A DNA stretch of 64,000 bases, from NCBI RefSeq assembly GCF_017743975.1, contig NZ_JAGHRC010000005.1, positions 186,001 to 250,000 of the forward strand. Direction: 5' to 3'. The stretch comes from Ruegeria sp. R14_0 (GTDB lineage: Bacteria > Pseudomonadota > Alphaproteobacteria > Rhodobacterales > Rhodobacteraceae). A model generated the notes under the pieces. It was not told where the DNA came from, made no database searches, and was given only the letters and a program-made list of their open reading frames with translations. Of this stretch, positions 1 through 64,000 are shown one piece after another. The translations under genes were made by a program, and so were the position numbers. Position 1 is the first letter of the stretch; every line of letters begins with the position of its first letter.

Positions 1-4
1 CCCC

Positions 5-517
5 TCAGTCAAACAGTTTGTCGCCTTCAAAGACGGGCGTGCCGTCCCTCAGGCATTTCAGGTCGCGCATCAGGGATTGGATGAGGCGCCAGATCATCAG
101 CGCAAAGCCAGTCGGAACCGCCATCAGGAACCAGACTTTGGACACCCGAAGACCGTCAGTGACGGATCCGAACTTGGCCGAGACGTGAACCGCCTCATAC
201 GACCAATAAAGCGCGATAACCGCGACCACGAACATCACCACATCGCCGAAGATATACAACAACGCCTTAGGGCGCGGCCCGAGGTAGTGCATGATCACAT
301 CAATACGGATATGAGCGCGTTCCTTAACCGCCGCCGCGGCCCCAATCCAGGCTAGGTAGATGAAAGAATACCGGACGATCTCTTCGCCCCAGATCGAGGA
401 ATAGGCAAATATCTCGCGCCGCAGAACCTCGATGGCCATGGTGATGACCAGCATCACGTAGAACACCAGCAACAACCAGCGCTCGGCGTTGCGGTCTATG
501 TTTTGAAGTAAGGTCAT
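5..517 (-). CDS. TRAP transporter small permease (DctQ family)
   Basis: A 170-residue membrane protein with four predicted hydrophobic segments (around residues 18-36, 50-65, 85-105 and 125-147) and the conserved early WGEEIVRYSF stretch of the DctQ family. In TRAP systems this subunit sits in the inner membrane and bridges the binding protein to the large DctM permease. I chose the ATG at 517 because a GAGGGACG ribosome site precedes it; the frame is open 11 codons further up. It follows the binding-protein gene on the same strand with a gap of about 110 bp. The expected DctM gene would lie past the left edge, so the transporter is incomplete here. Confidence 0.9.
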   Translation of the reverse strand: MTLLQNIDRNAERWLLLVFYVMLVITMAIEVLRREIFAYSSIWGEEIVRYSFIYLAWIGAAAAVKERAHIRIDVIMHYLGPRPKALLYIFGDVVMFVVAVIALYWSYEAVHVSAKFGSVTDGLRVSKVWFLMAVPTGFALMIWRLIQSLMRDLKCLRDGTPVFEGDKLFD

Positions 518-630
518 CACGTCCCTCGGCGAAAGAACAGTCAGGCACAAGCCTTCTGTTTCGGGCCCTTAACGGCCTGACTGAAATGGTATGAGCGCGG
601 ACGCCCACATGGCGTCCGCAAAAGATGGCA

Positions 631-1776
631 TTAGGCGTCGTGGACGTAGTACTTGCCCTGCGTCCCGGCCGCCTCGACCAGTTTTTCGAAGGCGTCCATC
701 GACCCGGCCAGCTCTGTCTTGAACGGATCCCAATCGGCGTTCTGGTAGCCACCTGTGCTTTCCCACTCGGCCAACTGATCCGCGCTGAGCGAATGGAATT
801 CCACCCCTGCTTTGTTCAGTTCGGACATGGCATAGGCGCGGGCCGACGGAACCTTTGCCAGGTTCTGGTGGCTGGTCATTTCCGACCCCCACATGATGCC
901 TTCCTGTACGTCTGCCGGCATCGAGTTGAACCATTCGAGGTTACAGGAAAAGACCTGACTGTCGGGCACAGCCTGCGTGAAGGTTACGTGGCTGAGGATG
1001 TCCTTGAAGCCAAAAACAAACAACGCGCCGACCGACGGATCAAGCGCATCCGCAACCCCCTGCTTAATCGCCGAGGGGGTCTCGCCCCAGGCAACTGGGG
1101 TCGGGTTTGCGCCGACCATGCGATAATACTGCTGCAGCATTTTCGACCCAGGCACGCGGAACTTGACGCCACTCATGTCGCCGGGCGTGATAATGGCATT
1201 GCCACCCTGACGCACTGCGACGACACGCGGGTCGATCACCACATAGAACAACGCCTTGAACCCGGCGGCTTCGACTTTGGGGTGCACTTCGTTTTTCCAT
1301 GTGTCTGAATGCACCAGGTTGGTGAATTTCTGGTTCGATCCACACAGGTACGGCATGTTGATCAGGTCAACGGTGGACGCGAACGGCGCGAAGTTGGACA
1401 GCGAATGCTGCGCAGCCTGGATGGTTCCGCCCTGTACCTTTTGCACCAAAGCGCCACCTGCACCCAACTGCCCACCAGGGGCCAGCTTGACGTATACCTT
1501 GCCGTTGGTTGCGTTCTGAATGTTTTCCTTCAGGTCCAGCTGCATTATCGGATAGCTGCGCGATGCGCCAAGAACATAGGCCGTGGCTACGGTCATCACG
1601 TGATCTGCGGCTTGCTCGCGCTCACGCTCTTCCTTGGCGGTCTGCGCGGCGGCCTCGGACGACCACAACACCCCTCCTGCCCCGGCGACCAGTGCGGCGG
1701 TAAACGCACCACTGGCGCTGAGTTTCAGAAAATTGCGGCGTTCTTCTGAGGCCAGTTCGTTTCTGTCGTTGTTCAT
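631..1776 (-). CDS. TRAP transporter substrate-binding protein (DctP family), Tat signal
   Basis: A 381-residue periplasmic solute-binding protein. The N terminus carries a twin-arginine motif (RRNFLKLS) followed by a hydrophobic Ala-rich segment and an AAAQ cleavage-like site, so export by Tat is expected. The body has DctP hallmarks: a GGQLGAGG segment near residue 100, the FRVPGSKM stretch with the conserved ligand-carboxylate arginine, and VAWGETPSAIKQGVADA. It is close to the MtfA/DctP7 type that binds 2-oxo acids or other small carboxylates, but the ligand cannot be read from sequence. A strong GGAGGG ribosome site precedes the ATG. It lies between the 61-aa membrane protein and DctQ in one operon. 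Confidence 0.92.
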   Translation of the reverse strand: MNNDRNELASEERRNFLKLSASGAFTAALVAGAGGVLWSSEAAAQTAKEEREREQAADHVMTVATAYVLGASRSYPIMQLDLKENIQNATNGKVYVKLAPGGQLGAGGALVQKVQGGTIQAAQHSLSNFAPFASTVDLINMPYLCGSNQKFTNLVHSDTWKNEVHPKVEAAGFKALFYVVIDPRVVAVRQGGNAIITPGDMSGVKFRVPGSKMLQQYYRMVGANPTPVAWGETPSAIKQGVADALDPSVGALFVFGFKDILSHVTFTQAVPDSQVFSCNLEWFNSMPADVQEGIMWGSEMTSHQNLAKVPSARAYAMSELNKAGVEFHSLSADQLAEWESTGGYQNADWDPFKTELAGSMDAFEKLVEAAGTQGKYYVHDA

Positions 1777-1799
1777 TTAGTGCCCTCCCAAGCGAAAAT

Positions 1800-1985
1800 T
1801 CAGCTGTCGCTTTCTGCGTCGCGGTCAGCCTCTTTTTTCAAAATTGCGACAACGAACAGGATCGACGCCGCGAACAGGACCAACATTTCTCCCACGTCTC
1901 CAAGAAAAGCGCTGTTGGCAAATGCCCCTAACGCCACGTTCGCAAAGTAGATGGCAAACACGATTATGGACGCAGCCAGGAACAT
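1800..1985 (-). CDS. 61-aa two-TM membrane protein of the TRAP operon
   Basis: A small protein with two hydrophobic segments (about residues 2-22 and 31-48) and a charged tail (KKEADRDAESDS). I placed the start at 1985 because AAGGAG lies eight bases upstream; a longer frame to 2015 lacks such a site and would run into the operator. It is the first gene of the TRAP operon, 23 bp before the binding-protein gene, and directly downstream of the two LacI-type operators. No function is known to me. Its position suggests a transporter accessory subunit or a membrane microprotein. Confidence 0.75.
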   Translation of the reverse strand: MFLAASIIVFAIYFANVALGAFANSAFLGDVGEMLVLFAASILFVVAILKKEADRDAESDS

Positions 1986-2021
1986 TTCTTGGACTCCTTT
2001 TGGATTCGGCCCCACATCACT

Positions 2022-2035
2022 TGTAAGCGCTTACA
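2022..2035. promoter_or_regulatory. LacI-type operator, proximal copy
   Basis: TGTAAGCGCTTACA is a perfect 14-bp palindrome with the central CG typical of LacI/GalR-family operators. It lies 36 bp upstream of the first TRAP-operon gene. It is very probably bound by the divergently encoded LacI-type regulator. Confidence 0.85.
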
Positions 2036-2042
2036 TACAAAA

Positions 2043-2056
2043 TGCAAGCGCTTACA
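2043..2056. promoter_or_regulatory. LacI-type operator, distal copy
   Basis: TGCAAGCGCTTACA differs from the neighbouring operator at one position. The two centres are exactly 21 bp apart, two helical turns, so two dimers would sit on the same face of the DNA. It lies between the TRAP operon and the regulator gene and could serve both. Confidence 0.82.
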
Positions 2057-2122
2057 TAATAGCTTTCATCGGGCGGCGGATGCGTTTAGACTTATAGGCA
2101 AAAGCAAATTGCAGGTTTGGAA

Positions 2123-3142
2123 ATGGCGAAACTTCGGTCAGCGCCGACACTGGATGACGTCGCCAAGTTGGCGGGTGTTTCGACGGCAACGGTCTCTCGT
2201 TGCCTCAACAATCCTGACCGCGTGGTCGAAGCAACGCGCCAGCGCGTTCAGACGGCCGTTGATGCGTTGGGCTACACGCCGAACTTTGCCGCGCGGGTCA
2301 TGGCGGCCAAGCGTTCGTTCACGATTGGCGCGATCATTCCTACGATGGAGAACGCTATTTTTGCTCGTGGGCTTCAAGCCTTTCAGGAAGAGCTGCACCA
2401 GCGCGGATACACTTTGCTTGTCTCAAGTTCCGCCTATAAGCCCGAGATCGAAGAGGAACAGATCCGCACCCTGATCGCGCGTGGGGCAGATGGGCTATTG
2501 CTGATCGGTCATGATCGCGATCCCAAGATCTATGACTATCTGAATCAACGGAAGATTCCGGTTCTGAGCGCTTGGTCCTATGCGCCCGAGTCCCCTGTGC
2601 CATCGGTCGGATTTGACAACCGCGCGGCCATGTTCGAGCTTGCGCGACACGTCATCGAGTTGGGGCATAGAAGGATCGGCGTGATCTCAGGTATCGTCGA
2701 AGGCAATGACCGTGCCCGCATGAGGGTTGAGGGCATTCGCAAAGCGGTCGACAACCTGGGCGCTGAAACTCCGGCCATTATCGAAACCCCTTATGAGATT
2801 GAAAACGGTGCCAGCGCATTCCGCGACCTGATGCAGGGCGAAGCGCCGCCGACCGCAATCCTGTGCGGCAACGACGTTCTTGCGGTTGGTGCCTTGCGAC
2901 AGGCGCAAGAGATGGCGTTGGACGTGCCCGGCGATGTATCAATCACCGGATTTGACGACATCGAACTGGCCCGGATTGTCTCGCCCGCACTGACAACTGT
3001 CCATGTTCCTCATCGCGAAATGGGGCGCAAAGCAGCCCTGCAACTGATTGAGATGGTCGAGAACCAAACCGCAGCCGAAGGTGAGCAACTGGCGACGCGT
3101 ATCGTCAATCGCCGATCATTGGGAAAGCCTGCTTTGGCCTAG
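2123..3142 (+). CDS. LacI-family transcriptional regulator of the TRAP operon
   Basis: A 339-residue regulator. The N terminus has the LacI helix-turn-helix (TLDDVAKLAGVSTATVSRCLN) and hinge helix (YTPNFAARVMAAKR), followed by a periplasmic-binding-protein-like ligand domain ending with the ITGFDDIELA signature. It resembles the GntR/IdnR branch that answers to sugar acids, though this is only suggestive. I chose the ATG at 2123 with AGG eight bases upstream; a TTG two codons earlier is possible. It is divergent from the TRAP operon with two matching operators between. Its stop overlaps the convergent LysR gene by four bases (CTAG). Confidence 0.9.
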   Translation: MAKLRSAPTLDDVAKLAGVSTATVSRCLNNPDRVVEATRQRVQTAVDALGYTPNFAARVMAAKRSFTIGAIIPTMENAIFARGLQAFQEELHQRGYTLLVSSSAYKPEIEEEQIRTLIARGADGLLLIGHDRDPKIYDYLNQRKIPVLSAWSYAPESPVPSVGFDNRAAMFELARHVIELGHRRIGVISGIVEGNDRARMRVEGIRKAVDNLGAETPAIIETPYEIENGASAFRDLMQGEAPPTAILCGNDVLAVGALRQAQEMALDVPGDVSITGFDDIELARIVSPALTTVHVPHREMGRKAALQLIEMVENQTAAEGEQLATRIVNRRSLGKPALA

Positions 3143-4110
3143 GCCACCTCACCCTCCATCGTGCGGAAGTCATCTTTGAGCCACGGGTGTTTGGCGCACA
3201 TCGGTCGGGTAAAATGCTGTCGGATCAGCTTGACCAGAACTTTCTGAAGCAGCTCCGACGTCGCCTCGGGATAAACCTCGGTCGTGAACAGCGATACAGT
3301 GCGCACAAAGTTCCTACCCGGAAACGGCATGGCTTTGACACTATTATGGAAACGCTGAGTTCGATGGAAACAGGCGGCCGTCGTGATGGCCCAGCCACTG
3401 CCCTGCGCGACCAAACCGATGATAGATTGGTTGCACTCCAGCTCGAACCTGTTCGGCAGGCTGAACTTGCTGCGGGTCAGCTGAGTCTCGATCTGCTTTC
3501 CGATCATGTAGTCGCGTGAATACCGCAGCAATGGCAGATCAGCATCCTCATCGAACAGGTCCTCGGTCGTGCCGTTATAGCTGTTAGGCAAAACGACTAT
3601 GAACGGATCGCGCATCAAGGGATACTCGATCAACCCTTCTGTGCGCTCGGTCGGTCGCGTGGCGACCCCCACATCCAGTTTGTGTTCCTCCAACTTGGCA
3701 ATGATTTCGTGGCTGGGGCGCGTGAAATGACGGAAATTGCAGCGTGGCAAAGCCTGCGCCATGAAGCGGACCAGATCGGGCGCGATCTGGTTGTCAAAAT
3801 CGTTGATCAGGGCCAGCCGCAGATCGGTGGCATGCTGCCAATTGCCTGTGCGGATTTCGGCCTCTCCACGCTTCAGAACCATCAGACCATCGCGGACGTA
3901 GCGCGAAAAGACCTCGCCGGCGGGGGTCAGACCCATGGGTCTGCGCCCGTGGTCGACCAGTTCGATGCCCAGCGCTTTTTCCAGGCTGCGCAGGTGGTTC
4001 GAGACCGTACTGATAGACAACCCGGTTTCAGAGGCGACCTGTTGAATCGACCCGGATTTGGCGATCAACTGGAACACTTCCAGCCATCTGAGGCTCAGAG
4101 ATTTGGACAT
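3139..4110 (-). CDS. LysR-family transcriptional regulator
   Basis: A 323-residue regulator with an N-terminal winged helix-turn-helix (LRWLEVFQLIAKSGSIQQVA followed by SISTVSNHLRSLE) and a LysR substrate domain. The start at 4110 gives the normal LTTR length; the frame is open 19 codons further but those residues look non-coding. It lies 76 bp downstream of the GcvT-domain FAD oxidoreductase on the same strand and may be cotranscribed with it. A role in controlling the oxidoreductase/MttB divergent promoter is inferred from position. Confidence 0.87.
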   Translation of the reverse strand: MSKSLSLRWLEVFQLIAKSGSIQQVASETGLSISTVSNHLRSLEKALGIELVDHGRRPMGLTPAGEVFSRYVRDGLMVLKRGEAEIRTGNWQHATDLRLALINDFDNQIAPDLVRFMAQALPRCNFRHFTRPSHEIIAKLEEHKLDVGVATRPTERTEGLIEYPLMRDPFIVVLPNSYNGTTEDLFDEDADLPLLRYSRDYMIGKQIETQLTRSKFSLPNRFELECNQSIIGLVAQGSGWAITTAACFHRTQRFHNSVKAMPFPGRNFVRTVSLFTTEVYPEATSELLQKVLVKLIRQHFTRPMCAKHPWLKDDFRTMEGEVA

Positions 4111-4186
4111 TTGCAACGACCGTTGTTTCGATTTATTCGAAACAACGAAGCAGAGATACTTCGTCACGGCAATGGTGAAATTGCCC

Positions 4187-6622
4187 TTAACCTTTCATCC
4201 GATCAAAACCCGGATCGTAAGGGGACGACGGAATGACGGTCGCTTTGACACGTTCTCCACAGCTGTCCAACTCCATCTCACAACCGTTCTCGGCAAAAGC
4301 CGGGTCGACAAACCCGTGTGCCAGATTCAAGTCCGTGCGATGCCCCCATTCGCCCGAAGTAATGGTGCCCACAACCCGGTCGCCTTGCATCAGCGATGCA
4401 CCGGGATGCGCCGGGGCACGGGTCGCATCGATCTGCAGCGCCACCAACTTCTTACGCAGGCCTTCTGATTTTCGCTTGAGCAGCGCGTCGCGCCCAATGA
4501 AATCCCCTTTCTCCAATCGTACGAACCGGTCCAATCCGGTCTCAAAAGGATCGAATTCTGTTATCAGGTCCGCTTTCCAATGCAGAAAGCTTTTTTCCAT
4601 CCGCATCGAGTCGACCGCGCGTGCGCCGAACAGTGTCAGCCCAAACGCCTCACCCGCCTGCCGCAACGCGACGTAGGCCGCGTAGAGCGACGCATTGGGC
4701 ACATGGATTTCATAAGCCAACTCTCCTGAAAAGCTCAGGTTCATGACAGTGGCCGGGGCAATCCCCACAAAACACTCCCGCAAGCTGAGCCAGGGGAAGG
4801 CCGTCGCAGACCAATCCCCACGCGCGCAGGCCGACAGCACGTCCCGCGCCTTGGGGCCTGCGAGGACCAGAATAGTCTGATCATTCGTCAGGCTGTTCAG
4901 GTGCACGTCTTCCCCGTCCTGAACATGCTGGCGCAGCCAATCCATGTCGTGAAACTCGCTGGCCGCGGCAGAACCGTACCAAACGCGCGCCGGCCCGCGG
5001 TCACTGGCTGGCAGATTGGCAACCGTGGCTTCGGCCTTGACCATGCCGTGTTGGTTCAACAGATAGCCCAGCCCGACGCGCCCGTCGCGACGGGTTACGG
5101 CACCGCAAAACATCCGGTCCAGAAAGGCATGCCGATCTGCGCCGGTTATTTCAATCCGGTTGAACCCGTTCACTTCGGCCAGCCCAACACCGGATTGAAC
5201 GCTTCGAACCTCGGCGGCGATCACGTCGAATGTTTCGTCAAAATCGAAACTATGCGTTGGTTCGAAATCTTGCGCGGGCTTGATGTAATCCACCCTTTCC
5301 CATCCGTTGACCACGGTGAATTCAGCCCCTTCAGCGGCCATTATGGGTGTCAGAGGTGTCGTCTTGGCCGGACGCCCAGCGGGACGATGTTCGTGCGGAA
5401 AGTGGAACCGGAATTCGTTCTGGTAGTCTTCGATGGCCTTGAGCGCCGTCAACTCAACATTCGCATGCCCGGAAAAACGTCGAGGGTCGAGGCACCAAGT
5501 ATCGTAACACGCTTCGCCATGCACGATCTGCTGGGCCAGCAACCAGCCGTGCCCGCCGCCTTCACCCAACCCCGCGCGCAGGCCGATGATGCAGAACGCG
5601 TTGCGCTTGCCCGGTATTGGCCCGACCAGCGGCGCTCCGTCGATCGTATATGTGATCGGTCCGTTGACCACGGTATGAATGCCGACCTCCATCAGAGCAG
5701 GCATCCGCGCAAAGGCGCCTTCCAACACATCTGTTACCCGGTCCAGATCGTCCGGGCACAGGGCATTCACAAAGTTCGGATCAATCCCGTCCATGCCCCA
5801 GGTCTTACAATCCTGCTCGTAGAAACCGACGAGCAGGCCATTCTTTTCCTGCCGACAGTAATAGTCGCTGATCGGACAGCGCAGCAGAGGCATCCGGTGC
5901 CCGGCATCACGGATTGCCTGTATCTCTTCGGTCAGGAAATACTGATGCTCCATCGACGACACCGGGTGGTGTACGCCCATCATGGCCCCGACCTCGTTGA
6001 CCCGGTAACCGCAGGCATTGACGACGATGTCACAATCAATATCGCCATGCTCAGTCTGCACGGTCCAAGTGTCATCGCTGTGCTGCACCAGCCCAGTGAC
6101 TGGCGTGTTCCGATACACCTCGGCCCCGGCCTTGCGGGCACGACGGGCCAAAGCCTGACACAGCTGCGCCGGATCAATGTCGCCATCCATCGGGTCCCAA
6201 AGCCCGCCGATTAGGTTTTCGGTTGAAATCAGCGGATGCCGCCGCGCACATTCGTCGGCGTCAATCACTTCGAAATGCACATCCATGCCACGCGCCATTG
6301 AGGCGAAATGGCGATAACCCTGCATCTGACCTTCGGTATTCGCCAGACGTATACCACCGTCCCCGTGGTGGTAGTTGATCGGATAGTCCGGGTCGTCCGC
6401 CAGTTCCTTGTACAATCGGATCGAGTGCGACTTAAGGCCCACCATCGTTTGGTTCATACCAAAGTTGGTCACCTGTGCCGCGGAATGCCACGTGGTACCT
6501 GAGGTCAGCTCGTTCCGCTCGACCAAAACCACATCCGTCCAACCTTCCTGCGTCAGATGATACAACGTTGAACATCCGGCGATCCCCCCACCGATCACAA
6601 CAACTCGGGTGCGCGACTTCAT
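4187..6622 (-). CDS. FAD-dependent oxidoreductase with GcvT domain (dimethylglycine/sarcosine dehydrogenase-like)
   Basis: An 811-residue two-domain enzyme. The N-terminal half is a DAO-type flavin domain with VVIGGGIAGCSTLYHL at the start and a TSGTTWHSA segment that matches the region of covalent FAD attachment in dimethylglycine dehydrogenase. A central linker domain leads into a C-terminal GcvT/aminomethyltransferase domain that in characterised relatives transfers formaldehyde units to tetrahydrofolate. The ATG at 6622 has GGAGCA upstream; the frame runs open for another 166 codons but only from here does the flavin domain begin. It is divergent from an MttB-family gene, suggesting N-demethylation of a common methylated amine. 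Sarcosine, dimethylglycine or another N-methyl amino acid are all possible. Confidence 0.9.
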   Translation of the reverse strand: MKSRTRVVVIGGGIAGCSTLYHLTQEGWTDVVLVERNELTSGTTWHSAAQVTNFGMNQTMVGLKSHSIRLYKELADDPDYPINYHHGDGGIRLANTEGQMQGYRHFASMARGMDVHFEVIDADECARRHPLISTENLIGGLWDPMDGDIDPAQLCQALARRARKAGAEVYRNTPVTGLVQHSDDTWTVQTEHGDIDCDIVVNACGYRVNEVGAMMGVHHPVSSMEHQYFLTEEIQAIRDAGHRMPLLRCPISDYYCRQEKNGLLVGFYEQDCKTWGMDGIDPNFVNALCPDDLDRVTDVLEGAFARMPALMEVGIHTVVNGPITYTIDGAPLVGPIPGKRNAFCIIGLRAGLGEGGGHGWLLAQQIVHGEACYDTWCLDPRRFSGHANVELTALKAIEDYQNEFRFHFPHEHRPAGRPAKTTPLTPIMAAEGAEFTVVNGWERVDYIKPAQDFEPTHSFDFDETFDVIAAEVRSVQSGVGLAEVNGFNRIEITGADRHAFLDRMFCGAVTRRDGRVGLGYLLNQHGMVKAEATVANLPASDRGPARVWYGSAAASEFHDMDWLRQHVQDGEDVHLNSLTNDQTILVLAGPKARDVLSACARGDWSATAFPWLSLRECFVGIAPATVMNLSFSGELAYEIHVPNASLYAAYVALRQAGEAFGLTLFGARAVDSMRMEKSFLHWKADLITEFDPFETGLDRFVRLEKGDFIGRDALLKRKSEGLRKKLVALQIDATRAPAHPGASLMQGDRVVGTITSGEWGHRTDLNLAHGFVDPAFAENGCEMELDSCGERVKATVIPSSPYDPGFDRMKG

Positions 6623-6700
6623 TGGCTCTGCTCCGTTAGGTCTGGCCAAACCTTGCGGAAGAACGGGTTCAGGCGACAACCGCCCAGATACGCGTCCTGA

Positions 6701-6788
6701 AAAATCGAAACTGCGATTTCGGATTCTGAAAACAGTAATTCTCCTTTGCTGACGGCTTGGTCTGCCGCTTACGCTGCGAAAAATCGCA
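6701..6788. promoter_or_regulatory. Divergent promoter region with two short inverted repeats
   Basis: Between the FAD oxidoreductase (minus) and MttB (plus) lie AAATCG-6 bp-CGATTT at 6702-6719 and TGCGA-4 bp-TCGCA at 6775-6788. Both share a CTGCGA core, so they could be two sites for one regulator, plausibly the nearby LysR protein. No clear -35/-10 pair was identified. Confidence 0.4.
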
Positions 6789-6805
6789 AAATGGGGTTGG
6801 ACGGG

Positions 6806-8326
6806 ATGGCATCCGAAGGATCTAAACGCAGTGGTAGAAAGGCGCGGCATGCCCAACGTGCTGCAAAACCTGTCGTTGATCCCTGCCCGCCCGGTCAGAC
6901 AGGTGGGAGGTTCAAACCTCTGACCCAAGCTGAGATCGAGCGTATTTTCGACACCGCCTTGCAGTTGTTGGAACACCTTGGAATGGGCAACGTCCCCGAC
7001 CGACTGGCTGCCGATCTTCGGGCGGCAGGGGCACAGGATGGTCCACAGGATCGACTGCTGTTTCCGCGCGAAATGGTACAGCGCACGATCAATACCGCCG
7101 CCAAGGCATTTGTGTTCCACGGTCGGGACGAGAGCCGCTCAATCACGGTGGGCGGCGACCGTGTTTATTTCGGAACCGGCGGGGCTGCCGTGCAAACGCT
7201 GGACATCGAAAGCGGGCTGTACCGCCCATCAACGCTGACCGATTTGCATGATTTTACCCGATTGCAAGACACGCTGGCCAATGTCAGCTGGTTCACCCGG
7301 TGCTGCGTGGCGACAGACGTGCCAGATGTGTACGATCTTGACGTCAACACGGTTTACGCGCTGGTCCGCAACACAACCAAACCTGTGGCGACGTCTTTCA
7401 CTCTGGCTGAACATGTCCAGCCCATTGTCGAGATGCTGGATATCGTGGCCGGCGGTCCGGGCGAGTTTGCCAAACGTCCCTTTTTGAAAGCCCATATCAG
7501 CCCGGTGATTTCGCCCCTGCGTTACGGCGAAGATGCGGTCGACGTGGTCTATGAATGCATCGCGCATAACATCCCGATGTCCTGCATTACGGCAGCGCAG
7601 GCCGGTGCCACCGCCCCCGCGACGCTGGCCGGGTTTCTGGCGCAATCTCTGGCCGAGACGCTGGCCAGCCTTGTGATGGTCAACACGATCGAGCCGGGCT
7701 TTCCCATGGTGTTTTCCAACTGGCCTTTTATCGTGGATCTACGCACCGGGTCCTTTGCCGGCGGCAGCGGAGAAACCGCCGTCCTGAACGCGGCTTCGGC
7801 GCAGATCACCAACTGGTTGGACCTGCCTTCGGGCGTCGCAGCCTCGATGACGGATGCCAAAGCAATCGACGCGCAGTACGGCGTGGAAAAAGGGATGACG
7901 TCTCTGGCCGCTGCTTTGGCCGGGGGGAACCTGATCTATGAAAGCTCGGGCATGACCGCATCGCTGCTGGGCGCAAGTTTTGAAGGCTTTGTGCTGGATA
8001 ACGAAATGCATTCGCACACCTACCGGGCGCTGCGCGGGATAGAGGTGACCGAAGAAAACCTGGGCTTTGACGCCATCTGTCATTCGGTTCTTGGGGACGG
8101 GCATTTTTTGGGCAGCGAACACACATATGCGGCGATGGAGCGGGATTACTTCTACCCCGAACTCGCCGACCGACAAGAGCCGCGCACATGGCAAGAGGAT
8201 GGGGCCAAGGACGCATGGTCATCCGCCCGCGACCATGCCAACGAGGTCCTGAGCAGCCACCACCCGCAATACCTGACTGCCGAGCAAGATGCCGAAATAC
8301 GCAAACGTTTCCGTATTCTGATCTGA
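6806..8326 (+). CDS. MttB-family (trimethylamine methyltransferase-like) protein, non-pyrrolysine
   Basis: A 506-residue TIM-barrel protein of the MttB superfamily, recognised from the conserved order of segments such as LLEHLGMGNVPD, VYFGTGGAAVQTLD, the DFTRLQDTLANVSWF region and GGNLIYESSGMTASLLGAS. Characterised archaeal trimethylamine enzymes carry an in-frame UAG (pyrrolysine); this frame has none. Non-pyrrolysine relatives demethylate quaternary amines such as glycine betaine, proline betaine and carnitine with a corrinoid protein. No corrinoid partner is encoded in the window. The basic N-terminal 40 residues are poorly conserved; the ATG at 6806 was preferred, with 6791 as an alternative. 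Only 40 bp separate it from the next ureohydrolase gene, so the two may form an operon. Confidence 0.87.
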   Translation: MASEGSKRSGRKARHAQRAAKPVVDPCPPGQTGGRFKPLTQAEIERIFDTALQLLEHLGMGNVPDRLAADLRAAGAQDGPQDRLLFPREMVQRTINTAAKAFVFHGRDESRSITVGGDRVYFGTGGAAVQTLDIESGLYRPSTLTDLHDFTRLQDTLANVSWFTRCCVATDVPDVYDLDVNTVYALVRNTTKPVATSFTLAEHVQPIVEMLDIVAGGPGEFAKRPFLKAHISPVISPLRYGEDAVDVVYECIAHNIPMSCITAAQAGATAPATLAGFLAQSLAETLASLVMVNTIEPGFPMVFSNWPFIVDLRTGSFAGGSGETAVLNAASAQITNWLDLPSGVAASMTDAKAIDAQYGVEKGMTSLAAALAGGNLIYESSGMTASLLGASFEGFVLDNEMHSHTYRALRGIEVTEENLGFDAICHSVLGDGHFLGSEHTYAAMERDYFYPELADRQEPRTWQEDGAKDAWSSARDHANEVLSSHHPQYLTAEQDAEIRKRFRILI

Positions 8327-8366
8327 GCCGTTAGGGTCACTGCGAACAACAGCAAAGGATGGGGTC

Positions 8367-9335
8367 ATGGCCGATTCATTTTTTCAGCCGGTATCGGCGA
8401 TGGAGCTTGCGCGTTTTGCCGGCATCCCCTCGTTTATGCGCCTGCCCAGTCTGGATCTGGAACACGACCGCATTTCAGATGTTGAGGTTGGTTTGGTCGG
8501 CATTCCATGGGACGGCGGCACCACCAATCGTCCCGGCGCACGGCATGGACCGCGACAGTTGCGCGACTTTTCCACGATGATCCGGGCGATGAACCCGGTG
8601 ACCGGTGTTGCACCGTTCTCGCTGGTCAATTGCGCCGATCTGGGCGATGTCGCGCCCAATCCAGTCGATATCGAAGACACACTGAACCGGGTCACCGACT
8701 TCTATGCGGCTTTGCACGCCAAAGGCATTACTCCTCTGACAGCTGGCGGGGACCACCTGACCACGCTGCCCGTCCTTCGCGCGCTGGCCGCCAATGGCCC
8801 GGTGGGCCTGATCCAGTTCGACAGCCACACGGACCTGTTCGACGGCTATTTCGGCGGTCACAAGTTCACCCACGGGACTCCGTTCCGGCGCGCTGTCGAA
8901 GAAGGTCTGGTCGATCCCAAGCGCTTTGTGCAGGTCGGTATCCGCGGGACTGCCTACAACACCGAAGACATCGAATGGGGTGAGGCGCAAGGCATCCGCA
9001 TCATCCGCATCGAAGAGCTGTTCGACCGGGGCATCGACGACGTGATGACCGAGGTACGTGGCATCGTCGGCACAGAACCGACCTACTGCACCTATGACAT
9101 CGACTTCGTTGACCCGACCTATGCGCCCGGCACTGGCACGCCCGAGATCGGCGGGCCGAACAGTTTTCAGGCCCAACAAGTGATCCGGCAAATGTCCGGG
9201 GTCAATCTGATCGGTGCCGATCTGGTTGAGGTATCGCCCCCGTTCGACCCGAACGGAGGCACAGCTTGGCTGGGTATTTCGCTGATGTTCGAATTGCTAT
9301 GCGTTCTGGCACAGGCTGTTGATGCGCGGCGCTAG
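8367..9335 (+). CDS. Ureohydrolase, agmatinase/guanidino-acid hydrolase family
   Basis: A 322-residue arginase/agmatinase superfamily enzyme. Metal-binding motifs are intact: GGDH near residue 129, DSHTD (usual DAHTD) near 151, and DIDFVDP (usual DIDCLDP) near 233, so a dinuclear metal centre should form. It hydrolyses a guanidino group to release urea; agmatine, guanidinobutyrate and guanidinopropionate are all family substrates. The DSHTD and DIDFVDP variants differ from the second ureohydrolase next door, implying different substrates. It lies 40 bp after the MttB gene in the same direction and its stop overlaps the convergent ureohydrolase by CTAG. Confidence 0.88.
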   Translation: MADSFFQPVSAMELARFAGIPSFMRLPSLDLEHDRISDVEVGLVGIPWDGGTTNRPGARHGPRQLRDFSTMIRAMNPVTGVAPFSLVNCADLGDVAPNPVDIEDTLNRVTDFYAALHAKGITPLTAGGDHLTTLPVLRALAANGPVGLIQFDSHTDLFDGYFGGHKFTHGTPFRRAVEEGLVDPKRFVQVGIRGTAYNTEDIEWGEAQGIRIIRIEELFDRGIDDVMTEVRGIVGTEPTYCTYDIDFVDPTYAPGTGTPEIGGPNSFQAQQVIRQMSGVNLIGADLVEVSPPFDPNGGTAWLGISLMFELLCVLAQAVDARR

Positions 9336-10306
9336 CCGACGTTTTCGGCGATCATCGAAATCATCTCGAACATCACCGCTGCTGCCGTTAGCGCGGTGAT
9401 GTTGTTCGGGCTGTCCTTAGTCGGCATCATGCAAACCACGTCGCCACCCACAATGTTCAACCCGCGCGCGGCGCGTAAAATACCAACCGCCTCGTCTATA
9501 TCGAACCCTTTCTCGCCGGGTTCCAGATTGGACACCGCAGGCGCGACGGTCGGGTCGAGGCAATCCAGATCAAAGGTGATGTAGACCGGTCGGTCGCCCA
9601 GAACCGCTTTGGTCTGGGCCACGACATCCTCAAGCCCGCGTTGGCGAAACTCGCGCATCGTGACAATGTTGTAGCCATAGTCGTAGGACGGTTGCAGCCA
9701 ATCCAAACTGCGCGGATGTCCACGTAGGCCGATCTGCATGGATCGCGTAGGGTCCACCTGCCCCTGATCTGCCAGATACGCGCCCCAATGCGCCGCCGAC
9801 TTTTGGGCACCCAGAAAGTGATCGACCTTTGTGAACACGTCTGTATGGGCATCCAGATGCAGAAAGCTGATCGGCTCGCCGCCTGCCAATTTTCCACGAC
9901 CCAGCGCCTGAACGATGCCGCCGGTGATCGAGTGATCGCCACCGATTGACACGGGTCGCGCACCGGCTGCGTCGATGTCTTTGTAAAAGGCCGTGATCCG
10001 CTCAATGCAGTCTTCGTTGTCATTGGCCTTCGGAAATGGAACATCTCCCACATCCGCGATCCGCGCGCTGGCCCAAGGGTCAATCTCGAACACCGAATGC
10101 ACGCGCCGCTGTACGGCCGAAACATGCCGCAAGGCGCGTGGCCCCAGGTGCTGATCCCGCTCGGTCGTGCCATTGCCGGTGGAATGCGGCACGCCGACCA
10201 AGGCGATATCCTGTCCTTCGGGCCCGACATTGGGACAGCGGAACATCGTCGGAATTCCCCACCAATACAGGTTGTCCATCATGGACTGTTCATAGCGGTC
10301 GGCCAT
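9332..10306 (-). CDS. Second ureohydrolase, agmatinase-like
   Basis: A 324-residue ureohydrolase with GGDHSITGG, DAHTDVF and DLDCLDP metal motifs in canonical form. GGAGG lies seven bases before the ATG at 10306. It converges on the first ureohydrolase and lies downstream of the betaine transporter operon on the same strand, separated by a terminator, so it probably has its own promoter. The two paralogues look well diverged rather than a recent duplication. The exact guanidino substrate is unknown. Confidence 0.88.
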   Translation of the reverse strand: MADRYEQSMMDNLYWWGIPTMFRCPNVGPEGQDIALVGVPHSTGNGTTERDQHLGPRALRHVSAVQRRVHSVFEIDPWASARIADVGDVPFPKANDNEDCIERITAFYKDIDAAGARPVSIGGDHSITGGIVQALGRGKLAGGEPISFLHLDAHTDVFTKVDHFLGAQKSAAHWGAYLADQGQVDPTRSMQIGLRGHPRSLDWLQPSYDYGYNIVTMREFRQRGLEDVVAQTKAVLGDRPVYITFDLDCLDPTVAPAVSNLEPGEKGFDIDEAVGILRAARGLNIVGGDVVCMMPTKDSPNNITALTAAAVMFEMISMIAENVG

Positions 10307-10324
10307 CTGCACCTCCGGTCAAAG

Positions 10325-10354
10325 AAAAACGCCCCCGATCGGAACCGGAGGCGC
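10325..10354 (-). terminator. Intrinsic terminator of the betaine ABC transporter operon
   Basis: On the minus strand CGCCTCCG and CGGGGGCG pair across an eight-base loop with one G-U pair and are followed by TTTTTC. It lies just beyond the permease stop codon. Confidence 0.8.
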
Positions 10355-10360
10355 TTGCGT

Positions 10361-11950
10361 TTAGATTTTCTCGTCTTCTCGCCGGAAGGCACCCTGGACG
10401 ATCCGGTCCATGACCATGGCCAGGAACAGGATGGCAAACCCGCCCAGCAGGCCCGGCCCCTTGGCCGCATATTGCAGCGCCTCAAGGATTTCCTTGCCCA
10501 AACCGCCGCCGCCAATCAGCGAGATGATGACCACCATCGACAGACACATCAGGATGGTCTGATTTACGCCCGTCATGATGGACGGTAAGGCAAGCGGGAT
10601 TTCCACATCCTTCAGCAACTGCCATTTCGAGGCGCCAAAGGCCACCGCAGCCTCTTTGATGCTTTCAGGTACACCGCGCATCCCCAAGGCTGTCAGGCGG
10701 ATCACCGGTGGCATACCAAAGATGATCGTGGCCAGAATACCCGGCGGGTTACCGGTGCCAAAGAAGGCAATGATCGGGATCAGGTACACGAATGCAGGCA
10801 GCGTCTGCATCAGGTCCAGAACCGGCTCAGCCGCGCGATAGGCGCGTTTGGATTTACCAAACCAAATACCCAGGGGGATGCCGAAGACCACGCACAACAA
10901 AACGGCCGCACCAACCAGAGCCACCGTCTCCATCGCGACGTCCCAATAGCCCAGCAGCGCGATATAGGCCAACGAAGCGGCGGTAAAGATCGCCACCCGA
11001 GGTCCAGCGGCCCGCCACGCGGTCACGCAAATCACCAGCATCACAACCGGCCAGGGTGAGCCAATCAGGGCAACCGTCAGCGCATCCAGAACTGATCGAA
11101 CACCGGCCACGATGCCGTCAAAGACGTCGCCGCCCGCAGCCGCAGCCGCGTCGATCTGCGCCTCCATCCAGCTTGCTACAGTCGAAAACAACGTCCCGTT
11201 GCCTTCACCCAGGATCATCGCCGAGACTTGCTGTTCGGGGAATGCATCCAACAGCGGAAGCGACGCATTGACGGTGAACTTGTAGACGATCAGCGGCCCA
11301 ATCGCCGCGACAAGAACAGCGCCCAGAACCGTGTTGCGGGTCGAACGACCGCTTTCGGTTTTGTCAGGGTTGATCCGCCAGTTCGAGTACTGCTTTTCAT
11401 ACACACGGTCCGCGTAAAACCCCTGCACCACCTTGAAAACCAGCAGCATCAGCAGGCCCGTTATCATGATCCCAAGCGACTCGGACTGGGCTGCAGCAGC
11501 TCTTTCCAAGCTGGCATCCGCAGCTTTTTGGATATTTGCCGCAAGCTTGTTGAAGCGGTCGATATCCGCCTTTTCGGTGGCAGCGGCTGCGCGCTCCAAC
11601 AGTTCATTCGCGCGGGCCTGTTGGCGTTCGGCTCGTTCTGCCAGATCAGCGCCGGGGTTGCCCCAGGCACCGCGTCCGATCTGAACCCAGGCGATGATTT
11701 CCAGGATCAGGAACGTCCAGAACATCCCCCAAATCGCACGTGAGGCAGACCAGAACGGTCCCAGAACGGCGGCCCAGACGTTGAACGTATTGGGTATGCC
11801 GCTGGTCGCATCATGAATTTTGTGGAACGCGTTGACGTAATATTCACCGTTCGGCCCCGCAAATTCGTGGATCGAGCGGTCCAGTGTCTCGCGATCGACT
11901 TCGATGTCCGAGGCGGCAGTGACCTTCAGTTCTGTGGTTGCATCAGTCAT
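10361..11950 (-). CDS. proW: Glycine betaine/proline-type ABC transporter permease with N-terminal extension
   Basis: A 529-residue permease, much longer than typical ProW (about 350). The C-terminal part is a standard BPD_transp_1 domain with the EAA loop (KEAAVAFGASKWQLLKDVEIP). The N-terminal 200 residues are unusual: an FNVWAAVLGPFW...RAIWGMFW membrane segment resembling DUF2628, a charged Ala/Glu-rich helix that looks like a coiled coil (about residues 100-157), then a membrane segment and a YEKQYSNW motif. The coding start overlaps the end of proV by eight bases, so the two are coupled. It imports betaine-type osmolytes with the adjacent ATPase and binding protein. Confidence 0.9.
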   Translation of the reverse strand: MTDATTELKVTAASDIEVDRETLDRSIHEFAGPNGEYYVNAFHKIHDATSGIPNTFNVWAAVLGPFWSASRAIWGMFWTFLILEIIAWVQIGRGAWGNPGADLAERAERQQARANELLERAAAATEKADIDRFNKLAANIQKAADASLERAAAAQSESLGIMITGLLMLLVFKVVQGFYADRVYEKQYSNWRINPDKTESGRSTRNTVLGAVLVAAIGPLIVYKFTVNASLPLLDAFPEQQVSAMILGEGNGTLFSTVASWMEAQIDAAAAAGGDVFDGIVAGVRSVLDALTVALIGSPWPVVMLVICVTAWRAAGPRVAIFTAASLAYIALLGYWDVAMETVALVGAAVLLCVVFGIPLGIWFGKSKRAYRAAEPVLDLMQTLPAFVYLIPIIAFFGTGNPPGILATIIFGMPPVIRLTALGMRGVPESIKEAAVAFGASKWQLLKDVEIPLALPSIMTGVNQTILMCLSMVVIISLIGGGGLGKEILEALQYAAKGPGLLGGFAILFLAMVMDRIVQGAFRREDEKI

Positions 11951-12980
11951 TTTTGCCCCCTTGGATTCCGCGCAGCAGTCGCGGTTTTGTCACCACGCCC
12001 ACGTCGCTGCCTGCATCGGTGATGATGACTGGCAGGTCCGTATTGACGGCAAGGTCAATCAACTGGTCCAGATCGGCCCCTTCATCCGCGCGCGGCGCGC
12101 CCTCGGTCGGGCCAGAATAGCTGTCCAGCGGCTCCATGATCGAATGCGCCTTGACCAGTTTCAGCTTTGAGATGCCTTGAACGAACTCGCGCACATAGTC
12201 ATCCGCCGGATTCATGACGATGTCCTCGGGCGTGCCGATCTGCACGATCACGCCATCCTTCATGATGGCGATGCGGTGACCAATGCGAATGGCCTCGTCC
12301 AGATCGTGCGTGATGAACAGTGTGGTCTTTTTCAACTGCGCCACCAGCGCCTTGAACTGGTCCTGCAACTGCAGGCGGATCAGCGGGTCAAGGGCCGAGA
12401 ACGGCTCGTCCATCAACAAAATCTCGGGGTCCGAGGCCAGCGCGCGGGCAATCCCAACCCTCTGCTGCATACCACCTGATAGTTCTTTGGGCAGGCGATC
12501 CTCATAGCCCGTCAGGTCCACCAGACCCAACGCGTGATCAGATACCGCCCAGCGTTTCGATTTCGAGACTTTGCGGATTTCCAAAGGATAAGCCACGTTA
12601 TCCCGCACCGAGCGGTGCGGCATCAGTGCCATGTGCTGAAACACCATCCCGATCTGCATCGCCCGAATGCGGCGTAACTCGGATTCTGAGATTTTGGAGA
12701 CATCCTGCCCCATAATCTCGATCTTACCGGCGGTCGGCTCAATCAGGCGATTGACGTGGCGCACCAGGGTCGACTTACCGGACCCGGACAGGCCCATGAT
12801 GCAAAAAATCTCGCCTCTTGGCACTTCGAATGTCGCGCCTTGCACCCCAACGACGCAGTTGAATCTCTCCAGAACTTCAGGTTTTCCAATCCCCTCGCTC
12901 CGAACCGTTGCCATGGCTTCTTCGGCTCTTGCGCCGAAGATTTTCCAGACATTTTCTAATTTTACGACAGGTTCGTCCAT
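11943..12980 (-). CDS. proV: Glycine betaine/proline-type ABC transporter ATP-binding protein
   Basis: A 345-residue ATPase with Walker A (GLSGSGKST), signature LSGGMQQRVGIARAL, and Walker B ILLMDEPFSALDP, followed by a shortened C-terminal CBS-like regulatory segment. ProV/OpuAA proteins usually have two CBS repeats that sense ionic strength; here only a partial one is evident. The ATG at 12980 follows GAGGGG at a short spacing. It is second in the order binding protein, ATPase, permease, with an attenuator-like hairpin upstream. Confidence 0.92.
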   Translation of the reverse strand: MDEPVVKLENVWKIFGARAEEAMATVRSEGIGKPEVLERFNCVVGVQGATFEVPRGEIFCIMGLSGSGKSTLVRHVNRLIEPTAGKIEIMGQDVSKISESELRRIRAMQIGMVFQHMALMPHRSVRDNVAYPLEIRKVSKSKRWAVSDHALGLVDLTGYEDRLPKELSGGMQQRVGIARALASDPEILLMDEPFSALDPLIRLQLQDQFKALVAQLKKTTLFITHDLDEAIRIGHRIAIMKDGVIVQIGTPEDIVMNPADDYVREFVQGISKLKLVKAHSIMEPLDSYSGPTEGAPRADEGADLDQLIDLAVNTDLPVIITDAGSDVGVVTKPRLLRGIQGGKND

Positions 12981-13019
12981 TTGCCCCTCATCTACGGAGA
13001 CTATCCCCGGCAAATACGC

Positions 13020-13050
13020 AAAAGGCCGCCGCGAACTTTCGCGACGGCCC
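13020..13050 (-). terminator. Attenuator/terminator hairpin between binding-protein and ATPase genes
   Basis: On the minus strand GGCCGTCGCGAA and TTCGCGGCGGCC form a stem of up to 12 bp with one G-U pair and a minimal loop, then TTTT. It lies 15 bp past the binding-protein stop and 40 bp before the ATPase start. It would lower expression of the ATPase and permease relative to the binding protein. Confidence 0.75.
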
Positions 13051-13064
13051 TTAGTATGTGTGCT

Positions 13065-14015
13065 TTAGTTGGTCAGCCAGCCGATAACGGTGTCTTCGTT
13101 GTCGGCGACCCACTGTTGGGCAAAATCGGCCGCTTCGACATTGTCTACGGCAAGCGCTTTACCCATCGCGCTCAGGTCGTCACCCTGCATCTGGAAGTTG
13201 CTGAAAAGGGCTGCGACCTCAGGATAGCTGTCTTCCAGCTCCTTGGCATAGTGCAGGTGCAAAGTCGCGCCGTTCCATGCGCTGGACGCCTCGGACTTGC
13301 TCAGCCAATCCGGGTCGTCGGTAGGCTGTACGATGGTCCAGGTTGCCGGGTCATGCGCCGGTTCTTCCAGAACGGTAAGGTCCTGCGTCACAAAGATATA
13401 ATGAGGGCTATAGCAGAACCCAATCCAAGGTTCCCCCGCCTTGGTCGCATTCGCCAAGTTGGCATAGGCGATGGTTTCTTCGTACTCGGTCAGATCAAAA
13501 ATCTGGTCATAGCCATAAGACTTGGCCCTAATCTTTTCGACCACGGTCGAGGCCCAGCCGGGTGCGCCAATCCAGACCTCTGGAGTGCCATTCCCGTCCG
13601 TGTCGAAAATGGCCATCTTGTCAGGGTCGCTCAGATCATCAATGGATGTGATGTCGTTCTGTTCGGCAATATAGGTCGGGACGCACATACCCTGTTCAGC
13701 CTGAACCGGGTTTTCGTTCATCACAACAGTGCCGTTGTCCTTGACGTATGTGTCGTGCAAGTTTTGCTGGTTCGGCATCCACACTTCGGGGTGAACGTGC
13801 ATCGCACCGGAATCCATCGCCTCGAACACGATTGGGTTTGTGCCGTTTTGAAGCTCGACATCCAGGCCCAGATTTTCTTCGATCACGACTTCAAGGATAT
13901 GCGCGGTTGCATTCACCGAGGCCCAGTTCGGCACGCCGATCACAATGTCTGCGGCAAGAGCTGGACCCGCGACAACAGCGGATGCGCCTCCCAGTAACGT
14001 GGCTAGTTTGTTCAT
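13065..14015 (-). CDS. proX: Betaine ABC transporter substrate-binding protein (OpuAC/ProX family)
   Basis: A 316-residue periplasmic protein with a Sec signal peptide cleaved near PALAA-D, followed by an OpuAC domain (IVIGVPNWASVNATAHILEV). Aromatic-rich segments (EVWMPNQ, VWIGAPGWAS, GFCYSPHYIF) are consistent with a Trp/Tyr cage for a quaternary ammonium group, as known for the family. A GGAG site precedes the ATG. It heads the operon. Glycine betaine, proline betaine or carnitine could be the ligand. Confidence 0.9.
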   Translation of the reverse strand: MNKLATLLGGASAVVAGPALAADIVIGVPNWASVNATAHILEVVIEENLGLDVELQNGTNPIVFEAMDSGAMHVHPEVWMPNQQNLHDTYVKDNGTVVMNENPVQAEQGMCVPTYIAEQNDITSIDDLSDPDKMAIFDTDGNGTPEVWIGAPGWASTVVEKIRAKSYGYDQIFDLTEYEETIAYANLANATKAGEPWIGFCYSPHYIFVTQDLTVLEEPAHDPATWTIVQPTDDPDWLSKSEASSAWNGATLHLHYAKELEDSYPEVAALFSNFQMQGDDLSAMGKALAVDNVEAADFAQQWVADNEDTVIGWLTN

Positions 14016-14421
14016 TTGGTGTCTCCATGTTGGTTGTTTGCGGTGCCGTTATTCCGTGCCTACAGGCCGTTGCGCACCTTACAAACAGTGTCGGAAAGCC
14101 GTTACTTCCCCCGTTTTTTTGTTCAGCAGCGCAGTGCACCCTGCTGATGTAAAAATTCAAGCACGCGGACGCCCCACCCTCAAGAGTTACGTCCTACAAA
14201 CCGTCTCATTCGGAATTATCATAGATGAGTTTTTGTTTTTCGAAATATACAATCATGCAGAGTGATCGATGGATTTCCCAGATCAATGGCCGGTTTATCT
14301 CTTGATCCAGGCGCTGAAGCAGAAAAACTGAGCCTCAAAAAGCAGACGCGGAGCTGCCAGACCGGCCGCTCCGCGATGCACTGTGATCAAAAATGCATCA
14401 ACCGCGAAATGCGGTCTGAAC
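14016..14421. other. Non-coding stretch upstream of proX and downstream of the helicase gene
   Basis: This 406-bp gap should hold the proX promoter (minus strand). I see no convincing gene. A GCGGAGC...GCTCCGC inverted repeat at 14348-14374 (13-base loop) may be a weak terminator for the RNA helicase gene, but the following T-run (CTTTTTGAG) is offset. Confidence 0.5.
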
Positions 14422-16452
14422 TCAGTTTTTCCGCCGTTTCGGAACGGCATCCCCACCCTTGGCAGCTTTGGCAGCTGCTGCACGGGCCCGGTTCTTCTTG
14501 CTGCTTGGTTTACCCTTTGGAGGCGGCGGGCCTTTTGCGACCTTTCCGCCACACTTTGGCTTGCCGTCTTTGGGTGTGCCCTCGCGCGGGCTGCGTGGTT
14601 TCGATTTGACGCCTTTGGGCTGGAACTTGGGTTCGCCGGCTTCGGCGCGCTCGGACCTTGCCGGATTGGACTTCCCATCCGTAGACGCGCGAGGCTTACG
14701 ACCGTCGGGTTTTGAATTGTCCTTGCGGCGCGGCGGGGTCTCTTTCCAATCGGGCCTGCCGGTCTTTGGCCGCGGCTTTCCCTTGAAGCCCCGTCCCGGC
14801 TTGGGCCGCTCAAAGGCCGGGACGTCCGGCGCACCTTCCAATTGCACGACCTCTTTCGAACCTTCGATCGTCATCTCGGATCCCAATGCGGTCAGAAAAC
14901 CGGGAACACTCTCCTCGCGGATTTCGACATAGGATAAGTCATCGGCAATTCGGATCGCCCCGATATCATCCTTGGTCAAACCGCCTGCTTTGCAAATCAT
15001 GGGCAGCAAATGTCTGGGCGATGCGTTTTGGTTGCGCCCTTCCGACAGGGAAAACCACACGCTTGGCCCAAAGGCGGCGCGAGGTTTCGGACGCTCTGAC
15101 GTCACCGAGGCCAACTCTTCCGGCGCCGAGTGGCGCAGTTTGTACTGACGCAGATAGGCCGCCGCGATTTGCTCCGGTGAAAATGCGTCGACAAGATGCT
15201 GAACAGCCGAGCGTTCGCTTTCCGTGATCTCGGCCTGCCAGTCATCTGAGGCAAACATTCGATCCTGATCGCGCGCGTTCACCTCATCCGCCGATGGGGC
15301 CACCCCCCAATCCGCAGTGAGCTTGGCAAACTTCAGGATCCGTTCGGCCTTTTTGCGCGAGGACGGTTCGACCACCAACGCGCTGACTCCTTTTCGCCCG
15401 GCTCGTCCCGTGCGCCCCGAACGATGCAAGAGTGTTTCATGGGTCTTCGGCAATTCGGCATGCACCACCAGATCCAGGTTCGGCAGGTCAATCCCGCGAG
15501 CCGCAACATCTGTGGCCACGCAGACCCGAGCCCGCCCGTCCCGCATGGACTGCAGTGCATTGGTTCGCTCGCCCTGCGTCAGCTCGCCCGAGAGCGCAAC
15601 AACCGAGAACCCCCGGTTGGACAACCGCGTGGTCAAACGCGACACCATTGCACGTGTATTGCAAAAGACGATGGCATTGGGTGCCTCGTAGTATCGCAGC
15701 ACGTTGATGATCGCATTTTCACCATCCCGCGGGGCAACCATCATCGCGCGGTATTCGATGTCGGCATGCTGCGTCTGTTCGCTGACCGTACTGACCCGCG
15801 CTGCGTCGCGCTGATACTTCGTCGCCAGATTGGCGATCGCGCGTGGGACGGTGGCAGAGAACAACAGTGTTTGGCGATCTGATGGGGTTTCCTCCAGAAT
15901 GAACTCCAGATCTTCGCGAAAACCGAGGTCCAGCATTTCGTCGGCCTCGTCCAGAACCACGGCTCGGATCGCAGTCAGATCGATGGATCCGCGCATGATA
16001 TGATCCCGCAGCCGCCCCGGAGTTGCGACAACAATATGCGCCCCGCGCGCCAGTGCACGGCGCTCATCCCGCATGTCCATGCCACCAACGCAGGACGCCA
16101 GATAAGCACCGGCCTCCGCATAGAGCCAGCTCAGCTCCCGCTTTACCTGCAATGCCAGCTCCCGCGTGGGCGCAACAACCAGAGCCAAGGGCGCACCGGA
16201 GGCCCCGAATGTGTCAGCTTCACTCAGGATCTGCGGAGCAATCGCCAGCCCGAAACCGATGGTTTTGCCTGATCCGGTCTGAGCCGACACCAGCATATCG
16301 CGCCCTTCCAAATCAGGCTGCGTCACAGCCTGCTGAACTTGTGTCAAAGTGTCATAGCCCTTGCGGGCAAGCGCATCTGCGATGGTTTTTTTCACGGTGG
16401 TTTTCTTTGCGTAAGACGAGAGATGCAGCCTAGCACCCGGCGCATCATCCAT
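14422..16452 (-). CDS. DEAD-box ATP-dependent RNA helicase with DbpA-type C-terminal domain
   Basis: A 676-residue RNA helicase. In order: AQTGSGKT (motif I), PTRELALQV (Ia), TPGRLRDH (Ib), DEAD inside VVLDEADEML (II), SAT (III), and HRSGRTGRAGRKG (VI). After the core, residues around 475-550 (KAGGLTKDDIGAIRIADDLSYVEI) match the DbpA/CsdA RNA-binding domain. The last 120 residues are a Lys/Pro/Arg/Gly-rich low-complexity tail. It is likely involved in ribosome assembly or cold-adapted RNA remodelling. The start at 16452 gives the normal N terminus; the open frame runs 26 codons further up. Confidence 0.92.
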   Translation of the reverse strand: MDDAPGARLHLSSYAKKTTVKKTIADALARKGYDTLTQVQQAVTQPDLEGRDMLVSAQTGSGKTIGFGLAIAPQILSEADTFGASGAPLALVVAPTRELALQVKRELSWLYAEAGAYLASCVGGMDMRDERRALARGAHIVVATPGRLRDHIMRGSIDLTAIRAVVLDEADEMLDLGFREDLEFILEETPSDRQTLLFSATVPRAIANLATKYQRDAARVSTVSEQTQHADIEYRAMMVAPRDGENAIINVLRYYEAPNAIVFCNTRAMVSRLTTRLSNRGFSVVALSGELTQGERTNALQSMRDGRARVCVATDVAARGIDLPNLDLVVHAELPKTHETLLHRSGRTGRAGRKGVSALVVEPSSRKKAERILKFAKLTADWGVAPSADEVNARDQDRMFASDDWQAEITESERSAVQHLVDAFSPEQIAAAYLRQYKLRHSAPEELASVTSERPKPRAAFGPSVWFSLSEGRNQNASPRHLLPMICKAGGLTKDDIGAIRIADDLSYVEIREESVPGFLTALGSEMTIEGSKEVVQLEGAPDVPAFERPKPGRGFKGKPRPKTGRPDWKETPPRRKDNSKPDGRKPRASTDGKSNPARSERAEAGEPKFQPKGVKSKPRSPREGTPKDGKPKCGGKVAKGPPPPKGKPSSKKNRARAAAAKAAKGGDAVPKRRKN

Positions 16453-16646
16453 GGGTAAGGTCCGCCCTTTAGCTGGAGTTTTAACCAATGTACAGCCGAG
16501 TCTTGCACCCGCCCTATTGCACACCTTCATCCCACCCGGAGCACGGACAGCAGACTAAAAAATGGTCGCGCCGAATTTATGAGCGTACACATCCAGATAT
16601 GACACCTACGAAAAGACCCATGGGGATGGCTTACTGTTCTTGAAAA

Positions 16647-16663
16647 GTGGTGCCCGGGGGCGG
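16647..16663 (+). repeat. att site, distal copy
   Basis: GTGGTGCCCGGGGGCGG is identical over 17 bp to the 3' end of the tRNA-Phe gene at 20080-20096. Sequence similarity stops on both sides. This marks the far boundary of the integrative element. Confidence 0.88.
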
Positions 16664-16882
16664 TGTTCTATTCCCGTTACAGGCACTTCTTCAGCCGGTC
16701 TCTCCAGCAAAACAAGGGGTATGCGACGGGCTGTGTCGCTGTCAACAGGCACCATATGGTCTACGGAATGGTCTACGCCTGCTGTGAGAGTCCCTCAGCG
16801 ACTCCCGGAGGATCAATGCGGTTCCCGGGGGCTCTCGCTAATTCCCATTTTTTTCAGGCACTTAAAGATGAGGTTGCGAGTT

Positions 16883-16902
16883 GAGCAACAAATGAGCAAC
16901 AA
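16883..16902 (+). repeat. Paired arm-type repeats, distal end
   Basis: GAGCAACAA occurs twice (16883-16891 and 16894-16902), starts 11 bp apart. The same pair with the same spacing occurs next to the integrase at 19958-19977. These are good candidates for arm-type integrase binding sites. Confidence 0.7.
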
Positions 16903-16934
16903 AGTGACAGACCAAATCGAGGAACAAGAAGGGA

Positions 16935-17435
16935 CTAGAAAGAATGGTCCAACTTATTCTCAAGTATGACCAAGACTACCTTATATGGTATCAGTACCAA
17001 CATCCCAATGACCAAAATTACTAGCGTCCAATGAGTTTCCGCCGAACTTACGAAGTTGGCTGTTGCTTCGAGTGAAACCCCTTCTGGCGTAGAGTAGTCT
17101 ATTGAGCCAGTTTTTGCCAACCCAAATGCTGACGAGACGATTGACGAAGCAAGTGTAATGGTTCCGTAGGCGATAAAAACTCTCCACGCAGCATTTATCA
17201 TTCGTCGAGGGCTAATATCGCGATAAGCCCAGTAGATCAGCACCCCACAAACCGACACAACCGCAAAGCTGATCTGGAGGAGGATTACCTTCATCGACAA
17301 GGTATCAATTGCTGCCAGAGTTTCCTCCGGCAGAAAGGTCAATCCGACCCAGACCAGTAGCAGGCAAAAGGTACAAACACCAAAAATGGAAGTTGCGAGC
17401 CAGAAGTCAGGGCCGCGGGAACTTGATGGCTTCAA
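16935..17435 (-). CDS. Unrecognised four-TM membrane protein of the tRNA-Phe element
   Basis: A 166-residue protein with four hydrophobic segments (about 12-34, 49-69, 84-105 and 134-158) and short loops. I do not recognise a family. It starts at a TTG five bases after the stop of the preceding gene, with no clear ribosome site, which points to translational coupling. It is the last gene of the three-gene cargo operon. It could be a membrane effector, a transport protein or an integrity protein of the element. Confidence 0.65.
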   Translation of the reverse strand: MKPSSSRGPDFWLATSIFGVCTFCLLLVWVGLTFLPEETLAAIDTLSMKVILLQISFAVVSVCGVLIYWAYRDISPRRMINAAWRVFIAYGTITLASSIVSSAFGLAKTGSIDYSTPEGVSLEATANFVSSAETHWTLVILVIGMLVLIPYKVVLVILENKLDHSF

Positions 17436-17440
17436 TGTCT

Positions 17441-17884
17441 TTAACTATCGCAGTGGAAGGAGTGAAGGGCGTTTTTCATTCGCAACGTAATCAACGCTAT
17501 AACTGAAAACACAAAGAAAGCGGTGAAACTGGGAAACAAGAAACTAGGGGCCCCGGAAACAATTCCGTGGACAAAATATGCGACGGCTACAAGCGTCACC
17601 AACACTGACAGGGCAAACGCAAAATTGGCAGAGAGGCTCACCCATGTTGGTACCTTTGGTAAGTTCGACGACCTCTGAAGAACCGACTTCTCCGTTCGAC
17701 GGATGACAATTCGATTTATCTCGTTTGGGTTGGTTTCAGAGACGATCTTAAGAATGGCTCGTGTTCTATACTGACGAGGCTTCCTTTGAAAAAGCTCGAG
17801 CTCAAAAGTTGGGGTTACATCTTCTCCGTTCCTCGACGTAGAAGTATCAAATTCCCACTCCGTGGCGAGTCTAGCGATAGACAT
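17441..17884 (-). CDS. Unrecognised membrane-anchored protein of the tRNA-Phe element
   Basis: A 147-residue protein: about 85 soluble residues rich in charged and beta-forming residues, then two hydrophobic segments (about 85-107 and 113-133) and a short tail. No family recognised. Its ATG at 17884 lies inside the end of the upstream gene (14-base overlap), so the two are coupled. A soluble sensor or adaptor domain anchored by a hairpin of two membrane helices is one reading; this is inference. Confidence 0.7.
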   Translation of the reverse strand: MSIARLATEWEFDTSTSRNGEDVTPTFELELFQRKPRQYRTRAILKIVSETNPNEINRIVIRRTEKSVLQRSSNLPKVPTWVSLSANFAFALSVLVTLVAVAYFVHGIVSGAPSFLFPSFTAFFVFSVIALITLRMKNALHSFHCDS

Positions 17885-18566
17885 CTATTTCTTCCCCTGT
17901 AACAAAAATATCGCTCTTATCCTTGTCCCCGAAATGCTCTTTTGCACACTCAGCCTTCTGCTTTGCCTTTTCCAACTCCGAAATTAGGTTGGAAACGTCG
18001 TCTAAGTCTAGAGCAAGATGAAGCGTTACATCTTTTTGCATATTTGCGCGATCAACATATTGAATCTTTAGAGTTTGAGAGACAATTGATCCAACTATTG
18101 TAGCCCTGTCTTCGTCAAAAATTGGGCGTACATCAGTCACAACGTTACCTGACACCAGTAGTTTCTCGAAGTCGGTGCTCAGCTTGAGTGCCTTTGCAGG
18201 TAGCCTTATCCATTCGGACTTCAGTAGACTCAGCAAAGTTTCGCGTATTTCGCCCAAACGTTCTTTAACATCAGCGTCTAATTTGGTTGCCTCAAGACCT
18301 CCGTATAAGCTGTCTATAACTTCTTCGGCATCAACTTTCTTTTCGCGTCTAAAGTTATCCAGCGAGATCAACTGAGTACATAAAGCAACTGCAAACTCTT
18401 CATTGTCCGAAAGCTCAATGACAGTGTCGAGCAGGCTGGTAGCCTTAATCGAGGGCTTTGAACCCGAAATCAACTTTTCCGCGATCATCACAAACTCTTC
18501 CGTGGAAATGCTTGCAATCCTTGAAAACGCTTTGGCTTGATGCGGTGCGACTTTTAGCTGGCCCAA
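17871..18566 (-). CDS. Unrecognised soluble protein of the tRNA-Phe element
   Basis: A 231-residue protein starting at TTG with GGAAGGG eight bases upstream; an in-frame stop lies just before, so no longer start exists, but an ATG at 18488 is an alternative. The sequence is hydrophilic and mostly helical in character to residue 140, then beta-like (VRPIFDEDRATIVGSIVSQTLKI), ending in a Lys/Glu-rich helix. I recognise no catalytic motif. It is the first cargo gene, overlapping the next by 14 bases. A cytosolic partner of the two membrane proteins is plausible from the operon layout. Confidence 0.7.
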   Translation of the reverse strand: MGQLKVAPHQAKAFSRIASISTEEFVMIAEKLISGSKPSIKATSLLDTVIELSDNEEFAVALCTQLISLDNFRREKKVDAEEVIDSLYGGLEATKLDADVKERLGEIRETLLSLLKSEWIRLPAKALKLSTDFEKLLVSGNVVTDVRPIFDEDRATIVGSIVSQTLKIQYVDRANMQKDVTLHLALDLDDVSNLISELEKAKQKAECAKEHFGDKDKSDIFVTGEEIDVYR

Positions 18567-18735
18567 CTTTGCGCCCTTCCGTTAGGGTTTCTTATCGCCT
18601 GAAACAACTTAGTGCTCTGAAACCATTAACATACCTTGAAGCTGTTAACGACGCGCGTGTCAACCTCAGAACGTCCTCCGGAGTGAGCAAGGATAGCTCC
18701 ACCAGCGACAGCACTCTTTCGGTTGCCGTAAAGGT

Positions 18736-19926
18736 TTAATTCCAAGGAGAGTCACTCGCTTCATCCAGCCAGTTGGCCCACCACTGCATCATTTCCCGCC
18801 GTCCATCCAAGTACTGTGCTGCGTTGTAAGCTGCTCGCACTTTATTTCTTGGAACGTGCGCTAGTTGAGCTTCTACCCAATCTGGATTCCAACCGTTTTC
18901 GTTTAAATTGGTTGAAGCCATTGTACGAAATCCATGCGGAACGTGCTCATCAGAATTGTAGCCCATTCGACGTAAGGCCGAGTTTAGTGCCCCGGCAGAA
19001 ATCGCCCTTTGCCTCTGGTGTTTTTGCGGGAAAAGCCAGCCATACGGCTCTGTGATTGGACGCAGCCCCTCTAATACTTCCCGCGCTTGACGTGACAAAG
19101 GTACCACGTGTTTTCGTTTAGATTTCATTCTAGCCTCGGGAATTGTCCAAGTATCTCCTTCGAACTCATCCCAACGCGCCATTCTGAGCTCTCCAGGCCG
19201 TGTAAACGTTAGCGCGATAAGCTGGAGTGCTGCCTTTATTGCCGGGTCGCCGTGATACCCTTTTATGGAACGCATTAAACCTCCAACCTCTTTCGGGTCA
19301 GTGATTGCAGCGTGGTGTTTCGGCTTGGGTGGCAACAAAGCATCCTTCAAGTCTTGAGTAACGTCTCTTTCCGCCCGCCCCGTTGCTACTGCGAACCTAA
19401 AAATTTGCCCCATTAGCGTTCTTAACCGGGAGGCATTTTCGAAGTAGCCAAGAGCTTCTTGCTCTCTTAGGATCGGCAATAGATCGGTCGGCTTAAGCTC
19501 TGCAACCGGCAGACTGCCAATTGATGGCAACGTCTTTTCCAAGAGAATTTCCATTTTCTTGCGCGTAAGGTCCGCCATCCCCTGCCTTATCCGGCGATCG
19601 CGATATTCGCGAGCTACCGCAACCCAAGTGTCTGGGGTAGCCTTTGGCTCATATTTTTTGCGGTAGGTACGTTTCTTCGGAAACGGGTCGATTTGCTTTC
19701 TTAGGGCAACTTTTGCTTCTTCTCTAAACCTACGTGCTCGCTCCAACCCCAATTCGGGGTAGACACCCAAAACAGAAGAACGCTGTTTTCCGTTGAATCT
19801 GTAGGCTAGCTTCCAAGTTTTCGAACCCGTTGGGGATATCTCTATAAATAGGCCGCCACCATCGGAGATTCGAAATCGTTTTGTCCTTGGTTCGATTCCA
19901 GCTAGTTCGGCTTCTGTGAGAGGCAT
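18736..19926 (-). CDS. Tyrosine recombinase/integrase of the tRNA-Phe element (P4-type)
   Basis: A 396-residue phage-type integrase. The N-terminal 90 residues match the DUF4102 arm-binding domain (RISDGGGLFIEISPTGSKTWKL). A SAM-like core-binding domain follows, then the catalytic domain with Arg in TFTRPGELRMARW, the HGFR box, a second His in LAHVPRNKVRAAYN, and the Tyr nucleophile in that same segment. All key residues are present, so it should be active. It starts 155 bp from the tRNA-Phe 3' end, as usual for elements targeting a tRNA gene. An inverted copy of the arm repeat (19928-19935) overlaps its ribosome site, which could allow autorepression. Confidence 0.93.
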   Translation of the reverse strand: MPLTEAELAGIEPRTKRFRISDGGGLFIEISPTGSKTWKLAYRFNGKQRSSVLGVYPELGLERARRFREEAKVALRKQIDPFPKKRTYRKKYEPKATPDTWVAVAREYRDRRIRQGMADLTRKKMEILLEKTLPSIGSLPVAELKPTDLLPILREQEALGYFENASRLRTLMGQIFRFAVATGRAERDVTQDLKDALLPPKPKHHAAITDPKEVGGLMRSIKGYHGDPAIKAALQLIALTFTRPGELRMARWDEFEGDTWTIPEARMKSKRKHVVPLSRQAREVLEGLRPITEPYGWLFPQKHQRQRAISAGALNSALRRMGYNSDEHVPHGFRTMASTNLNENGWNPDWVEAQLAHVPRNKVRAAYNAAQYLDGRREMMQWWANWLDEASDSPWN

Positions 19927-19927
19927 G

Positions 19928-19977
19928 TGTTGCTCCTCGCTATTGCGTCACTGAATGGAGCAACAATTGAGCAACAA
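19928..19977 (+). repeat. Arm-type repeats next to the integrase gene
   Basis: GAGCAACAA occurs at 19958-19966 and 19969-19977 (11-bp period) with an inverted partial copy TGTTGCTC at 19928-19935 over the integrase ribosome site. The pair matches that at 16883-16902 in sequence, spacing and orientation. Confidence 0.7.
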
Positions 19978-20079
19978 AATGGCTGTCTGAAACGCCACTA
20001 CCCATTGTGCCCTTAAGACACAGTGTAGCATATTATGCCCTGAAAAATAACAGTAAATTTTTCGGCTTGGTATGATGGT

Positions 20080-20096
20080 GTGGTGCCCGGGGGCGG
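20080..20096 (+). repeat. att site, tRNA-proximal copy
   Basis: A 17-bp sequence identical to 16647-16663, covering the last 16 bases of tRNA-Phe (acceptor strand, CCA) plus one flanking base. Integration here regenerates an intact tRNA 3' end. Confidence 0.88.
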
Positions 20097-20155
20097 AATC
20101 GAACCACCGACACGAGGATTTTCAATCCACTGCTCTACCCCTGAGCTACCCGGGC
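20081..20155 (-). tRNA. tRNA-Phe (GAA)
   Basis: 75 nt with encoded CCA. The acceptor stem GCCCGGG/CCCGGGC is perfect, the anticodon loop is TTGAAAA (anticodon GAA), and the T loop is TTCGATT. The anticodon stem has one U-U mismatch (GTGGA against TCCTC). Its 3' end is the integration target of the neighbouring element. It lies 80 bp downstream of yacG on the same strand and may share its transcript. Confidence 0.95.
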
Positions 20156-20234
20156 ACGGGAACGGTGTTTGCCGTTGGGTGGAGGCGTTCTATGACTTGC
20201 TACAGGCAGTGTCCAGAGGCTTTTTTACATTTTT

Positions 20235-20417
20235 TCAATGTGGACGCGATTGCTCTGTTTCAACGTCGGAAACTTCTGCGTCCAGGTCCTCTTCCCGCTG
20301 CGATGGGACAGCGTAGGACCCGTTCAGCCACTTGGCCAGATCGATATCCGCGCAGCGTTTCGAACAGAAAGGGCGGAACTTGGTTACTGTCTTTTCTCCA
20401 CAGATCGGGCAGCTCAT
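20235..20417 (-). CDS. yacG: DNA gyrase inhibitor YacG
   Basis: A 60-residue zinc-binding protein with CPIC and CSKRC metal motifs followed by DLAKWLNGSYAVP, the hallmark of YacG. It binds and inhibits GyrB in characterised bacteria. Its start overlaps the RNase G-like gene stop by four bases, so it is cotranslated with it. Confidence 0.93.
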   Translation of the reverse strand: MSCPICGEKTVTKFRPFCSKRCADIDLAKWLNGSYAVPSQREEDLDAEVSDVETEQSRPH

Positions 20418-21436
20418 TTCAACACCTCGGCCAATGGGATCCGGCCGCGTTTTCGTTGCAGTTCGTAGTGACCCAGCGGCGTCCAGCCCGCCAATGTGGT
20501 CTCGATGGAATCCGCCTTGAACGCGGCGCGCAGAGCGGATTCGAATCCGCGACGGTCTTTTTTGGGCATCGGCGCCAAATCCACGGTGATCTGACCACCC
20601 AAGCCACGGACGCGCAGGGCACGGGCCAAAGCCTTGGCGCAGGCGAAGTTCGCCTTGGTCCCTGCCGCAAGCGACGTATCCGAACCGGTATTAACGTCCA
20701 CGGCGACCAAAGCGCGGGTCGGCTGAATGTACAGATGCGCGCCGCCCGTAAGCGGTTCCGATATGCCGCGCACAACGTCCAATGCGTCAAGCACGCCATG
20801 GTCTTCGAAACTGCCCGATTGCGTCACGACCTCGGCCGGATCAGTCCAGTCGCGCCAGGCAAGCACGTGCGGTCCATCGCCCTCCAGCAGCATCTCTGGC
20901 TCGGTTCCGGGGTCGTTGAGGACCTGATCTGCGTGGGCCAGCATTGTCCCGATGTCATCGGCAATTTCACCTGCCTCTTCACCTTCGCAACATGAGCGGA
21001 GGATAAGACCATAGTCGCTGCCCTCCATGCTTTCATGCGCGATCTCAAGCAAGCGGTCACGTTCGTCCTCATCCCGGATCGAGCGGGAAATATTCAAACC
21101 CGGCGCATCGGGCGTGATAATTGCATAACGGCTTTTGAACAGAATGCGATCCGTTACCGGCAGCGCCTTTCCGGGCTCAGCATAGCCGGACACCTGCACC
21201 AGCATCAGCGCGCCCGGGGCCAGCCCTTTGACCTGCCGCAGAAAGGCCGGTCCATCGGGCGTGGTCAAGAACATGCCACCCTGCCCTTTGACCGGGCGGT
21301 CGGCTCGGGCGCGATATATCGTTCCGGGTGTCGGCGCATCAGCGGCGATCAGGAAGTCATCCAACTGACCGTCAACCATAAGCGCCGCGGCTTCGCGGTT
21401 TTCGATGTGATCCAGAACGATGGTGCGACCCTTCAT
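20414..21436 (-). CDS. Ribonuclease E/G family protein
   Basis: A 340-residue RNase E/G catalytic-domain protein. The metal-binding aspartates are visible in VAVDVNTG and in [14 protein letters not shown]. It lacks the S1 and scaffold regions of RNase E and is shorter than E. coli RNase G (489), a compact form frequent in Rhodobacteraceae next to maf. It probably trims rRNA or mRNA 5' regions. It overlaps maf upstream and yacG downstream by four bases each. Confidence 0.88.
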
Positions 21437-22011
21437 GATGCCTCACGATACAGGGGATAGCCGATGCCTTGCAAAAGGGCGGCGGTTTCGGACAGCGGCA
21501 AGCCCACAATTCCGGTGAATGATCCTGAAATCCACGGGATGAAGGCGCCAGCAGGACCCTGGATAGCATAGGCCCCCGCTTTGCCCTGCCAGTCTTCGGT
21601 CGCCAGATAGGCGTTGATTTCAACATCCGATAGGCGCTTGACCTTGACCTGAGAAACCACGTCGCGCTGCAGCACCCGTTCTCCGCGCCGCACAGCGACA
21701 GAGGTGATGACGCGGTGCCGCCGACCAGACAGGGCGTGCAGGAATTCCGCTGCTTGTCCCGCGTCTTCGGGTTTGCCCAGAATACGACGACCCAGCGCCA
21801 CGGTGGTATCCGCGCACAAGGTCACGTCATCGCTATCGGCTTGAACCGCCTGCACTTTTGCGCGCGTGATACGGCTGCAATAGGGCACAGGCAATTCGCC
21901 CTTCAAAGGCGTTTCGTCGATGTCTGGGGCGCGGATTGCATCGGGCTGCACACCAAGCTGGGCCAACAGGTCCAGCCGCCTTGGGCTGCCCGATCCTAAG
22001 ATAAACGCCAT
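21433..22011 (-). CDS. maf: Maf-family nucleoside triphosphate pyrophosphatase
   Basis: A 192-residue protein with the Maf opening [13 protein letters not shown], the DIDET segment, and CADTTV carrying the catalytic Asp. Such enzymes hydrolyse dTTP/UTP or modified nucleotides for housecleaning. It follows infA by 11 bp and overlaps the RNase E/G gene. Confidence 0.92.
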
Positions 22012-22022
22012 TGCGGCAGGCG

Positions 22023-22241
22023 TTACTTGAAGCGGTAGTTGATCCGACCCTTGGTCAGATCATAGGGGGTCATTTCGACCTGAACCTTGTCGCCGGCCAG
22101 AACACGGATGCGGTTTTTGCGCATCTTGCCTGCCGTATGTGCGATGATCTCATGGCCGTTTTCCAGCTCGACCCGAAACGTCGCATTAGGCAGGAGTTCC
22201 TTCACGACACCGGGAAATTCGAGCGTATCTTCCTTGGCCAT
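22023..22241 (-). CDS. infA: Translation initiation factor IF-1
   Basis: A 72-residue S1/OB-fold protein beginning [20 protein letters not shown] and ending [12 protein letters not shown], clearly IF-1. I chose the ATG at 22241; the frame extends eight codons further but IF-1 always begins MAKED or similar. It binds the A site of the 30S subunit during initiation. Confidence 0.98.
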
Positions 22242-22332
22242 GTTGTCTCCACATTTAAGTTGCACTCGCAGAATCTGCGAGGATGTGCGCTTAAATGAGC
22301 CTATTTCGGCCTTATTTCAAGGCCGGAATCAC

Positions 22333-23223
22333 CTAAAGGACCGATATTGTGACCGAATCGACTCGGGGTAACTGCTCGTCCCAGTGAGATCGGTTAAGGA
22401 CATGCCCATCTGCGCGCACGTTGGCGATGGCTGCCCGATCAACCTCGGCGTACGTCCAGCCCGGTTGGTTCAATGTGCCTTCAGCCAGCACTCCGGTCGC
22501 CGGGAATCCCTTGTCAGGCGGGCCAAAAACGCCGCCTGTTCCTGTGTTCATGTCTACGGCTTCGGACCAATCGTTGTTGCCCACCAGCGATGACATTATG
22601 GTAACGCATTGATTTTCCAGTGCTCTAGACATTGCACCGATGCGGACCCTCCAATAGCCCGACAGAGCCTCGGTGCAGGACGGAACAAGGATCAAATCCG
22701 CGTCCTGCAGCGCCCGGCCCAGCAGGGGAAACTCACTGTCGTAACAGATCAACACGCCGATTTTGCCAAGTGCGGTATCGAACAGTTTCAACGGGCCGCC
22801 GGGGGCAATATCCCAGTCTTCACGTTCAAACCGGGTCATGATCTGTTTGTCCTGATGGTCCTGACGACCATTCGGAGCATACAGGACTGCGCGATTAACC
22901 GGTCGACCGGCCCCGTCCACAACCGGGGCGGATGCGCCCAGAATATGCGTCTTGTGGACCTGTGCCAAACGCGCATGCAAGGCCTGAACGTCCCCCATCC
23001 GATCCGACACCGCACGGATCGAGCGCTCCAAATCACCCGCAACCTCAGTTCCGTCCAGCGTCGACAGCTCCATCGCGCCGTATTCCGGAAAAACCAGCAA
23101 CTCGGCACCCTGCCCCGCTGCGTCCGAAACCCAGCGGTTCAGCTTGTCCTCATACTGCGTCCAGCTGTCGAGCCATTCGAGGTTGTAGGCGGCGGTGGCG
23201 ACTTTCACAGGCGGCATCCTCAT
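22333..23223 (-). CDS. Carbon-nitrogen hydrolase (nitrilase superfamily)
   Basis: A 296-residue hydrolase with the Glu-Lys-Cys triad: LVFPEYGAME, DHQDKQIMTRFE and IGVLICYDSEFP. Family members hydrolyse amides or nitriles; omega-amidase, carbamoylputrescine amidase and others share this fold. The start is ATG at 23223 or two codons later at 23217. It is an accessory insertion between infA and the phosphatase group, on the same strand. Confidence 0.88.
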   Translation of the reverse strand: MRMPPVKVATAAYNLEWLDSWTQYEDKLNRWVSDAAGQGAELLVFPEYGAMELSTLDGTEVAGDLERSIRAVSDRMGDVQALHARLAQVHKTHILGASAPVVDGAGRPVNRAVLYAPNGRQDHQDKQIMTRFEREDWDIAPGGPLKLFDTALGKIGVLICYDSEFPLLGRALQDADLILVPSCTEALSGYWRVRIGAMSRALENQCVTIMSSLVGNNDWSEAVDMNTGTGGVFGPPDKGFPATGVLAEGTLNQPGWTYAEVDRAAIANVRADGHVLNRSHWDEQLPRVDSVTISVL

Positions 23224-23277
23224 TCAGCCAAAATCACCAGACCATAGGCGGGGATACCGCGCGCTGTACAGCGCCAA

Positions 23278-23547
23278 TCAACCGGCAGTCGTCGGGTCGA
23301 TAATCGTTGTGACTTCGGTGATGACATTTGCCGGAAAACCGCTGAGCTCGGCGTGTTTCTGGATCGCATCCTCATTCTCGGCAAGATAGATGCAGAACGT
23401 TTTGTCCCCGGCGACGTAGGAGTGCTCCCACTGGACACCGGGGATCTGTTCCAGAGCTTCATTTGATTTGGCAGAAGCACCGCATAGCTCTTCACCGGAC
23501 ATACCGCCAACACCGGGCAGGTCGCGTTCGATAACGTATCGCTTCAT
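23278..23547 (-). CDS. DUF4242 small protein
   Basis: An 89-residue protein beginning MKRYVIERDLPGVGGMSGEE, typical of the DUF4242 (SCO4226-like, nickel-binding ferredoxin-fold) family. GGGGGAG precedes the ATG at 23547, which is why the longer open frame was rejected. It ends 55 bp before the nitrilase gene. The biological role is not established. Confidence 0.8.
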   Translation of the reverse strand: MKRYVIERDLPGVGGMSGEELCGASAKSNEALEQIPGVQWEHSYVAGDKTFCIYLAENEDAIQKHAELSGFPANVITEVTTIIDPTTAG

Positions 23548-23611
23548 CTTCAACTCCCCCACTAAAAAACCCAAGATACCATATTTCAGAGAGTTTCTCA
23601 GCAGTGCAGCG

Positions 23612-24205
23612 TTAAAGATCGCGTATCCAGAATTGCAAAGGCTTTCGCGTCTCGCCTTGCTGTCCAATATCCTTCCACGAAAATTCGGCGACTACGCCGG
23701 GCAGCGGTTCATAACCCCGCGCCCGCCAGAAGGCGTCCAAAGGACGATAGTTTTCGGGCCGCATTGGGTGATCGGCTGGGCGTTGCACCCCGCAAAAAGC
23801 GCTTTTCCTGAATCCCAATGCGCGGGCATGAGCCTCGCGCAGATCAAAGAAACTGTGACCAACGCCCTGGCCGCGATAATCGGACACCAGGACGGATTCG
23901 GCGCAGTAGAATATTTCGGACAGATCCAAACCGGACCCTTCGAACGCGGCTGCAAAATCGTCCGCGTGATCGACAAGTGGCGCACCGGTCGAAGCCCCGA
24001 TCAGCCGGTCGCCGTCAAAGGCTCCGACCACAATGGCCTTGTCGCTGTTGCGGTAAGACTGCAGGTATTTGCGTTCGTATTCGAGGTCACCATCGTAAAG
24101 ATACGGCCAAGCCCGAAACACCTCGATCCGCAGGCGTGCCACATCATCCAAAGCCTCTGCCAGAGCCGCTCCGACAAGGGGGCGGACGGCGGTGACCTTA
24201 GCCAT
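23612..24205 (-). CDS. GNAT-family N-acetyltransferase
   Basis: A 197-residue acetyltransferase with the acetyl-CoA binding region visible as VLVSDYRGQGVGHSFFDLREAHARALG. The RGQGVG match is the motif A pyrophosphate loop. Start ATG at 24205 lies inside the end of the preceding SnoaL-like gene (8-base overlap), so the two are coupled. Substrate unknown. Confidence 0.87.
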   Translation of the reverse strand: MAKVTAVRPLVGAALAEALDDVARLRIEVFRAWPYLYDGDLEYERKYLQSYRNSDKAIVVGAFDGDRLIGASTGAPLVDHADDFAAAFEGSGLDLSEIFYCAESVLVSDYRGQGVGHSFFDLREAHARALGFRKSAFCGVQRPADHPMRPENYRPLDAFWRARGYEPLPGVVAEFSWKDIGQQGETRKPLQFWIRDL

Positions 24206-24596
24206 TTGAGACCTGCTTGGTCCAGTCTGCGAGGTTATAGAACGTGGTGACGCGAGTGATCTTGCCGTCCTTGAGGTCAAAGAACGACCCGGCAGGCAGG
24301 CGATAGGTCTGGCCCTGTGCCGCGGGCAGCCCCTCATCGGTTTGCAGGTAGGTTCCGTTCACAATGAACTCAGCCGCTGCGCGCGCACCGCCTTCGGCTT
24401 CGAACACAACGATATCGGTCAGGTGTTCCTTGTAGCAGCGGTTCATATGCGCGCAAAACGCGGCGAACTTGTCTTTGCCGGTGCGGATCTGACCTTCGTT
24501 TACATGATGGGCCACGTCATCGGACAGGCAGGCCAGCATGCCGTCGACATCACCGGCATTGAAGGCATCGAAATAGGTTTTGATGGTCTGGCTCAT
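24198..24596 (-). CDS. SnoaL/NTF2-like protein
   Basis: A 132-residue cone-shaped alpha/beta barrel protein of the NTF2-like superfamily (TYFDAFNAGDVDGMLACLSDDV is the classic opening). Family members act as isomerases, cyclases or binding proteins. It overlaps the phosphatase upstream by four bases and the acetyltransferase downstream by eight, so the three form one translational unit. Confidence 0.85.
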   Translation of the reverse strand: MSQTIKTYFDAFNAGDVDGMLACLSDDVAHHVNEGQIRTGKDKFAAFCAHMNRCYKEHLTDIVVFEAEGGARAAAEFIVNGTYLQTDEGLPAAQGQTYRLPAGSFFDLKDGKITRVTTFYNLADWTKQVSNG

Positions 24597-25051
24597 GTCC
24601 CCTCCGTTGGTTCGCCCCAGCTGTCTTTCAGATGCTGAATGATCTGATCGCGGGTCTGTCGGTAGTGGGTTAGCTTATCCGTTCGCGTCTCGCCCATCCC
24701 AGTAGGGTCCATTATTGGCCAATAATCGACATCCAGATGGAAAATCCTGGTCAGTTCCAGCGCCCGGCGCTGACTGGCAGGTGATAAGGCTACGATCAGA
24801 TCAAACGAGCTGAGGTCGTCGCCCCATTCCTGCATTTCGTCGAACGAGCGGGACCGATGGCGGGACAGCTCGACTCCGACCTCCTGGCACACCGCGATGC
24901 AGAATCCGTCGATTTCGAGATCGTTATGAACACCGGCCGACTGCACATAAGTCCCAGTGCCATAGAATTTTTTCATGAGGCCTTCGGCCATAGGAGACCG
25001 AACCGAGTTATGGTCGCAACAGAACAGGACCGACTGCGGCAAAGGCTTCAC
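24593..25051 (-). CDS. Low-molecular-weight protein tyrosine phosphatase family protein
   Basis: A 152-residue LMW-PTP/arsenate-reductase-fold protein. The P-loop C-x5-R is present as CDHNSVRS near residue 12 and the general-acid Asp as MDPTG near 113. It starts at GTG with GGAGG seven bases upstream. It lies three bases after the UPF0262 gene, an arrangement I know from other Rhodobacterales. Confidence 0.87.
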   Translation of the reverse strand: MKPLPQSVLFCCDHNSVRSPMAEGLMKKFYGTGTYVQSAGVHNDLEIDGFCIAVCQEVGVELSRHRSRSFDEMQEWGDDLSSFDLIVALSPASQRRALELTRIFHLDVDYWPIMDPTGMGETRTDKLTHYRQTRDQIIQHLKDSWGEPTEGT

Positions 25052-25054
25052 GCG

Positions 25055-25534
25055 TCAGCCTCCAAAATGTAAAACGCAGATTAGCGTGAACAAGCGGCGC
25101 GCGGTATCGGTATCAATCTCGGCCTTACCCTCAAGTCGCTCCTGCAAAACGCGGCTGCCTTCGTTGTGAATGCCGCGGCGGGCCATATCGATGGTTTCGA
25201 TCTGGCTGGGCGGCAATGTCTTTACCGCGTTAAAGTAGCTTTCGCAGATTTGAAAATAGTCTTTGACAACTTGCCGGAACGGCCCCAGCGACAGATGGAA
25301 CTCGGCCGCTTTTTCCTCGGCCTCAGTGGCGATGTCAAAAACCAGCCGCTTGTCGCGAATCGACAGCTGCACCCGGTACGGACCATCGGGCACCACACGG
25401 TCATCGCGCACGGGCAGTGCAAAGCTGTTTTCTTCCAGCAGATCATAGATCGCAACCTTACGCTCCTGCTCGATCTCGGGGGTCGGCGGAGGCAGGTTTC
25501 GGTCGTCTAATTCGATATGCGAAATGCGGGTCAT
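25055..25534 (-). CDS. UPF0262 family protein
   Basis: A 159-residue protein beginning with ISHIELDDRNLPPPTPEIEQ, characteristic of the alphaproteobacterial UPF0262 family. No activity is known. Its neighbours hisD and the LMW phosphatase are the usual ones, apart from the glycosyltransferase gene inserted here. Confidence 0.9.
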   Translation of the reverse strand: MTRISHIELDDRNLPPPTPEIEQERKVAIYDLLEENSFALPVRDDRVVPDGPYRVQLSIRDKRLVFDIATEAEEKAAEFHLSLGPFRQVVKDYFQICESYFNAVKTLPPSQIETIDMARRGIHNEGSRVLQERLEGKAEIDTDTARRLFTLICVLHFGG

Positions 25535-25605
25535 TTTTGCGTTTGGTCCATTCAGGTCGGGACAGCTTTAGCGCAACATAAAAAAATGGACAACGCAGGA
25601 ACCGA

Positions 25606-26397
25606 TCAAATCGGAAACTCCGCAGGGTCGATTTTGTGGTTCTTGAGCAGTTGGTCAATCAGCGAGCCCTGATTGAAGGTTGTCACCCCGGAAAACATGC
25701 GCCGAAACCAAGATCCGTAGAAGTGCACGGACATCTTGTCCTGCCATTCTAGAAAATCGAGCTTGGATATGTCAGGATCATTCCACAAGGCGCGAAATCT
25801 GGGCGGGATCGCATAGAGTTCGGTTCGCGCGACGGCCTTCGCGCCCTCTTCGCTTTTGGACACGAAGTGATAGAGCATCGGGGGACCAAGGCTAAACAAC
25901 GGCAAGCTCCAATAGGTCGATCTGCCGAACAGGTTCAAGTAGGTCTGCTTTTGGTCGTCCGACCACCAAGGCGGTACAAGATCGCTTTCGAAGGCAAACT
26001 GGCACATGCGCTGCAACGCTGGGCTATCCGACGGGAAAGCCAGTACTCCGTTCATCATGCGCTTTTTCTTGTTGTTCCCAAAAGGGAACAAGTAGCCATC
26101 TTGCGTCTCAAACGGCTTAAGCGCGTAGGCGTCAGCATCCACCCAGATGTAGTCGGTATCTCGCAACAGCTTCAGACGAAAAAGGTCCGCATGTACGGCA
26201 ACGGAACGCGTGACCGGGTCGCGGTAAATCTCGGACGTATCGAAGATCTCTCGGGCATCGCGGGCCTCGACATAATCAGGAATATCCTCGAGCTCACCAT
26301 AGTGGTAGACGATCGGTTTCTGGTCGACATCTGCGAAGGACTTTAGGCACAGATGCTCGAGAAAACTAAACCGCTTGCCGATCCACAGAGTTGCCAC
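25606..26397 (-). CDS. DXD-type glycosyltransferase-like protein
   Basis: A 263-residue protein from the GTG at 26397 (a TTG at 26451 is possible). It opens ATLWIGKRFSFLEHLCLKSF and has a VDADAY motif after a nucleotide-binding-like region, which fits GT-A fold enzymes related to family 32 or capsular transferases. The C-terminal SVHFYGSWF matches the conserved His of such proteins. It sits between hisD and UPF0262, where roseobacters usually have nothing. Donor and acceptor are unknown. Confidence 0.75.
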   Translation of the reverse strand: MATLWIGKRFSFLEHLCLKSFADVDQKPIVYHYGELEDIPDYVEARDAREIFDTSEIYRDPVTRSVAVHADLFRLKLLRDTDYIWVDADAYALKPFETQDGYLFPFGNNKKKRMMNGVLAFPSDSPALQRMCQFAFESDLVPPWWSDDQKQTYLNLFGRSTYWSLPLFSLGPPMLYHFVSKSEEGAKAVARTELYAIPPRFRALWNDPDISKLDFLEWQDKMSVHFYGSWFRRMFSGVTTFNQGSLIDQLLKNHKIDPAEFPI

Positions 26398-26528
26398 ACG
26401 TTCCAAATTCAGTTCCTTCGCACCAAACCTTACAGCCAAAGCGACGTGCAAAGGCTGTCTGGTTCAAGCACAATCGCCTAACGGTGTTTCAGGTTCACTT
26501 CGGGTGTGACCTGCGGGCCATAAAGCCC

Positions 26529-27830
26529 TTAGCCATTCAGGCGTTTCAGCCGCGCTGTTACCGACAGTCCATGCGCCTCAAGGCTTTCTGATTGTGCCAG
26601 CTGTTCGGCCGCTGGGCCAATCGCGCGCAAGGCCTCGGGGGTCATCTGGCTGAGCGTCGTGCGCTTGAGGAAGTCCATCACGCTCAGGCCGGACGAAAAC
26701 CGCGCCGAACGCGCCGTTGGAAGTACGTGGTTTGGCCCACCGACATAGTCGCCAATGGCCTCGGGCGTGTATTGACCCAAAAAGATAGCACCTGCATGGA
26801 TCGTCTTCGCGCTCAGCGCCACCGGGTCGGCCACGCAAAGCTCCAGATGTTCCGGAGCGATGCGGTTTGACAACGCCGCCGCTTCGTCCAGATCGTGGAC
26901 GGTGATAATGGCGCCGAAGTCCCGCCAACTTGCCCCTGCAATGGCACGGCGCTGCAAGGTTTCAAGCCGCTTGTCGACAGCTTCGGCAACAGCCCGACCA
27001 AAGCCCGCATCGTCTGTGATCAGAATTGACTGCGCACTTTCATCGTGCTCTGCTTGGCTGAGCAGGTCCAGTGCGATCCAGTCGGGATCGTTGTCCTTGT
27101 CAGCGATCACCAGAATTTCGGACGGACCGGCGATCATGTCGATGCCAACCTTGCCGAACACACGCCGTTTGGCTGCGGCAACAAAAGCATTGCCGGGGCC
27201 GGTGATCTTGTCCACGGGTGCAATATTCTCGGTGCCATATGCCAAGGCGGCAATCGCCTGTGCACCGCCGATGCGATAGATTTCGTCTACGCCCGAAAGC
27301 TGCGCCGCCAGCAGAACCAAAGGATTCACTTGCCCGTCCGGCGTCGGCACTGCAATGGCCAGACGCTCGACCCCCGCCACCTTGGCCGGAATCGCATTCA
27401 TCAAAACGGATGACGGATAAGATGCCAACCCGCCCGGCACATAAAGACCAGCCGCAGAAACCGCCGACCAGCGCCAGCCCAGCGTCGCGCCAGCGGCATC
27501 GGTCCATTGTTGATCCTCGGGCATCTGCCTTTCGTGATACGCGCGGATCCGATCAGCGGCCAATTCTAACGCTGCACGATCCTCGGCCGAGACCTGTGTG
27601 ACCGCCGCCGCGATCTCATCCGCACTAAAGGCCAGTGTTTCAGGCGTCAGCTCTAACCGGTCGAATTTGGCGGTCAACTCGATCACCGCCGCGTCGCCCC
27701 GCGTTCGCACGTCGTCAATGATCTGGGCCACCACCGCGTCGACATCCGGGCTGTCTTCGCGCTTGGCGGACAGCAGTGTGGCAAAAGCGGTTTCGAACTC
27801 GGGTGACGTCGTATCTAGGAAAACGGGCAT
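26529..27830 (-). CDS. hisD: Histidinol dehydrogenase
   Basis: A 433-residue enzyme catalysing the last two steps of histidine synthesis (histidinol to histidine, NAD and Zn dependent). Recognised from GPGNAFVAAAKRRVFG, the AGPSEILVIAD segment, SQAEHDESAQSILIT and the RIAPEHLELC region with catalytic Glu-His. Length is standard. Confidence 0.97.
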   Translation of the reverse strand: MPVFLDTTSPEFETAFATLLSAKREDSPDVDAVVAQIIDDVRTRGDAAVIELTAKFDRLELTPETLAFSADEIAAAVTQVSAEDRAALELAADRIRAYHERQMPEDQQWTDAAGATLGWRWSAVSAAGLYVPGGLASYPSSVLMNAIPAKVAGVERLAIAVPTPDGQVNPLVLLAAQLSGVDEIYRIGGAQAIAALAYGTENIAPVDKITGPGNAFVAAAKRRVFGKVGIDMIAGPSEILVIADKDNDPDWIALDLLSQAEHDESAQSILITDDAGFGRAVAEAVDKRLETLQRRAIAGASWRDFGAIITVHDLDEAAALSNRIAPEHLELCVADPVALSAKTIHAGAIFLGQYTPEAIGDYVGGPNHVLPTARSARFSSGLSVMDFLKRTTLSQMTPEALRAIGPAAEQLAQSESLEAHGLSVTARLKRLNG

Positions 27831-27891
27831 GTTCTGGGCACTCCGGGGCGTTTGACCGGGACATATCGCCCGGATGGGCTGGCCTCAACCC

Positions 27892-28341
27892 TCAGTGCTG
27901 GGGGTGCAGCGATTTGCGCATGTGCAAACAGGACAGATCTGTGCGCTGGCTACACCCTCCGGTCGCCTGCCAGCCATGCCGTGCGTAAAACGGATAAGCT
28001 GTTTTGGTCGCTTCCAGGCGGCCTTCGGCATGTCCCGCACGGATCAATTCGCGCTCGAGTTTTTCCAACAGCGCCCGCCCTACGCCGCCACCTGTGTGGT
28101 CAGGATCAATGTATAGCAGCGTGATGTCTCCGTCCTGCCCCAGCGCTCCGACTGCGGCAGGCTGCCCGGCCTGCTCTGCCAGCCAAATCTGTGCCCCGGC
28201 ATCGATCCAGTCACGGATGGTCGCCGGATTCTTGTTGGCGGTCCATTGCGCAATGATTTCGGGATCATCTGCATGATCTGCAACACATAGCTGCGTAATT
28301 GACCGGACCAGAATGCGGCTGAGGTCGAATACATCAAACAC
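27892..28341 (-). CDS. GNAT-family N-acetyltransferase
   Basis: A 149-residue protein with a motif-A region LLYIDPDHTGGGVGRALLEKLE and a C-terminal YPFYARHGWQATGG typical of GNAT enzymes. It starts at GTG; no better start is visible. It lies between hisD and DUF2948 on the same strand. Substrate unknown. Confidence 0.82.
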   Translation of the reverse strand: MFDVFDLSRILVRSITQLCVADHADDPEIIAQWTANKNPATIRDWIDAGAQIWLAEQAGQPAAVGALGQDGDITLLYIDPDHTGGGVGRALLEKLERELIRAGHAEGRLEATKTAYPFYARHGWQATGGCSQRTDLSCLHMRKSLHPQH

Positions 28342-28402
28342 GGTCGCGCGGCGGAGTCTAATCCCCGCTGACGGCCCCGAGAACGCCTGAGCTATGCCGC
28401 GC

Positions 28403-28879
28403 TTATTCCGGATGATGAGGGGCGTGACCCGATGGGGCCTGATAAGGCCGGGTCACATCTTTGAGGGTGACATCCAGTGCCTCGACCGACAGACGGATCG
28501 CACCGTCGCCTGCCAAAGTCAGCATGATCGCGCCCGCACCGTCCTCGCCGGGTTCGAAATCCACGGACAGCAAGGACATCACCATGTCCTTGTCGCTGCG
28601 GTCTACTCCCTGACTGGCCACGGACAGTACCGAGTCGAACACCAGAACCGATTGCACCCGCTCGAACGGGCGGTCGCGGCGGGTGGCGGCATCTTTGTCC
28701 TCCCACCGGAACCGGTTGAGCAGCAGACCAAAACGGCGCTCGGACGGGCGCCACGTCATCTCAGTGATCGGAAACACCGCATCCTGCGTCAGGGTCGAAA
28801 TGACCTGAAGATCATCGGCATCTTCGGCCCCCAGGTTCAGCGGGGCCTCGCGCCCGTCTTCGAAACTTGCGTCTGTCAT
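28403..28879 (-). CDS. DUF2948 family protein
   Basis: A 158-residue alphaproteobacterial protein ([20 protein letters not shown], then FRWEDKD). No function known. Its start overlaps the stop of murA by four bases, and this murA-DUF2948-hisD order is conserved in Rhodobacterales, which supports the call. Confidence 0.88.
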
Positions 28880-30144
28880 TGGCCTTTGATCCGTTCAATC
28901 TTTGCGCCCACGCCTTCCAGCTTGCGCACCACATGCTCATATCCGCGGTCCAGATGATAGACCCGACTGACCGTTGTTTCGCCTTCAGCCGCCAAACCCG
29001 CAAGGATCAGCGAGACCGAAGCCCGCAAATCGGTCGCCATCACCGGGGCCCCTTTCAGCTGATCCACACCTGTCACCGTAGCTGTGCCGCCATGCACCTC
29101 GATATTCGCGCCCATGCGCACCAGTTCGGGCGCGTGCATAAAGCGATTCTCGAAAATACGCTCTTCCAAAACCGAGGTGCCCTCAGCCGTGCACATCAAC
29201 GCCATCATCTGCGCTTGCAAATCGGTTGGAAAACCGGGGAACGGCTCGGTCACCACATCCACTGCGCTGACGCGGCCATTTTTGCGGCTGACCTTAAGTC
29301 CCTTTTTGGTTTCCGTGACACTCACCCCCGCCGCGTCCAGTTTGGCGGCGAAGGATTCAACCAGAGACATCCGACCGCCCAGCAGCTCAACCTCACCGCC
29401 GCACATGGCCGGAGCCAGCATATAGGTACCAAGTTCGATCCGGTCGGTCACAACCTGATGGGTCGCACCATGCAACCGGTCGACGCCCTGAATCTCGATG
29501 GTCGAGTTTCCCTCGCCTGAGATCTGTGCGCCCATCTTGCGAAGGCATCCGACCAGATCGACGATCTCAGGCTCGCGCGCGGCGTTTTTCAAAACCGTCG
29601 TGCCCTTGGCGAGCGTCGCCGCCATGACGATGTTTTCGGTCGCCCCGACGGAGGCAAAGCGCATCTCATGCACCGCGCCCTTCAACCCACCGGGCGCTTT
29701 GGCGTGCAGGTAGCCATCCTTCAGTTCAATCTCGGCGCCCAACGCCTCAAGCCCTTCGACATGCAGGTCCATGGGCCGCGCGCCGATCGCGCAACCACCA
29801 GGCAGCGATACAACCGCCTCTCCGAACCGGGCCAGCAAAGGCCCCAGAACCAGGTTCGAGGCACGCATTTTGCGCACGATTTCATAATCTGCTGTGTGGC
29901 TGGTCAGGTCATGGCTGGACATGGCCAGCACTTGACCATCTTGCAGAGACGACACTTCGGCCCCGAGCGATCGCAGCAAGGCGGTCATCGTGATGATGTC
30001 ACTCAGCCGTGGCGCATTGGTCAGCGTCAGCGGTTCTTCGCTTAGCAACGTCGCGGGCATCAAGGTCAGACATGCGTTCTTGGCCCCCGCAATCGGTATC
30101 TGCCCGTTCAACGGGCCGTTGCCCGTCACCAGAATCGAATCCAT
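28876..30144 (-). CDS. murA: UDP-N-acetylglucosamine 1-carboxyvinyltransferase
   Basis: A 422-residue enzyme catalysing the first committed step of peptidoglycan synthesis in the cytoplasm (enolpyruvyl transfer from PEP to UDP-GlcNAc). The AGAKNACL segment with substrate-binding Lys-Asn lies near residue 22, and the fosfomycin-reactive Cys is in [15 protein letters not shown] near 117. Normal length. Confidence 0.97.
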
Positions 30145-30150
30145 CCGCTC

Positions 30151-30306
30151 TTATCCCTCGTCCTTGCCGGTCTTGTCACCGGATGCAGCGCGCGCCTTGG
30201 CCTGCGCCTTGCGACGCGCCATATTCGCCTTCAAGGCGGCCTTCAGCCGCTCTTCGCGCGCTTCCCCGGATTTACCGTGTTTTTTGGGTGAATTTTTATC
30301 CGTCAT
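30151..30306 (-). CDS. Small basic protein upstream of murA
   Basis: A 51-residue frame, rich in Lys, Arg and Ala, reading MTDKNSPKKHGKSGEAREER and ending GKDEG. It stops six bases before the murA start and would be the first gene of the operon. GAGAAAG precedes the ATG. Similar short basic proteins precede murA in related genomes as I recall, but the family has no known function. Confidence 0.65.
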   Translation of the reverse strand: MTDKNSPKKHGKSGEAREERLKAALKANMARRKAQAKARAASGDKTGKDEG

Positions 30307-30389
30307 GATCTTTCTCTACAGGAGGCGAAAAAAACCGTCCAGACACCCTTGCGCCCCGTTTCGTTTGAGTCTAATCACCCGCCCACAGC

Positions 30390-30464
<75 letters not shown>

Positions 30465-30524
30465 TCAATCCAAAATAGTGATAAAATACGTGCTATCGGC
30501 ATAGCCATGCAGCCGTATCGTACC

Positions 30525-30553
30525 GCGCCGCTTCAAACGGCGCAGAGCGTTTT
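30525..30553 (+). terminator. Possible terminator after tRNA-Thr
   Basis: GCGCCG and CGGCGC (30525-30543) form a 6-bp stem with a seven-base loop; a TTTT run follows six bases later. The offset T-run makes this weak. Confidence 0.35.
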
Positions 30554-30569
30554 CTGTCGGTCAGCGCCC

Positions 30570-30947
30570 TTATCTCGGCATCATGAAAAACTCTTCCAGT
30601 ACGATCTTGCCTTCCGCGACCGAATACACGGCGATCTCGCGCAGGGTCATCCGTTCGCCAGTTTCCTTATGTGTCACTTCTGCCTTGAACCGGACCCCAA
30701 AGCGATTGGGCGGATGGACGTAGGGGCCATCTATGTCGAGCTCCTGGATGTCATGCGTTGCCAGCCAGTCCTCTCGTTTTCCCTTGATCGCTTCCCGGCC
30801 CTTTGTAATGCGGAATTGTCGAACCGGGGGCACGACGGCCTCGATCGACTGTGCGTCTTGGGCATAGAGTTCATCAACGCTCGCGAGACCCCTGCGATCG
30901 CGCAAGGCCTGGACGAAGGTTTTTCCAATTTCAATCAAGTCTTCCAT
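30570..30947 (-). CDS. SnoaL-like protein
   Basis: A 125-residue NTF2-superfamily protein (FVQALRDRRGLASVDELYAQDAQ opening; RMTLREIAVYSVAEGKIVLEEFF ending). A GGAAGGGG site precedes the ATG. Monocistronic. Function not predictable. Confidence 0.82.
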   Translation of the reverse strand: MEDLIEIGKTFVQALRDRRGLASVDELYAQDAQSIEAVVPPVRQFRITKGREAIKGKREDWLATHDIQELDIDGPYVHPPNRFGVRFKAEVTHKETGERMTLREIAVYSVAEGKIVLEEFFMMPR

Positions 30948-31184
30948 GAACTTCCCCTTCCATCAAAGGCCACTTTAGCACCCTTCTCCGTTGGCATTAT
31001 TGACAAGGATCAATGAGCATATCCGCGTAATCGAGCGCGCCTGTTCGAGGTTTCGGCAGTTTCCCAAAGGAAAGGCCATCATTGACTCAAACCCCGGCTG
31101 CATGGGACAAATTAGGGGTCCATTGTTGAATTTTTTTCGGGCACCACGACCGAGTAACCAGTTAATCGAGTTTAGGAGTAACCA

Positions 31185-32255
31185 TTGTCTAAAGGTGATT
31201 GGGAAACGGCAGGCGCCCCAAATGGGCGCACGGCCGCCGGACGGCTGGACTGGGTTGATGCGGTCAAAGGCCTGACGATAATTCTTGTCGTGCTCCACCA
31301 TGCGGTCGCGGGATTTCGGTTCGACCCGAATTTGCCGGTCTGGGTTGCTGACCTGACCCGCGCACTGGACCCGGTGCGGATGCCTTTGTTCTTTCTTGTT
31401 GCGGGATTGTTCGCGAAAAAGGCATTGGACGGCCCCGCCGACGCGTTCATCCGCGGTAAAGTTGTGTATTTTCTGTACTTCTACGTCTTGTGGTCGCTGA
31501 TCATCTTTTTGTTTCGCTTCTCCCTCAACCCGATCACAAATTCGGTCACCTATTGGTGGGAGATTTTTCTGATTCTCTGGGACCCGCTGCCCACGATCTG
31601 GTTCCTTTATGCGCTCATGCTGTCCTTCGTCATACTCAGGCTGCTGCGCAGTGTTCCACCCGTCTATATTGTAGGTGTCGCAGCCATCATACAGGCTCAG
31701 TTCCTTTTGGGTGTCTGGCCGGAAGGCGTGGTGATTGCCGACAAACTGGCAAAACTATTCGTCTACTTTGTCATCGGGGTTTATGCGTCGGAATGGATCA
31801 GAAGCCGCGCCTCAACTGCCCGGCCCCTGGTGGTGGCCTTATGCGCCGCGGGCTTTGGCGTGCTGGCTGTTCTGGCCGCCAGTTGGGACCTGCAGAAGAT
31901 ACCCATAGTGTTCTTCTCGCTGTCCGCACTGTCTGCTGCGGCAATCATCGGAGCCATTGTTCTTGTATCGAACGCGGGCCGCGCCCACTGGCTGGTCGTG
32001 GTCGGCAGCTACAGCCTGTACATCTATCTGACGCATTTCCTGCCGGTTGCAGGGACGCGGATTATCCTTACGAAGATTGTCGGCGTGACCGAGCCTCTGT
32101 TAGTCATCCCTATCTGCGTCATCGTGGCGGTGGTGTTTGGAATCGCGTTTTGTCGGATTTTAACGGGCACGCGTTTCGAGTGGCTGATCCGACTGCCCAA
32201 ATGGCTGTCTGAACGTCGCTATGATATACCGATGGTGCGTTCGCCAAGCGCCTGA
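31185..32255 (+). CDS. Acyltransferase family 3 membrane protein
   Basis: A 356-residue protein with about ten membrane helices. The opening LDWVDAVKGLTIILVVLHHA with the conserved His, and RMPLFFLVAGLF, are the hallmarks of the acyltransferase-3 (OafA/NodX-like) family, which O-acetylates or succinylates surface sugars. The start is TTG with AGGAG six bases upstream. It stands alone; the gene opposite converges on it. Acceptor unknown. Confidence 0.88.
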   Translation: MSKGDWETAGAPNGRTAAGRLDWVDAVKGLTIILVVLHHAVAGFRFDPNLPVWVADLTRALDPVRMPLFFLVAGLFAKKALDGPADAFIRGKVVYFLYFYVLWSLIIFLFRFSLNPITNSVTYWWEIFLILWDPLPTIWFLYALMLSFVILRLLRSVPPVYIVGVAAIIQAQFLLGVWPEGVVIADKLAKLFVYFVIGVYASEWIRSRASTARPLVVALCAAGFGVLAVLAASWDLQKIPIVFFSLSALSAAAIIGAIVLVSNAGRAHWLVVVGSYSLYIYLTHFLPVAGTRIILTKIVGVTEPLLVIPICVIVAVVFGIAFCRILTGTRFEWLIRLPKWLSERRYDIPMVRSPSA

Positions 32256-32281
32256 CCTTCGTCATTTGTTGGCGCAGTGGG

Positions 32282-32785
32282 TCAGTTCAAACGAACGGAT
32301 GCCGACAGCGCACCGGAAAGCGCTTTTTTGATCTCGGCGGGAACCTCGCGCCCTCGTTGCTGCAAGGTTGCCGCGGTCCAACCCGCGGAATGCCCGCGGC
32401 AGCCGATTTTGTTGGCCCGTGCCGCTGCCATCGTCGTTGCGTCATCCTGCACCAAGACCATTGCGGCTTCCAACTCGGCTTCGGACAAGGACATGCGAAC
32501 AGCACTGTGCACATCCATTGAAACCTGCAAGGTGTGGTGTTCCAAACGATGGGCCGCATCAGTCAGCATGCGCGAGCAATATGCCGACAAAAAGTACCAG
32601 CGGAATATCTGATATACGCGATGCTGCGTCTCTGCCATCTCTGGCGAAAACCCTGCAGCTGAGGTCAGTACGGCGAAAGCGGACTTTGCAGCGTTGGAAG
32701 CATCACAAATCTGGCGTTCGCGGTTTGCGATCGCAACGGCACCGTTGGCGGGGCGGCTTTCGGATTTACCGTGTTCCAGATGCAT
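32282..32785 (-). CDS. Hypothetical protein, 167 aa
   Basis: A mainly helical soluble protein with no motif I recognise. Its start at 32785 is set by GGAGG five bases upstream. The Ala-rich helices and the SAYCSRMLTDAAHRLEHHTL segment faintly recall phasin-type granule proteins, but I would not assign it. It is monocistronic, converging with the acyltransferase. Confidence 0.65.
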   Translation of the reverse strand: MHLEHGKSESRPANGAVAIANRERQICDASNAAKSAFAVLTSAAGFSPEMAETQHRVYQIFRWYFLSAYCSRMLTDAAHRLEHHTLQVSMDVHSAVRMSLSEAELEAAMVLVQDDATTMAAARANKIGCRGHSAGWTAATLQQRGREVPAEIKKALSGALSASVRLN

Positions 32786-33171
32786 GCGGTCCTCCATCGA
32801 AATCAGATGATGAAGATATGAGGTCTGATGCCTTGGCTTGAATGGGATTTTTCGCCAGATTCTCCCAATCCAAAAATTTTTGTGGCCAAATCAAAACTAT
32901 GTCCAGACAAATTCACCTGTTAAATTGGCCTGTTTTAGGCCTTTCGGTCAACAGGAGAAATACGGCGAACATTAAGGTTTTAGCCAAATCGCACACATAT
33001 CTGACACGATCTTGCAAAACTTATGCCAACTTCGGCATCTATGAATACTCAATCCTGCTATCCAGTTTACCAGTACAGTTTTAACGAGGGGGTACGAAGC
33101 AGGACCAGGGGGTGAGCGCCTGCCCGGCCAGGCTCGCCTTACGGCAGAGACGCTCCCCCCGTCTTAATTTC
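32786..33171. other. Non-coding stretch
   Basis: A 386-bp AT-richer region holding the promoter of the hypothetical gene on the left and the downstream region of the AraC-type gene on the right. An 80-codon open frame at 32842-33084 (plus) lacks a ribosome site and coding character. I see no other feature. Confidence 0.5.
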
Positions 33172-34122
33172 TCAGTCAATTTTGTTTTTTTGCGCGTGCG
33201 GCGTCACGCCGAAACTCGACCGGTAAACGCGCGAAAAGTGCCCCGGATTCTCGAACCCACAGGCCATGGCGACTTCGGTCACCGAGGCTTCGGTTTGAAG
33301 TAACAGTTTCTGCGCGCGCTCAAGCCGCAATTCCATAAAATACTTTTTGGGCGACGTGTTGAGGTACTTGCCAAACAAACGCTCTAACTGCCGCGTCGAG
33401 ATTCCAAGCTCTTCGGCAATCTGCGACGGGGACACGGGCGCTTCGATGCAATCCTGCATAATATGGATCGCCTTGGCGAGATGCACATTACGCATACCGT
33501 TACGCGATTGCAGCGAAACCCGTTGTTTGGCAGTGGCGTTGCGCACCGCGTTGTAGACCATCTGATCTGCTACTGCGACGGACAACTCCTCGCCATGGTC
33601 CTTTTCGATCAAATGCAGCATCAGGTCGGCTGTAGCTGTCCCACCCGAAGCAGTGATGTGCTTTTCATCCGCCACAAAAACGCTGCGCACCAGATTCACC
33701 TCGGGAAACGCCTCCATAAAGGCATCGTGATATTCCCAGTGAATGGCAGCCTGCATTTCGTCCAGAAATCCGGCCTCGGCCAGCAACCATGCCCCCGAGC
33801 AAAGTGCCCCAATGGCTGTTCCTCGTGCCCGTTCACGTCGCAACATCGCCAACAAAGGGCGCGAGACATGTTTGCGCATATGGATGCCCGATAGAACGAA
33901 CAGCTGATCGGATTTCGGCACCGCGTCCAAGCCGCCGTGCACCAAAGTCACCGATCCATTCGAACACACAGCCCGTTCGCCATGTTCGGACAAAAACGAC
34001 CACTCATAAAGATCCTCGCCGCTCACGAGGTTTGCGATGCGCAACGGTTCCACCGCACAGGAAAAAGCGAGGTGCGAGAATTCCTCGATCAGGATGAAAG
34101 TGATGTGGCGGGGCTGGCGCAT
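33172..34122 (-). CDS. AraC-family regulator with DJ-1/PfpI-like domain (GlxA/CdhR/GbdR type)
   Basis: A 316-residue regulator. Residues 1-190 form a class-I-glutamine-amidotransferase-like domain (FILIEEFSHLAFSCAVEPLR, then AIGALCSGAWLLAEAGFLD with the Cys nucleophile position). Residues 215-310 hold two AraC helix-turn-helix units (PSQIAEELGISTRQLERLFGK and VTEVAMACGFENPGHFSRVY). Relatives control glycine betaine, choline and carnitine catabolism (GbdR, CdhR). It sits next to the betaine catabolic genes, divergent from the GntR-led operon, which fits that role. Confidence 0.9.
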   Translation of the reverse strand: MRQPRHITFILIEEFSHLAFSCAVEPLRIANLVSGEDLYEWSFLSEHGERAVCSNGSVTLVHGGLDAVPKSDQLFVLSGIHMRKHVSRPLLAMLRRERARGTAIGALCSGAWLLAEAGFLDEMQAAIHWEYHDAFMEAFPEVNLVRSVFVADEKHITASGGTATADLMLHLIEKDHGEELSVAVADQMVYNAVRNATAKQRVSLQSRNGMRNVHLAKAIHIMQDCIEAPVSPSQIAEELGISTRQLERLFGKYLNTSPKKYFMELRLERAQKLLLQTEASVTEVAMACGFENPGHFSRVYRSSFGVTPHAQKNKID

Positions 34123-34175
34123 GGGCGTCCGATTCAGCTTGGCGTGGTCGACGGCCTATGCTGCACGATTTTTTT

Positions 34176-34207
34176 CTGTATACAAGTTGTATTTTTATAG
34201 AATACAG
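34176..34207. promoter_or_regulatory. Candidate operator for the GntR regulator
   Basis: ATACAAGTTGTAT (34180-34192) is a perfect 13-bp palindrome with a central G, inside a wider CTGTAT...ATACAG inverted pair (34176-34181 and 34202-34207). It lies between the divergent AraC-type and GntR-type genes. FadR/VanR-type GntR proteins bind such short palindromes, so autoregulation is likely. Confidence 0.6.
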
Positions 34208-34256
34208 AGAGTGCACGAAATGACGATCACGATTCGCGCAGCCGTTGGAGGAACGG

Positions 34257-34967
34257 ATGAAAGACGACGCAAAATCTCGGAAAGCTGAACTGACAGAGCA
34301 CCTGAAGGTCTCGATCCTGACCCTGCGCCTGCAGCCCGGAACGGATCTGGACGAAGCACATCTTTCGGACGCTTTCGGCCTGTCCCGCACCCCGCTGCGA
34401 GAGGTTTTCAGGCAATTGGCCGGTGAGGGGTATTTGGACCTGCGCACCAACCGCAGCGCCCGGGTGTCGGAAATGTCATACACCACGCTGCGCGACTTCT
34501 TTCTGGCCGCGCCGATGATTTACGGCGCGATCCTGCGGTTAGCGGCCCAGAACGCGACCCGACCGCAGATTGATGCCCTCAAAGAAGCGCAACAGGCCTT
34601 CAAGGCTGCATTGCGATCCGGGTCCGCCGAAGATCGTGCCCTTGCCAACAACCGCTTTCACGATGTGACCGGAGAGATGTCGGGCAATGTTTACCTGCTG
34701 CCATCGTTCAACCGGCTGCTGATTGACCATGCCCGGATCGGGATGACGTTCTACCGCCCCCAGACGGCGAAGATGACTGAAAACCTGTCCGAAGCAAGCA
34801 ACCAGCACGACGCCATCATCGCCGCCATCGAGGCGGGCGATGAGGCGGCGGCTGCGCAGCTGGCCGAGGATCACTGGAACCTGTCACGCGATCAGATCGA
34901 GCTGTTCGTGATGCCTGACGCGCTGGATGTCCCGATGGGCATCCCGCCCCTTTCGAAACCTGCATGA
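34257..34967 (+). CDS. GntR-family (FadR/VanR subfamily) regulator
   Basis: A 236-residue regulator: N-terminal winged helix (LTEHLKVSILTLRLQPGTDLDE, then FGLSRTPLREVFRQLAGEGYLDL) and an all-helical FCD-type effector domain with metal-ligand-like His/Asp positions (NNRFHDV, SNQHDAI, LAEDHWN). GGAGG sits six bases before the ATG at 34257. Seven bases separate it from the DapA-family gene, so it heads that operon and probably controls it. Confidence 0.9.
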   Translation: MKDDAKSRKAELTEHLKVSILTLRLQPGTDLDEAHLSDAFGLSRTPLREVFRQLAGEGYLDLRTNRSARVSEMSYTTLRDFFLAAPMIYGAILRLAAQNATRPQIDALKEAQQAFKAALRSGSAEDRALANNRFHDVTGEMSGNVYLLPSFNRLLIDHARIGMTFYRPQTAKMTENLSEASNQHDAIIAAIEAGDEAAAAQLAEDHWNLSRDQIELFVMPDALDVPMGIPPLSKPA

Positions 34968-34974
34968 GGACGGA

Positions 34975-35892
34975 ATGAACCCGATTTTCAAGTTTGAGGG
35001 GATCTATACCCCTGTGGTCACGCCCTATCACGACGATGGCAGCGTGAACTGGGACGCCCTGTCCGAAGTGATCGAATTCTTGATCGACAACGGTGTGCAC
35101 GGGCTTATCTCGGGTGGATCGACTGGCGAGAACTATGCCCAAACCGTCGAGGAACGGCTGGAACTGGCGAAGTTCACGCATAAACAACTGAAAGGTCGAT
35201 TGCCCTTGGTTGTCGGAACCGGAGCGATGCTGACGCCGGATTCGATTGCGCTGGCCTCAGGCGCACGTGAGATTGGCGCCGACGCGATCCTGCTTGCCAG
35301 CCCGCCGTATTCGGTGCCAACCGACCGGGAAAACGCCCTGAACGCGCTGGCCATTGACAAGGCCGCCGACCTGCCGGTGATGCTGTATAACTATCCGCAC
35401 CGCACCGGCACTATGATGGGTGAGGAATTCCTTGACCGCGTCGGTCGCAGCCGGAACTTCTGCGGCATCAAGGAAAGCTCTGGTGATATCAACCGGGTGC
35501 ATCTGCTGGCCCGCGATTACCCGCATATCCAGCTGGGCTGCGGCATGGATGATCAGGCGCTGGAGTTCTTTGCCTGGGGCGCGCCATTCTGGGTGTGCGG
35601 TGGGTCGAACTTCCTGCCTGCGGAACACGTGGCGCTGTATCAGGCCTGCGTGATCGAAGGGAATTTCGCTAAGGGCCGCCGGATCATGTCCGCGATGATG
35701 CCGTTGATGCGGGTTCTGGAACAGGGTGGCAAGTTCATCCAGACCATTAAACACGGCGTCACCATGAACGGGATCGAAGCGGGTGCGATGCGGCCGCCGC
35801 TGAAAGGTCTGAACAAGGACGACAAGCGCGCGTTGGAACAGGTGACGCGCGTGCTGAAAAAGACAATCGCTGACATCATGGCGGAGGGCTGA
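34975..35892 (+). CDS. DapA-family lyase/deaminase, candidate 1-pyrroline-4-hydroxy-2-carboxylate deaminase
   Basis: A 305-residue TIM-barrel aldolase-like protein. GGSTGENYAQT replaces the usual GTTGE, the Schiff-base Lys lies in FCGIKESSGD near residue 166, and the partner Tyr in MLYNYPHRTG. With an aldehyde dehydrogenase and a FAD oxidoreductase directly downstream and an HpbD-like epimerase nearby, the best fit is the hydroxyproline-pathway deaminase that makes 2-oxoglutarate semialdehyde. Dihydrodipicolinate synthase or another keto-acid lyase cannot be excluded. The ATG at 34975 follows GAGGACGG. Confidence 0.82.
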   Translation: MNPIFKFEGIYTPVVTPYHDDGSVNWDALSEVIEFLIDNGVHGLISGGSTGENYAQTVEERLELAKFTHKQLKGRLPLVVGTGAMLTPDSIALASGAREIGADAILLASPPYSVPTDRENALNALAIDKAADLPVMLYNYPHRTGTMMGEEFLDRVGRSRNFCGIKESSGDINRVHLLARDYPHIQLGCGMDDQALEFFAWGAPFWVCGGSNFLPAEHVALYQACVIEGNFAKGRRIMSAMMPLMRVLEQGGKFIQTIKHGVTMNGIEAGAMRPPLKGLNKDDKRALEQVTRVLKKTIADIMAEG

Positions 35893-35895
35893 GCA

Positions 35896-37392
35896 ATGGA
35901 ATTGCTGACACAAGACGAATACAAATCCATCGCCGCGGGCCTGACCCTGCCCACAAGTGCCTTCATTGATGGCGCATACCGCCCGGCGATCTCTGGCGAA
36001 ACCTTCGAGACGGTGAACCCCGCAACTGGCGAAAAACTGGCTGACATCGCGGCCTGTGGCGCTGCGGATGTGGACTTTGCCGTCGAAAAGGCGCGCGAGG
36101 CGTTTGACGATGGCCGCTGGTCGAAATTGCACCCGTCTGACCGCAAGGACGTGCTGATCCGGCTGTGCAAGCTGATGACACGCAACGCCCGCGAACTGGC
36201 GGTGATGGAAAGCATCGACAGCGGCAAAACCATCTTCGACTGTGAAACCGTGGACGTGCCCGAGACAATCCACTGTCTGAAATGGCATGCCGAGGCGATC
36301 GACAAGATCTATGATCAGGTCTCGCCCGCCAGCGACGACCATATCGCAATGGTGGTGCGCGAGCCGATCGGTGTTGTCGGGCTGGTGCTGCCGTGGAACT
36401 TCCCTCTGCTGATGCTGGCATGGAAGATCGGACCTGCTTTGGCCGCGGGCTGTTCGGTCGTCGTGAAACCGGCTGCAGAAACCACACTGACCGCTCTGCG
36501 TCTGGCTGAGCTGGCAATGGAGGCCGGTCTGCCTCGCGGCGTGCTGAACATCGTCCCCGGCGGCGGGGCCGAGGTGGGCGAGCCCATCGGGCGGCACATG
36601 GATATCGACATGGTTTCCTTCACCGGCTCGACCGTAACGGGCAAGCGGTTCCTGACCTACTCCGCCGAAAGCAACGCCAAAGAGGTCGTGCTTGAGATGG
36701 GCGGCAAGAACCCCGCCATCGTGATGGATGATGCCGAGAACCTCGACCGCGTCGCCGCGCATATCGTCAACGGCGCGTTCTGGAACATGGGCGAGAACTG
36801 CTCAGCTTCGTCCCGTCTGATCGTGCACAAGGATGTGAAGGCGGAATTGCTGGAGCGCATCGCCCATCACGCCAAACAGTGGAACATCGGCGACCCGTTG
36901 GACCCGGAAACCCGCATGGGCGCGTTGGTGAGCGAAGGCCACTACAACAAGGTCTGCGGTTATCTGGATCAGGCCGAGAACGTGGTGATCGGCGGCAAAG
37001 CTGACAAAGGCTTTGTCGAGGCGACTGTGGTCGAAGTTCCCGGAAACGACTCGACCTTGGCCCGGGAAGAGATCTTCGGGCCAGTCCTGTCAGTGATCGA
37101 AGTTTCGGGCTTTGACGAAGCCATCAAGATCGCCAACGACACCGAGTACGGCTTGTGCGCTTCGATCTTCACCGCCAACGCCAAACGCGCCATCCGCGGC
37201 GCGCGGGCGATCCGGGCGGGCACCGTGACGGTCAACAGCTTTGGCGAGGGCGACATCACCACCCCCTTCGGCGGCTACAAACAGTCGGGTTTTGGGGGTC
37301 GGGACAACTCGGTCCACGCCCACGACCAGTATACCCAACTCAAGACCATCTGGATCGATCTGGCCGATGATGCGGATGAGGCGGTCGATTGA
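35896..37392 (+). CDS. Aldehyde dehydrogenase, candidate 2-oxoglutarate semialdehyde dehydrogenase
   Basis: A 498-residue NAD(P)-dependent aldehyde dehydrogenase. The Rossmann segment is VLPWNFPLLM, the general base Glu is in LEMGGKNP near 268, and the catalytic Cys in MGENCSASSR near 302. It resembles PuuC-type enzymes (gamma-glutamyl-aminobutyraldehyde) and betaine aldehyde dehydrogenases. Operon context, three bases after the lyase, favours oxidation of 2-oxoglutarate semialdehyde. Its stop overlaps the next gene by four bases. Confidence 0.88.
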   Translation: MELLTQDEYKSIAAGLTLPTSAFIDGAYRPAISGETFETVNPATGEKLADIAACGAADVDFAVEKAREAFDDGRWSKLHPSDRKDVLIRLCKLMTRNARELAVMESIDSGKTIFDCETVDVPETIHCLKWHAEAIDKIYDQVSPASDDHIAMVVREPIGVVGLVLPWNFPLLMLAWKIGPALAAGCSVVVKPAAETTLTALRLAELAMEAGLPRGVLNIVPGGGAEVGEPIGRHMDIDMVSFTGSTVTGKRFLTYSAESNAKEVVLEMGGKNPAIVMDDAENLDRVAAHIVNGAFWNMGENCSASSRLIVHKDVKAELLERIAHHAKQWNIGDPLDPETRMGALVSEGHYNKVCGYLDQAENVVIGGKADKGFVEATVVEVPGNDSTLAREEIFGPVLSVIEVSGFDEAIKIANDTEYGLCASIFTANAKRAIRGARAIRAGTVTVNSFGEGDITTPFGGYKQSGFGGRDNSVHAHDQYTQLKTIWIDLADDADEAVD

Positions 37393-38729
37393 CGGCCTAC
37401 ACCGCAAAACGGCTGCCAAGGCAAACAGGACCGGCAGGATGGAACGCCATTCTGCCGCCACAGACTCCGTTGCCGCAGTTGGACCGGAACCTGTCGGCGG
37501 ACATCACTATTGTCGGCGGAGGGTTTGCGGGCCTGACTGCCGCGCGGCGGCTGCACCAGATTGATCCAACGCTGAAGGTCGTTCTGTTAGAGGCCGGGCG
37601 TTTTGCCGATGGCTCTGCCGGGCGCAATTCGGGCTTCATGATCGACCTGCCGCATGATCTGGCATCGGACAATTATGCAGGCGATGGGCTAGAGGCAGAT
37701 CGGGCAACAATCGCGTTGAACCGGCGTGCCATCAGTTTTGCGACGCAAGTCGGGCAGGACTGCGATCTGCCGCAGGAAATATTCGATCCTTGCGGCAAAT
37801 TCAACGCAGCCGCCACGCGGGCCGGAGATCGGCACAACCAGGAATTCGCCGCTCATCTGGAGCGGCTCGGCGAACCCTGCACGCTGTATGACCGCCAACA
37901 GATGCAAGAGATCACGGGCAGCCCACATTACACATCCGGTCTTTATGCGCCCGGTACGGTGATGATCCAGCCCGCTGGTTATATTCGGGCCTTGTCCTTA
38001 AATCTTTCGACGCAGGTCAATCTGTTCGAAAACTCACCTGTAACCGGGTTCGAAAAACAAGGGGCGGGATGGCTGGTCAAAACACCCGAGGCGCAGATTT
38101 CAACGGGTCGGATTATTCTGGCCAATAACGGCCATCTGGAAAGCTTTGGGTTTTACGAACGGCGATTGATGCACATCTGCCTGTACGCGTCGATCACGGA
38201 GCGTTTGACGAAAGAACAGATCAAAACGCTGGGCGGTCAGCCCCGCTGGTCTGTCACGCCCGCCGACCCAATGGGGACCTCGGTCCGGCGCATCTCGGGC
38301 AGTTACGGCGACCGGATTCTTGTCCGCACATGTTCGACCTTCCACCCGACGATTGAGACCAGCTCCATGCGCCTGCGCAACGCTGGCTGGGTGCATGACC
38401 GTAAGTTCCGTGAACGCTTTCCGCATTTGCCGGACGTCAAGATGGAGCACCGCTGGGCCGGGATGCTCTGCCTCAGCCGAAACGGATCGGCGGCGTTTGG
38501 CGAGCTTGATACCGGTGTCTTCTCGGCCTGTTGCCAGAACGGCCTGGGAATCGCTCGTGGCACGTTGCAGGGCATGGGAGTTGCCGAGCTGGTCACGCAG
38601 GGCGGATCCGACATCGCGGATCATTTCCTGGCCCAGCCCATGCCCCCGCGCCTTCCACCGGAACCCTTCGCGTCATTGGGTGCAAACAGCTATCTGATCT
38701 GGAAAGAGTGGCGATCTGGGAAAGAGTGA
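37389..38729 (+). CDS. FAD-dependent oxidoreductase (DAO/PuuB-like), candidate D-hydroxyproline dehydrogenase
   Basis: A 446-residue flavoprotein with the dinucleotide-binding ADITIVGGGFAGLTAARRL near residue 37 and GRNSGFMIDLPHD, typical of the gamma-glutamylputrescine oxidase/OrdL group. In the proposed pathway it would oxidise cis-4-hydroxy-D-proline or another secondary amine to the imine used by the upstream lyase. It starts at TTG inside the previous stop codon (TTGA), indicating coupling. A polyamine-type substrate is an alternative. Confidence 0.85.
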   Translation: MTAYTAKRLPRQTGPAGWNAILPPQTPLPQLDRNLSADITIVGGGFAGLTAARRLHQIDPTLKVVLLEAGRFADGSAGRNSGFMIDLPHDLASDNYAGDGLEADRATIALNRRAISFATQVGQDCDLPQEIFDPCGKFNAAATRAGDRHNQEFAAHLERLGEPCTLYDRQQMQEITGSPHYTSGLYAPGTVMIQPAGYIRALSLNLSTQVNLFENSPVTGFEKQGAGWLVKTPEAQISTGRIILANNGHLESFGFYERRLMHICLYASITERLTKEQIKTLGGQPRWSVTPADPMGTSVRRISGSYGDRILVRTCSTFHPTIETSSMRLRNAGWVHDRKFRERFPHLPDVKMEHRWAGMLCLSRNGSAAFGELDTGVFSACCQNGLGIARGTLQGMGVAELVTQGGSDIADHFLAQPMPPRLPPEPFASLGANSYLIWKEWRSGKE

Positions 38730-38730
38730 A

Positions 38731-38748
38731 CCTGCCCGTCAGGGCAGG
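38731..38748. terminator. Possible bidirectional terminator between convergent genes
   Basis: CCTGCCC and GGGCAGG form a 7-bp stem with a four-base loop, between the convergent FAD oxidoreductase and SDR stop codons. There is no T-run on either side, so function is uncertain. Confidence 0.4.
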
Positions 38749-39473
38749 CTGAGCTTACTCATTCGCCCCCCATCCACCGTATAGACCTGACCAGTGACAA
38801 AGCTGGCCTCGTCCGATGCTAGGAAAGCGACCATGGCCGCGACCTCTTCGGGACGACCAGTCCGGGCCAAGGGATGAATGCGGCCGATGTCCCGGCGAAA
38901 AGCGTCGGGGTCTGGCTGCGTTTCAATGAAATCCATGTTCAGTTCGGTGTCGATCCAGCCGGGTGCCACGGCGTTGCATCGAACGCCCTCGGCCCCGTGA
39001 TCCACGGCCACGGCGCGCGTCAGGCCATGCAGGCCCGCCTTGCTTGCACAATAGGCGGCGTGGCCGGGATTACTGCCCAAACCTTCGATAGAACCGATAT
39101 TGACGATGCTGCCTCGTGTCCTCCGAAGGTGAGGCAACGCCGCCTTGATCAGCAGAAACGGGGCCGTCAGGTTGACCGACAGATTGCGATGCCAATCCTC
39201 AAGCGACATCTCTTCAACCAGCGCTTCCTGCATCATCCCCGCATTGTTGATCAGGACATCCAGACGCCCTGCCCGGTCGATGACTTGCGCAACCACGTCT
39301 GCCGGGCTGTCAGGATCTCTGAAATCCGCCTCGATCCCTTCAAACTCAGGGTCATCCCCACGCTGTGCGGTGAACACCCGCGCCCCGTCGTGCCGCAACC
39401 GTTCGGCAATGGACCGACCAATGCCGCTGCGCCCTCCGGTGACGAGGGCGGTCTTGCCTTCAAATCGGGTCAT
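38739..39473 (-). CDS. Short-chain dehydrogenase/reductase
   Basis: A 244-residue SDR with TGGRSGIG cofactor motif, NNAG, Ser in GSIEG, and YCASK catalytic pair. ATG at 39473 overlaps the stop of the second SDR by four bases. It is third in the order hpbD-like, SDR, SDR. Substrate is unknown; a hydroxyl oxidation on a betaine-derived intermediate fits the setting. Confidence 0.88.
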
Positions 39474-40201
39474 GATACCGGTTTGCCTCCGTTCACTTCG
39501 ACCAACGCACCGCACATATAGCGCGCGGCGTCCGAGGCCAGAAACAGGATCACGTCGGCGATGTCCTCGGGCTCGGCGATGCGGCCCAGCGGGACGGTCT
39601 GCCCCAGTTCGGCCACAGCGCTGTCCGGGTCGAACCCGCGTTTGGCAAAGCCCGAGCGCAACATCGGTGTGTTAACCTCATTCGGACAGACCGCGTTGAT
39701 CCGGATGCCCTGATGGGCGTGATCCATCCCCATGCACTGGGTCAGCGAGGCGATGGCTGCCTTGGTCATGCAATAGACCGCATGGTTCGGACCGGGACGC
39801 AGCCCCCAGCAGGAGGCAGTGTTCACGATCGCACCGCCGCCATTCGCGGCCATGATCGGGATCGCGGCGCGACAGACCCGAAACGGAGCTTCGACGTTAA
39901 CGCCAAGCGACAAAGACCAATCCTGATCCAAGGTCTCGGTGACCGCACCGCGCGTGATAACGCCGGCATTGTTGACCACGATGTCCAGCCCGCCCAGCGC
40001 ATCCGCAGCCTTTTGTGGCAGAGTATCGGCGTAACTCGGGTCCAGCAGATCGCCGGGCAAATGCGCCTCGGCGTCAATCCCTTCAACCGTACGGTCGGCA
40101 ACAGCAACGCGCGCCCCGGCGGCGCGCAGGCGCTGCACCAGAGAGGCCCCGATCCCGCCCGCGGCCCCAGTGACCAAAGCGGATTTTCCTTCGAATTCCA
40201 T
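39470..40201 (-). CDS. Short-chain dehydrogenase/reductase
   Basis: A 243-residue SDR with [12 protein letters not shown], Ser in NTASCWG, and YCMTK. It is 12 bp downstream of the HpbD-like gene and coupled to the other SDR. The two SDRs differ throughout, so they are not a recent duplication and may form a heteromer or act on successive steps. Confidence 0.88.
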
Positions 40202-40213
40202 AAACTGCTCCCC

Positions 40214-41317
40214 TCAGAACGATGCTACAGGCCCGCCAAAGCGGGTTTCGTCCGGCACAACGCCCAGACCCGGGCCCGTTGGCACGTTGATATGACCGGC
40301 CTCAATGCGGATTCCATTTTCGGGGTCATAGTGGCCGTCGATATAGGGCGCTGCCAGCCACACACCTTCCAGCAGATCAGGCCTGACGGTCGCACCAATG
40401 TGCGTGCAAGCGGCTGCGATGATATCCCCGCCCCAGCTGTCATCGCATGTATGGGGCAGATTGCGCGCCTCACAAACATCCCTGAACGCGCGCATGGGCT
40501 GCAGACCTCCGATCCGGGTCACTTTCATACCGAACCCGTCCACAAGACCGGTGCCCGCTGCCGTTACAACCGTGTTCAGACTGGTACTGTTTTCGTCCAT
40601 GTAAATCGGGTGGCTCACCTGCGGGCGGATTTTCTGCATGTCTTCGATGGTGTTACAGGGTTGTTCCATCACAAAGGGAATTTCCGGGCATTCGCGACTG
40701 ACGCGCAAGGCATCGCGGGTTGTCCAACCACGGTTTCCATCGACAGCCAGGCGCATACCGGATCCCCGGATCACCTCCCAGACTTTGCGAATGGTTTCGA
40801 TGTCCAACTCGACCGGCCGACCCCCGACCTTGATCTGCAGACGCTGATAACCTTCGGCCAGCTTGTCCGCCGCCAGACGCGCGATGTCGTCCGGGGCACC
40901 CACCCCGGTTGCATAATAAGACGGCACTTTGTCCACCGCAGCACCGCCCATTAGTTTAGAAACGCTGATCCCAAAATTCTTGCCAAGCAGATCATGCGCG
41001 GCGATGTCGATGGCCGCTTTGGCATAGTTGTGCCCGTTCAGCAGGCTATCCATCCGACGATGCAAACCAAGCACAGAGACTTCGGCACCGACCAAATCCT
41101 CAGCCATCAATGCCAAAGCGGCGCGGGCTCCGGCCGCGTGCGCCTCGGCATAAGTGGGGCCGACCGGGCAGGTCTCGCCCCAACCGATCAGGCCATTGTC
41201 AGCAACCAATTTGACCAGCGTTGTATCCAGCGCCCAGACTTCGGCGTTGGCCATCGTGTAGGGGCCGTTCTTGACCGGCAGATCGTGGCTATAGACGTGA
41301 ATTTCGGCGATTTTCAA
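40214..41317 (-). CDS. hpbD: Hydroxyproline betaine 2-epimerase-like enolase-superfamily enzyme
   Basis: A 367-residue mandelate racemase/enolase-type protein. From memory its sequence follows the structurally characterised HpbD of Pelagibaca bermudensis along its whole length, including [33 protein letters not shown] and [19 protein letters not shown]. The two catalytic lysines are in QIKVGG (about 163) and GMKVTRIGG (about 265), and metal ligands in AVDGNRG, VMEQPCN and YMDEN. HpbD epimerises trans-4-hydroxy-L-proline betaine, and also proline betaine, at C2. It starts at TTG with a weak ribosome site. It leads an operon with two SDRs. Confidence 0.87.
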
Positions 41318-41345
41318 TGTTTGAATTCCGTGGCGTTCTTGAAAG

Positions 41346-41376
41346 GAAAAAACCCGCCCAATGGTCCGGGCGGGTG
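41346..41376 (-). terminator. Intrinsic terminator of the second MttB-family gene
   Basis: On the minus strand CCCGCCC and GGGCGGG pair across an eight-base loop and are followed by TTTTTT. It separates the MttB-family gene from the HpbD-like operon. Confidence 0.88.
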
Positions 41377-41395
41377 AGTTTCGGGGAAAATGACC

Positions 41396-42943
41396 TTAGT
41401 AGCTTTGGTTCAGCTCATCGGCCGCCGGTATTTCGCGTTCGCGCCGGGCGATGTAGTCCAACAAAGCTTCGTTTTTGGCCTCATCCAGCTTGGGTTCTTG
41501 ATACTCGGCCAACAACGTGCGGGCGCGGTTGAGCGCGCGTTCGGTGATTTCGACACTGCCCTCAGCCTGCCATTGCTCGATCGAGTTGTTGTCGAACAGT
41601 TCGGGCATGAAAAAGGCGTTTTGGAAGTTGTCCTGCGTATGGGGGTGGCCCAGATAATGCCCTCCGGGTCCGACATCGGGCACTGCCGCAATCGCTTGGT
41701 CGAAATCTTGCCACTTGGGGCCTTCGGCCATGCGATAAGCCATAGCGCACTGTTCAGCATCGACGATGAACTTGGCGACAGAACAGTGCATCCCGGCTTC
41801 GTTCCAGCCCGCGCTATGCCAGATGTAGTTGGCACCAGCATGAACAACCGCCTGCAACGTCGTCGCGGATTCGTATCCGGCCTGTGCGTCAAATGTCTTG
41901 GCCCCGCCCAAAGTGTTCGATGTGCGCCACGGCACATCGTAGTGCCGCGCCATCTGACCGATCATGAAGTTCATCAGGCTGATCTCGGGCGTTCCCGCCA
42001 TCGGCGCGCCGGACTTCATGGAAACGGTCGACAGGTAGTGACCGTAGATCGCAGGCGCACCCTTGCGGATCACCTGCGTGTAGGCCAGCGCGCTCAACGC
42101 CTCGGCATTCAGCTGGGCAACGGTTGCCGGAACGGATGCGGGCGTATTCGCGCCGCCCAGCACGAAGGGAGAGCACAATACCGGTTGCTTGCGGCGGCAG
42201 AACGCGCGCATTGCGCCCAGCATGGTTTCGTCCCACACCAACGGCGAGTTGCCGTTGCAGTTGCCGGTGGTGACCGGGTGCTCCTCTAGGAATTCCTCGC
42301 CAAACAGGATCGCGCACATTTCCATGACGTCTTCGGCGTTCTTCGGCGAAGTGGTCATCCCCATGAACGTCTTGTCCGAATGCTTCATCGACGAATAGGT
42401 AATCCGCAGGTGTCGCTGGCTGATCGGGTGGTCGTAGGGCTCAACAATGTGATGCGCCGAGCTGTGCAGCGCGGGCATCATGTGGCTGAGCTTGTGGAAC
42501 ATCGCCAGATCTTCCAGCGTTGGGTTGCGGCGGACGTCGTCAAGATCGCGCAGGAACGGCGCACCCGTCATAGGCACAAAGATCGAGTGCTTTCCACCCA
42601 GCCGCACGTTCTTTTTCGGATCCCGCGCGTGATAGGTAAAATCGCTGGGAATGGTGGCGATCAGCTCGCGCACCAGTCCGCGGTCGAGGTAAACCAACTC
42701 ACCTTCGACCTTGGCGCCGACCTTCTTCCAATCTTCCAGCGCGATCGGGTCGCGAAACTGAACACCGACATTCTCGAGAATATCCATCGAGGCATTGTCG
42801 ATGCGTTCAACCTGCGCGCCGTCCATCACCTCGCACAGAGGGATACCGCGCGTCAGGCCGGGCAGCATTTCAAAGTTCGGGGCGGTGCGCATAGCTCTGC
42901 GGGCAGAGCGTCCACCTGCGCGTGTCGTGGTGCGAATGTTCAC
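41396..42943 (-). CDS. MttB-family (trimethylamine methyltransferase-like) protein, second copy
   Basis: A 515-residue MttB-superfamily TIM-barrel protein (MDILENVGVQFRDPIALEDWKKVGAK region; MTGAPFLRDLDDVRRNPTLEDL; GGHYLGHPHTQDNFQNAFFMPELFDNN near the end). There is no in-frame UAG, so it belongs to the non-pyrrolysine group whose characterised members demethylate betaines, proline betaine included. Between an HpbD-like epimerase and a BCCT transporter, proline or hydroxyproline betaine is the natural guess. The start is GTG at 42943 with GGAGG eight bases upstream. It is only a distant paralogue of the MttB protein at 6.8 kb. Terminators isolate it on both sides. Confidence 0.87.
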   Translation of the reverse strand: MNIRTTTRAGGRSARRAMRTAPNFEMLPGLTRGIPLCEVMDGAQVERIDNASMDILENVGVQFRDPIALEDWKKVGAKVEGELVYLDRGLVRELIATIPSDFTYHARDPKKNVRLGGKHSIFVPMTGAPFLRDLDDVRRNPTLEDLAMFHKLSHMMPALHSSAHHIVEPYDHPISQRHLRITYSSMKHSDKTFMGMTTSPKNAEDVMEMCAILFGEEFLEEHPVTTGNCNGNSPLVWDETMLGAMRAFCRRKQPVLCSPFVLGGANTPASVPATVAQLNAEALSALAYTQVIRKGAPAIYGHYLSTVSMKSGAPMAGTPEISLMNFMIGQMARHYDVPWRTSNTLGGAKTFDAQAGYESATTLQAVVHAGANYIWHSAGWNEAGMHCSVAKFIVDAEQCAMAYRMAEGPKWQDFDQAIAAVPDVGPGGHYLGHPHTQDNFQNAFFMPELFDNNSIEQWQAEGSVEITERALNRARTLLAEYQEPKLDEAKNEALLDYIARREREIPAADELNQSY

Positions 42944-43044
42944 GGGGCAATCCTCCAATCTTGTACTCAGACTGTAGGATTCGGCGCCGTCGCACCTCAC
43001 TGATTGCGATGTCTGCTTGCAAGAAGCGACACCGGCCCGGAACG

Positions 43045-43072
43045 AAAAACGCCGCCCCAAACGGGACGGCGC
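43045..43072 (-). terminator. Intrinsic terminator of the BCCT transporter gene
   Basis: On the minus strand GCCGTCCC and GGGGCGGC pair across a short loop (GTTT) and are followed by TTTTT. It lies 24 bp past the transporter stop. Confidence 0.9.
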
Positions 43073-43095
43073 GTGGGTTTTTTGGAACCCTGAGT

Positions 43096-44919
43096 TTATT
43101 CAGCAGCCTGTGTATCCGCTGCCAGCTTGTCGCGCTGGTTGTCGCGGTACAGCGCCTTGGCCAGCGACACGCACATCAGACCCATCACCATGGTAAAGGG
43201 CAGCGCGCCGATGATCATCGCATTTCGCAACGCATCCAACGGATTACTGTCCCCGGCGGCCAGAATCAGCGTGCCGATCACCGCGGTCAGGATCACACCC
43301 CAGATAATGCGGTGTTTGATACCGGTTTCCTGGCTGCCACCCGACATGATCGTGTTCATCACCAGAATGCCCGAGTCCGCCGACGTGACCAGGAAGGTCA
43401 TGATCAGGATCACGCACATGATGTTCAGCATGGACAGCAGCCCACCGTCGATCATGTAAGACAGCGTGACGAACAGCTTGTTGGTGTTCGACGCGCCAAT
43501 GATCGCACCTTCAGCCGCGCCTGCGAGTTCCAGATCAATCGCCGTGCCGCCCAGGATGGTCATCCAAGCAAAGCACACCAGCGCTGGCGCGAACACACAA
43601 CCCAGAATGAACTCACGCACGGTGCGGCCCTTCGAGATGCGCGCCAGGAACAGACCCACGAACGGCGAGAAGGCGATCCACCAGGCCCAGTAGAACGTGG
43701 TCCAACCTGCCTGCCATCCGAATTGACGCCCCTGCTCACCCGCAGCGTATGCCGCAGCCAGAGTGGCCTCGTCCAGTTCTGCAGCCGCGCCTTCCAAACC
43801 ACTCTTGAAGCCGTCAAAGCTGCCCCAAGCGTTGGTTGCGCCACCCATCAGGGCTTCGGCATGGGCTTGTGCTTCAGCCGGAAGAGCCGCAGCGAATGCT
43901 TCGGCTGAGAGCGGGCCATAGGCACTAAAGCTCAGCGACAGGAAGTGCAGGATATAGTCGACCATCGCCGTACCATAGGTTGTCATGGCAAAGACGAACG
44001 AGCCAAAGACAACAAATGTCCCCAGCAGGATGATCGACAACACAAGGTTCAAGTTCGACAGGTACTTAACGCCCCGGCCAACACCAGACACAGCCGAGAT
44101 GATCGACAAGCTCATGATGACGACCAGACCGGCAATCAGACCCACCTTGCTGGGGGTTGGAACTTCGCCGCCCAGGTCCATAACCCAGCCCATCCCTGTG
44201 ATCGCGTAAACACCGTCGATGAACTGGCTGACACCGTAACCGATGGTTACCGAAACGCCCAGGATCGTTGCGACAACGCCGAGCACGTCAACAACATGGC
44301 CGAGGAATCCGTTCATCAGGCGACCGAACAGCGGAGTCAGTGCGGAACGGATCGTCAGCGGCATGCCGCGCGTGTAGGCGTAGTAAGCCAGCGAAAGGCC
44401 GGTCACGACATAGATTGCCCATGCGTGGAAGCCGTAGTGAAGGAAGGTGAAGCGATAACCCGATTGCAGAGCCTCAGGCGTGTTGCCTTCAACCGCGCCG
44501 GAAACAACCACAGGGTTCGACCCCCAAAGGCCCAGCGGTTCAGCCGTAGCAAAGACCATCAGACCAACACCCAGACCAGCGCCAAACATCATCGAGAACC
44601 AAGAGAAGTTGGAAAACTCGGGCTTTTCACCCGGCGTCCCCATGATCCGCCTACCTGTGGCAGGGATGATGGCGACAATAGCGAGGAAGAAGAAAAACAA
44701 ACCGACAATTATAACGTAGAAGCTGTTGAAGACTTCAAGCAGCTTGCCATTTAGCGTGCCCAGCGTGCTGGTAGCGTTTGCCGGAAAGACCAGCGCCCAG
44801 AGCACGAGGCCCACCATGATGCCCTTGCTGATCAAAGCGATTGGGACGCTGTAGTTTTCATAGAAACCGCCATCGGCCGTTTCTATTTCAACGTCCGTAA
44901 AAGGTTCGGGTATCGACAT
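43096..44919 (-). CDS. BCCT-family betaine/carnitine/choline transporter
   Basis: A 607-residue, 12-helix secondary transporter. The family signature is present as WTTFYWAWWIAFSPFVGLFLARISKGRTVREF, whose Trp residues bind the trimethylammonium group, and the GxGxG-type unwound segment as MMFGAGLGVGLMVF. The helix-3 glycine motif form suggests Na-coupled uptake. GGAGGAG precedes the ATG. Position next to the MttB-family and HpbD-like genes points to uptake of a betaine as a nutrient. Confidence 0.95.
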   Translation of the reverse strand: MSIPEPFTDVEIETADGGFYENYSVPIALISKGIMVGLVLWALVFPANATSTLGTLNGKLLEVFNSFYVIIVGLFFFFLAIVAIIPATGRRIMGTPGEKPEFSNFSWFSMMFGAGLGVGLMVFATAEPLGLWGSNPVVVSGAVEGNTPEALQSGYRFTFLHYGFHAWAIYVVTGLSLAYYAYTRGMPLTIRSALTPLFGRLMNGFLGHVVDVLGVVATILGVSVTIGYGVSQFIDGVYAITGMGWVMDLGGEVPTPSKVGLIAGLVVIMSLSIISAVSGVGRGVKYLSNLNLVLSIILLGTFVVFGSFVFAMTTYGTAMVDYILHFLSLSFSAYGPLSAEAFAAALPAEAQAHAEALMGGATNAWGSFDGFKSGLEGAAAELDEATLAAAYAAGEQGRQFGWQAGWTTFYWAWWIAFSPFVGLFLARISKGRTVREFILGCVFAPALVCFAWMTILGGTAIDLELAGAAEGAIIGASNTNKLFVTLSYMIDGGLLSMLNIMCVILIMTFLVTSADSGILVMNTIMSGGSQETGIKHRIIWGVILTAVIGTLILAAGDSNPLDALRNAMIIGALPFTMVMGLMCVSLAKALYRDNQRDKLAADTQAAE

Positions 44920-45478
44920 ATTTCTCCTCCGTGGTGTCGCGTTCTTATTGTAGTTATCTCGGTGACCCTGAAGCCCACCCGTTCAATCCGGGTGAAGACG
45001 ACCAATCCATCGTCAATGGCCCTAAAGTCTGTATTCCTATTGCCTTAAGTTGCGCCCTTGCTGTCGCAAAGTGCGATGGTCCGGCCCATTCTGAGTTGCA
45101 GTGAATTCAACGCAAGAAATTCTCAGGCGATACAAACTCAAACCAACCGGGGATACGTTCCGCACCTCCATAACTTTCCCTTTCGGCCTGTCCCGGCGGC
45201 CAGTTGGTGCGTCGGTTTTGGCAGAACCACCTTGCGGCGTCGGGCGTTTTCACCCAGATATCCTGTCAAACGCAATATTTGTTGCTAAAAACGACTATAG
45301 TGGCGGGCAAGACTAAATTCGGCCAGAACCGACGAATTGACGCAAAATACGACATCGATGGCAAACATAAAGCAAAAAAACATCAAATCTCGCGGCCAGC
45401 TCTGGCTTTCACCTTCAAAAAAAATAAAACTAAGTTTAACAAAACTAAACCAAAGCCGAAAACGATCCATCTGCCGAA
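44920..45478. other. Intergenic region between divergent BCCT and LysR genes
   Basis: A 559-bp region holding promoters in both directions. The right end is AT-rich, with AAAACTAA repeated at 45426-45433 and 45441-45448 (15-bp period), possibly a binding site for the LysR protein. No credible gene was found; short open frames here lack ribosome sites. Confidence 0.5.
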
Positions 45479-46384
45479 ATGTCCAGACGTCACTATAACC
45501 TGCCGCCTCTGACGACCCTATCCGCTTTTGAGGCCGCGGCCCGCCATCTGAGCTTTAAGAACGCTGCCGTAGAGTTGTCCGTTACACCGGGCGCAGTCAG
45601 CCACCAGATCAAAGCGCTTGAAGGCGATCTTGATACGCCTCTGTTTCAACGCAAGCATCGTGGCGTTGACCTGACCGAGGACGGCAAAGCGCTGTACGAG
45701 GCACTGTCTACGTCCTTTGGGCGTATTTCCAAGACACTCAGCCTGATCCGCGACCGGTCCACGGCGGGAAAGGTGACCGTGGGATCGACCACAGCCGTGG
45801 CGGCACTCTGGCTCTCACCGGCCGTCATTCGGTTCTGGCGCGAAATGCCCGAGGTCAACGTCGATCAGCTGTCGCAGGACCGCCCTTTCCGGGATCGTCC
45901 GGACGTCGACTTTTTCATTCGCTACGGTAGAGATAGCGATCCCAATCTGTCGCACACACCACTGTTTCGCGACCATCTTGTCCCGGTCGGCAGCCCAGAG
46001 CTGGCCGACCGACTGGCGGATGCCGATCTTGACGATCTGACGCGTGAGCGGCTGATCCATCTGGATTCCGAGGACCGCAGCTGGACGACCTGGCCCGACT
46101 GGTTCCAGCAGCTTGGGTTCAATGGTACGGTTCCGGTTGAATCCCGCGTCAACAGCTATTCGGTTGCCTTGCAGCTTGCCCGCAAAGGCGCGGGTCTGGC
46201 GTTGGGGTGGCAGCGACTGATTCAACCGATGCTGCAATCGGGCAAACTGGTACCGATCGGCTCTCACCAACTGGCTGCCCCTAACCAGTTCTATCTGGTA
46301 GGTCGCCCCGATGACGAACTGTCCGACAGCGCCCGCGCCCTGAAAGACTGGATCATACAGGAGGTTCAAGAAGGTTCGGTTTAG
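45479..46384 (+). CDS. LysR-family regulator (GcvA-like)
   Basis: A 301-residue LysR protein with LPPLTTLSAFEAAARHLSFKNAAVELSVTPGAVSHQIKALE, the classic GcvA-group DNA-binding domain, and a ligand domain. Ninety-nine bp downstream begins a Rieske oxygenase gene in the same direction, so it likely regulates demethylation genes, comparable to GcvA-type control of glycine cleavage. Confidence 0.9.
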   Translation: MSRRHYNLPPLTTLSAFEAAARHLSFKNAAVELSVTPGAVSHQIKALEGDLDTPLFQRKHRGVDLTEDGKALYEALSTSFGRISKTLSLIRDRSTAGKVTVGSTTAVAALWLSPAVIRFWREMPEVNVDQLSQDRPFRDRPDVDFFIRYGRDSDPNLSHTPLFRDHLVPVGSPELADRLADADLDDLTRERLIHLDSEDRSWTTWPDWFQQLGFNGTVPVESRVNSYSVALQLARKGAGLALGWQRLIQPMLQSGKLVPIGSHQLAAPNQFYLVGRPDDELSDSARALKDWIIQEVQEGSV

Positions 46385-46483
46385 GTGAGGTCACCCACTG
46401 ATGAGCTTTTCTGATATTGAGGCGATCAGATACGATCCGCCAAAAGGAACAAGACGCATCCAGCAAAACCTCAGGAGAGCCCG

Positions 46484-47638
46484 ATGAACAAGCATAGCGC
46501 GCTGTCTTCCGTTCTGGCCGATGTAAACGTTGCAAACGGCCTGCCGAATGAACACTATATCGACCCGGCGGTTTTCGACGAAGAAAAGCGGTCTGTGCTT
46601 TATGCCAACTGGTCCGGGATCGGGTTTGGCAAGGACGTTCCCGAAGAAGGTGATGCCAAACCTGTCGACTTTCTGGGCATGCCTCTGCTGATCGTTCGCG
46701 ACAAGGACGGTGAAGTCGGGGTTTTCCAAAACACCTGCCGTCACCGCGGAATGATTCTGGTAGACACGCCGCGCAAGATCGGCGGCGCGATCCGTTGCCC
46801 CTATCACAGCTGGTGCTACAGCCTGAAAGGCGAACTACGCGCAACCCCGCATGTGGGTGGCCCCGGTCAGAACAAGCATGAGGACGTCAAACGGGAAGAC
46901 CTGGGCCTTATACGCGTGCGTTCGTATGTCTGGCGCGACGTGATCTTTGTGAATGTCGACGGCAACGCACCCGAATTCGAAGAGGTTCACGGTGCCTTGC
47001 TGGAGCGCTGGAAAGAGTTTGAAAAGCCTGTTTTCCATGGCGGCGAGACATCTTCGTTCAAGCTTGAGGTCAAAACCAACTGGAAACTGGCCGTCGAAAA
47101 CTATTGCGAAAGCTACCACCTGCCTTGGGTGCATCCCGGCCTGAACAGCTATTCCCGACTGGAAGATCACTACAACATCGAAGCGCGAGGCCATTACTCT
47201 GGTCAGGGTACGCTGGTCTATCGCCAGCTGACGGACCAGGACGGCGCGACATTCGAGGATTTTGACGGGCTCAGCGACAAGTGGAACGAAGGCGCGGAAT
47301 ACATCGCGGTTTACCCGAACGTTCTGCTGGGTGTTCAGCGGGACCATGCCTTTGCAATTGTGCTGGAACCTGTCGATCAGGAAAACACCGTGGAACACAT
47401 TGAGCTCTACTACGCAAAGAGCGTGGAAGACACGCCGCAGCACGACGGGCTGCGCGCGTCAAACGCTCAGCTGTGGAAAACGGTGTTCGAAGAAGACGTC
47501 TTTGTGGTCGAAGGCATGCAGAAGGGTCGGCACGGGATGTTGTTTGACGGCGGACGATTCTCGCCCGCGATGGACGGACCGACGCACAACTTCCACCATT
47601 GGGTCGCGACGCAGATCGAAAACGGCCGCGCGGAGTAA
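46484..47638 (+). CDS. Rieske non-heme iron oxygenase, large subunit (betaine demethylase-like)
   Basis: A 384-residue ring-hydroxylating-type oxygenase. Rieske ligands CRHRG and CPYHSW are near residues 86 and 106. The mononuclear iron site is NYCESYHLPWVHPG near 205-218, with a bridging acidic residue. It resembles glycine betaine, carnitine and stachydrine demethylases (GbcA, CntA, Stc2 type), which remove N-methyl groups as formaldehyde. No reductase gene is adjacent. A downstream small gene and a GcvT-domain FAD oxidoreductase support an N-demethylation role. Confidence 0.88.
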   Translation: MNKHSALSSVLADVNVANGLPNEHYIDPAVFDEEKRSVLYANWSGIGFGKDVPEEGDAKPVDFLGMPLLIVRDKDGEVGVFQNTCRHRGMILVDTPRKIGGAIRCPYHSWCYSLKGELRATPHVGGPGQNKHEDVKREDLGLIRVRSYVWRDVIFVNVDGNAPEFEEVHGALLERWKEFEKPVFHGGETSSFKLEVKTNWKLAVENYCESYHLPWVHPGLNSYSRLEDHYNIEARGHYSGQGTLVYRQLTDQDGATFEDFDGLSDKWNEGAEYIAVYPNVLLGVQRDHAFAIVLEPVDQENTVEHIELYYAKSVEDTPQHDGLRASNAQLWKTVFEEDVFVVEGMQKGRHGMLFDGGRFSPAMDGPTHNFHHWVATQIENGRAE

Positions 47639-47648
47639 CCCTTTTGGA

Positions 47649-47675
47649 CCGGCCTGTCATGCAATGACGGGCCGG
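47649..47675. other. Perfect hairpin between Rieske and small-protein genes
   Basis: CCGGCCTGTCAT and ATGACGGGCCGG form a 12-bp stem with a three-base loop and one G-U pair. There is no T-run after it, so it may be an RNA-stabilising or processing element rather than a terminator. Confidence 0.5.
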
Positions 47676-47698
47676 ATGCTCGATGCAAGGGGACTCCC

Positions 47699-47938
47699 AT
47701 GGACAAACAGGAACTGGATCGCCTTCTATTGGACGCGCATGATCGAAACGACCGTGCCGACCTGATCCGTTTTTACACCATGGCCGCGGACGAACGTGAG
47801 GCCGCGCAGGATATCGACGCGGCCTGCTTCTATCTAACGCATGCCTTTGTTTTCGCACTGGAATCCGGCGCACTAGAGGCGGACACGCTGAACCAGCGGT
47901 TGGTCGCCCATGGGCGGGCGCACAAGCTGGAATTCTGA
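47699..47938 (+). CDS. 79-aa conserved-looking small protein
   Basis: A helical, acidic protein (LLLDAHDRNDRADLIRFYTMAADERE, then ACFYLTHAFVFALESGALEAD). The motif-like repeats of hydrophobic residues resemble a single TPR-like helix pair. AAGGGG precedes the ATG. It sits between the Rieske gene and the GcvT-domain oxidoreductase and may be an accessory of one of them. I do not recognise a family. Confidence 0.7.
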   Translation: MDKQELDRLLLDAHDRNDRADLIRFYTMAADEREAAQDIDAACFYLTHAFVFALESGALEADTLNQRLVAHGRAHKLEF

Positions 47939-48048
47939 GTTTAGCCTCGGGTTAAAACTGCTCAACCCAACATGAAATTTATGTCCGTTGTCGGTGACGC
48001 CACGATAAGGGCACATGGCCGCGGGACCAACTTTGATACGGCAGGCTC

Positions 48049-50469
48049 ATGAAAACGAAGGCACAGGCGGTGGTGATTGGCGGCGGAGTGATCGGGTGCT
48101 CGATCCTCTATCATTTGACCAAACTGGGATGGTCGGATGTGGTGCTGCTGGAGCGGGATGAGCTGACGTCAGGCTCGACCTGGCACGCAGCGGCGAACAT
48201 CCATGGGCTGCATGACAGCACTAATATCAGCCGCATCCAGCACTATACGATGAACCTGTACAAAGAGCTTGAGGCCGAAACGGGCCAAAGCTGTGGCGTG
48301 TTCCAACCCGGATCACTGTATCTGGCCCAGACGGAAGAGCGTGAGCATCAGCTGAAGCTGCAGGCCGCCAAGGCCAAGCTCTATGGCATGAACTTCTATG
48401 AGGTCAGCATCGAAGAGGCGCAGCGTCTGAACCCACTGGTCAACTATGATGGCATCCGCTGCGTGATGTACGAACCCGACGGTGGCAATGTGGACCCTTC
48501 GGGCGTGACCAATGCCTATGCGGTGGGCGCGCGGCAACGCGGGGCCGAGATCTATCGGTTTACCCCGGTCACCGCGACCGACCAGCAAGAGGACGGCACA
48601 TGGATCGTTCGAACGCCAAAGGGTGACATCCACACCCCTTGGGTCGTGAACGCCGCAGGCCTTTGGGGGCGTGAAGTGGCCAAGCTGGCGGGGATTGAAC
48701 TGCCCCTGCAACCGACCGAGCACCAGTATTTCGTGACCGAAACCATGGCCGATGTCGCAGCACACGGCACCCGCCTGCCCTCGGTCAGTGACCGTGATGG
48801 CGAGTATTACCTGCGCCAGGAAGGTCAGGGCCTGCTGGTTGGGGCCTATGAGAAGGGTATGAAGTTCTGGGCCGAAGAAGGAACGCCTCTGGACTTCGCC
48901 CATGATCTGTTTCCCGACGATCTGGAACGGATCGAAGAGAATATGATGAACGCTATCGAACGCCTGCCCGCCGTGGGTGAGGCCGGGATTAAGCGCGTGA
49001 TCAACGGGCCGATGATCTGGTCACCGGACAGCAACGTTCTGATGGGCCCAGTGCCCGAGGTCGACGGGTATTTCTGCTGCAACGGTATCATCCCCGGTTT
49101 CTCGCAATCCGGCGGCATGGGCCTGATGGCGGCGCAGTGGATCATCGAAGGTGAGACGCAATACGACATGTTCGCGTGGGACATGGCCCGCTTCGACAGT
49201 TGGGCGACCAAGGAATTCACCATGGCCCGTGTGCAGGATCAGTATGCCCACCGGTTCGCCATCCACTTCCCCAACGAAGAACGCAGCGCAGGACGCCCCG
49301 CGCGCACGCGCCCGATTTACCAGACGCAGGCCGCGATGGGTGCCGTATTCGGCCTGAACGCAGGATGGGAGCACCCGTTGTGGTTCGCGGATGCGCCGGA
49401 TGCCACCGACACCAACGGTTTCACGCGCCAGAATTGGTGGGGACCGGTTGGTGAGGAATGCCGCATGCTGCGCGAACGTGCGGGTATCATCGACATCTCA
49501 AACTTCGCGAAATACGTCTGCAAGGGTCCGCAGGCCGAAGAATGGCTGAACGCCGTATTCGCCAACACCATGCCCAAGACGGTTGGGCGATCCTGCCTGA
49601 CACCTCTGATCTCGAAACGCGGAGGCATCGCCGGGGACTTTACTGGGACCCGTGTGGCCGAGGACGAATTCTGGATCATCGGCTCGGGTATGGCCGAGCG
49701 TTATCACAAGCGGTTCTTCAAACAGGTTCCCCTGCCCGAAGGTACGACGTTTGAAAGCCGTACCGAAGCTATGTGCGGGTTCAACATCGCTGGCCCTAAA
49801 TCGAGGGACATTCTGCAGCGCCTGACCAATATTTCGCTTGCCACCGAGGACTTCCCGTTTATGCGCTCGGCCAAAATCGAACTTGCCGGGATCAAGGCGC
49901 TGGCCCTTCGGGTCTCGTTCACAGGTGATCTGGGCTGGGAGGTACACTGCGCGACCGAGGATCAGGCCCGCCTCTATGACGCTTTGATCCAAGCGGGTCG
50001 CGAATTCGGCGCCGGTCCGGTGGGCAGCCGGGCGTTGATGTCCCTGCGCGTCGAAAAAGGTTACGGTTCGTGGAGCCGCGAATACAGCCCCGAATACTGG
50101 CCGCATGAGGTTGGATTGGATCGCTTGTGCAAGTTCGGCAAAGATTTCCTGAACAAAGAAGCCGCCGAAGCAGTCCTGACCAACCCGGCCCGCGAACAGC
50201 TTGTCCTTTTGCATTTGGACGAAAGCGACACCGCTGCTTCAAACGCTGATGCGACTGGTGGCGAGCCGATCTTCAAGGATGGCCACGGGATTGGTCGCGT
50301 GACCTCAGGCGCTTATGGCTATTCGGTCGGCATGTCGCTGGCGCTTGGCTATGTGGCCGGAGCCAAACCCGGCGATACGGTCGAGGTGATGGTCCTTGGG
50401 CGGCCACACAAAGCGACCATCCTGCACGAACCACCCTTTGATCCCAAGGGGGAAATCCTGCGCGGCTGA
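48049..50469 (+). CDS. FAD-dependent oxidoreductase with GcvT domain (dimethylglycine dehydrogenase-like), second copy
   Basis: An 806-residue paralogue of the enzyme at 4.2-6.6 kb. It has VVIGGGVIGCSILYHLTKLGW, TSGSTWHAAANIHG (the covalent-FAD-type His), a central linker domain and a C-terminal GcvT domain with SGAYGYSVGMSLALGYV near the end. Following a Rieske demethylase, it would oxidise the resulting dimethyl or monomethyl amino acid and pass one-carbon units to tetrahydrofolate. Substrate specificity cannot be read. Confidence 0.9.
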   Translation: MKTKAQAVVIGGGVIGCSILYHLTKLGWSDVVLLERDELTSGSTWHAAANIHGLHDSTNISRIQHYTMNLYKELEAETGQSCGVFQPGSLYLAQTEEREHQLKLQAAKAKLYGMNFYEVSIEEAQRLNPLVNYDGIRCVMYEPDGGNVDPSGVTNAYAVGARQRGAEIYRFTPVTATDQQEDGTWIVRTPKGDIHTPWVVNAAGLWGREVAKLAGIELPLQPTEHQYFVTETMADVAAHGTRLPSVSDRDGEYYLRQEGQGLLVGAYEKGMKFWAEEGTPLDFAHDLFPDDLERIEENMMNAIERLPAVGEAGIKRVINGPMIWSPDSNVLMGPVPEVDGYFCCNGIIPGFSQSGGMGLMAAQWIIEGETQYDMFAWDMARFDSWATKEFTMARVQDQYAHRFAIHFPNEERSAGRPARTRPIYQTQAAMGAVFGLNAGWEHPLWFADAPDATDTNGFTRQNWWGPVGEECRMLRERAGIIDISNFAKYVCKGPQAEEWLNAVFANTMPKTVGRSCLTPLISKRGGIAGDFTGTRVAEDEFWIIGSGMAERYHKRFFKQVPLPEGTTFESRTEAMCGFNIAGPKSRDILQRLTNISLATEDFPFMRSAKIELAGIKALALRVSFTGDLGWEVHCATEDQARLYDALIQAGREFGAGPVGSRALMSLRVEKGYGSWSREYSPEYWPHEVGLDRLCKFGKDFLNKEAAEAVLTNPAREQLVLLHLDESDTAASNADATGGEPIFKDGHGIGRVTSGAYGYSVGMSLALGYVAGAKPGDTVEVMVLGRPHKATILHEPPFDPKGEILRG

Positions 50470-50571
50470 TAGAACCGTGAACAGCACCTGACCTTACGAG
50501 AGGCTGTTCACACCACCCTCCGCACCTATAGTCTGGCCCATACCAACGGTCGTTTTGGGAGGGGCGGGCGC

Positions 50572-52044
50572 ATGGAGCATCATACGGATATGCTGATCGT
50601 CGGCGCGGGCTTTTCCGGGCTGACAATGGCAATCGAGGCGCGCAAACGCGGCATCAGCGACATCGCGATCCTCGAAAAAGCAGATGATATCGGTGGGACA
50701 TGGCGCGAAAACACCTATCCCGGCGTCGCCTGCGATATCCCTTCGCACCTCTATTCCATGGCCACGCATCTGAACCCGGATTGGAGCCGCGCCTATGCCG
50801 GAGGCGCGGAGATTCAGTCCTATCTTCAAAAGATCTGTCAAGACGAAGGCCTCTATGACCTTTGCCATTTTGGCCAGAAACTGAAATCCGCCCACTGGGA
50901 TGGTGACCGCTGGCAAGTCGACACAGAGGATGGTCAACGCTGGTCTGCGCGATTTCTGATCTCGGCCATTGGAGCCCTGCACGTGCCCAGCATTCCGGAC
51001 ATTCCGGGTGCTGACACCTTTCCGGGGCCGCGCTTCCACTCCGCCGAATGGGACCATTCCGTTCCTTTATCAGGCAAACGGGTCGCCGTCGTCGGGACTG
51101 GCGCGTCCGCGGTCCAATTTGTGCCAGAGATCGCCAAAACCGCCGCCCATGTCACCATTTTTCAACGCAGTGCCCCTTATGTCCTACCCCGCCCAGATGG
51201 CCCCATCGCGCCCTGGATGCGCCGCCTCTATCGTCGTCTACCGCTGCTGCCCCGGATACGCCGCAAACTGATCTACATGACGTTCGAGTTTCGCCATCGC
51301 GTTTTCCGAGGCGAGCCAAGGATGGTTCGGTTTGCCATGAAGATGTGGCGGCGATCGCTGGAAAACGCGATCGCCGACCCGGAACTGCGCGAACACCTTA
51401 CCCCAGACTACCAGATCGGCTGCAAACGCATCCTCAGCTCGAACGACTGGTACCCAGCGTTGGCGCGGGACAATGTGACTCTGGTCCCGCAGAGTGTCAC
51501 GTCGATTGAGGGCGATGAGATCGTCTCGACCGATGGCGCCCTTACGCAGGCAGACGTCTTGGTTTGGGGTACCGGCTTTCACGTCACCGACATGATTGAA
51601 CATCTGGATATCACCGGTGCGAACGACCTGACCTTGAGGCAGGCATGGTCGGAAGGGATGCAGGCGCATCTGGGCACTGCCATTGCGGGTTTTCCGAACT
51701 TCTTCATCTTGCTTGGGCCGCATACCGGGCTTGGCCACAACTCGGTCGTTCTGATGATCGAGGCGCAAGTGCGCCATATCGGCCGGGTTCTGGATCAGAT
51801 GCAGCGAGACGGGGTGCAAGCCATAACGCCAAAGCCGAAGAAACAAGCAGCCTTTGAGAAAGAAATGAAGGACCGACACCTGAACAGCGTATGGCAGGTA
51901 GGCGGGTGCACATCGTGGTACCAGGACGCGCAAGGACGAAACACGACGCTTTGGCCCGGCACCGTTTCCGAGTATGAAAAGCGTATGGCGCAATCAGGGT
52001 TGGAACACTATCTTCCGGTCCCACCCTCAGGCGGAGCTAGATGA
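50572..52044 (+). CDS. Flavin monooxygenase of Baeyer-Villiger type
   Basis: A 490-residue FAD/NADPH enzyme. Two Rossmann motifs are present (GAGFSG near residue 8 and VVGTGASAVQ near 170), with the Baeyer-Villiger fingerprint FxGxxxHxxxW(D) as FPGPRFHSAEWD in between. It would insert oxygen into a ketone, giving an ester or lactone, or N-oxygenate an amine. The hydrolase gene starts one base after its stop, as expected for ester cleavage. Confidence 0.9.
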   Translation: MEHHTDMLIVGAGFSGLTMAIEARKRGISDIAILEKADDIGGTWRENTYPGVACDIPSHLYSMATHLNPDWSRAYAGGAEIQSYLQKICQDEGLYDLCHFGQKLKSAHWDGDRWQVDTEDGQRWSARFLISAIGALHVPSIPDIPGADTFPGPRFHSAEWDHSVPLSGKRVAVVGTGASAVQFVPEIAKTAAHVTIFQRSAPYVLPRPDGPIAPWMRRLYRRLPLLPRIRRKLIYMTFEFRHRVFRGEPRMVRFAMKMWRRSLENAIADPELREHLTPDYQIGCKRILSSNDWYPALARDNVTLVPQSVTSIEGDEIVSTDGALTQADVLVWGTGFHVTDMIEHLDITGANDLTLRQAWSEGMQAHLGTAIAGFPNFFILLGPHTGLGHNSVVLMIEAQVRHIGRVLDQMQRDGVQAITPKPKKQAAFEKEMKDRHLNSVWQVGGCTSWYQDAQGRNTTLWPGTVSEYEKRMAQSGLEHYLPVPPSGGAR

Positions 52045-52045
52045 A

Positions 52046-53020
52046 ATGACCACATTCCTCGTTATCGTCCTGCTGGTCGCCGGGTTCTTTGTCGGTATGA
52101 ACCTGTGGACCCGAAGACTGACCAAACAAGGGCTAGAGCGCGTCCCGCAACTTGGCCAGATCGTGCCCGTCCAGGGCGGTCGTATCCACTATGTTGAAAA
52201 GGGTGATCCGTCCAAGCAGTCCATTGTCATGATCCACGGGCTTGCGGGACAGTTGCAGCATTTCACCTATGCTATCATGGATCTATTGGCTGACGACTAC
52301 CACGTTATTGCGGTGGACCGGCCCGGTTGCGGCTATTCCACACGAGATACCGCCGATTTGGGTCAACTGCCCGAACAGGCACGCATGATTCAGGAGTTTC
52401 TGGATACCAAAGGCATCACCAATGCCGTTCTGGTCGGCCATTCTCTTGGCGGGGCGGTATCCTTGGCCATGGCGCTGGATGACCCGGAAAAGACAAAGGC
52501 GCTCGCACTGCTGGCACCTTTGACCCAAAAACTGCCTGAGACTCCGCAGGTGTTCAAACCGCTTGAAATCCGCACCGAATGGCTGCGTGGCTTTATTGGC
52601 AACACGATTGCGGTGCCAATTTCAGCCAAAACCGCCCCACACGCGCTGAGCGCTGTATTTGACCCGGAACAACCGCCCAAAGATTTTCTGGACCGCGCAG
52701 GCGGAGCCTTGGGCCTGCGTCCTTCAGCCTTCATCACAGCATCACAGGACGTTGTCGGAGTGGATGCCAGCATCGCAGCGCAGGTTTCACGCTATGGCGA
52801 CCTCTCTGTGCCCGGAGGTATCCTGTATGGCGCGCAAGACGCGATCCTGTCCCCATCTGCAAATGGTGACCCGATGACCAGGTTCGGGCTGAGCAACGAA
52901 AAAATCGAGGGCTTGGGACATATGATCCCCATCACCGCACCGGACGCATGCGCCGCCTTTATCCGCAGAATGGCCGAGCACGCAGGAACCACCCCCAATT
53001 CCGCGACCAAGACGGTCTGA
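52046..53020 (+). CDS. Membrane-anchored alpha/beta hydrolase
   Basis: A 324-residue hydrolase with an N-terminal membrane helix (residues 3-22) and an alpha/beta-hydrolase fold: oxyanion IHGLAGQ, Ser nucleophile in VGHSLGGA, Asp in YGAQDAILSP, His in GLGHMIP. Coupled to the monooxygenase gene, it likely cleaves its ester product. A longer frame (from 51974) overlaps that gene and lacks a ribosome site. Confidence 0.88.
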   Translation: MTTFLVIVLLVAGFFVGMNLWTRRLTKQGLERVPQLGQIVPVQGGRIHYVEKGDPSKQSIVMIHGLAGQLQHFTYAIMDLLADDYHVIAVDRPGCGYSTRDTADLGQLPEQARMIQEFLDTKGITNAVLVGHSLGGAVSLAMALDDPEKTKALALLAPLTQKLPETPQVFKPLEIRTEWLRGFIGNTIAVPISAKTAPHALSAVFDPEQPPKDFLDRAGGALGLRPSAFITASQDVVGVDASIAAQVSRYGDLSVPGGILYGAQDAILSPSANGDPMTRFGLSNEKIEGLGHMIPITAPDACAAFIRRMAEHAGTTPNSATKTV

Positions 53021-53104
53021 GCGAAGGATGAAAATAATCCTGCTTTGCGGGTGTTTTCCCCCTTGACCCTCTCGGGCCCCTCGCTTAAATCGCCTCTCAC
53101 TCAT

Positions 53105-53181
53105 GGCGGAGTAGCTCAGTTGGTTAGAGCAGCGGAATCATAATCCGCGTGTCGGGGGTTCAAGTCCCTCCTCCGCTACCA
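53105..53181 (+). tRNA. tRNA-Met (CAT)
   Basis: 77 nt with encoded CCA. Acceptor GGCGGAG/CTCCGCT with a terminal G-U pair; anticodon stem GCGGA/TCCGC and loop ATCATAA, anticodon CAT; T loop TTCAAGT. The sequence resembles elongator tRNA-Met of alphaproteobacteria. tRNA-Ile with lysidine cannot be fully excluded. Confidence 0.93.
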
Positions 53182-53298
53182 AAATCCCAGCCTTACAGAC
53201 AAAAATCCCTGCGCCGGCATTCGTCTGCATAAGTGCATGCCTCAGCGATCTTTGGAAACATGCCGACCAGTTCGTACCTCAGGTAAATGGGCGGCGAT

Positions 53299-54195
53299 TC
53301 AACGTGGCAGGCCAGCCTCTTCTACGATCCAATCCCTGAAAGCCTTCAGCTGCGGATGATCCAAGGCACCTTTCGGATAGACAAGATGGTACGACCTTGA
53401 CGGGGTGAAGTCGTCTGAAAATGGCTGTATCAATTGCCCTGACTGCAATTCACCCTCAATCAACGGCAACAGCCCAAGTGAAGCGCCCTGCCCCGACATC
53501 ACTGCTCGGAGCAAAACACTGGAATCGTCAATGACGACTCCAGGAAGATGGCCACCGGTATCGACGCCATGTGCCTCGAACCATTCCAGCCAGTCGAACT
53601 GATCTTTCCAATGCAGCAGCGGTAGGTTTAACAGGTCTGCGGGATCGGCCAGAGACGACTTGCCCGCCAACATAGTCCGAGCAATGACCGGAGAGGTTCG
53701 GAACCGAAGCAGCCCTTCGGATACCAAACCGGGCCAACGACCGTCGCCCCAAGCCAGCATCATATCGGTCGAACCGTCCGAAAATTCCACTCCGCCGGGG
53801 CTGTATTGCAGGTGCAACCCGGTCTCTGGAAACCTTTGCCAAAAGCTGAACAGCCGCCTCGATAACCATTGCGAGCCGATGAGCGCGCCAACCCCAACCG
53901 TGATCGACGTTCGATTGGCGGTCTGGCGCACGTCCTGCACCGCCTTGTCCAGCCGCGCGAAGATTGTTTCGCAGGCTTCCGCGAATTGGTGTCCGGCTTC
54001 ATTCAACGTCACCGATTGGGCATTTCGATCGAACAGCGCACATCCCAGATGGGCTTCTAGCGACTTCACCTGTGAACTGACGGCCGTCGGCGTCACGCCC
54101 AGCTCAGCCGCGGCACGCTTGAAGTTTCCCAAACGGGCTGCAACAGCAAAAACACGGACCGCCCCAAGCGGTGGTGGATGCATGTGGTCGGTCAT
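53299..54195 (-). CDS. LysR-family regulator
   Basis: A 298-residue GcvA-like LysR protein (LGAVRVFAVAARLGNFKRAAAELGVTPTAVSSQVKSLE). The ATG at 54195 was preferred to a TTG one codon earlier. It is divergent from the Rieske-led operon by 116 bp and is its probable regulator. TATGCATA at 54241-54248 lies in the shared region. Confidence 0.9.
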   Translation of the reverse strand: MTDHMHPPPLGAVRVFAVAARLGNFKRAAAELGVTPTAVSSQVKSLEAHLGCALFDRNAQSVTLNEAGHQFAEACETIFARLDKAVQDVRQTANRTSITVGVGALIGSQWLSRRLFSFWQRFPETGLHLQYSPGGVEFSDGSTDMMLAWGDGRWPGLVSEGLLRFRTSPVIARTMLAGKSSLADPADLLNLPLLHWKDQFDWLEWFEAHGVDTGGHLPGVVIDDSSVLLRAVMSGQGASLGLLPLIEGELQSGQLIQPFSDDFTPSRSYHLVYPKGALDHPQLKAFRDWIVEEAGLPR

Positions 54196-54311
54196 CAATA
54201 GGCTAACTTCAAATTACCCTAGGCTCGAAAATTCTTAACCTATGCATAACCATCAGAGCAAGGCAGACTAACGCTTGGCAGCAACCAAAACGCGACCTTG
54301 TGGGGGAACCG

Positions 54312-55403
54312 ATGCCACGTGATACACCTTTGCAGGCCCAGTACTACACCCAGCCGGATTGGTTCGAGGTCGACAAGGAAAAGATCTTCTTTCGCACTTG
54401 GCAATGCGTGTGCCACGTGTCCGAAATTGCCGACCCGGGCGACTTCAAAACGTTCACAATCGTTGACGAGGATATCTTTGTCATTCGCGAGCCGGATGGC
54501 GGCATCAATGCGTTTTACAACATCTGCCGCCACCGCGGTCACCCGCTGGTCGAGGGAACCGGCAAAGGCAGAAGAGTACTGGTTTGCCCCTATCATGCAT
54601 GGACTTACGAGATTAACGGGCGGTTGCGGCGCGCGCCGGGCTCGGTCAAAAGCGACGGGCTGACCTGCGATCAGATCAACTTGCGCAAGATCAAGGTCGA
54701 GGAATTCTGTGGCTTTGTCTTTGTCAATATGGATGAGAACGCCAGCGCTATGGCCCCCGATCTGGAAGACTACCGGCAAAACCTGCTGAGCTTTCACCCC
54801 GACCCGACCCAACTGAAGTTTGTTTGCGAGACCGAGATTGCACATGACAGCAACTGGAAGCTCTCGGTCGAGAATTACAATGAATGCTACCACTGCCCCA
54901 CAGTACACGCGAGCTCGCTGACGCATGGCGTTCTTGAGATGGACGGGTACACCACCGTTCCGCACGGCAAGACCATCTGGCATGATGGAAAGGCGCAAAC
55001 GAAGAACGAAAGGCAATATGATTACGACCTGACGTCCAGCCCGCGCGCGGATGACTACGGTGCCTACTGGATCTTTCCCAATGTCTCGATGTGCTGCTAT
55101 CCCGGAGGATATTTCACCATCCGACAGTTCCTGCCTGTTGCCTGGAACAAGACGATCTATCGTTATCGCTGGTTCTCGAGCGGTGATATCGCGGACCAGG
55201 ATGTGATCGCCCTGATGCACAAACACAAGGAAACCACGGGGGCCGAGGATGAGGTCGTCGTATCGAAGATCCAGAAAGGGATGCAAAGCCGCGCATTCGA
55301 GCCCGGACCGTATGTTATCGGTGACGGATGCGGCGCGATGAGCGAGGTAGGTCTGCGCCATTTCCACAATCTCTATCGTGATGCGTTGGGAGAGGCAGGA
55401 TGA
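54312..55403 (+). CDS. Rieske non-heme iron oxygenase, second copy
   Basis: A 363-residue oxygenase with Rieske ligands CRHRG and CPYHAW and a mononuclear iron site NYNECYHCPTVH. It belongs to the same broad family as the protein at 46.5 kb but is clearly different. The ATG at 54312 follows GGGGGA. No reductase is adjacent. It leads an operon of five overlapping genes. The substrate could be a quaternary amine or an aromatic acid. Confidence 0.87.
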   Translation: MPRDTPLQAQYYTQPDWFEVDKEKIFFRTWQCVCHVSEIADPGDFKTFTIVDEDIFVIREPDGGINAFYNICRHRGHPLVEGTGKGRRVLVCPYHAWTYEINGRLRRAPGSVKSDGLTCDQINLRKIKVEEFCGFVFVNMDENASAMAPDLEDYRQNLLSFHPDPTQLKFVCETEIAHDSNWKLSVENYNECYHCPTVHASSLTHGVLEMDGYTTVPHGKTIWHDGKAQTKNERQYDYDLTSSPRADDYGAYWIFPNVSMCCYPGGYFTIRQFLPVAWNKTIYRYRWFSSGDIADQDVIALMHKHKETTGAEDEVVVSKIQKGMQSRAFEPGPYVIGDGCGAMSEVGLRHFHNLYRDALGEAG

Positions 55404-56128
55404 GTGACGTGATCCGTCAGGACCTGGCCGCGCTTTATCGTCTTGCCCATCACTACGGCTGGACTGATCTCACCTCGACCCATATATCAGCGCGTCTGCC
55501 AGATGATCCTGACCATTATCTGTTGAACTCGCACGACTTAATGTTTGACGAAATCACGGCCTCGAACCTGACGCGTATGTCTTTAGAAGGACGCGCGGTG
55601 GATGACAGGCCGGGCAGCGGCAAGATCGTCAACCTGGCTGGGCATATCATCCATTCCGGCATCCTTTCCGCGCGGCCTGACGTGAACTACGTCATCCACA
55701 GCCATACCCGTGCAGGTGTCGCTGTTTCCGCGATGCCCAATGGATTGTTGCCGCTGTCCCAGCATGCGGGGTTTGTGTTGGGCACTCTGTCGAGCCATCC
55801 GTATCAGGATTCTACCGCAGTCGAGGATGAAGGCGGGCTTCTGGCCCGCGACTTGGGCGACAACTTCGCGATGCTGCTCCAAAACCACGGCTTGCTTGTG
55901 GTCGGACGCACGGCGGCCGAAGCGTTCATCTACCATTATTACCTTGAGATGGCGTGTAAAATTCAGGTCGACATCCTTGCCGCCACCGACAACCCGATCC
56001 GAATAACCGAAGATACGATGAGCGCCTTGCACGATTGGGGATCCCCGGCAAACGGACCGCATGGCGGCGTCCAGTGGCCTGCGTTGATCCGGATGCTTGA
56101 CCGGACGGCGGCGGAGTATCGGTCATGA
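55400..56128 (+). CDS. Class II aldolase/adducin family protein
   Basis: A 242-residue zinc-dependent aldolase-like protein. Metal-binding His appear in IHSHTRAG (HxH) and QNHGLLVVG. Family members cleave sugar-like phosphates, decarboxylate or act on hydroxy-acids. The ATG overlaps the Rieske stop (ATGA). What it does in this operon is not clear. Confidence 0.85.
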   Translation: MSDVIRQDLAALYRLAHHYGWTDLTSTHISARLPDDPDHYLLNSHDLMFDEITASNLTRMSLEGRAVDDRPGSGKIVNLAGHIIHSGILSARPDVNYVIHSHTRAGVAVSAMPNGLLPLSQHAGFVLGTLSSHPYQDSTAVEDEGGLLARDLGDNFAMLLQNHGLLVVGRTAAEAFIYHYYLEMACKIQVDILAATDNPIRITEDTMSALHDWGSPANGPHGGVQWPALIRMLDRTAAEYRS

Positions 56129-56772
56129 GTGATGATGATCTGATCCTGACCAAAACAGAAGGTACCTGCCTTACGGTCACCATCAACCGACCCCAAAAGG
56201 CAAACTCGCTGACGCCTGAGATGCTGGTCGCTCTGAGCGGTATTTTTCAGGACGCTGCCCATAGTGACCAACTGCGCGCCGTAATAATAACCGGCGCGGG
56301 CGAGCGCGTGTTTTGTGCGGGCGCGGACCTGAACACGCTTTATGCAGAAACGGACGGCCCGGACCTCTGGCAGGAAATGGCGCAGGCGCTGCACGCGATT
56401 CCGGTGATGACTCTGGCCGCGATCAATGGACCGTGTATGGGGGGCGGACTGACGTTGGCCTTGGGATGCGATATCCGGTTTTGCGTCCCCCAATCCCGGT
56501 TTTCTTATCCGGTGCTCAAGAACAACGTGATGCCCGGCCAGTATGACGTGGACCGGCTGCAAGGGCTTGTCGGTCCGGGACGCGCCGCTGCAATCCTGTT
56601 GGGAGGCAACACGATCAGTGCACAGGATGCCTTCGCATGGGGTCTGGCAGACTACTTAGTTGAAAACGACGCGCTTGAGGCAGCGTGTCTTGACTTGTGC
56701 GCAACCGCGCTGGAAGCCAGCGGGGTGCATCTGAAAGCGCTGAAAGCCATGCTGGGAAGGAATGAACGATGA
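56125..56772 (+). CDS. Crotonase-fold protein, atypical active site
   Basis: A 215-residue enoyl-CoA hydratase/isomerase superfamily protein, shorter than the usual 255-260. The CoA and oxyanion regions are present (FCAGADLNTL; INGPCMGGGLTLALGCD). The two Glu residues used by classical hydratases (GGGCE and PE positions) are replaced by Thr and Val, so simple hydration is unlikely. It overlaps both neighbours by four bases, including the CoA-transferase, so a CoA ester is surely involved. Confidence 0.84.
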   Translation: MSDDDLILTKTEGTCLTVTINRPQKANSLTPEMLVALSGIFQDAAHSDQLRAVIITGAGERVFCAGADLNTLYAETDGPDLWQEMAQALHAIPVMTLAAINGPCMGGGLTLALGCDIRFCVPQSRFSYPVLKNNVMPGQYDVDRLQGLVGPGRAAAILLGGNTISAQDAFAWGLADYLVENDALEAACLDLCATALEASGVHLKALKAMLGRNER

Positions 56773-57920
56773 AAGGTATCCGCGTCGTCGACATGACGTC
56801 TGTCTTGTCCGGCCCCTTCTGCACCTGGCTGTTGGCTAGTATGGGTGCCGACGTCATCAAAGTGGAAAACCCGGCTGGAGATCTCGCCCGCACCACGCCG
56901 CCGTTTGAAGACGACATCAGCCTCTATTTTGCCTCTCTGAACAGAAACAAGCGCTCGGTCAGGCTGGACCTTAAAACCGATCAAGGAAAAGAGGCACTGC
57001 ATAAACTGCTGGCAACGGCAGACGTATTCGTCGAGAACATGCGCCCGGGTGTGCGCGACCGGCTTGGATGCAGCGATACCGATCTGAAACGGATCAACCC
57101 GCGCCTCGTCTCTGCCTCAATCAGCGGGTTTGGCCAGACGGGCAGCCTTTCGCACCGTCCCGCCTATGACATCGTAGTGCAGGCCATGAGCGGTATGATG
57201 AGCATCAATGGTGAGTTGGACGGTCAGCCGACGCGCGTCGGGTTTTCGGTCGGCGACATCTCGGCCGCTTTGTTCACCACAATCGGCATTCTTCAGCGCC
57301 TGTACGAACGCGACGCCAAAGGGGTGGCCGAGACCAGCCATCTGGACGTGTCCATGCTGGCCTGTCAGTGGGTGTGTCTGGAAAACGCCTTTGCCCGCTA
57401 CCTGAATGCAGGGATCGTGCCGGGGCCAATCGGCTCGCGCCACCCGTCCATGACACCCTTCGAGCCCTACCCAACGGCAGACCGGGATATTGTCATCGGT
57501 CTGGGCAGCGACAAAGACTGGCCGCGGTTCTGCGAGGCCATCGGGTATAAAGAGCTATTGGATGACCCACGGTTTCAGGGTGACGAGGCGCGGCTGGCCA
57601 ATCGTGACGCACTGGACGAAGTGCTGGGCGCGCATTTGAAACAACACACGGCAGCCCACTGGATTCAGATACTGATCGACAATGCCATTCCCTGCTCGAT
57701 GGTGGAAAACATCCAGACCATCGCGGAAAACCCCATTTCCGATGAATACGCCGCGTTTTCGACGGTAAATGCAAACGGTCGCGACATGCGATTTGCCCGC
57801 AACCCAATCGCCGACCGCACCCACCGGGAAAGCGCCGCACCAGAGCTTGGCCAACATACCCGAGAGGTTCTGGCCGAACTTGGCTATGACGCTCAGGCCA
57901 TCGCAGCCTTGACCCGCTAA
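56769..57920 (+). CDS. Type III CoA-transferase (CaiB/BaiF family)
   Basis: A 383-residue CoA-transferase beginning KGIRVVDMTSVLSGPFCTWLLASMGADVIKVE. The catalytic Asp lies in ETSHLDVSMLACQ near residue 193. Relatives include carnitine, formyl and succinyl CoA-transferases. It would activate a carboxylic acid for the crotonase-fold protein. Operon-coupled by ATGA. Confidence 0.9.
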   Translation: MKGIRVVDMTSVLSGPFCTWLLASMGADVIKVENPAGDLARTTPPFEDDISLYFASLNRNKRSVRLDLKTDQGKEALHKLLATADVFVENMRPGVRDRLGCSDTDLKRINPRLVSASISGFGQTGSLSHRPAYDIVVQAMSGMMSINGELDGQPTRVGFSVGDISAALFTTIGILQRLYERDAKGVAETSHLDVSMLACQWVCLENAFARYLNAGIVPGPIGSRHPSMTPFEPYPTADRDIVIGLGSDKDWPRFCEAIGYKELLDDPRFQGDEARLANRDALDEVLGAHLKQHTAAHWIQILIDNAIPCSMVENIQTIAENPISDEYAAFSTVNANGRDMRFARNPIADRTHRESAAPELGQHTREVLAELGYDAQAIAALTR

Positions 57921-57953
57921 CGACAACCTCTTGCGACCCCGACAGGACATCAA

Positions 57954-58778
57954 ATGGCCGAATTCCAGACCGCCGACGGCATCACGCTGTTTTACGAGGA
58001 AACAGGGACAGGTGAGCCGATTGTTTTCGTGCACGAATTCGGCGGCGATTACCGCAGCTGGCATCGCCAAATTCCGGTTCTGTCGCAATCCTTTCGCTGT
58101 ATTTCCTACTGCGCACGCGGTTTTCTGCCCTCGGCAGTTCCTTCGGATCGCGATCAATACGGGCAGCGCCAGTCCACGGACGATCTTCTGGTATTGATAG
58201 ACCATCTTGGTCTTGAGACCGCGCACTTTGTAGGCGCTTCAATGGGCAGCTTCACCAGCTTGGATTTTTCATTGAACTATCCGGACCGGGTCGCAAGCCT
58301 GACCTTGGTGGGCAACAGCTCGGGCCCGCGCGATCAGGCCGAACAAGCGAGCTATCGCAGCAACTGGGTCGGGCACGAAATCCGGTTGCGCGAGGAGCGC
58401 GGCGGAGATGGCGCGGTTGAAGTTCTTGAAGATGACCCGGCTTATCAGTCTTTCATAAAGAACGACCCTGAGGGATGGGCAGTTTATGCCAGCAATCTGC
58501 GTGGGCAATCAGCCGAAGGTGCAACGCATGTCCTGTCGACCTTACACTGGAACCGGCGCTCGCTGTTTGATGACACAGCGCGGCTTAAGGCGTTTGAAAA
58601 ACCAGTTATGCTGGTGACCGGAGACGACGATTACTACTTGGTCGCGGAAACGAACGCCTTTTTGCAAGAAACACTTCCCAATGTCAGATGGCACCGTTTT
58701 CCCGCCACCGGCCATCTGGTCAACATTGAACGCGCCGAGGAGTTCAACCGCCGGTTACTTGCGTTTGCCAGTGCGTAG
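57954..58778 (+). CDS. Alpha/beta hydrolase
   Basis: A 274-residue soluble hydrolase: oxyanion HEFGGDY, Ser nucleophile in GASMGSF near residue 98, Asp in VTGDDDYY and His in ATGHLVNIE. It follows the CoA-transferase by 33 bp and is probably the last gene of the operon. It may cleave a thioester, ester or C-C bond (3-oxoadipate lactonase and related hydrolases are similar). Confidence 0.87.
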   Translation: MAEFQTADGITLFYEETGTGEPIVFVHEFGGDYRSWHRQIPVLSQSFRCISYCARGFLPSAVPSDRDQYGQRQSTDDLLVLIDHLGLETAHFVGASMGSFTSLDFSLNYPDRVASLTLVGNSSGPRDQAEQASYRSNWVGHEIRLREERGGDGAVEVLEDDPAYQSFIKNDPEGWAVYASNLRGQSAEGATHVLSTLHWNRRSLFDDTARLKAFEKPVMLVTGDDDYYLVAETNAFLQETLPNVRWHRFPATGHLVNIERAEEFNRRLLAFASA

Positions 58779-58968
58779 CGTAAATCAGTTGCGTCGTCGC
58801 ATCCTCCCGTAAGGGCGGACTGAAACAACGCCTGCAGGTCATTGGGACCAAAGAAGCTTGTGGTCAGGGCATGGGCCTTTACGCATTTGCGTTAACAATA
58901 TCCAAATTTTGCTGACAATTTGAGCAAGACGGCTGACAGGTGCCGCAAATTTCTAAAATTTTTCATTG

Positions 58969-58984
58969 CCGAAACCGGTTTCGG
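58969..58984. promoter_or_regulatory. LacI-type operator of the sugar transport operon
   Basis: CCGAAACCGGTTTCGG is a perfect 16-bp palindrome with the central CG of LacI-family operators. It lies 16 bp before the LacI-type regulator start, so the regulator likely represses its own operon including the transporter. Confidence 0.82.
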
Positions 58985-59000
58985 AACAAACAAATATTAC

Positions 59001-60161
59001 ATGATGACGAATCCAAGACCGCAAAAGCGACAATCGCCGCTTCGGCAACCCCCGGTTTCGGGGCGCGTTAAGTTGGATCAGCTTGCGGATATTCTTGGGC
59101 TTTCTAAAAGCACTGTTTCGCGCGCGCTAAACGGGTATTCGGACATTTCGGACACCACCAGAAAACGGGTCGAAGCGACCGCGCGAAAGATGGGGTATCG
59201 CCCTCTCAGCCATGCGCAGGCCATCCGAACCGGCCGGGTCCGCGCGATTGCGATGGTCATCAACAGCTGGGAACCGGACCGGAACAACCCGTTCCTTCAG
59301 GACTTCCTGGCGGGTGCCTGCGAGGCCGCAAGCGCCTCTGACTGGACAATGACAATCTCGACCGCAAAATCCGAAAAGGACATGCTGGACGTACTTGGGC
59401 GATTGGTCGAAGAGCGCAAGGCAGACGGGTTCATCCTGCCCCGGACTGAGGTCGACGATGCACGCATCCACTATCTGCGAGAATTGAAAGTTCCCTTCAT
59501 CCTTTATGGCCGCACTGGATACGGCGAAACGGATCCACAGGACGATATCTCGTGGTTTGATATCTCGGGCGAGGCGGCGACCCACAATGCCGTTACGCGC
59601 CTTGCCCATTTTGGGCACCACCGCATCGCGTATATCGGCAGCGATCCCAAGTTCAACTATAGCCGCCTGCGCCGCGATGGGTACTTGCAGGGGCTGCAGG
59701 CTGCAGGTCTGACGATGGACCCGGATCTGGTGCGCGACGGCGCGCGAACACGCGAGGAAGGCGCGGCCGAAGCCCAGGCCTTGATGCAATTGCCCAACCC
59801 ACCAACGGCAATTGTCTGTGCCACGGACCTGGCGGCCTTAGGATGCTATCCCGTCTGCGCCGAGCTGGGTTTGGAGATCGGGCACGATGTGTCTATCGTG
59901 GGATACGACGGCATTCCCGAATGCCAATATGTCAATCCAGGCCTAACAACATTCAGCGTGGATTCGCGACGCGCAGGAGAGCGCCTGGCCACACTGCTGA
60001 TCCGTCAGACCCGAGGCGAAGAACCCGCAACCCTGCGCGAACTAAGCGATGCCGTGCTGATCGCGCGCGAATCCGACGGGCCGCCGCGGCTGACACCCGA
60101 GGCACTGACGCGAAAAATCAACCAATCCAACGATCATAACCGGGGAGGAAACCGACTATGA
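59001..60161 (+). CDS. LacI-family regulator of the sugar ABC transporter
   Basis: A 386-residue regulator, longer than usual because of a disordered N-terminal tail of about 20 residues before the helix-turn-helix (KLDQLADILGLSKSTVSRALNGYSD). Its effector domain ends with ...VSIVGYDGIPECQYVNPGLTTFSVD. Related regulators (AglR type) sense alpha-glucosides. ATG at 59001 was chosen over a frame open to 58920. Overlaps the binding-protein gene by ATGA. Confidence 0.9.
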   Translation: MMTNPRPQKRQSPLRQPPVSGRVKLDQLADILGLSKSTVSRALNGYSDISDTTRKRVEATARKMGYRPLSHAQAIRTGRVRAIAMVINSWEPDRNNPFLQDFLAGACEAASASDWTMTISTAKSEKDMLDVLGRLVEERKADGFILPRTEVDDARIHYLRELKVPFILYGRTGYGETDPQDDISWFDISGEAATHNAVTRLAHFGHHRIAYIGSDPKFNYSRLRRDGYLQGLQAAGLTMDPDLVRDGARTREEGAAEAQALMQLPNPPTAIVCATDLAALGCYPVCAELGLEIGHDVSIVGYDGIPECQYVNPGLTTFSVDSRRAGERLATLLIRQTRGEEPATLRELSDAVLIARESDGPPRLTPEALTRKINQSNDHNRGGNRL

Positions 60162-61513
60162 AACTCACACCTAAAGCATCGCGTTTGATGCTGGGCACAT
60201 CGCTGGCGCTTGTCTTGGCCGCTGTGTCTGCGCAAGCGGACACAATCCGGTTCTGGACGACCGAGGAACAGCCCGAGCGTCTGGCAAAGCAGCAAGAGAT
60301 GGCCGACCAGTTCAAAGCCGAAACCGGCACCACGGTCGAGGTGATCCCGGTTACAGAAACAGATCTGGGCACCCGTGCCACCGCAGCTTTTGCTGCTGGT
60401 GACCTGCCGGATGTGGTTTACCACCCGCTGCAATATGCCTTGCCCTGGGCCGAAGCCGGTATCCTGGACACCGAAGCCGCAACTGAGGTGATCGAAGAAC
60501 TGGGGGCCGATACATTCGCGCCTGGCGCGTTGGGTATGGCGGCATTCAATGGTGAAACGGCCTCGGTTCCAGTCGATGGCTGGACCCAGATGGTAGTTTA
60601 TCGCAAGGACCTGTTCGACGAAGCCGGACTGGAAGCACCTGACAGCTTTGCCAGCATTCAGGCCGCGCTTGAAGCGCTGCACAACCCGCCGGAGATGTAT
60701 GGCTTTGTCTCGGCCACCAAGGTTGACGAAAACTTCATGAGCCAGGTGCTGGAACATGTCTTCCTTGCAAATGGCGTCTCTCCCGTTGGCCCAGACGGGT
60801 TCCAGCCGTTGGACGAAGCCAAGACCACCGAGGTTTTGGATTTCTACAAAGCGATCTCCAAGGCATCTCCTCCGGGTGAGCTGTTCTGGAAGCAATCGCG
60901 CGAGCTGTACTTCGACGGCAAAGCCGCGATGATCATCTGGTCGCCCTTCATTCTGGACGAACTGGCCGGTCTGCGCGACAGCGCCCCGCCAACCATCAAT
61001 GACGACCCGACCTCGCGCGATCTGGCCAGCAAAACCGGCATCGTCACCAAACTGTCCGGCCCGTCGAACCCTGATGGTGCGGCTTGGGGCGACGTCCGTT
61101 ACTTTGGCATCACCAACGACGCGGACACCGATGCGGCGATGGAATTCGTGAAATTCGCCATGGATGACGGGTATACACAGACGCTGGCGATCGCACCCGA
61201 GGGCAAGTTCCCTGTGCGTCGCGGCAACGCAGACAACCCAGTAGCTTTTTCCGAAGCTTGGGCTGAACTGCCTGTAGGCGTGGATCGCAAAGCCCCCTTG
61301 GGTGAGCTTTACGAACAGGCGATGATCGACGAGATCGTCGGCGGCCTGGATGTGGCGCAGCGTTGGGGCGTGGCCGAAGGTCAGCTCGCGCTGGCATCGA
61401 AAATGATCAACAGCCAGGCGATCAACCGTGTCGTCCGTCAGTATATCGACGATGAGATTGACGCAGCCGCAGCCGTTGCGGCGATGAACGACGAGCTCGC
61501 CAAAGTCGAGTAA
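60158..61513 (+). CDS. Sugar ABC transporter substrate-binding protein
   Basis: A 451-residue periplasmic binding protein with a Sec signal peptide (LALVLAAVSAQA-D) and a family-1 solute-binding domain (IRFWTTEEQPERLAKQQEMADQF). It resembles maltose/trehalose/alpha-glucoside binding proteins. GGGGAGG precedes the ATG. The permease gene follows after 65 bp. Confidence 0.9.
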   Translation: MKLTPKASRLMLGTSLALVLAAVSAQADTIRFWTTEEQPERLAKQQEMADQFKAETGTTVEVIPVTETDLGTRATAAFAAGDLPDVVYHPLQYALPWAEAGILDTEAATEVIEELGADTFAPGALGMAAFNGETASVPVDGWTQMVVYRKDLFDEAGLEAPDSFASIQAALEALHNPPEMYGFVSATKVDENFMSQVLEHVFLANGVSPVGPDGFQPLDEAKTTEVLDFYKAISKASPPGELFWKQSRELYFDGKAAMIIWSPFILDELAGLRDSAPPTINDDPTSRDLASKTGIVTKLSGPSNPDGAAWGDVRYFGITNDADTDAAMEFVKFAMDDGYTQTLAIAPEGKFPVRRGNADNPVAFSEAWAELPVGVDRKAPLGELYEQAMIDEIVGGLDVAQRWGVAEGQLALASKMINSQAINRVVRQYIDDEIDAAAAVAAMNDELAKVE

Positions 61514-61578
61514 CGCCACCTCTTACTGGCATCTGCAGCGGCGGTCGCGCCGCTGCACCCAACCCCTCGAGGTATCCC

Positions 61579-62811
61579 ATGACTTCGGCCTCCCCACCGA
61601 CCGGAACTGGGGCGTTAGCCAAACGCGAAGCGCGTCTGGCCTGGACGCTGCTGGCTCCGACCATCATAAGCGTGTCGCTGGTTGTGATCTTGCCCCTGTT
61701 GGCGATCTTCTGGATCAGCTTCAAACCCTTCACCCTGTCCGACCTGCGCCCGCCGGCCCCGGTTGTACGTGAGAGCTTGCGAGGATCTGGCGACGATCTG
61801 CGGATCGAATACCGCCTGCGCAACTCCAGCCAGGAAATCGCCGTTGACGGCGTGACACTGACCGATGTCCTGCCGGACGGCGTCACCGCCGGTGAGATCA
61901 TCGAGCCCTGTGTGCTGGACGGGCAAGAGCTGTTCTGCGACTTCGGGACTTTGGAAGGCGGTCAACGCGAGCGCATACGGGTTCCCGTAACTGTCGACGG
62001 CGACCCAGACGCATTCGAAGATGCAGTGGAAGGGTCCGAACCGCGTGTGACCGGCAGCGGGTCCAGCGTTCTGACCAACTTTGAGTTCAGCCTTGAAAAC
62101 TATGCCCGCGTGTTTGACGGGGATGAGTTCTGGGGCGTTCTCTGGGTCACGCTGTTTTACACAGTCTTCGGCACGATCGGCGCGCTGGTCATGGGCTTGT
62201 TCGCCGCGCTGCTTCTGAACAAAAGTTTCAGGGGGCAGGGAATTATTCGCGGCCTCTACCTGTTTCCTTACGTGGCCCCCGTGATCGCCGTAGCGTTTAC
62301 TTGGGTAACGCTGTTCGATCCCTTCTCGGGCTCCGCCAACGCATTGCTTGTACAGATGGGCCTGAGCAGTGAGCCGATCAACTTCTTCGGCGAGCGCCCT
62401 CTGGCGCTGATCATGGTCACCGTGTTTGAAATCTGGCGGTATTTCCCTCTGTCTTTCCTGTTCATTCTGGCGCGAATGCAATCCATCGATAGCAGCATGT
62501 ACGAGGCGGCGGATATGGACGGGGCCTCGCCGTTCCAGAAGTTCTGGCTGCTGAGCATACCGCAATTGCTGGGCATCCTGTCGGTGCTGTTCCTGCTGCG
62601 CTTTATCTGGACGTTCAACAAGTTCGACGACATCTTCCTGCTGACCGGCGGCAACGCGGGCACGCGCACGCTGACCGTGAATGTCTATGAACAGGCCTTT
62701 GCAATCTCGAACATCGGTGCAGGTGCGGCCGTCGCCGTCGTCATCCTGATGTGCCTGATCGCCTTCAGCTTCGTCTTCTTCCGCTTCATCAGCCGCGAGG
62801 AGGGTCTGTGA
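61579..62811 (+). CDS. Sugar ABC transporter permease (MalF-like) with DUF11-like periplasmic insert
   Basis: A 410-residue permease. The first membrane helix is residues 21-48; about residues 60-160 form an Asp/Gly-rich insert with VTLTDVLPDGVTAGEI and CDFGTLEGGQRERIRVPVTV, the hallmark of DUF11-type beta-sandwich domains; then come the remaining helices and an EAA loop (YEAADMDGASPFQKFWLLSIPQL). E. coli MalF also has a large periplasmic loop, but of a different type. Stop and next start overlap (TGATG). Confidence 0.9.
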   Translation: MTSASPPTGTGALAKREARLAWTLLAPTIISVSLVVILPLLAIFWISFKPFTLSDLRPPAPVVRESLRGSGDDLRIEYRLRNSSQEIAVDGVTLTDVLPDGVTAGEIIEPCVLDGQELFCDFGTLEGGQRERIRVPVTVDGDPDAFEDAVEGSEPRVTGSGSSVLTNFEFSLENYARVFDGDEFWGVLWVTLFYTVFGTIGALVMGLFAALLLNKSFRGQGIIRGLYLFPYVAPVIAVAFTWVTLFDPFSGSANALLVQMGLSSEPINFFGERPLALIMVTVFEIWRYFPLSFLFILARMQSIDSSMYEAADMDGASPFQKFWLLSIPQLLGILSVLFLLRFIWTFNKFDDIFLLTGGNAGTRTLTVNVYEQAFAISNIGAGAAVAVVILMCLIAFSFVFFRFISREEGL

Positions 62812-64000
62812 TGCGCAAAGGATATATAACCGGCCCGGTTCTGGGCGCTTTGTGGATGGTGGTGATCGCAACCACCGCGGCCATCACCATGTCATTTTCA
62901 ACCGGTGACGCATTCCGGCCGCAGGTCCTGCTGAGCCTGATCTGGGGCGCATTGGCAGGTCTCGTCTACGTCCGGTTCCCAGAGCAACGTGCACCGGCGC
63001 GGCTGGGCATCTCGGCCCTGTTGGGCCTGTCCGGCCTGACCGGATTTGGTCCCGTGTTGATCGGCTCTGACACGTCTTTGCAGGCTGTGCTGGTCACGGT
63101 CATCGCGATTGCCGTGGTGATGCATCTGTCGATGGCGGCTATCCTGAAAGAAACCCCGTTCGGCGAGCTTACCCGCCACGAATACGAGGACGCGGTGATC
63201 CGGTTCTGCACCGGTTTCGGCTACATCTTTTTCACGGCGATCGTAGTCATCCCCTTCTACGTGATGGTCATGACCAGCCTGAAATCCCAGCAGGCGCTAC
63301 TGCAGAACCCGTTGGATTTCTCGGTCGACCTGAGCCAGGGCACGGCCCTGTTCCGCAGCTACACCGAGCTGTTCCGCGACTTCAATTTCGGCACCTATCT
63401 GTGGACGTCCTTCTATGTCTCGGTCCTGACGGTGTTCATCACGCTGCTGTTCAGCGTCCCCGGTGCCTACGCAGTGGCTCGGTTCCGGTTTCAGGGGCAA
63501 AAGGCGTTCTCGCGCTCGATCCTGCTGATTTACATGGTGCCGATGATCGTTCTGGCGCTGCCGATCTACATCGCGTTCTCGGTAACGGGCCTGCGCAACT
63601 CGATCCTCGGTATCGTGATGATCTATCCGGTCACCACGATCCCCGTCGCGTTGTACATGCTGCAGGGCTACTTCCGGGGCCTGCCCACCGAAGTGGAAGA
63701 GGCCGGGCTGATGGACGGGTTGTCCCGTCTGGCGGTGATCTGGAAGATCACCCTGCCGCTTAGCCTGCCCGCGCTGGCCTCGGTCTCGCTTTATGTCTTC
63801 ATGATCGCCTGGAACGAATTCCTGCTGGCCTTCATGCTGCTGGACGACCCGTCGAAATTCACTCTTACCCGAGGGGTCACGATGCTGAACTCCTCAGAAA
63901 TTCCCCGTCAGCACCTGATGGCCGGTGCGGTGATCGCCACCGTTCCGATCATGGCGTTGTTCCTGGGGCTTGAACGTTTCATGACCAAAGGCCTCACAGC
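62811..64000 (+). CDS. Sugar ABC transporter permease (MalG-like), cut by window edge
   Basis: The frame is open to the end of the window (396 codons) and probably lacks only a few residues. An N-terminal block of four hydrophobic segments (residues 1-110) precedes the usual MalG core; the EAA loop is visible as EEAGLMDGLSRLAVIWKITLPLSLPAL. The extra N-terminal helices are more than MalG has. Its ATP-binding partner is expected beyond the right edge. Confidence 0.9.
   Translation, partial: MRKGYITGPVLGALWMVVIATTAAITMSFSTGDAFRPQVLLSLIWGALAGLVYVRFPEQRAPARLGISALLGLSGLTGFGPVLIGSDTSLQAVLVTVIAIAVVMHLSMAAILKETPFGELTRHEYEDAVIRFCTGFGYIFFTAIVVIPFYVMVMTSLKSQQALLQNPLDFSVDLSQGTALFRSYTELFRDFNFGTYLWTSFYVSVLTVFITLLFSVPGAYAVARFRFQGQKAFSRSILLIYMVPMIVLALPIYIAFSVTGLRNSILGIVMIYPVTTIPVALYMLQGYFRGLPTEVEEAGLMDGLSRLAVIWKITLPLSLPALASVSLYVFMIAWNEFLLAFMLLDDPSKFTLTRGVTMLNSSEIPRQHLMAGAVIATVPIMALFLGLERFMTKGLT

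Follow-up and report, generated by a model that had tools for sequence, protein, structure and literature searches.

A LysR-linked five-gene operon of Ruegeria and other Rhodobacterales as a candidate catabolic cassette for a betaine-type carboxylate

Described relatives and architecture of the operon

Carnitine monooxygenase CntA is a Rieske oxygenase (PMC7948474), and the hallmarks of group V Rieske enzymes, as set out in PMC7948474 and PMC10952381, are a bridging Glu, a CxxC motif and a 2-His-1-Asp iron site, with an aromatic residue at CntA position 203 in group Va and an Asn in group Vb. The cai operon of anaerobic carnitine metabolism includes a CoA-transferase (CaiB) and a crotonase (CaiD), superfamilies that also occur in the cassette described here, although the E. 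coli cai region, unlike the cassette, is without a Rieske gene. YfdE is an acetyl-CoA:oxalate CoA-transferase, and in E. coli its gene is grouped with that of an oxalyl-CoA decarboxylase. Among proteins of the class II aldolase fold, the PDB titles of NovR and TqaM identify them as non-haem iron enzymes, and POD is described in PMC5216522 as an Fe(II) enzyme in which three His are kept and the other FucA catalytic residues are lost.

Five genes at 54312-58778 of the window (the whole 64,000-nucleotide stretch of Ruegeria DNA analysed) are real and form one operon. The open reading frames lie on the plus strand in the order given by an earlier note on this DNA, and Pfam agrees with each of its labels, the domains being, in operon order, Rieske plus Ring_hydroxyl_A, Aldolase_II, ECH_1, CoA_transf_3 and Abhydrolase_1. 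For the Rieske gene the ATG at 54312 is preferred over a longer GTG start at 54300. The overlapping layout that the note described is present, but its count of four out of five junctions is not, since five genes have four junctions: three are 4-bp overlaps (55400-55403, 56125-56128 and 56769-56772), and the fourth, between the CoA-transferase and hydrolase genes, is a 33-bp gap (57921-57953). A scan of 53000-59100 gave a single promoter-like site (2.6 expected), at 58892, past the operon. It also gave 11 terminator-like sites where 6.7 are expected; the plus strand has none beyond the last gene.

The cassette is present in 12 other distinct Rhodobacterales loci (L023-L034), in 11 of which the flanks differ from those of the window; L022 duplicates part of L031 exactly and was not counted, and the stop flagged for it (G178) sits immediately before the start codon. 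Junction spacings in these 12 loci, measured from the window's N-termini, are -4 to +14, -7 to -4, -4 to +2 and 21 to 35 bp, and dS relative to the window exceeds 1 for each gene in every locus tested with the exception of the nearest relative, L023. Because the spacings are kept across 12 loci although dS is mostly above 1, the layout is not a product of chance, and a chance neighbourhood is ruled out by the recurrence of gene order and overlaps in all 12 loci, 11 of them with unlike flanks; the suggestion that the genes act as a single unit in one pathway is also supported. Three distant lineages (L035, L037 and L038) have the cassette without its crotonase gene, and the hydrolase gene is found in 14 of the 16 loci L023-L038. 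Within the genus the cassette is rare (6 of 54 genomes), and its carriers belong mostly to marine genera of Rhodobacterales. Plasmid records gave 29 matches at E 1e-50, every one below 60% identity, and viral contigs a single CoA-transferase relative at 36%.

A LysR-type regulator gene (53299..54198, minus strand; Pfam HTH_1 and LysR_substrate) is divergent from the operon, and an operator-like site of 10 bp, TTACCCTAGG (54214..54223), lies between the two; neither figures in the account of the earlier note. The regulator is GcvA-like, scoring 245.6 bits against the GcvA model PRK11139, under the cut-off of 288. Each of the 12 other Rhodobacterales loci has a divergent LysR gene at 73-92% identity, that of L032 being in two pieces, and the gene belongs with the operon. 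The pattern TTAYCCYAGR is found just upstream of the LysR gene in the window and in each of the 12 loci, and in none of the four loci L035-L038; a second copy is present in the window at 51398. A longer version of the operator pattern, allowing at most one mismatch, has one match in the 4.66-Mb genome, which is the chance level because the reversed control also matched once, so that the weight of the operator-like site rests on its conservation across loci. With no second genomic site for the longer pattern, no unlinked transporter or reductase can be assigned to the regulon.

A Rieske oxygenase with group Va hallmarks

The first gene (54312..55403, plus strand) encodes a Rieske oxygenase with a single, alpha-only subunit, whose best solved match is CntA (5e-59) and which is 32% identical to E. 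coli YeaW. Judged by its sequence, it is not of the aromatic-ring type and carries every group Va hallmark tested. The bridging Glu191 (equivalent to CntA Glu205), Cys192 and Cys195 of the CxxC beside the mononuclear iron (CntA Cys206 and Cys209) and the 2-His-1-carboxylate site of His194, His199 and Asp313 are present in 16/16 orthologues, L032 being excluded from these counts for an in-frame stop near the start. Tyr189, at CntA position 203, is Tyr in all 16, in contrast to Asn in 9/9 GbcA-family controls. GbcA, of group Vb, shares the CxxC and bridging Glu and is the best NCBIfam match, but the score of 172.8 bits falls well short of the cut-off of 670. The Tyr by itself is not exclusive: among the six Rieske paralogues in the genome three have Tyr and one Phe at this position, with CxxC in only two, and the window's second Rieske protein has the Tyr and Glu without the CxxC.

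The substrate pocket is unlike those of CntA, GbcA and the sister clade. At CntA positions 258/270/295/315/319 the residues are Y/C/Y/H/T in 16/16 orthologues, F/N/Y/Y/F in CntA and YeaW, and Y/Q/R/D/T in 63 sister-clade rows (the 64 loci L039-L102, minus L093, which is too short); CntA Y225 was excluded, as two alignments gave it different partners. Proteins of this Va-like clade are 33-43% identical to the cassette Rieske protein and share its Tyr at 203, but they have their own Q/R/D pocket set, and in the subset of loci inspected their genes adjoin an apparent RpiR regulator and a DMGDH-like gene rather than cassette genes. The 16 orthologues form one clade (SH-aLRT 97) in a rapidly built tree of 55 of 102 rows, with the large clade thinned to every fourth row; this tree has long branches and gives the clade no firm sister. 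The cassette has no CntB-type reductase, and the genome has just one YeaX-like match at E 1e-20, which lies within a long open frame some 36 kb distant.

Enzymes encoded downstream of the oxygenase

The second gene (55400..56128, plus strand; Pfam Aldolase_II) encodes a class II aldolase-fold metalloenzyme that, from its residues, is probably not an aldolase. The metal-binding triad of His100, His102 and His163 is retained, but the catalytic Glu73 of FucA is replaced by Gly81, and FucA N29, T43, G44, S71, S72, E73 and G132 are all substituted, the first five in each of the 16 rows that have a residue there (a frameshift divides the L024 gene, whose row has gaps for most aldolase positions). 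The protein passes the cut-off of the PRK07044 subfamily (248.7 against 207 bits), and the closest structures to its model (pLDDT 79.7) are 3ocr and adducin, so that the PRK07044/3ocr/adducin head group is nearest in both fold and sequence; the 3ocr title gives no more than aldolase II superfamily protein, and adducin is not known to be an enzyme. VIA-align scores of the model are 25.1 for 4xxf, 25.1 for NovR, 24.0 for TqaM, 23.9 for POD and 23.5 for FucA, and because iron enzymes and true aldolases are tied in this comparison, the reading of the protein as an iron enzyme is by analogy. On that basis it is probably an iron enzyme like POD, NovR and TqaM. All have the class II aldolase fold, and POD shares both the His triad and the loss of FucA residues; yet the three are 24-32% identical to it over the aligned core and have unrelated substrates. 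The 3ocr crystal structure and adducin are the solved members found for this group, to which the operon may give a functional setting.

The third gene (56125..56772, plus strand; Pfam ECH_1) encodes a short crotonase-fold protein of 215 amino acids from which the catalytic Glu pair is absent, CaiD Glu111 and Glu131 being replaced by Thr110 and Val130 in 13/13 copies. No match to the gene is present in L035-L038 (L036 being a short contig), and it is found in Rhodobacterales only. Its dN/dS relative to L023 is 0.20, compared with 0.05-0.06 for the other operon genes, and ranges from 0.10 to 0.21 against ten relatives with finite dS; by this measure selection on the crotonase gene is looser than on its neighbours. 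Pure decay is ruled out by these ratios together with a reading frame that is open in all 13 copies. The protein appears to be a Rhodobacterales extra that, to go by its residues, cannot be a standard enoyl-CoA hydratase, and this label and that of aldolase are probably both wrong for the operon genes that carry them. Its structure model has a pLDDT of 48.3 and was left out of the analysis.

The fourth gene (56769..57920, plus strand) encodes a YfdE-like class III CoA-transferase (Pfam CoA_transf_3, 381 bits), with the catalytic Asp163 (Frc D169) present in 16/16 CoA-transferases. It is 38% identical to YfdE, 32% to Frc and 28% to CaiB, and in sequence it is nearer YfdE than CaiB; it falls under the equivalog cut-offs of both YfdE (280.6 against 522 bits) and CaiB (137.1 against 413 bits). 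The likeness of this gene and the crotonase gene to the cai operon, drawn in the earlier note, is therefore not upheld, as the CoA-transferase sits closer to YfdE and the crotonase is without both catalytic Glu and missing from the cassette in three distant lineages. The likeness to YfdE also has its limits, in the equivalog score and in the grouping of E. coli yfdE with an oxalyl-CoA decarboxylase gene. The last gene (57954..58778, plus strand; Pfam Abhydrolase_1) encodes an alpha/beta hydrolase with a GASMG nucleophile motif read from its sequence.

Candidate pathway and competing substrates

We propose, with about even odds (a probability near 0.5), that the operon is a dedicated LysR-controlled catabolic cassette for a betaine-type carboxylate, whose head would be a quaternary ammonium or, less surely, a sulfonium, and that in this cassette C-N cleavage by the Rieske enzyme would come first. 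The group Va hallmarks suggest that the oxygenase would bind the cationic head through a pi-cation contact with Tyr189 and hydroxylate the neighbouring carbon, using O2 and the electrons of a reductase encoded elsewhere, whereupon the C-N bond would break to give a tertiary amine and an aldehyde or 2-oxo acid. To judge from its fold and residues, the aldolase-fold enzyme, with its three-His metal site, without the aldolase acid/base and probably of the iron type of POD, NovR and TqaM, would then cut or decarboxylate the product. The small carboxylate so formed would receive CoA from the YfdE-like CoA-transferase, and an ester, lactone or thioester along the route would be split by the alpha/beta hydrolase. 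Ruegeria and related bacteria account for a large share of the turnover of methylated amines and sulfur osmolytes in the sea, and for many of these compounds no genes are known. A narrower form of the proposal, which we advance tentatively and with some doubt, is a new aerobic route for a marine osmolyte (betaine or sulfonium) in which a Va Rieske enzyme of new specificity would cleave the C-N (or C-S) bond, and its product would be cut by another non-haem iron enzyme, one with the aldolase fold that belongs to the PRK07044/3ocr group.

The enzyme families are known and the five-gene combination is new to the literature searched, which was mostly without subscription journals and held no description of the gene set, in line with the earlier note's view that no known pathway uses it. 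No close homologue in a carnitine or aromatic route was found; CntA is the closest solved protein, and identity to E. coli YeaW is 32%. The cassette offers a small testable target, with a Rieske clade having its own pocket and a dedicated regulator with an operator-like site.

An unlikely alternative is that the substrate is an aromatic or heteroaromatic acid, handled by Rieske ring hydroxylation, an aldolase-fold decarboxylase (as for 3,4-dihydroxyphthalate), a PcaD-like hydrolase and a 3-oxoadipate-type CoA-transferase. Structurally, the aldolase model is near the pyridine dicarboxylate decarboxylase 2z7b (Z 23.0), and there are weak family scores to HcaE (109 bits), to PhtC (43 bits) and to the 3-oxoadipate enol-lactonase PcaD for the hydrolase (87.9 bits; cut-off 255.85). 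These scores are, however, all far under cut-off, the cassette is without a beta subunit, ferredoxin, dihydrodiol dehydrogenase or ring-cleavage enzyme, and the bridging Glu and CxxC, combined with Tyr203, make up the pattern of group Va.

Degradation of carnitine or gamma-butyrobetaine, with the Rieske enzyme isofunctional with CntA and the other genes handling malic or succinic semialdehyde and CoA esters, we consider quite improbable. The earlier note's exclusion of Rieske oxygenases from carnitine metabolism does not hold, as CntA is one (PMC7948474) and is the nearest solved relative; the equivalents of its Tyr203 and Tyr295 are retained, and a BCCT transporter gene lies 10 kb upstream. 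Against this, Cys, His and Thr take the place of the CntA carnitine-pocket residues N270, Y315 and F319 in 16/16 orthologues, no CntB gene is linked to the operon, the CoA-transferase is not of the CaiB type, the crotonase lacks the CaiD Glu pair and the genes downstream of the oxygenase are other ones.

Two further substrates appear very improbable. For a sulfonium analogue (DMSP-like or gonyol-like), taken into the cation pocket with C-S cleavage to dimethyl sulfide, there are the marine genera of the carriers, a methylmalonate-semialdehyde dehydrogenase gene that in L026 lies some 2.4 kb past the LysR gene, and a DMSP_lyase-family cupin gene that in L035 follows the cassette at a distance of 6 kb. 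The cupin, however, occurs in a single locus, as part of another gene group, and further DMSP genes were not noticed nearby. Hercynine, or another imidazole or amino-acid betaine, attacked by the Rieske enzyme at the alpha carbon to give a 2-oxo acid for a decarboxylation like those of NovR or TqaM, would suit the iron chemistry of that fold and L036, where the Rieske-aldolase pair adjoins hutH, hutF and hutI (over cut-off) and an MttB fragment; the hut neighbours, however, belong to one locus among the 16, on a MAG contig of 7.5 kb without the CoA-transferase, and are genes of ordinary histidine catabolism. For homarine, another lead, the literature searched gave no gene cluster for comparison, and the auxin iad pathway is ruled out, as its Rieske oxygenase IadDE is described as alpha3-beta3 (PMC12633357) and the cassette is without a beta subunit.

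The neighbourhood of the proposed betaine cassette contains further genes of this kind, with MttB, the BCCT transporter, the second Rieske gene and a DMGDH-like gene 4-13 kb upstream in the window. The link is weak because flanks are rarely shared and because MttB and BCCT are common in this genome (12 and 4 places, respectively): the upstream betaine genes are shared at above 95% only with L023, whose sequence stops inside the BCCT gene, and MttB or BCCT relatives are present in 4 of 16 flanks, three by tblastn and L036 by Pfam. TRAP transporter parts and aldehyde dehydrogenases each occur, inconsistently, in 4-5 of 17 flanks.

Anatomy and conservation of the cassette

The five rightwards transcribed open reading frames occupy 54312–58778 and lie where the earlier note had placed them, with each of its five family labels (Rieske oxygenase, class II aldolase, crotonase, CoA-transferase and hydrolase) backed by Pfam; its five junctions are a miscount, as a five-gene set has four, of which three are 4-bp overlaps and the fourth a 33-bp gap. 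The preferred start of the Rieske gene is ATG 54312, with GTG 54300 a less likely alternative, and a LysR gene (53299–54198; Pfam) is transcribed divergently from the operon. To the right of 58778 another unit begins, containing a LacI regulator (Pfam) and two ABC permease genes. In an ABC permease at 61579–62811 the BPD_transp_1 domain begins only at residue 203 of 410, and the extra stretch of about 100 residues ahead of it, seen by eye, has no Pfam match.

A single scan of genome_contigs (84,980 species according to the tool description) with the Rieske protein gave 500 relatives, from which the best 80 loci were kept. Sixteen of these (L023–L038) encode Rieske proteins with 65–95% identity, after which identity drops to 43% and 41% at the next best loci, so the boundary of the orthologous group is sharp. 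Among named relatives, Ruegeria are the nearest. The complete set of LysR, Rieske, aldolase, crotonase, CoA-transferase and hydrolase genes is present in the same order in 12 of the 16 loci, which derive from Ruegeria, Leisingera, Shimia, Tropicibacter, Pelagimonas and two Rhodobacteraceae MAGs. Two of the 12 carry single defects: in L024 (Ruegeria sp. HKCCD7303) a frameshift, reflecting either an assembly error or a broken gene, splits the aldolase gene (11086–11815), and in L032 (a Pelagimonas MAG; 8963–11101) LysR is split and an in-frame stop interrupts the Rieske gene close to its 5′ end. The crotonase is missing from L035 (an alphaproteobacterial MAG), L037 (a short contig placed in a Binatia bin, possibly wrongly) and L038 (a gammaproteobacterial MAG), with aldolase to CoA-transferase spacings of 3, 141 and 83 bp, respectively; L035 also lacks the hydrolase, and L036 contains the Rieske–aldolase pair alone. 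Over all 16 loci the aldolase is found in 16, the CoA-transferase in 15, the hydrolase in 14 and the crotonase in 12. Measured against L023, the nearest relative, the LysR gene and four of the operon genes (Rieske, aldolase, CoA-transferase and hydrolase) have dN/dS values of 0.05–0.06; the crotonase, at 0.20, is retained yet faster-evolving.

The cassette is rare across whole genomes, occurring in 6/54 genomes of the genus, 2/394 of a family sample and 1/398 of a phylum sample, the window's own genome included each time. The aldolase is similarly sparse at E 1e-60 (3/289 genomes of the class, own included), and the two other copies, 52–53% identical, are not part of this cassette; their neighbours were interpreted as encoding an aminotransferase and a small protein resembling EthD. 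A literature search on the set and its parts, with most subscription journals outside its reach, found no published description of the cassette, whose component families are already known.

An operator-like sequence, TTACCCTAGG, is located at 54214–54223 in the LysR–Rieske intergenic region. The pattern TTAYCCYAGR is directly upstream of LysR in 12/12 distinct Rhodobacterales loci (L023–L034), as a single copy per locus, and is absent from L035–L038 (0/4); the window has a second copy at 51398. A longer version of the pattern, allowing up to one mismatch, has one match in the 4.66-Mb genome, as does its reversed control.

The Rieske oxygenase and reductase matches

The closest solved relative of the Rieske protein is the carnitine monooxygenase CntA (5e-59); it shares 32% identity with E. 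coli YeaW, and its best NCBIfam match, GbcA, scores 172.8 bits, under the cut-off of 670. Passages of two published accounts (PMC7948474, PMC10952381) link quaternary ammonium substrates to group V Rieske oxygenases, which are marked by a CxxC pair and a bridging Glu and divided at position 203 (CntA numbering) into Va, with an aromatic residue, and Vb, with Asn. Tyr189, Glu191, Cys192, His194, Cys195, His199 and Asp313 (window protein numbering) are all present in 16/16 orthologues, comprising the window and 15 loci with L032 left out, and position 203 is Asn in 9/9 GbcA-family rows. Tyr at 203 is not exclusive to the cassette, as among six further Rieske paralogues in the same genome it occurs in three, with one each of Phe, Ala and Gly in the rest; two of the six have the CxxC pair.

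The pocket positions 258/270/295/315/319 are Y/C/Y/H/T in 16/16 cassette proteins, whereas they are F/N/Y/Y/F in CntA and YeaW and Y/Q/R/D/T (63 rows) in a separate clade of 33–43% identity, so that positions 270 and 315 set the cassette proteins apart from each of the groups compared. In a quick tree of 55 rows the orthologues form one clade (SH-aLRT 97), with its sister branch not settled and a long-branch warning attached. Taken together, these features point to a probable betaine-type oxygenase that acts on a substrate of its own. The separate clade (L039–L102) is itself large and group Va-like, and its Q/R/D pocket is invariant (63/63 rows); judging from those of its loci whose sequences were read, genes for an RpiR regulator and a DMGDH-like protein seem to accompany it.

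No reductase gene is linked to the cassette. At E 1e-20 the genome contains a single YeaX-like match (G000 C22:277461–278387), which lies roughly 36 kb downstream from the Rieske gene, within a 1078-residue open frame; the 818 residues scanned contain Fer2 and 4Fe-4S domains above cut-off and a DmmA-like domain slightly below.

The remaining enzymes

The aldolase-fold protein passes the PRK07044 subfamily cut-off (248.7 vs 207 bits). The three metal-binding His residues of FucA are present, N29, T43, G44, S71, S72, E73 and G132 are each replaced, and Y113 is without a counterpart; the same pattern is reported for POD, an Fe(II) enzyme described (PMC5216522) as retaining the three His and none of those FucA residues. 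A structure model built from 18 sequences (pLDDT 79.7) has 3ocr and then adducin as its top matches in both Foldseek and VIA-align. Foldseek next places TqaM, 4xxf, 2z7b, POD and NovR, all above E. coli FucA, and the VIA-align scores are near ties (4xxf 25.1, NovR 25.1, TqaM 24.0, POD 23.9, 6btd 23.8, FucA 23.5). By their PDB titles TqaM and NovR are non-haem iron enzymes and 4xxf an aldolase, and 6btd is an aldolase too; with both kinds nearly tied, the fold does not decide function. The residue states argue against a sugar aldolase, and we infer a metal-dependent enzyme that either cleaves a C–C bond or oxidises its substrate.

The CoA-transferase has its catalytic Asp in 16/16 proteins and is 38% identical to YfdE and 32% to Frc, compared with 28% to CaiB. 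Its best-matching families use oxalate, glutarate and mesaconate, every score being under cut-off, which suggests that the acceptor is a small dicarboxylate. The crotonase is short (215 aa), with Thr and Val in 13/13 proteins in place of CaiD Glu111 and Glu131. The hydrolase retains a GxSxG motif, read from its sequence, and scores far under cut-off against the PcaD model.

A candidate pathway and the cassette surroundings

The best-supported reading is a pathway for a betaine-type carboxylate, in which the Rieske enzyme would carry out oxidative C–N cleavage, the aldolase-fold enzyme would then bring about either C–C cleavage or an oxidation, and CoA activation and hydrolysis would follow.

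A second betaine-type group lies 4–13 kb upstream in the window (41396–50469), containing MttB and BCCT transporter genes, both on the − strand, together with a further LysR–Rieske pair and a gene for a DMGDH-like FAD/GcvT protein. This second Rieske protein keeps Tyr203 and Glu205, and its CxxC pair is absent (ENYCESYHL). L023 shares the upstream flank with the window; the commonest families besides are aldehyde dehydrogenases (5 of 17 loci) and TRAP parts (4–5), so the flanks are mostly unshared. BCCT or MttB relatives occur in the available flanks of 4/16 loci, a count made unevenly, with L023, L025 and L028 recognized by tblastn with the window proteins and L036 alone by Pfam. The window's genome has 12 MttB and 4 BCCT places, and a hand estimate over about 200 kb of flank puts the chance expectation below one. 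The count was post hoc and the methods uneven, and it is no more than a hint of a link between MttB or BCCT and the cassette.

Immediately 5′ of the Rieske–aldolase pair, L036 (1–4775) contains true hutH, hutF and hutI genes and an MttB fragment. Downstream of the cassette in L035 (5474–10333) are consecutive genes for a family 5 solute-binding protein, a crotonase, an acyl-CoA ligase and a DMSP_lyase-family cupin.
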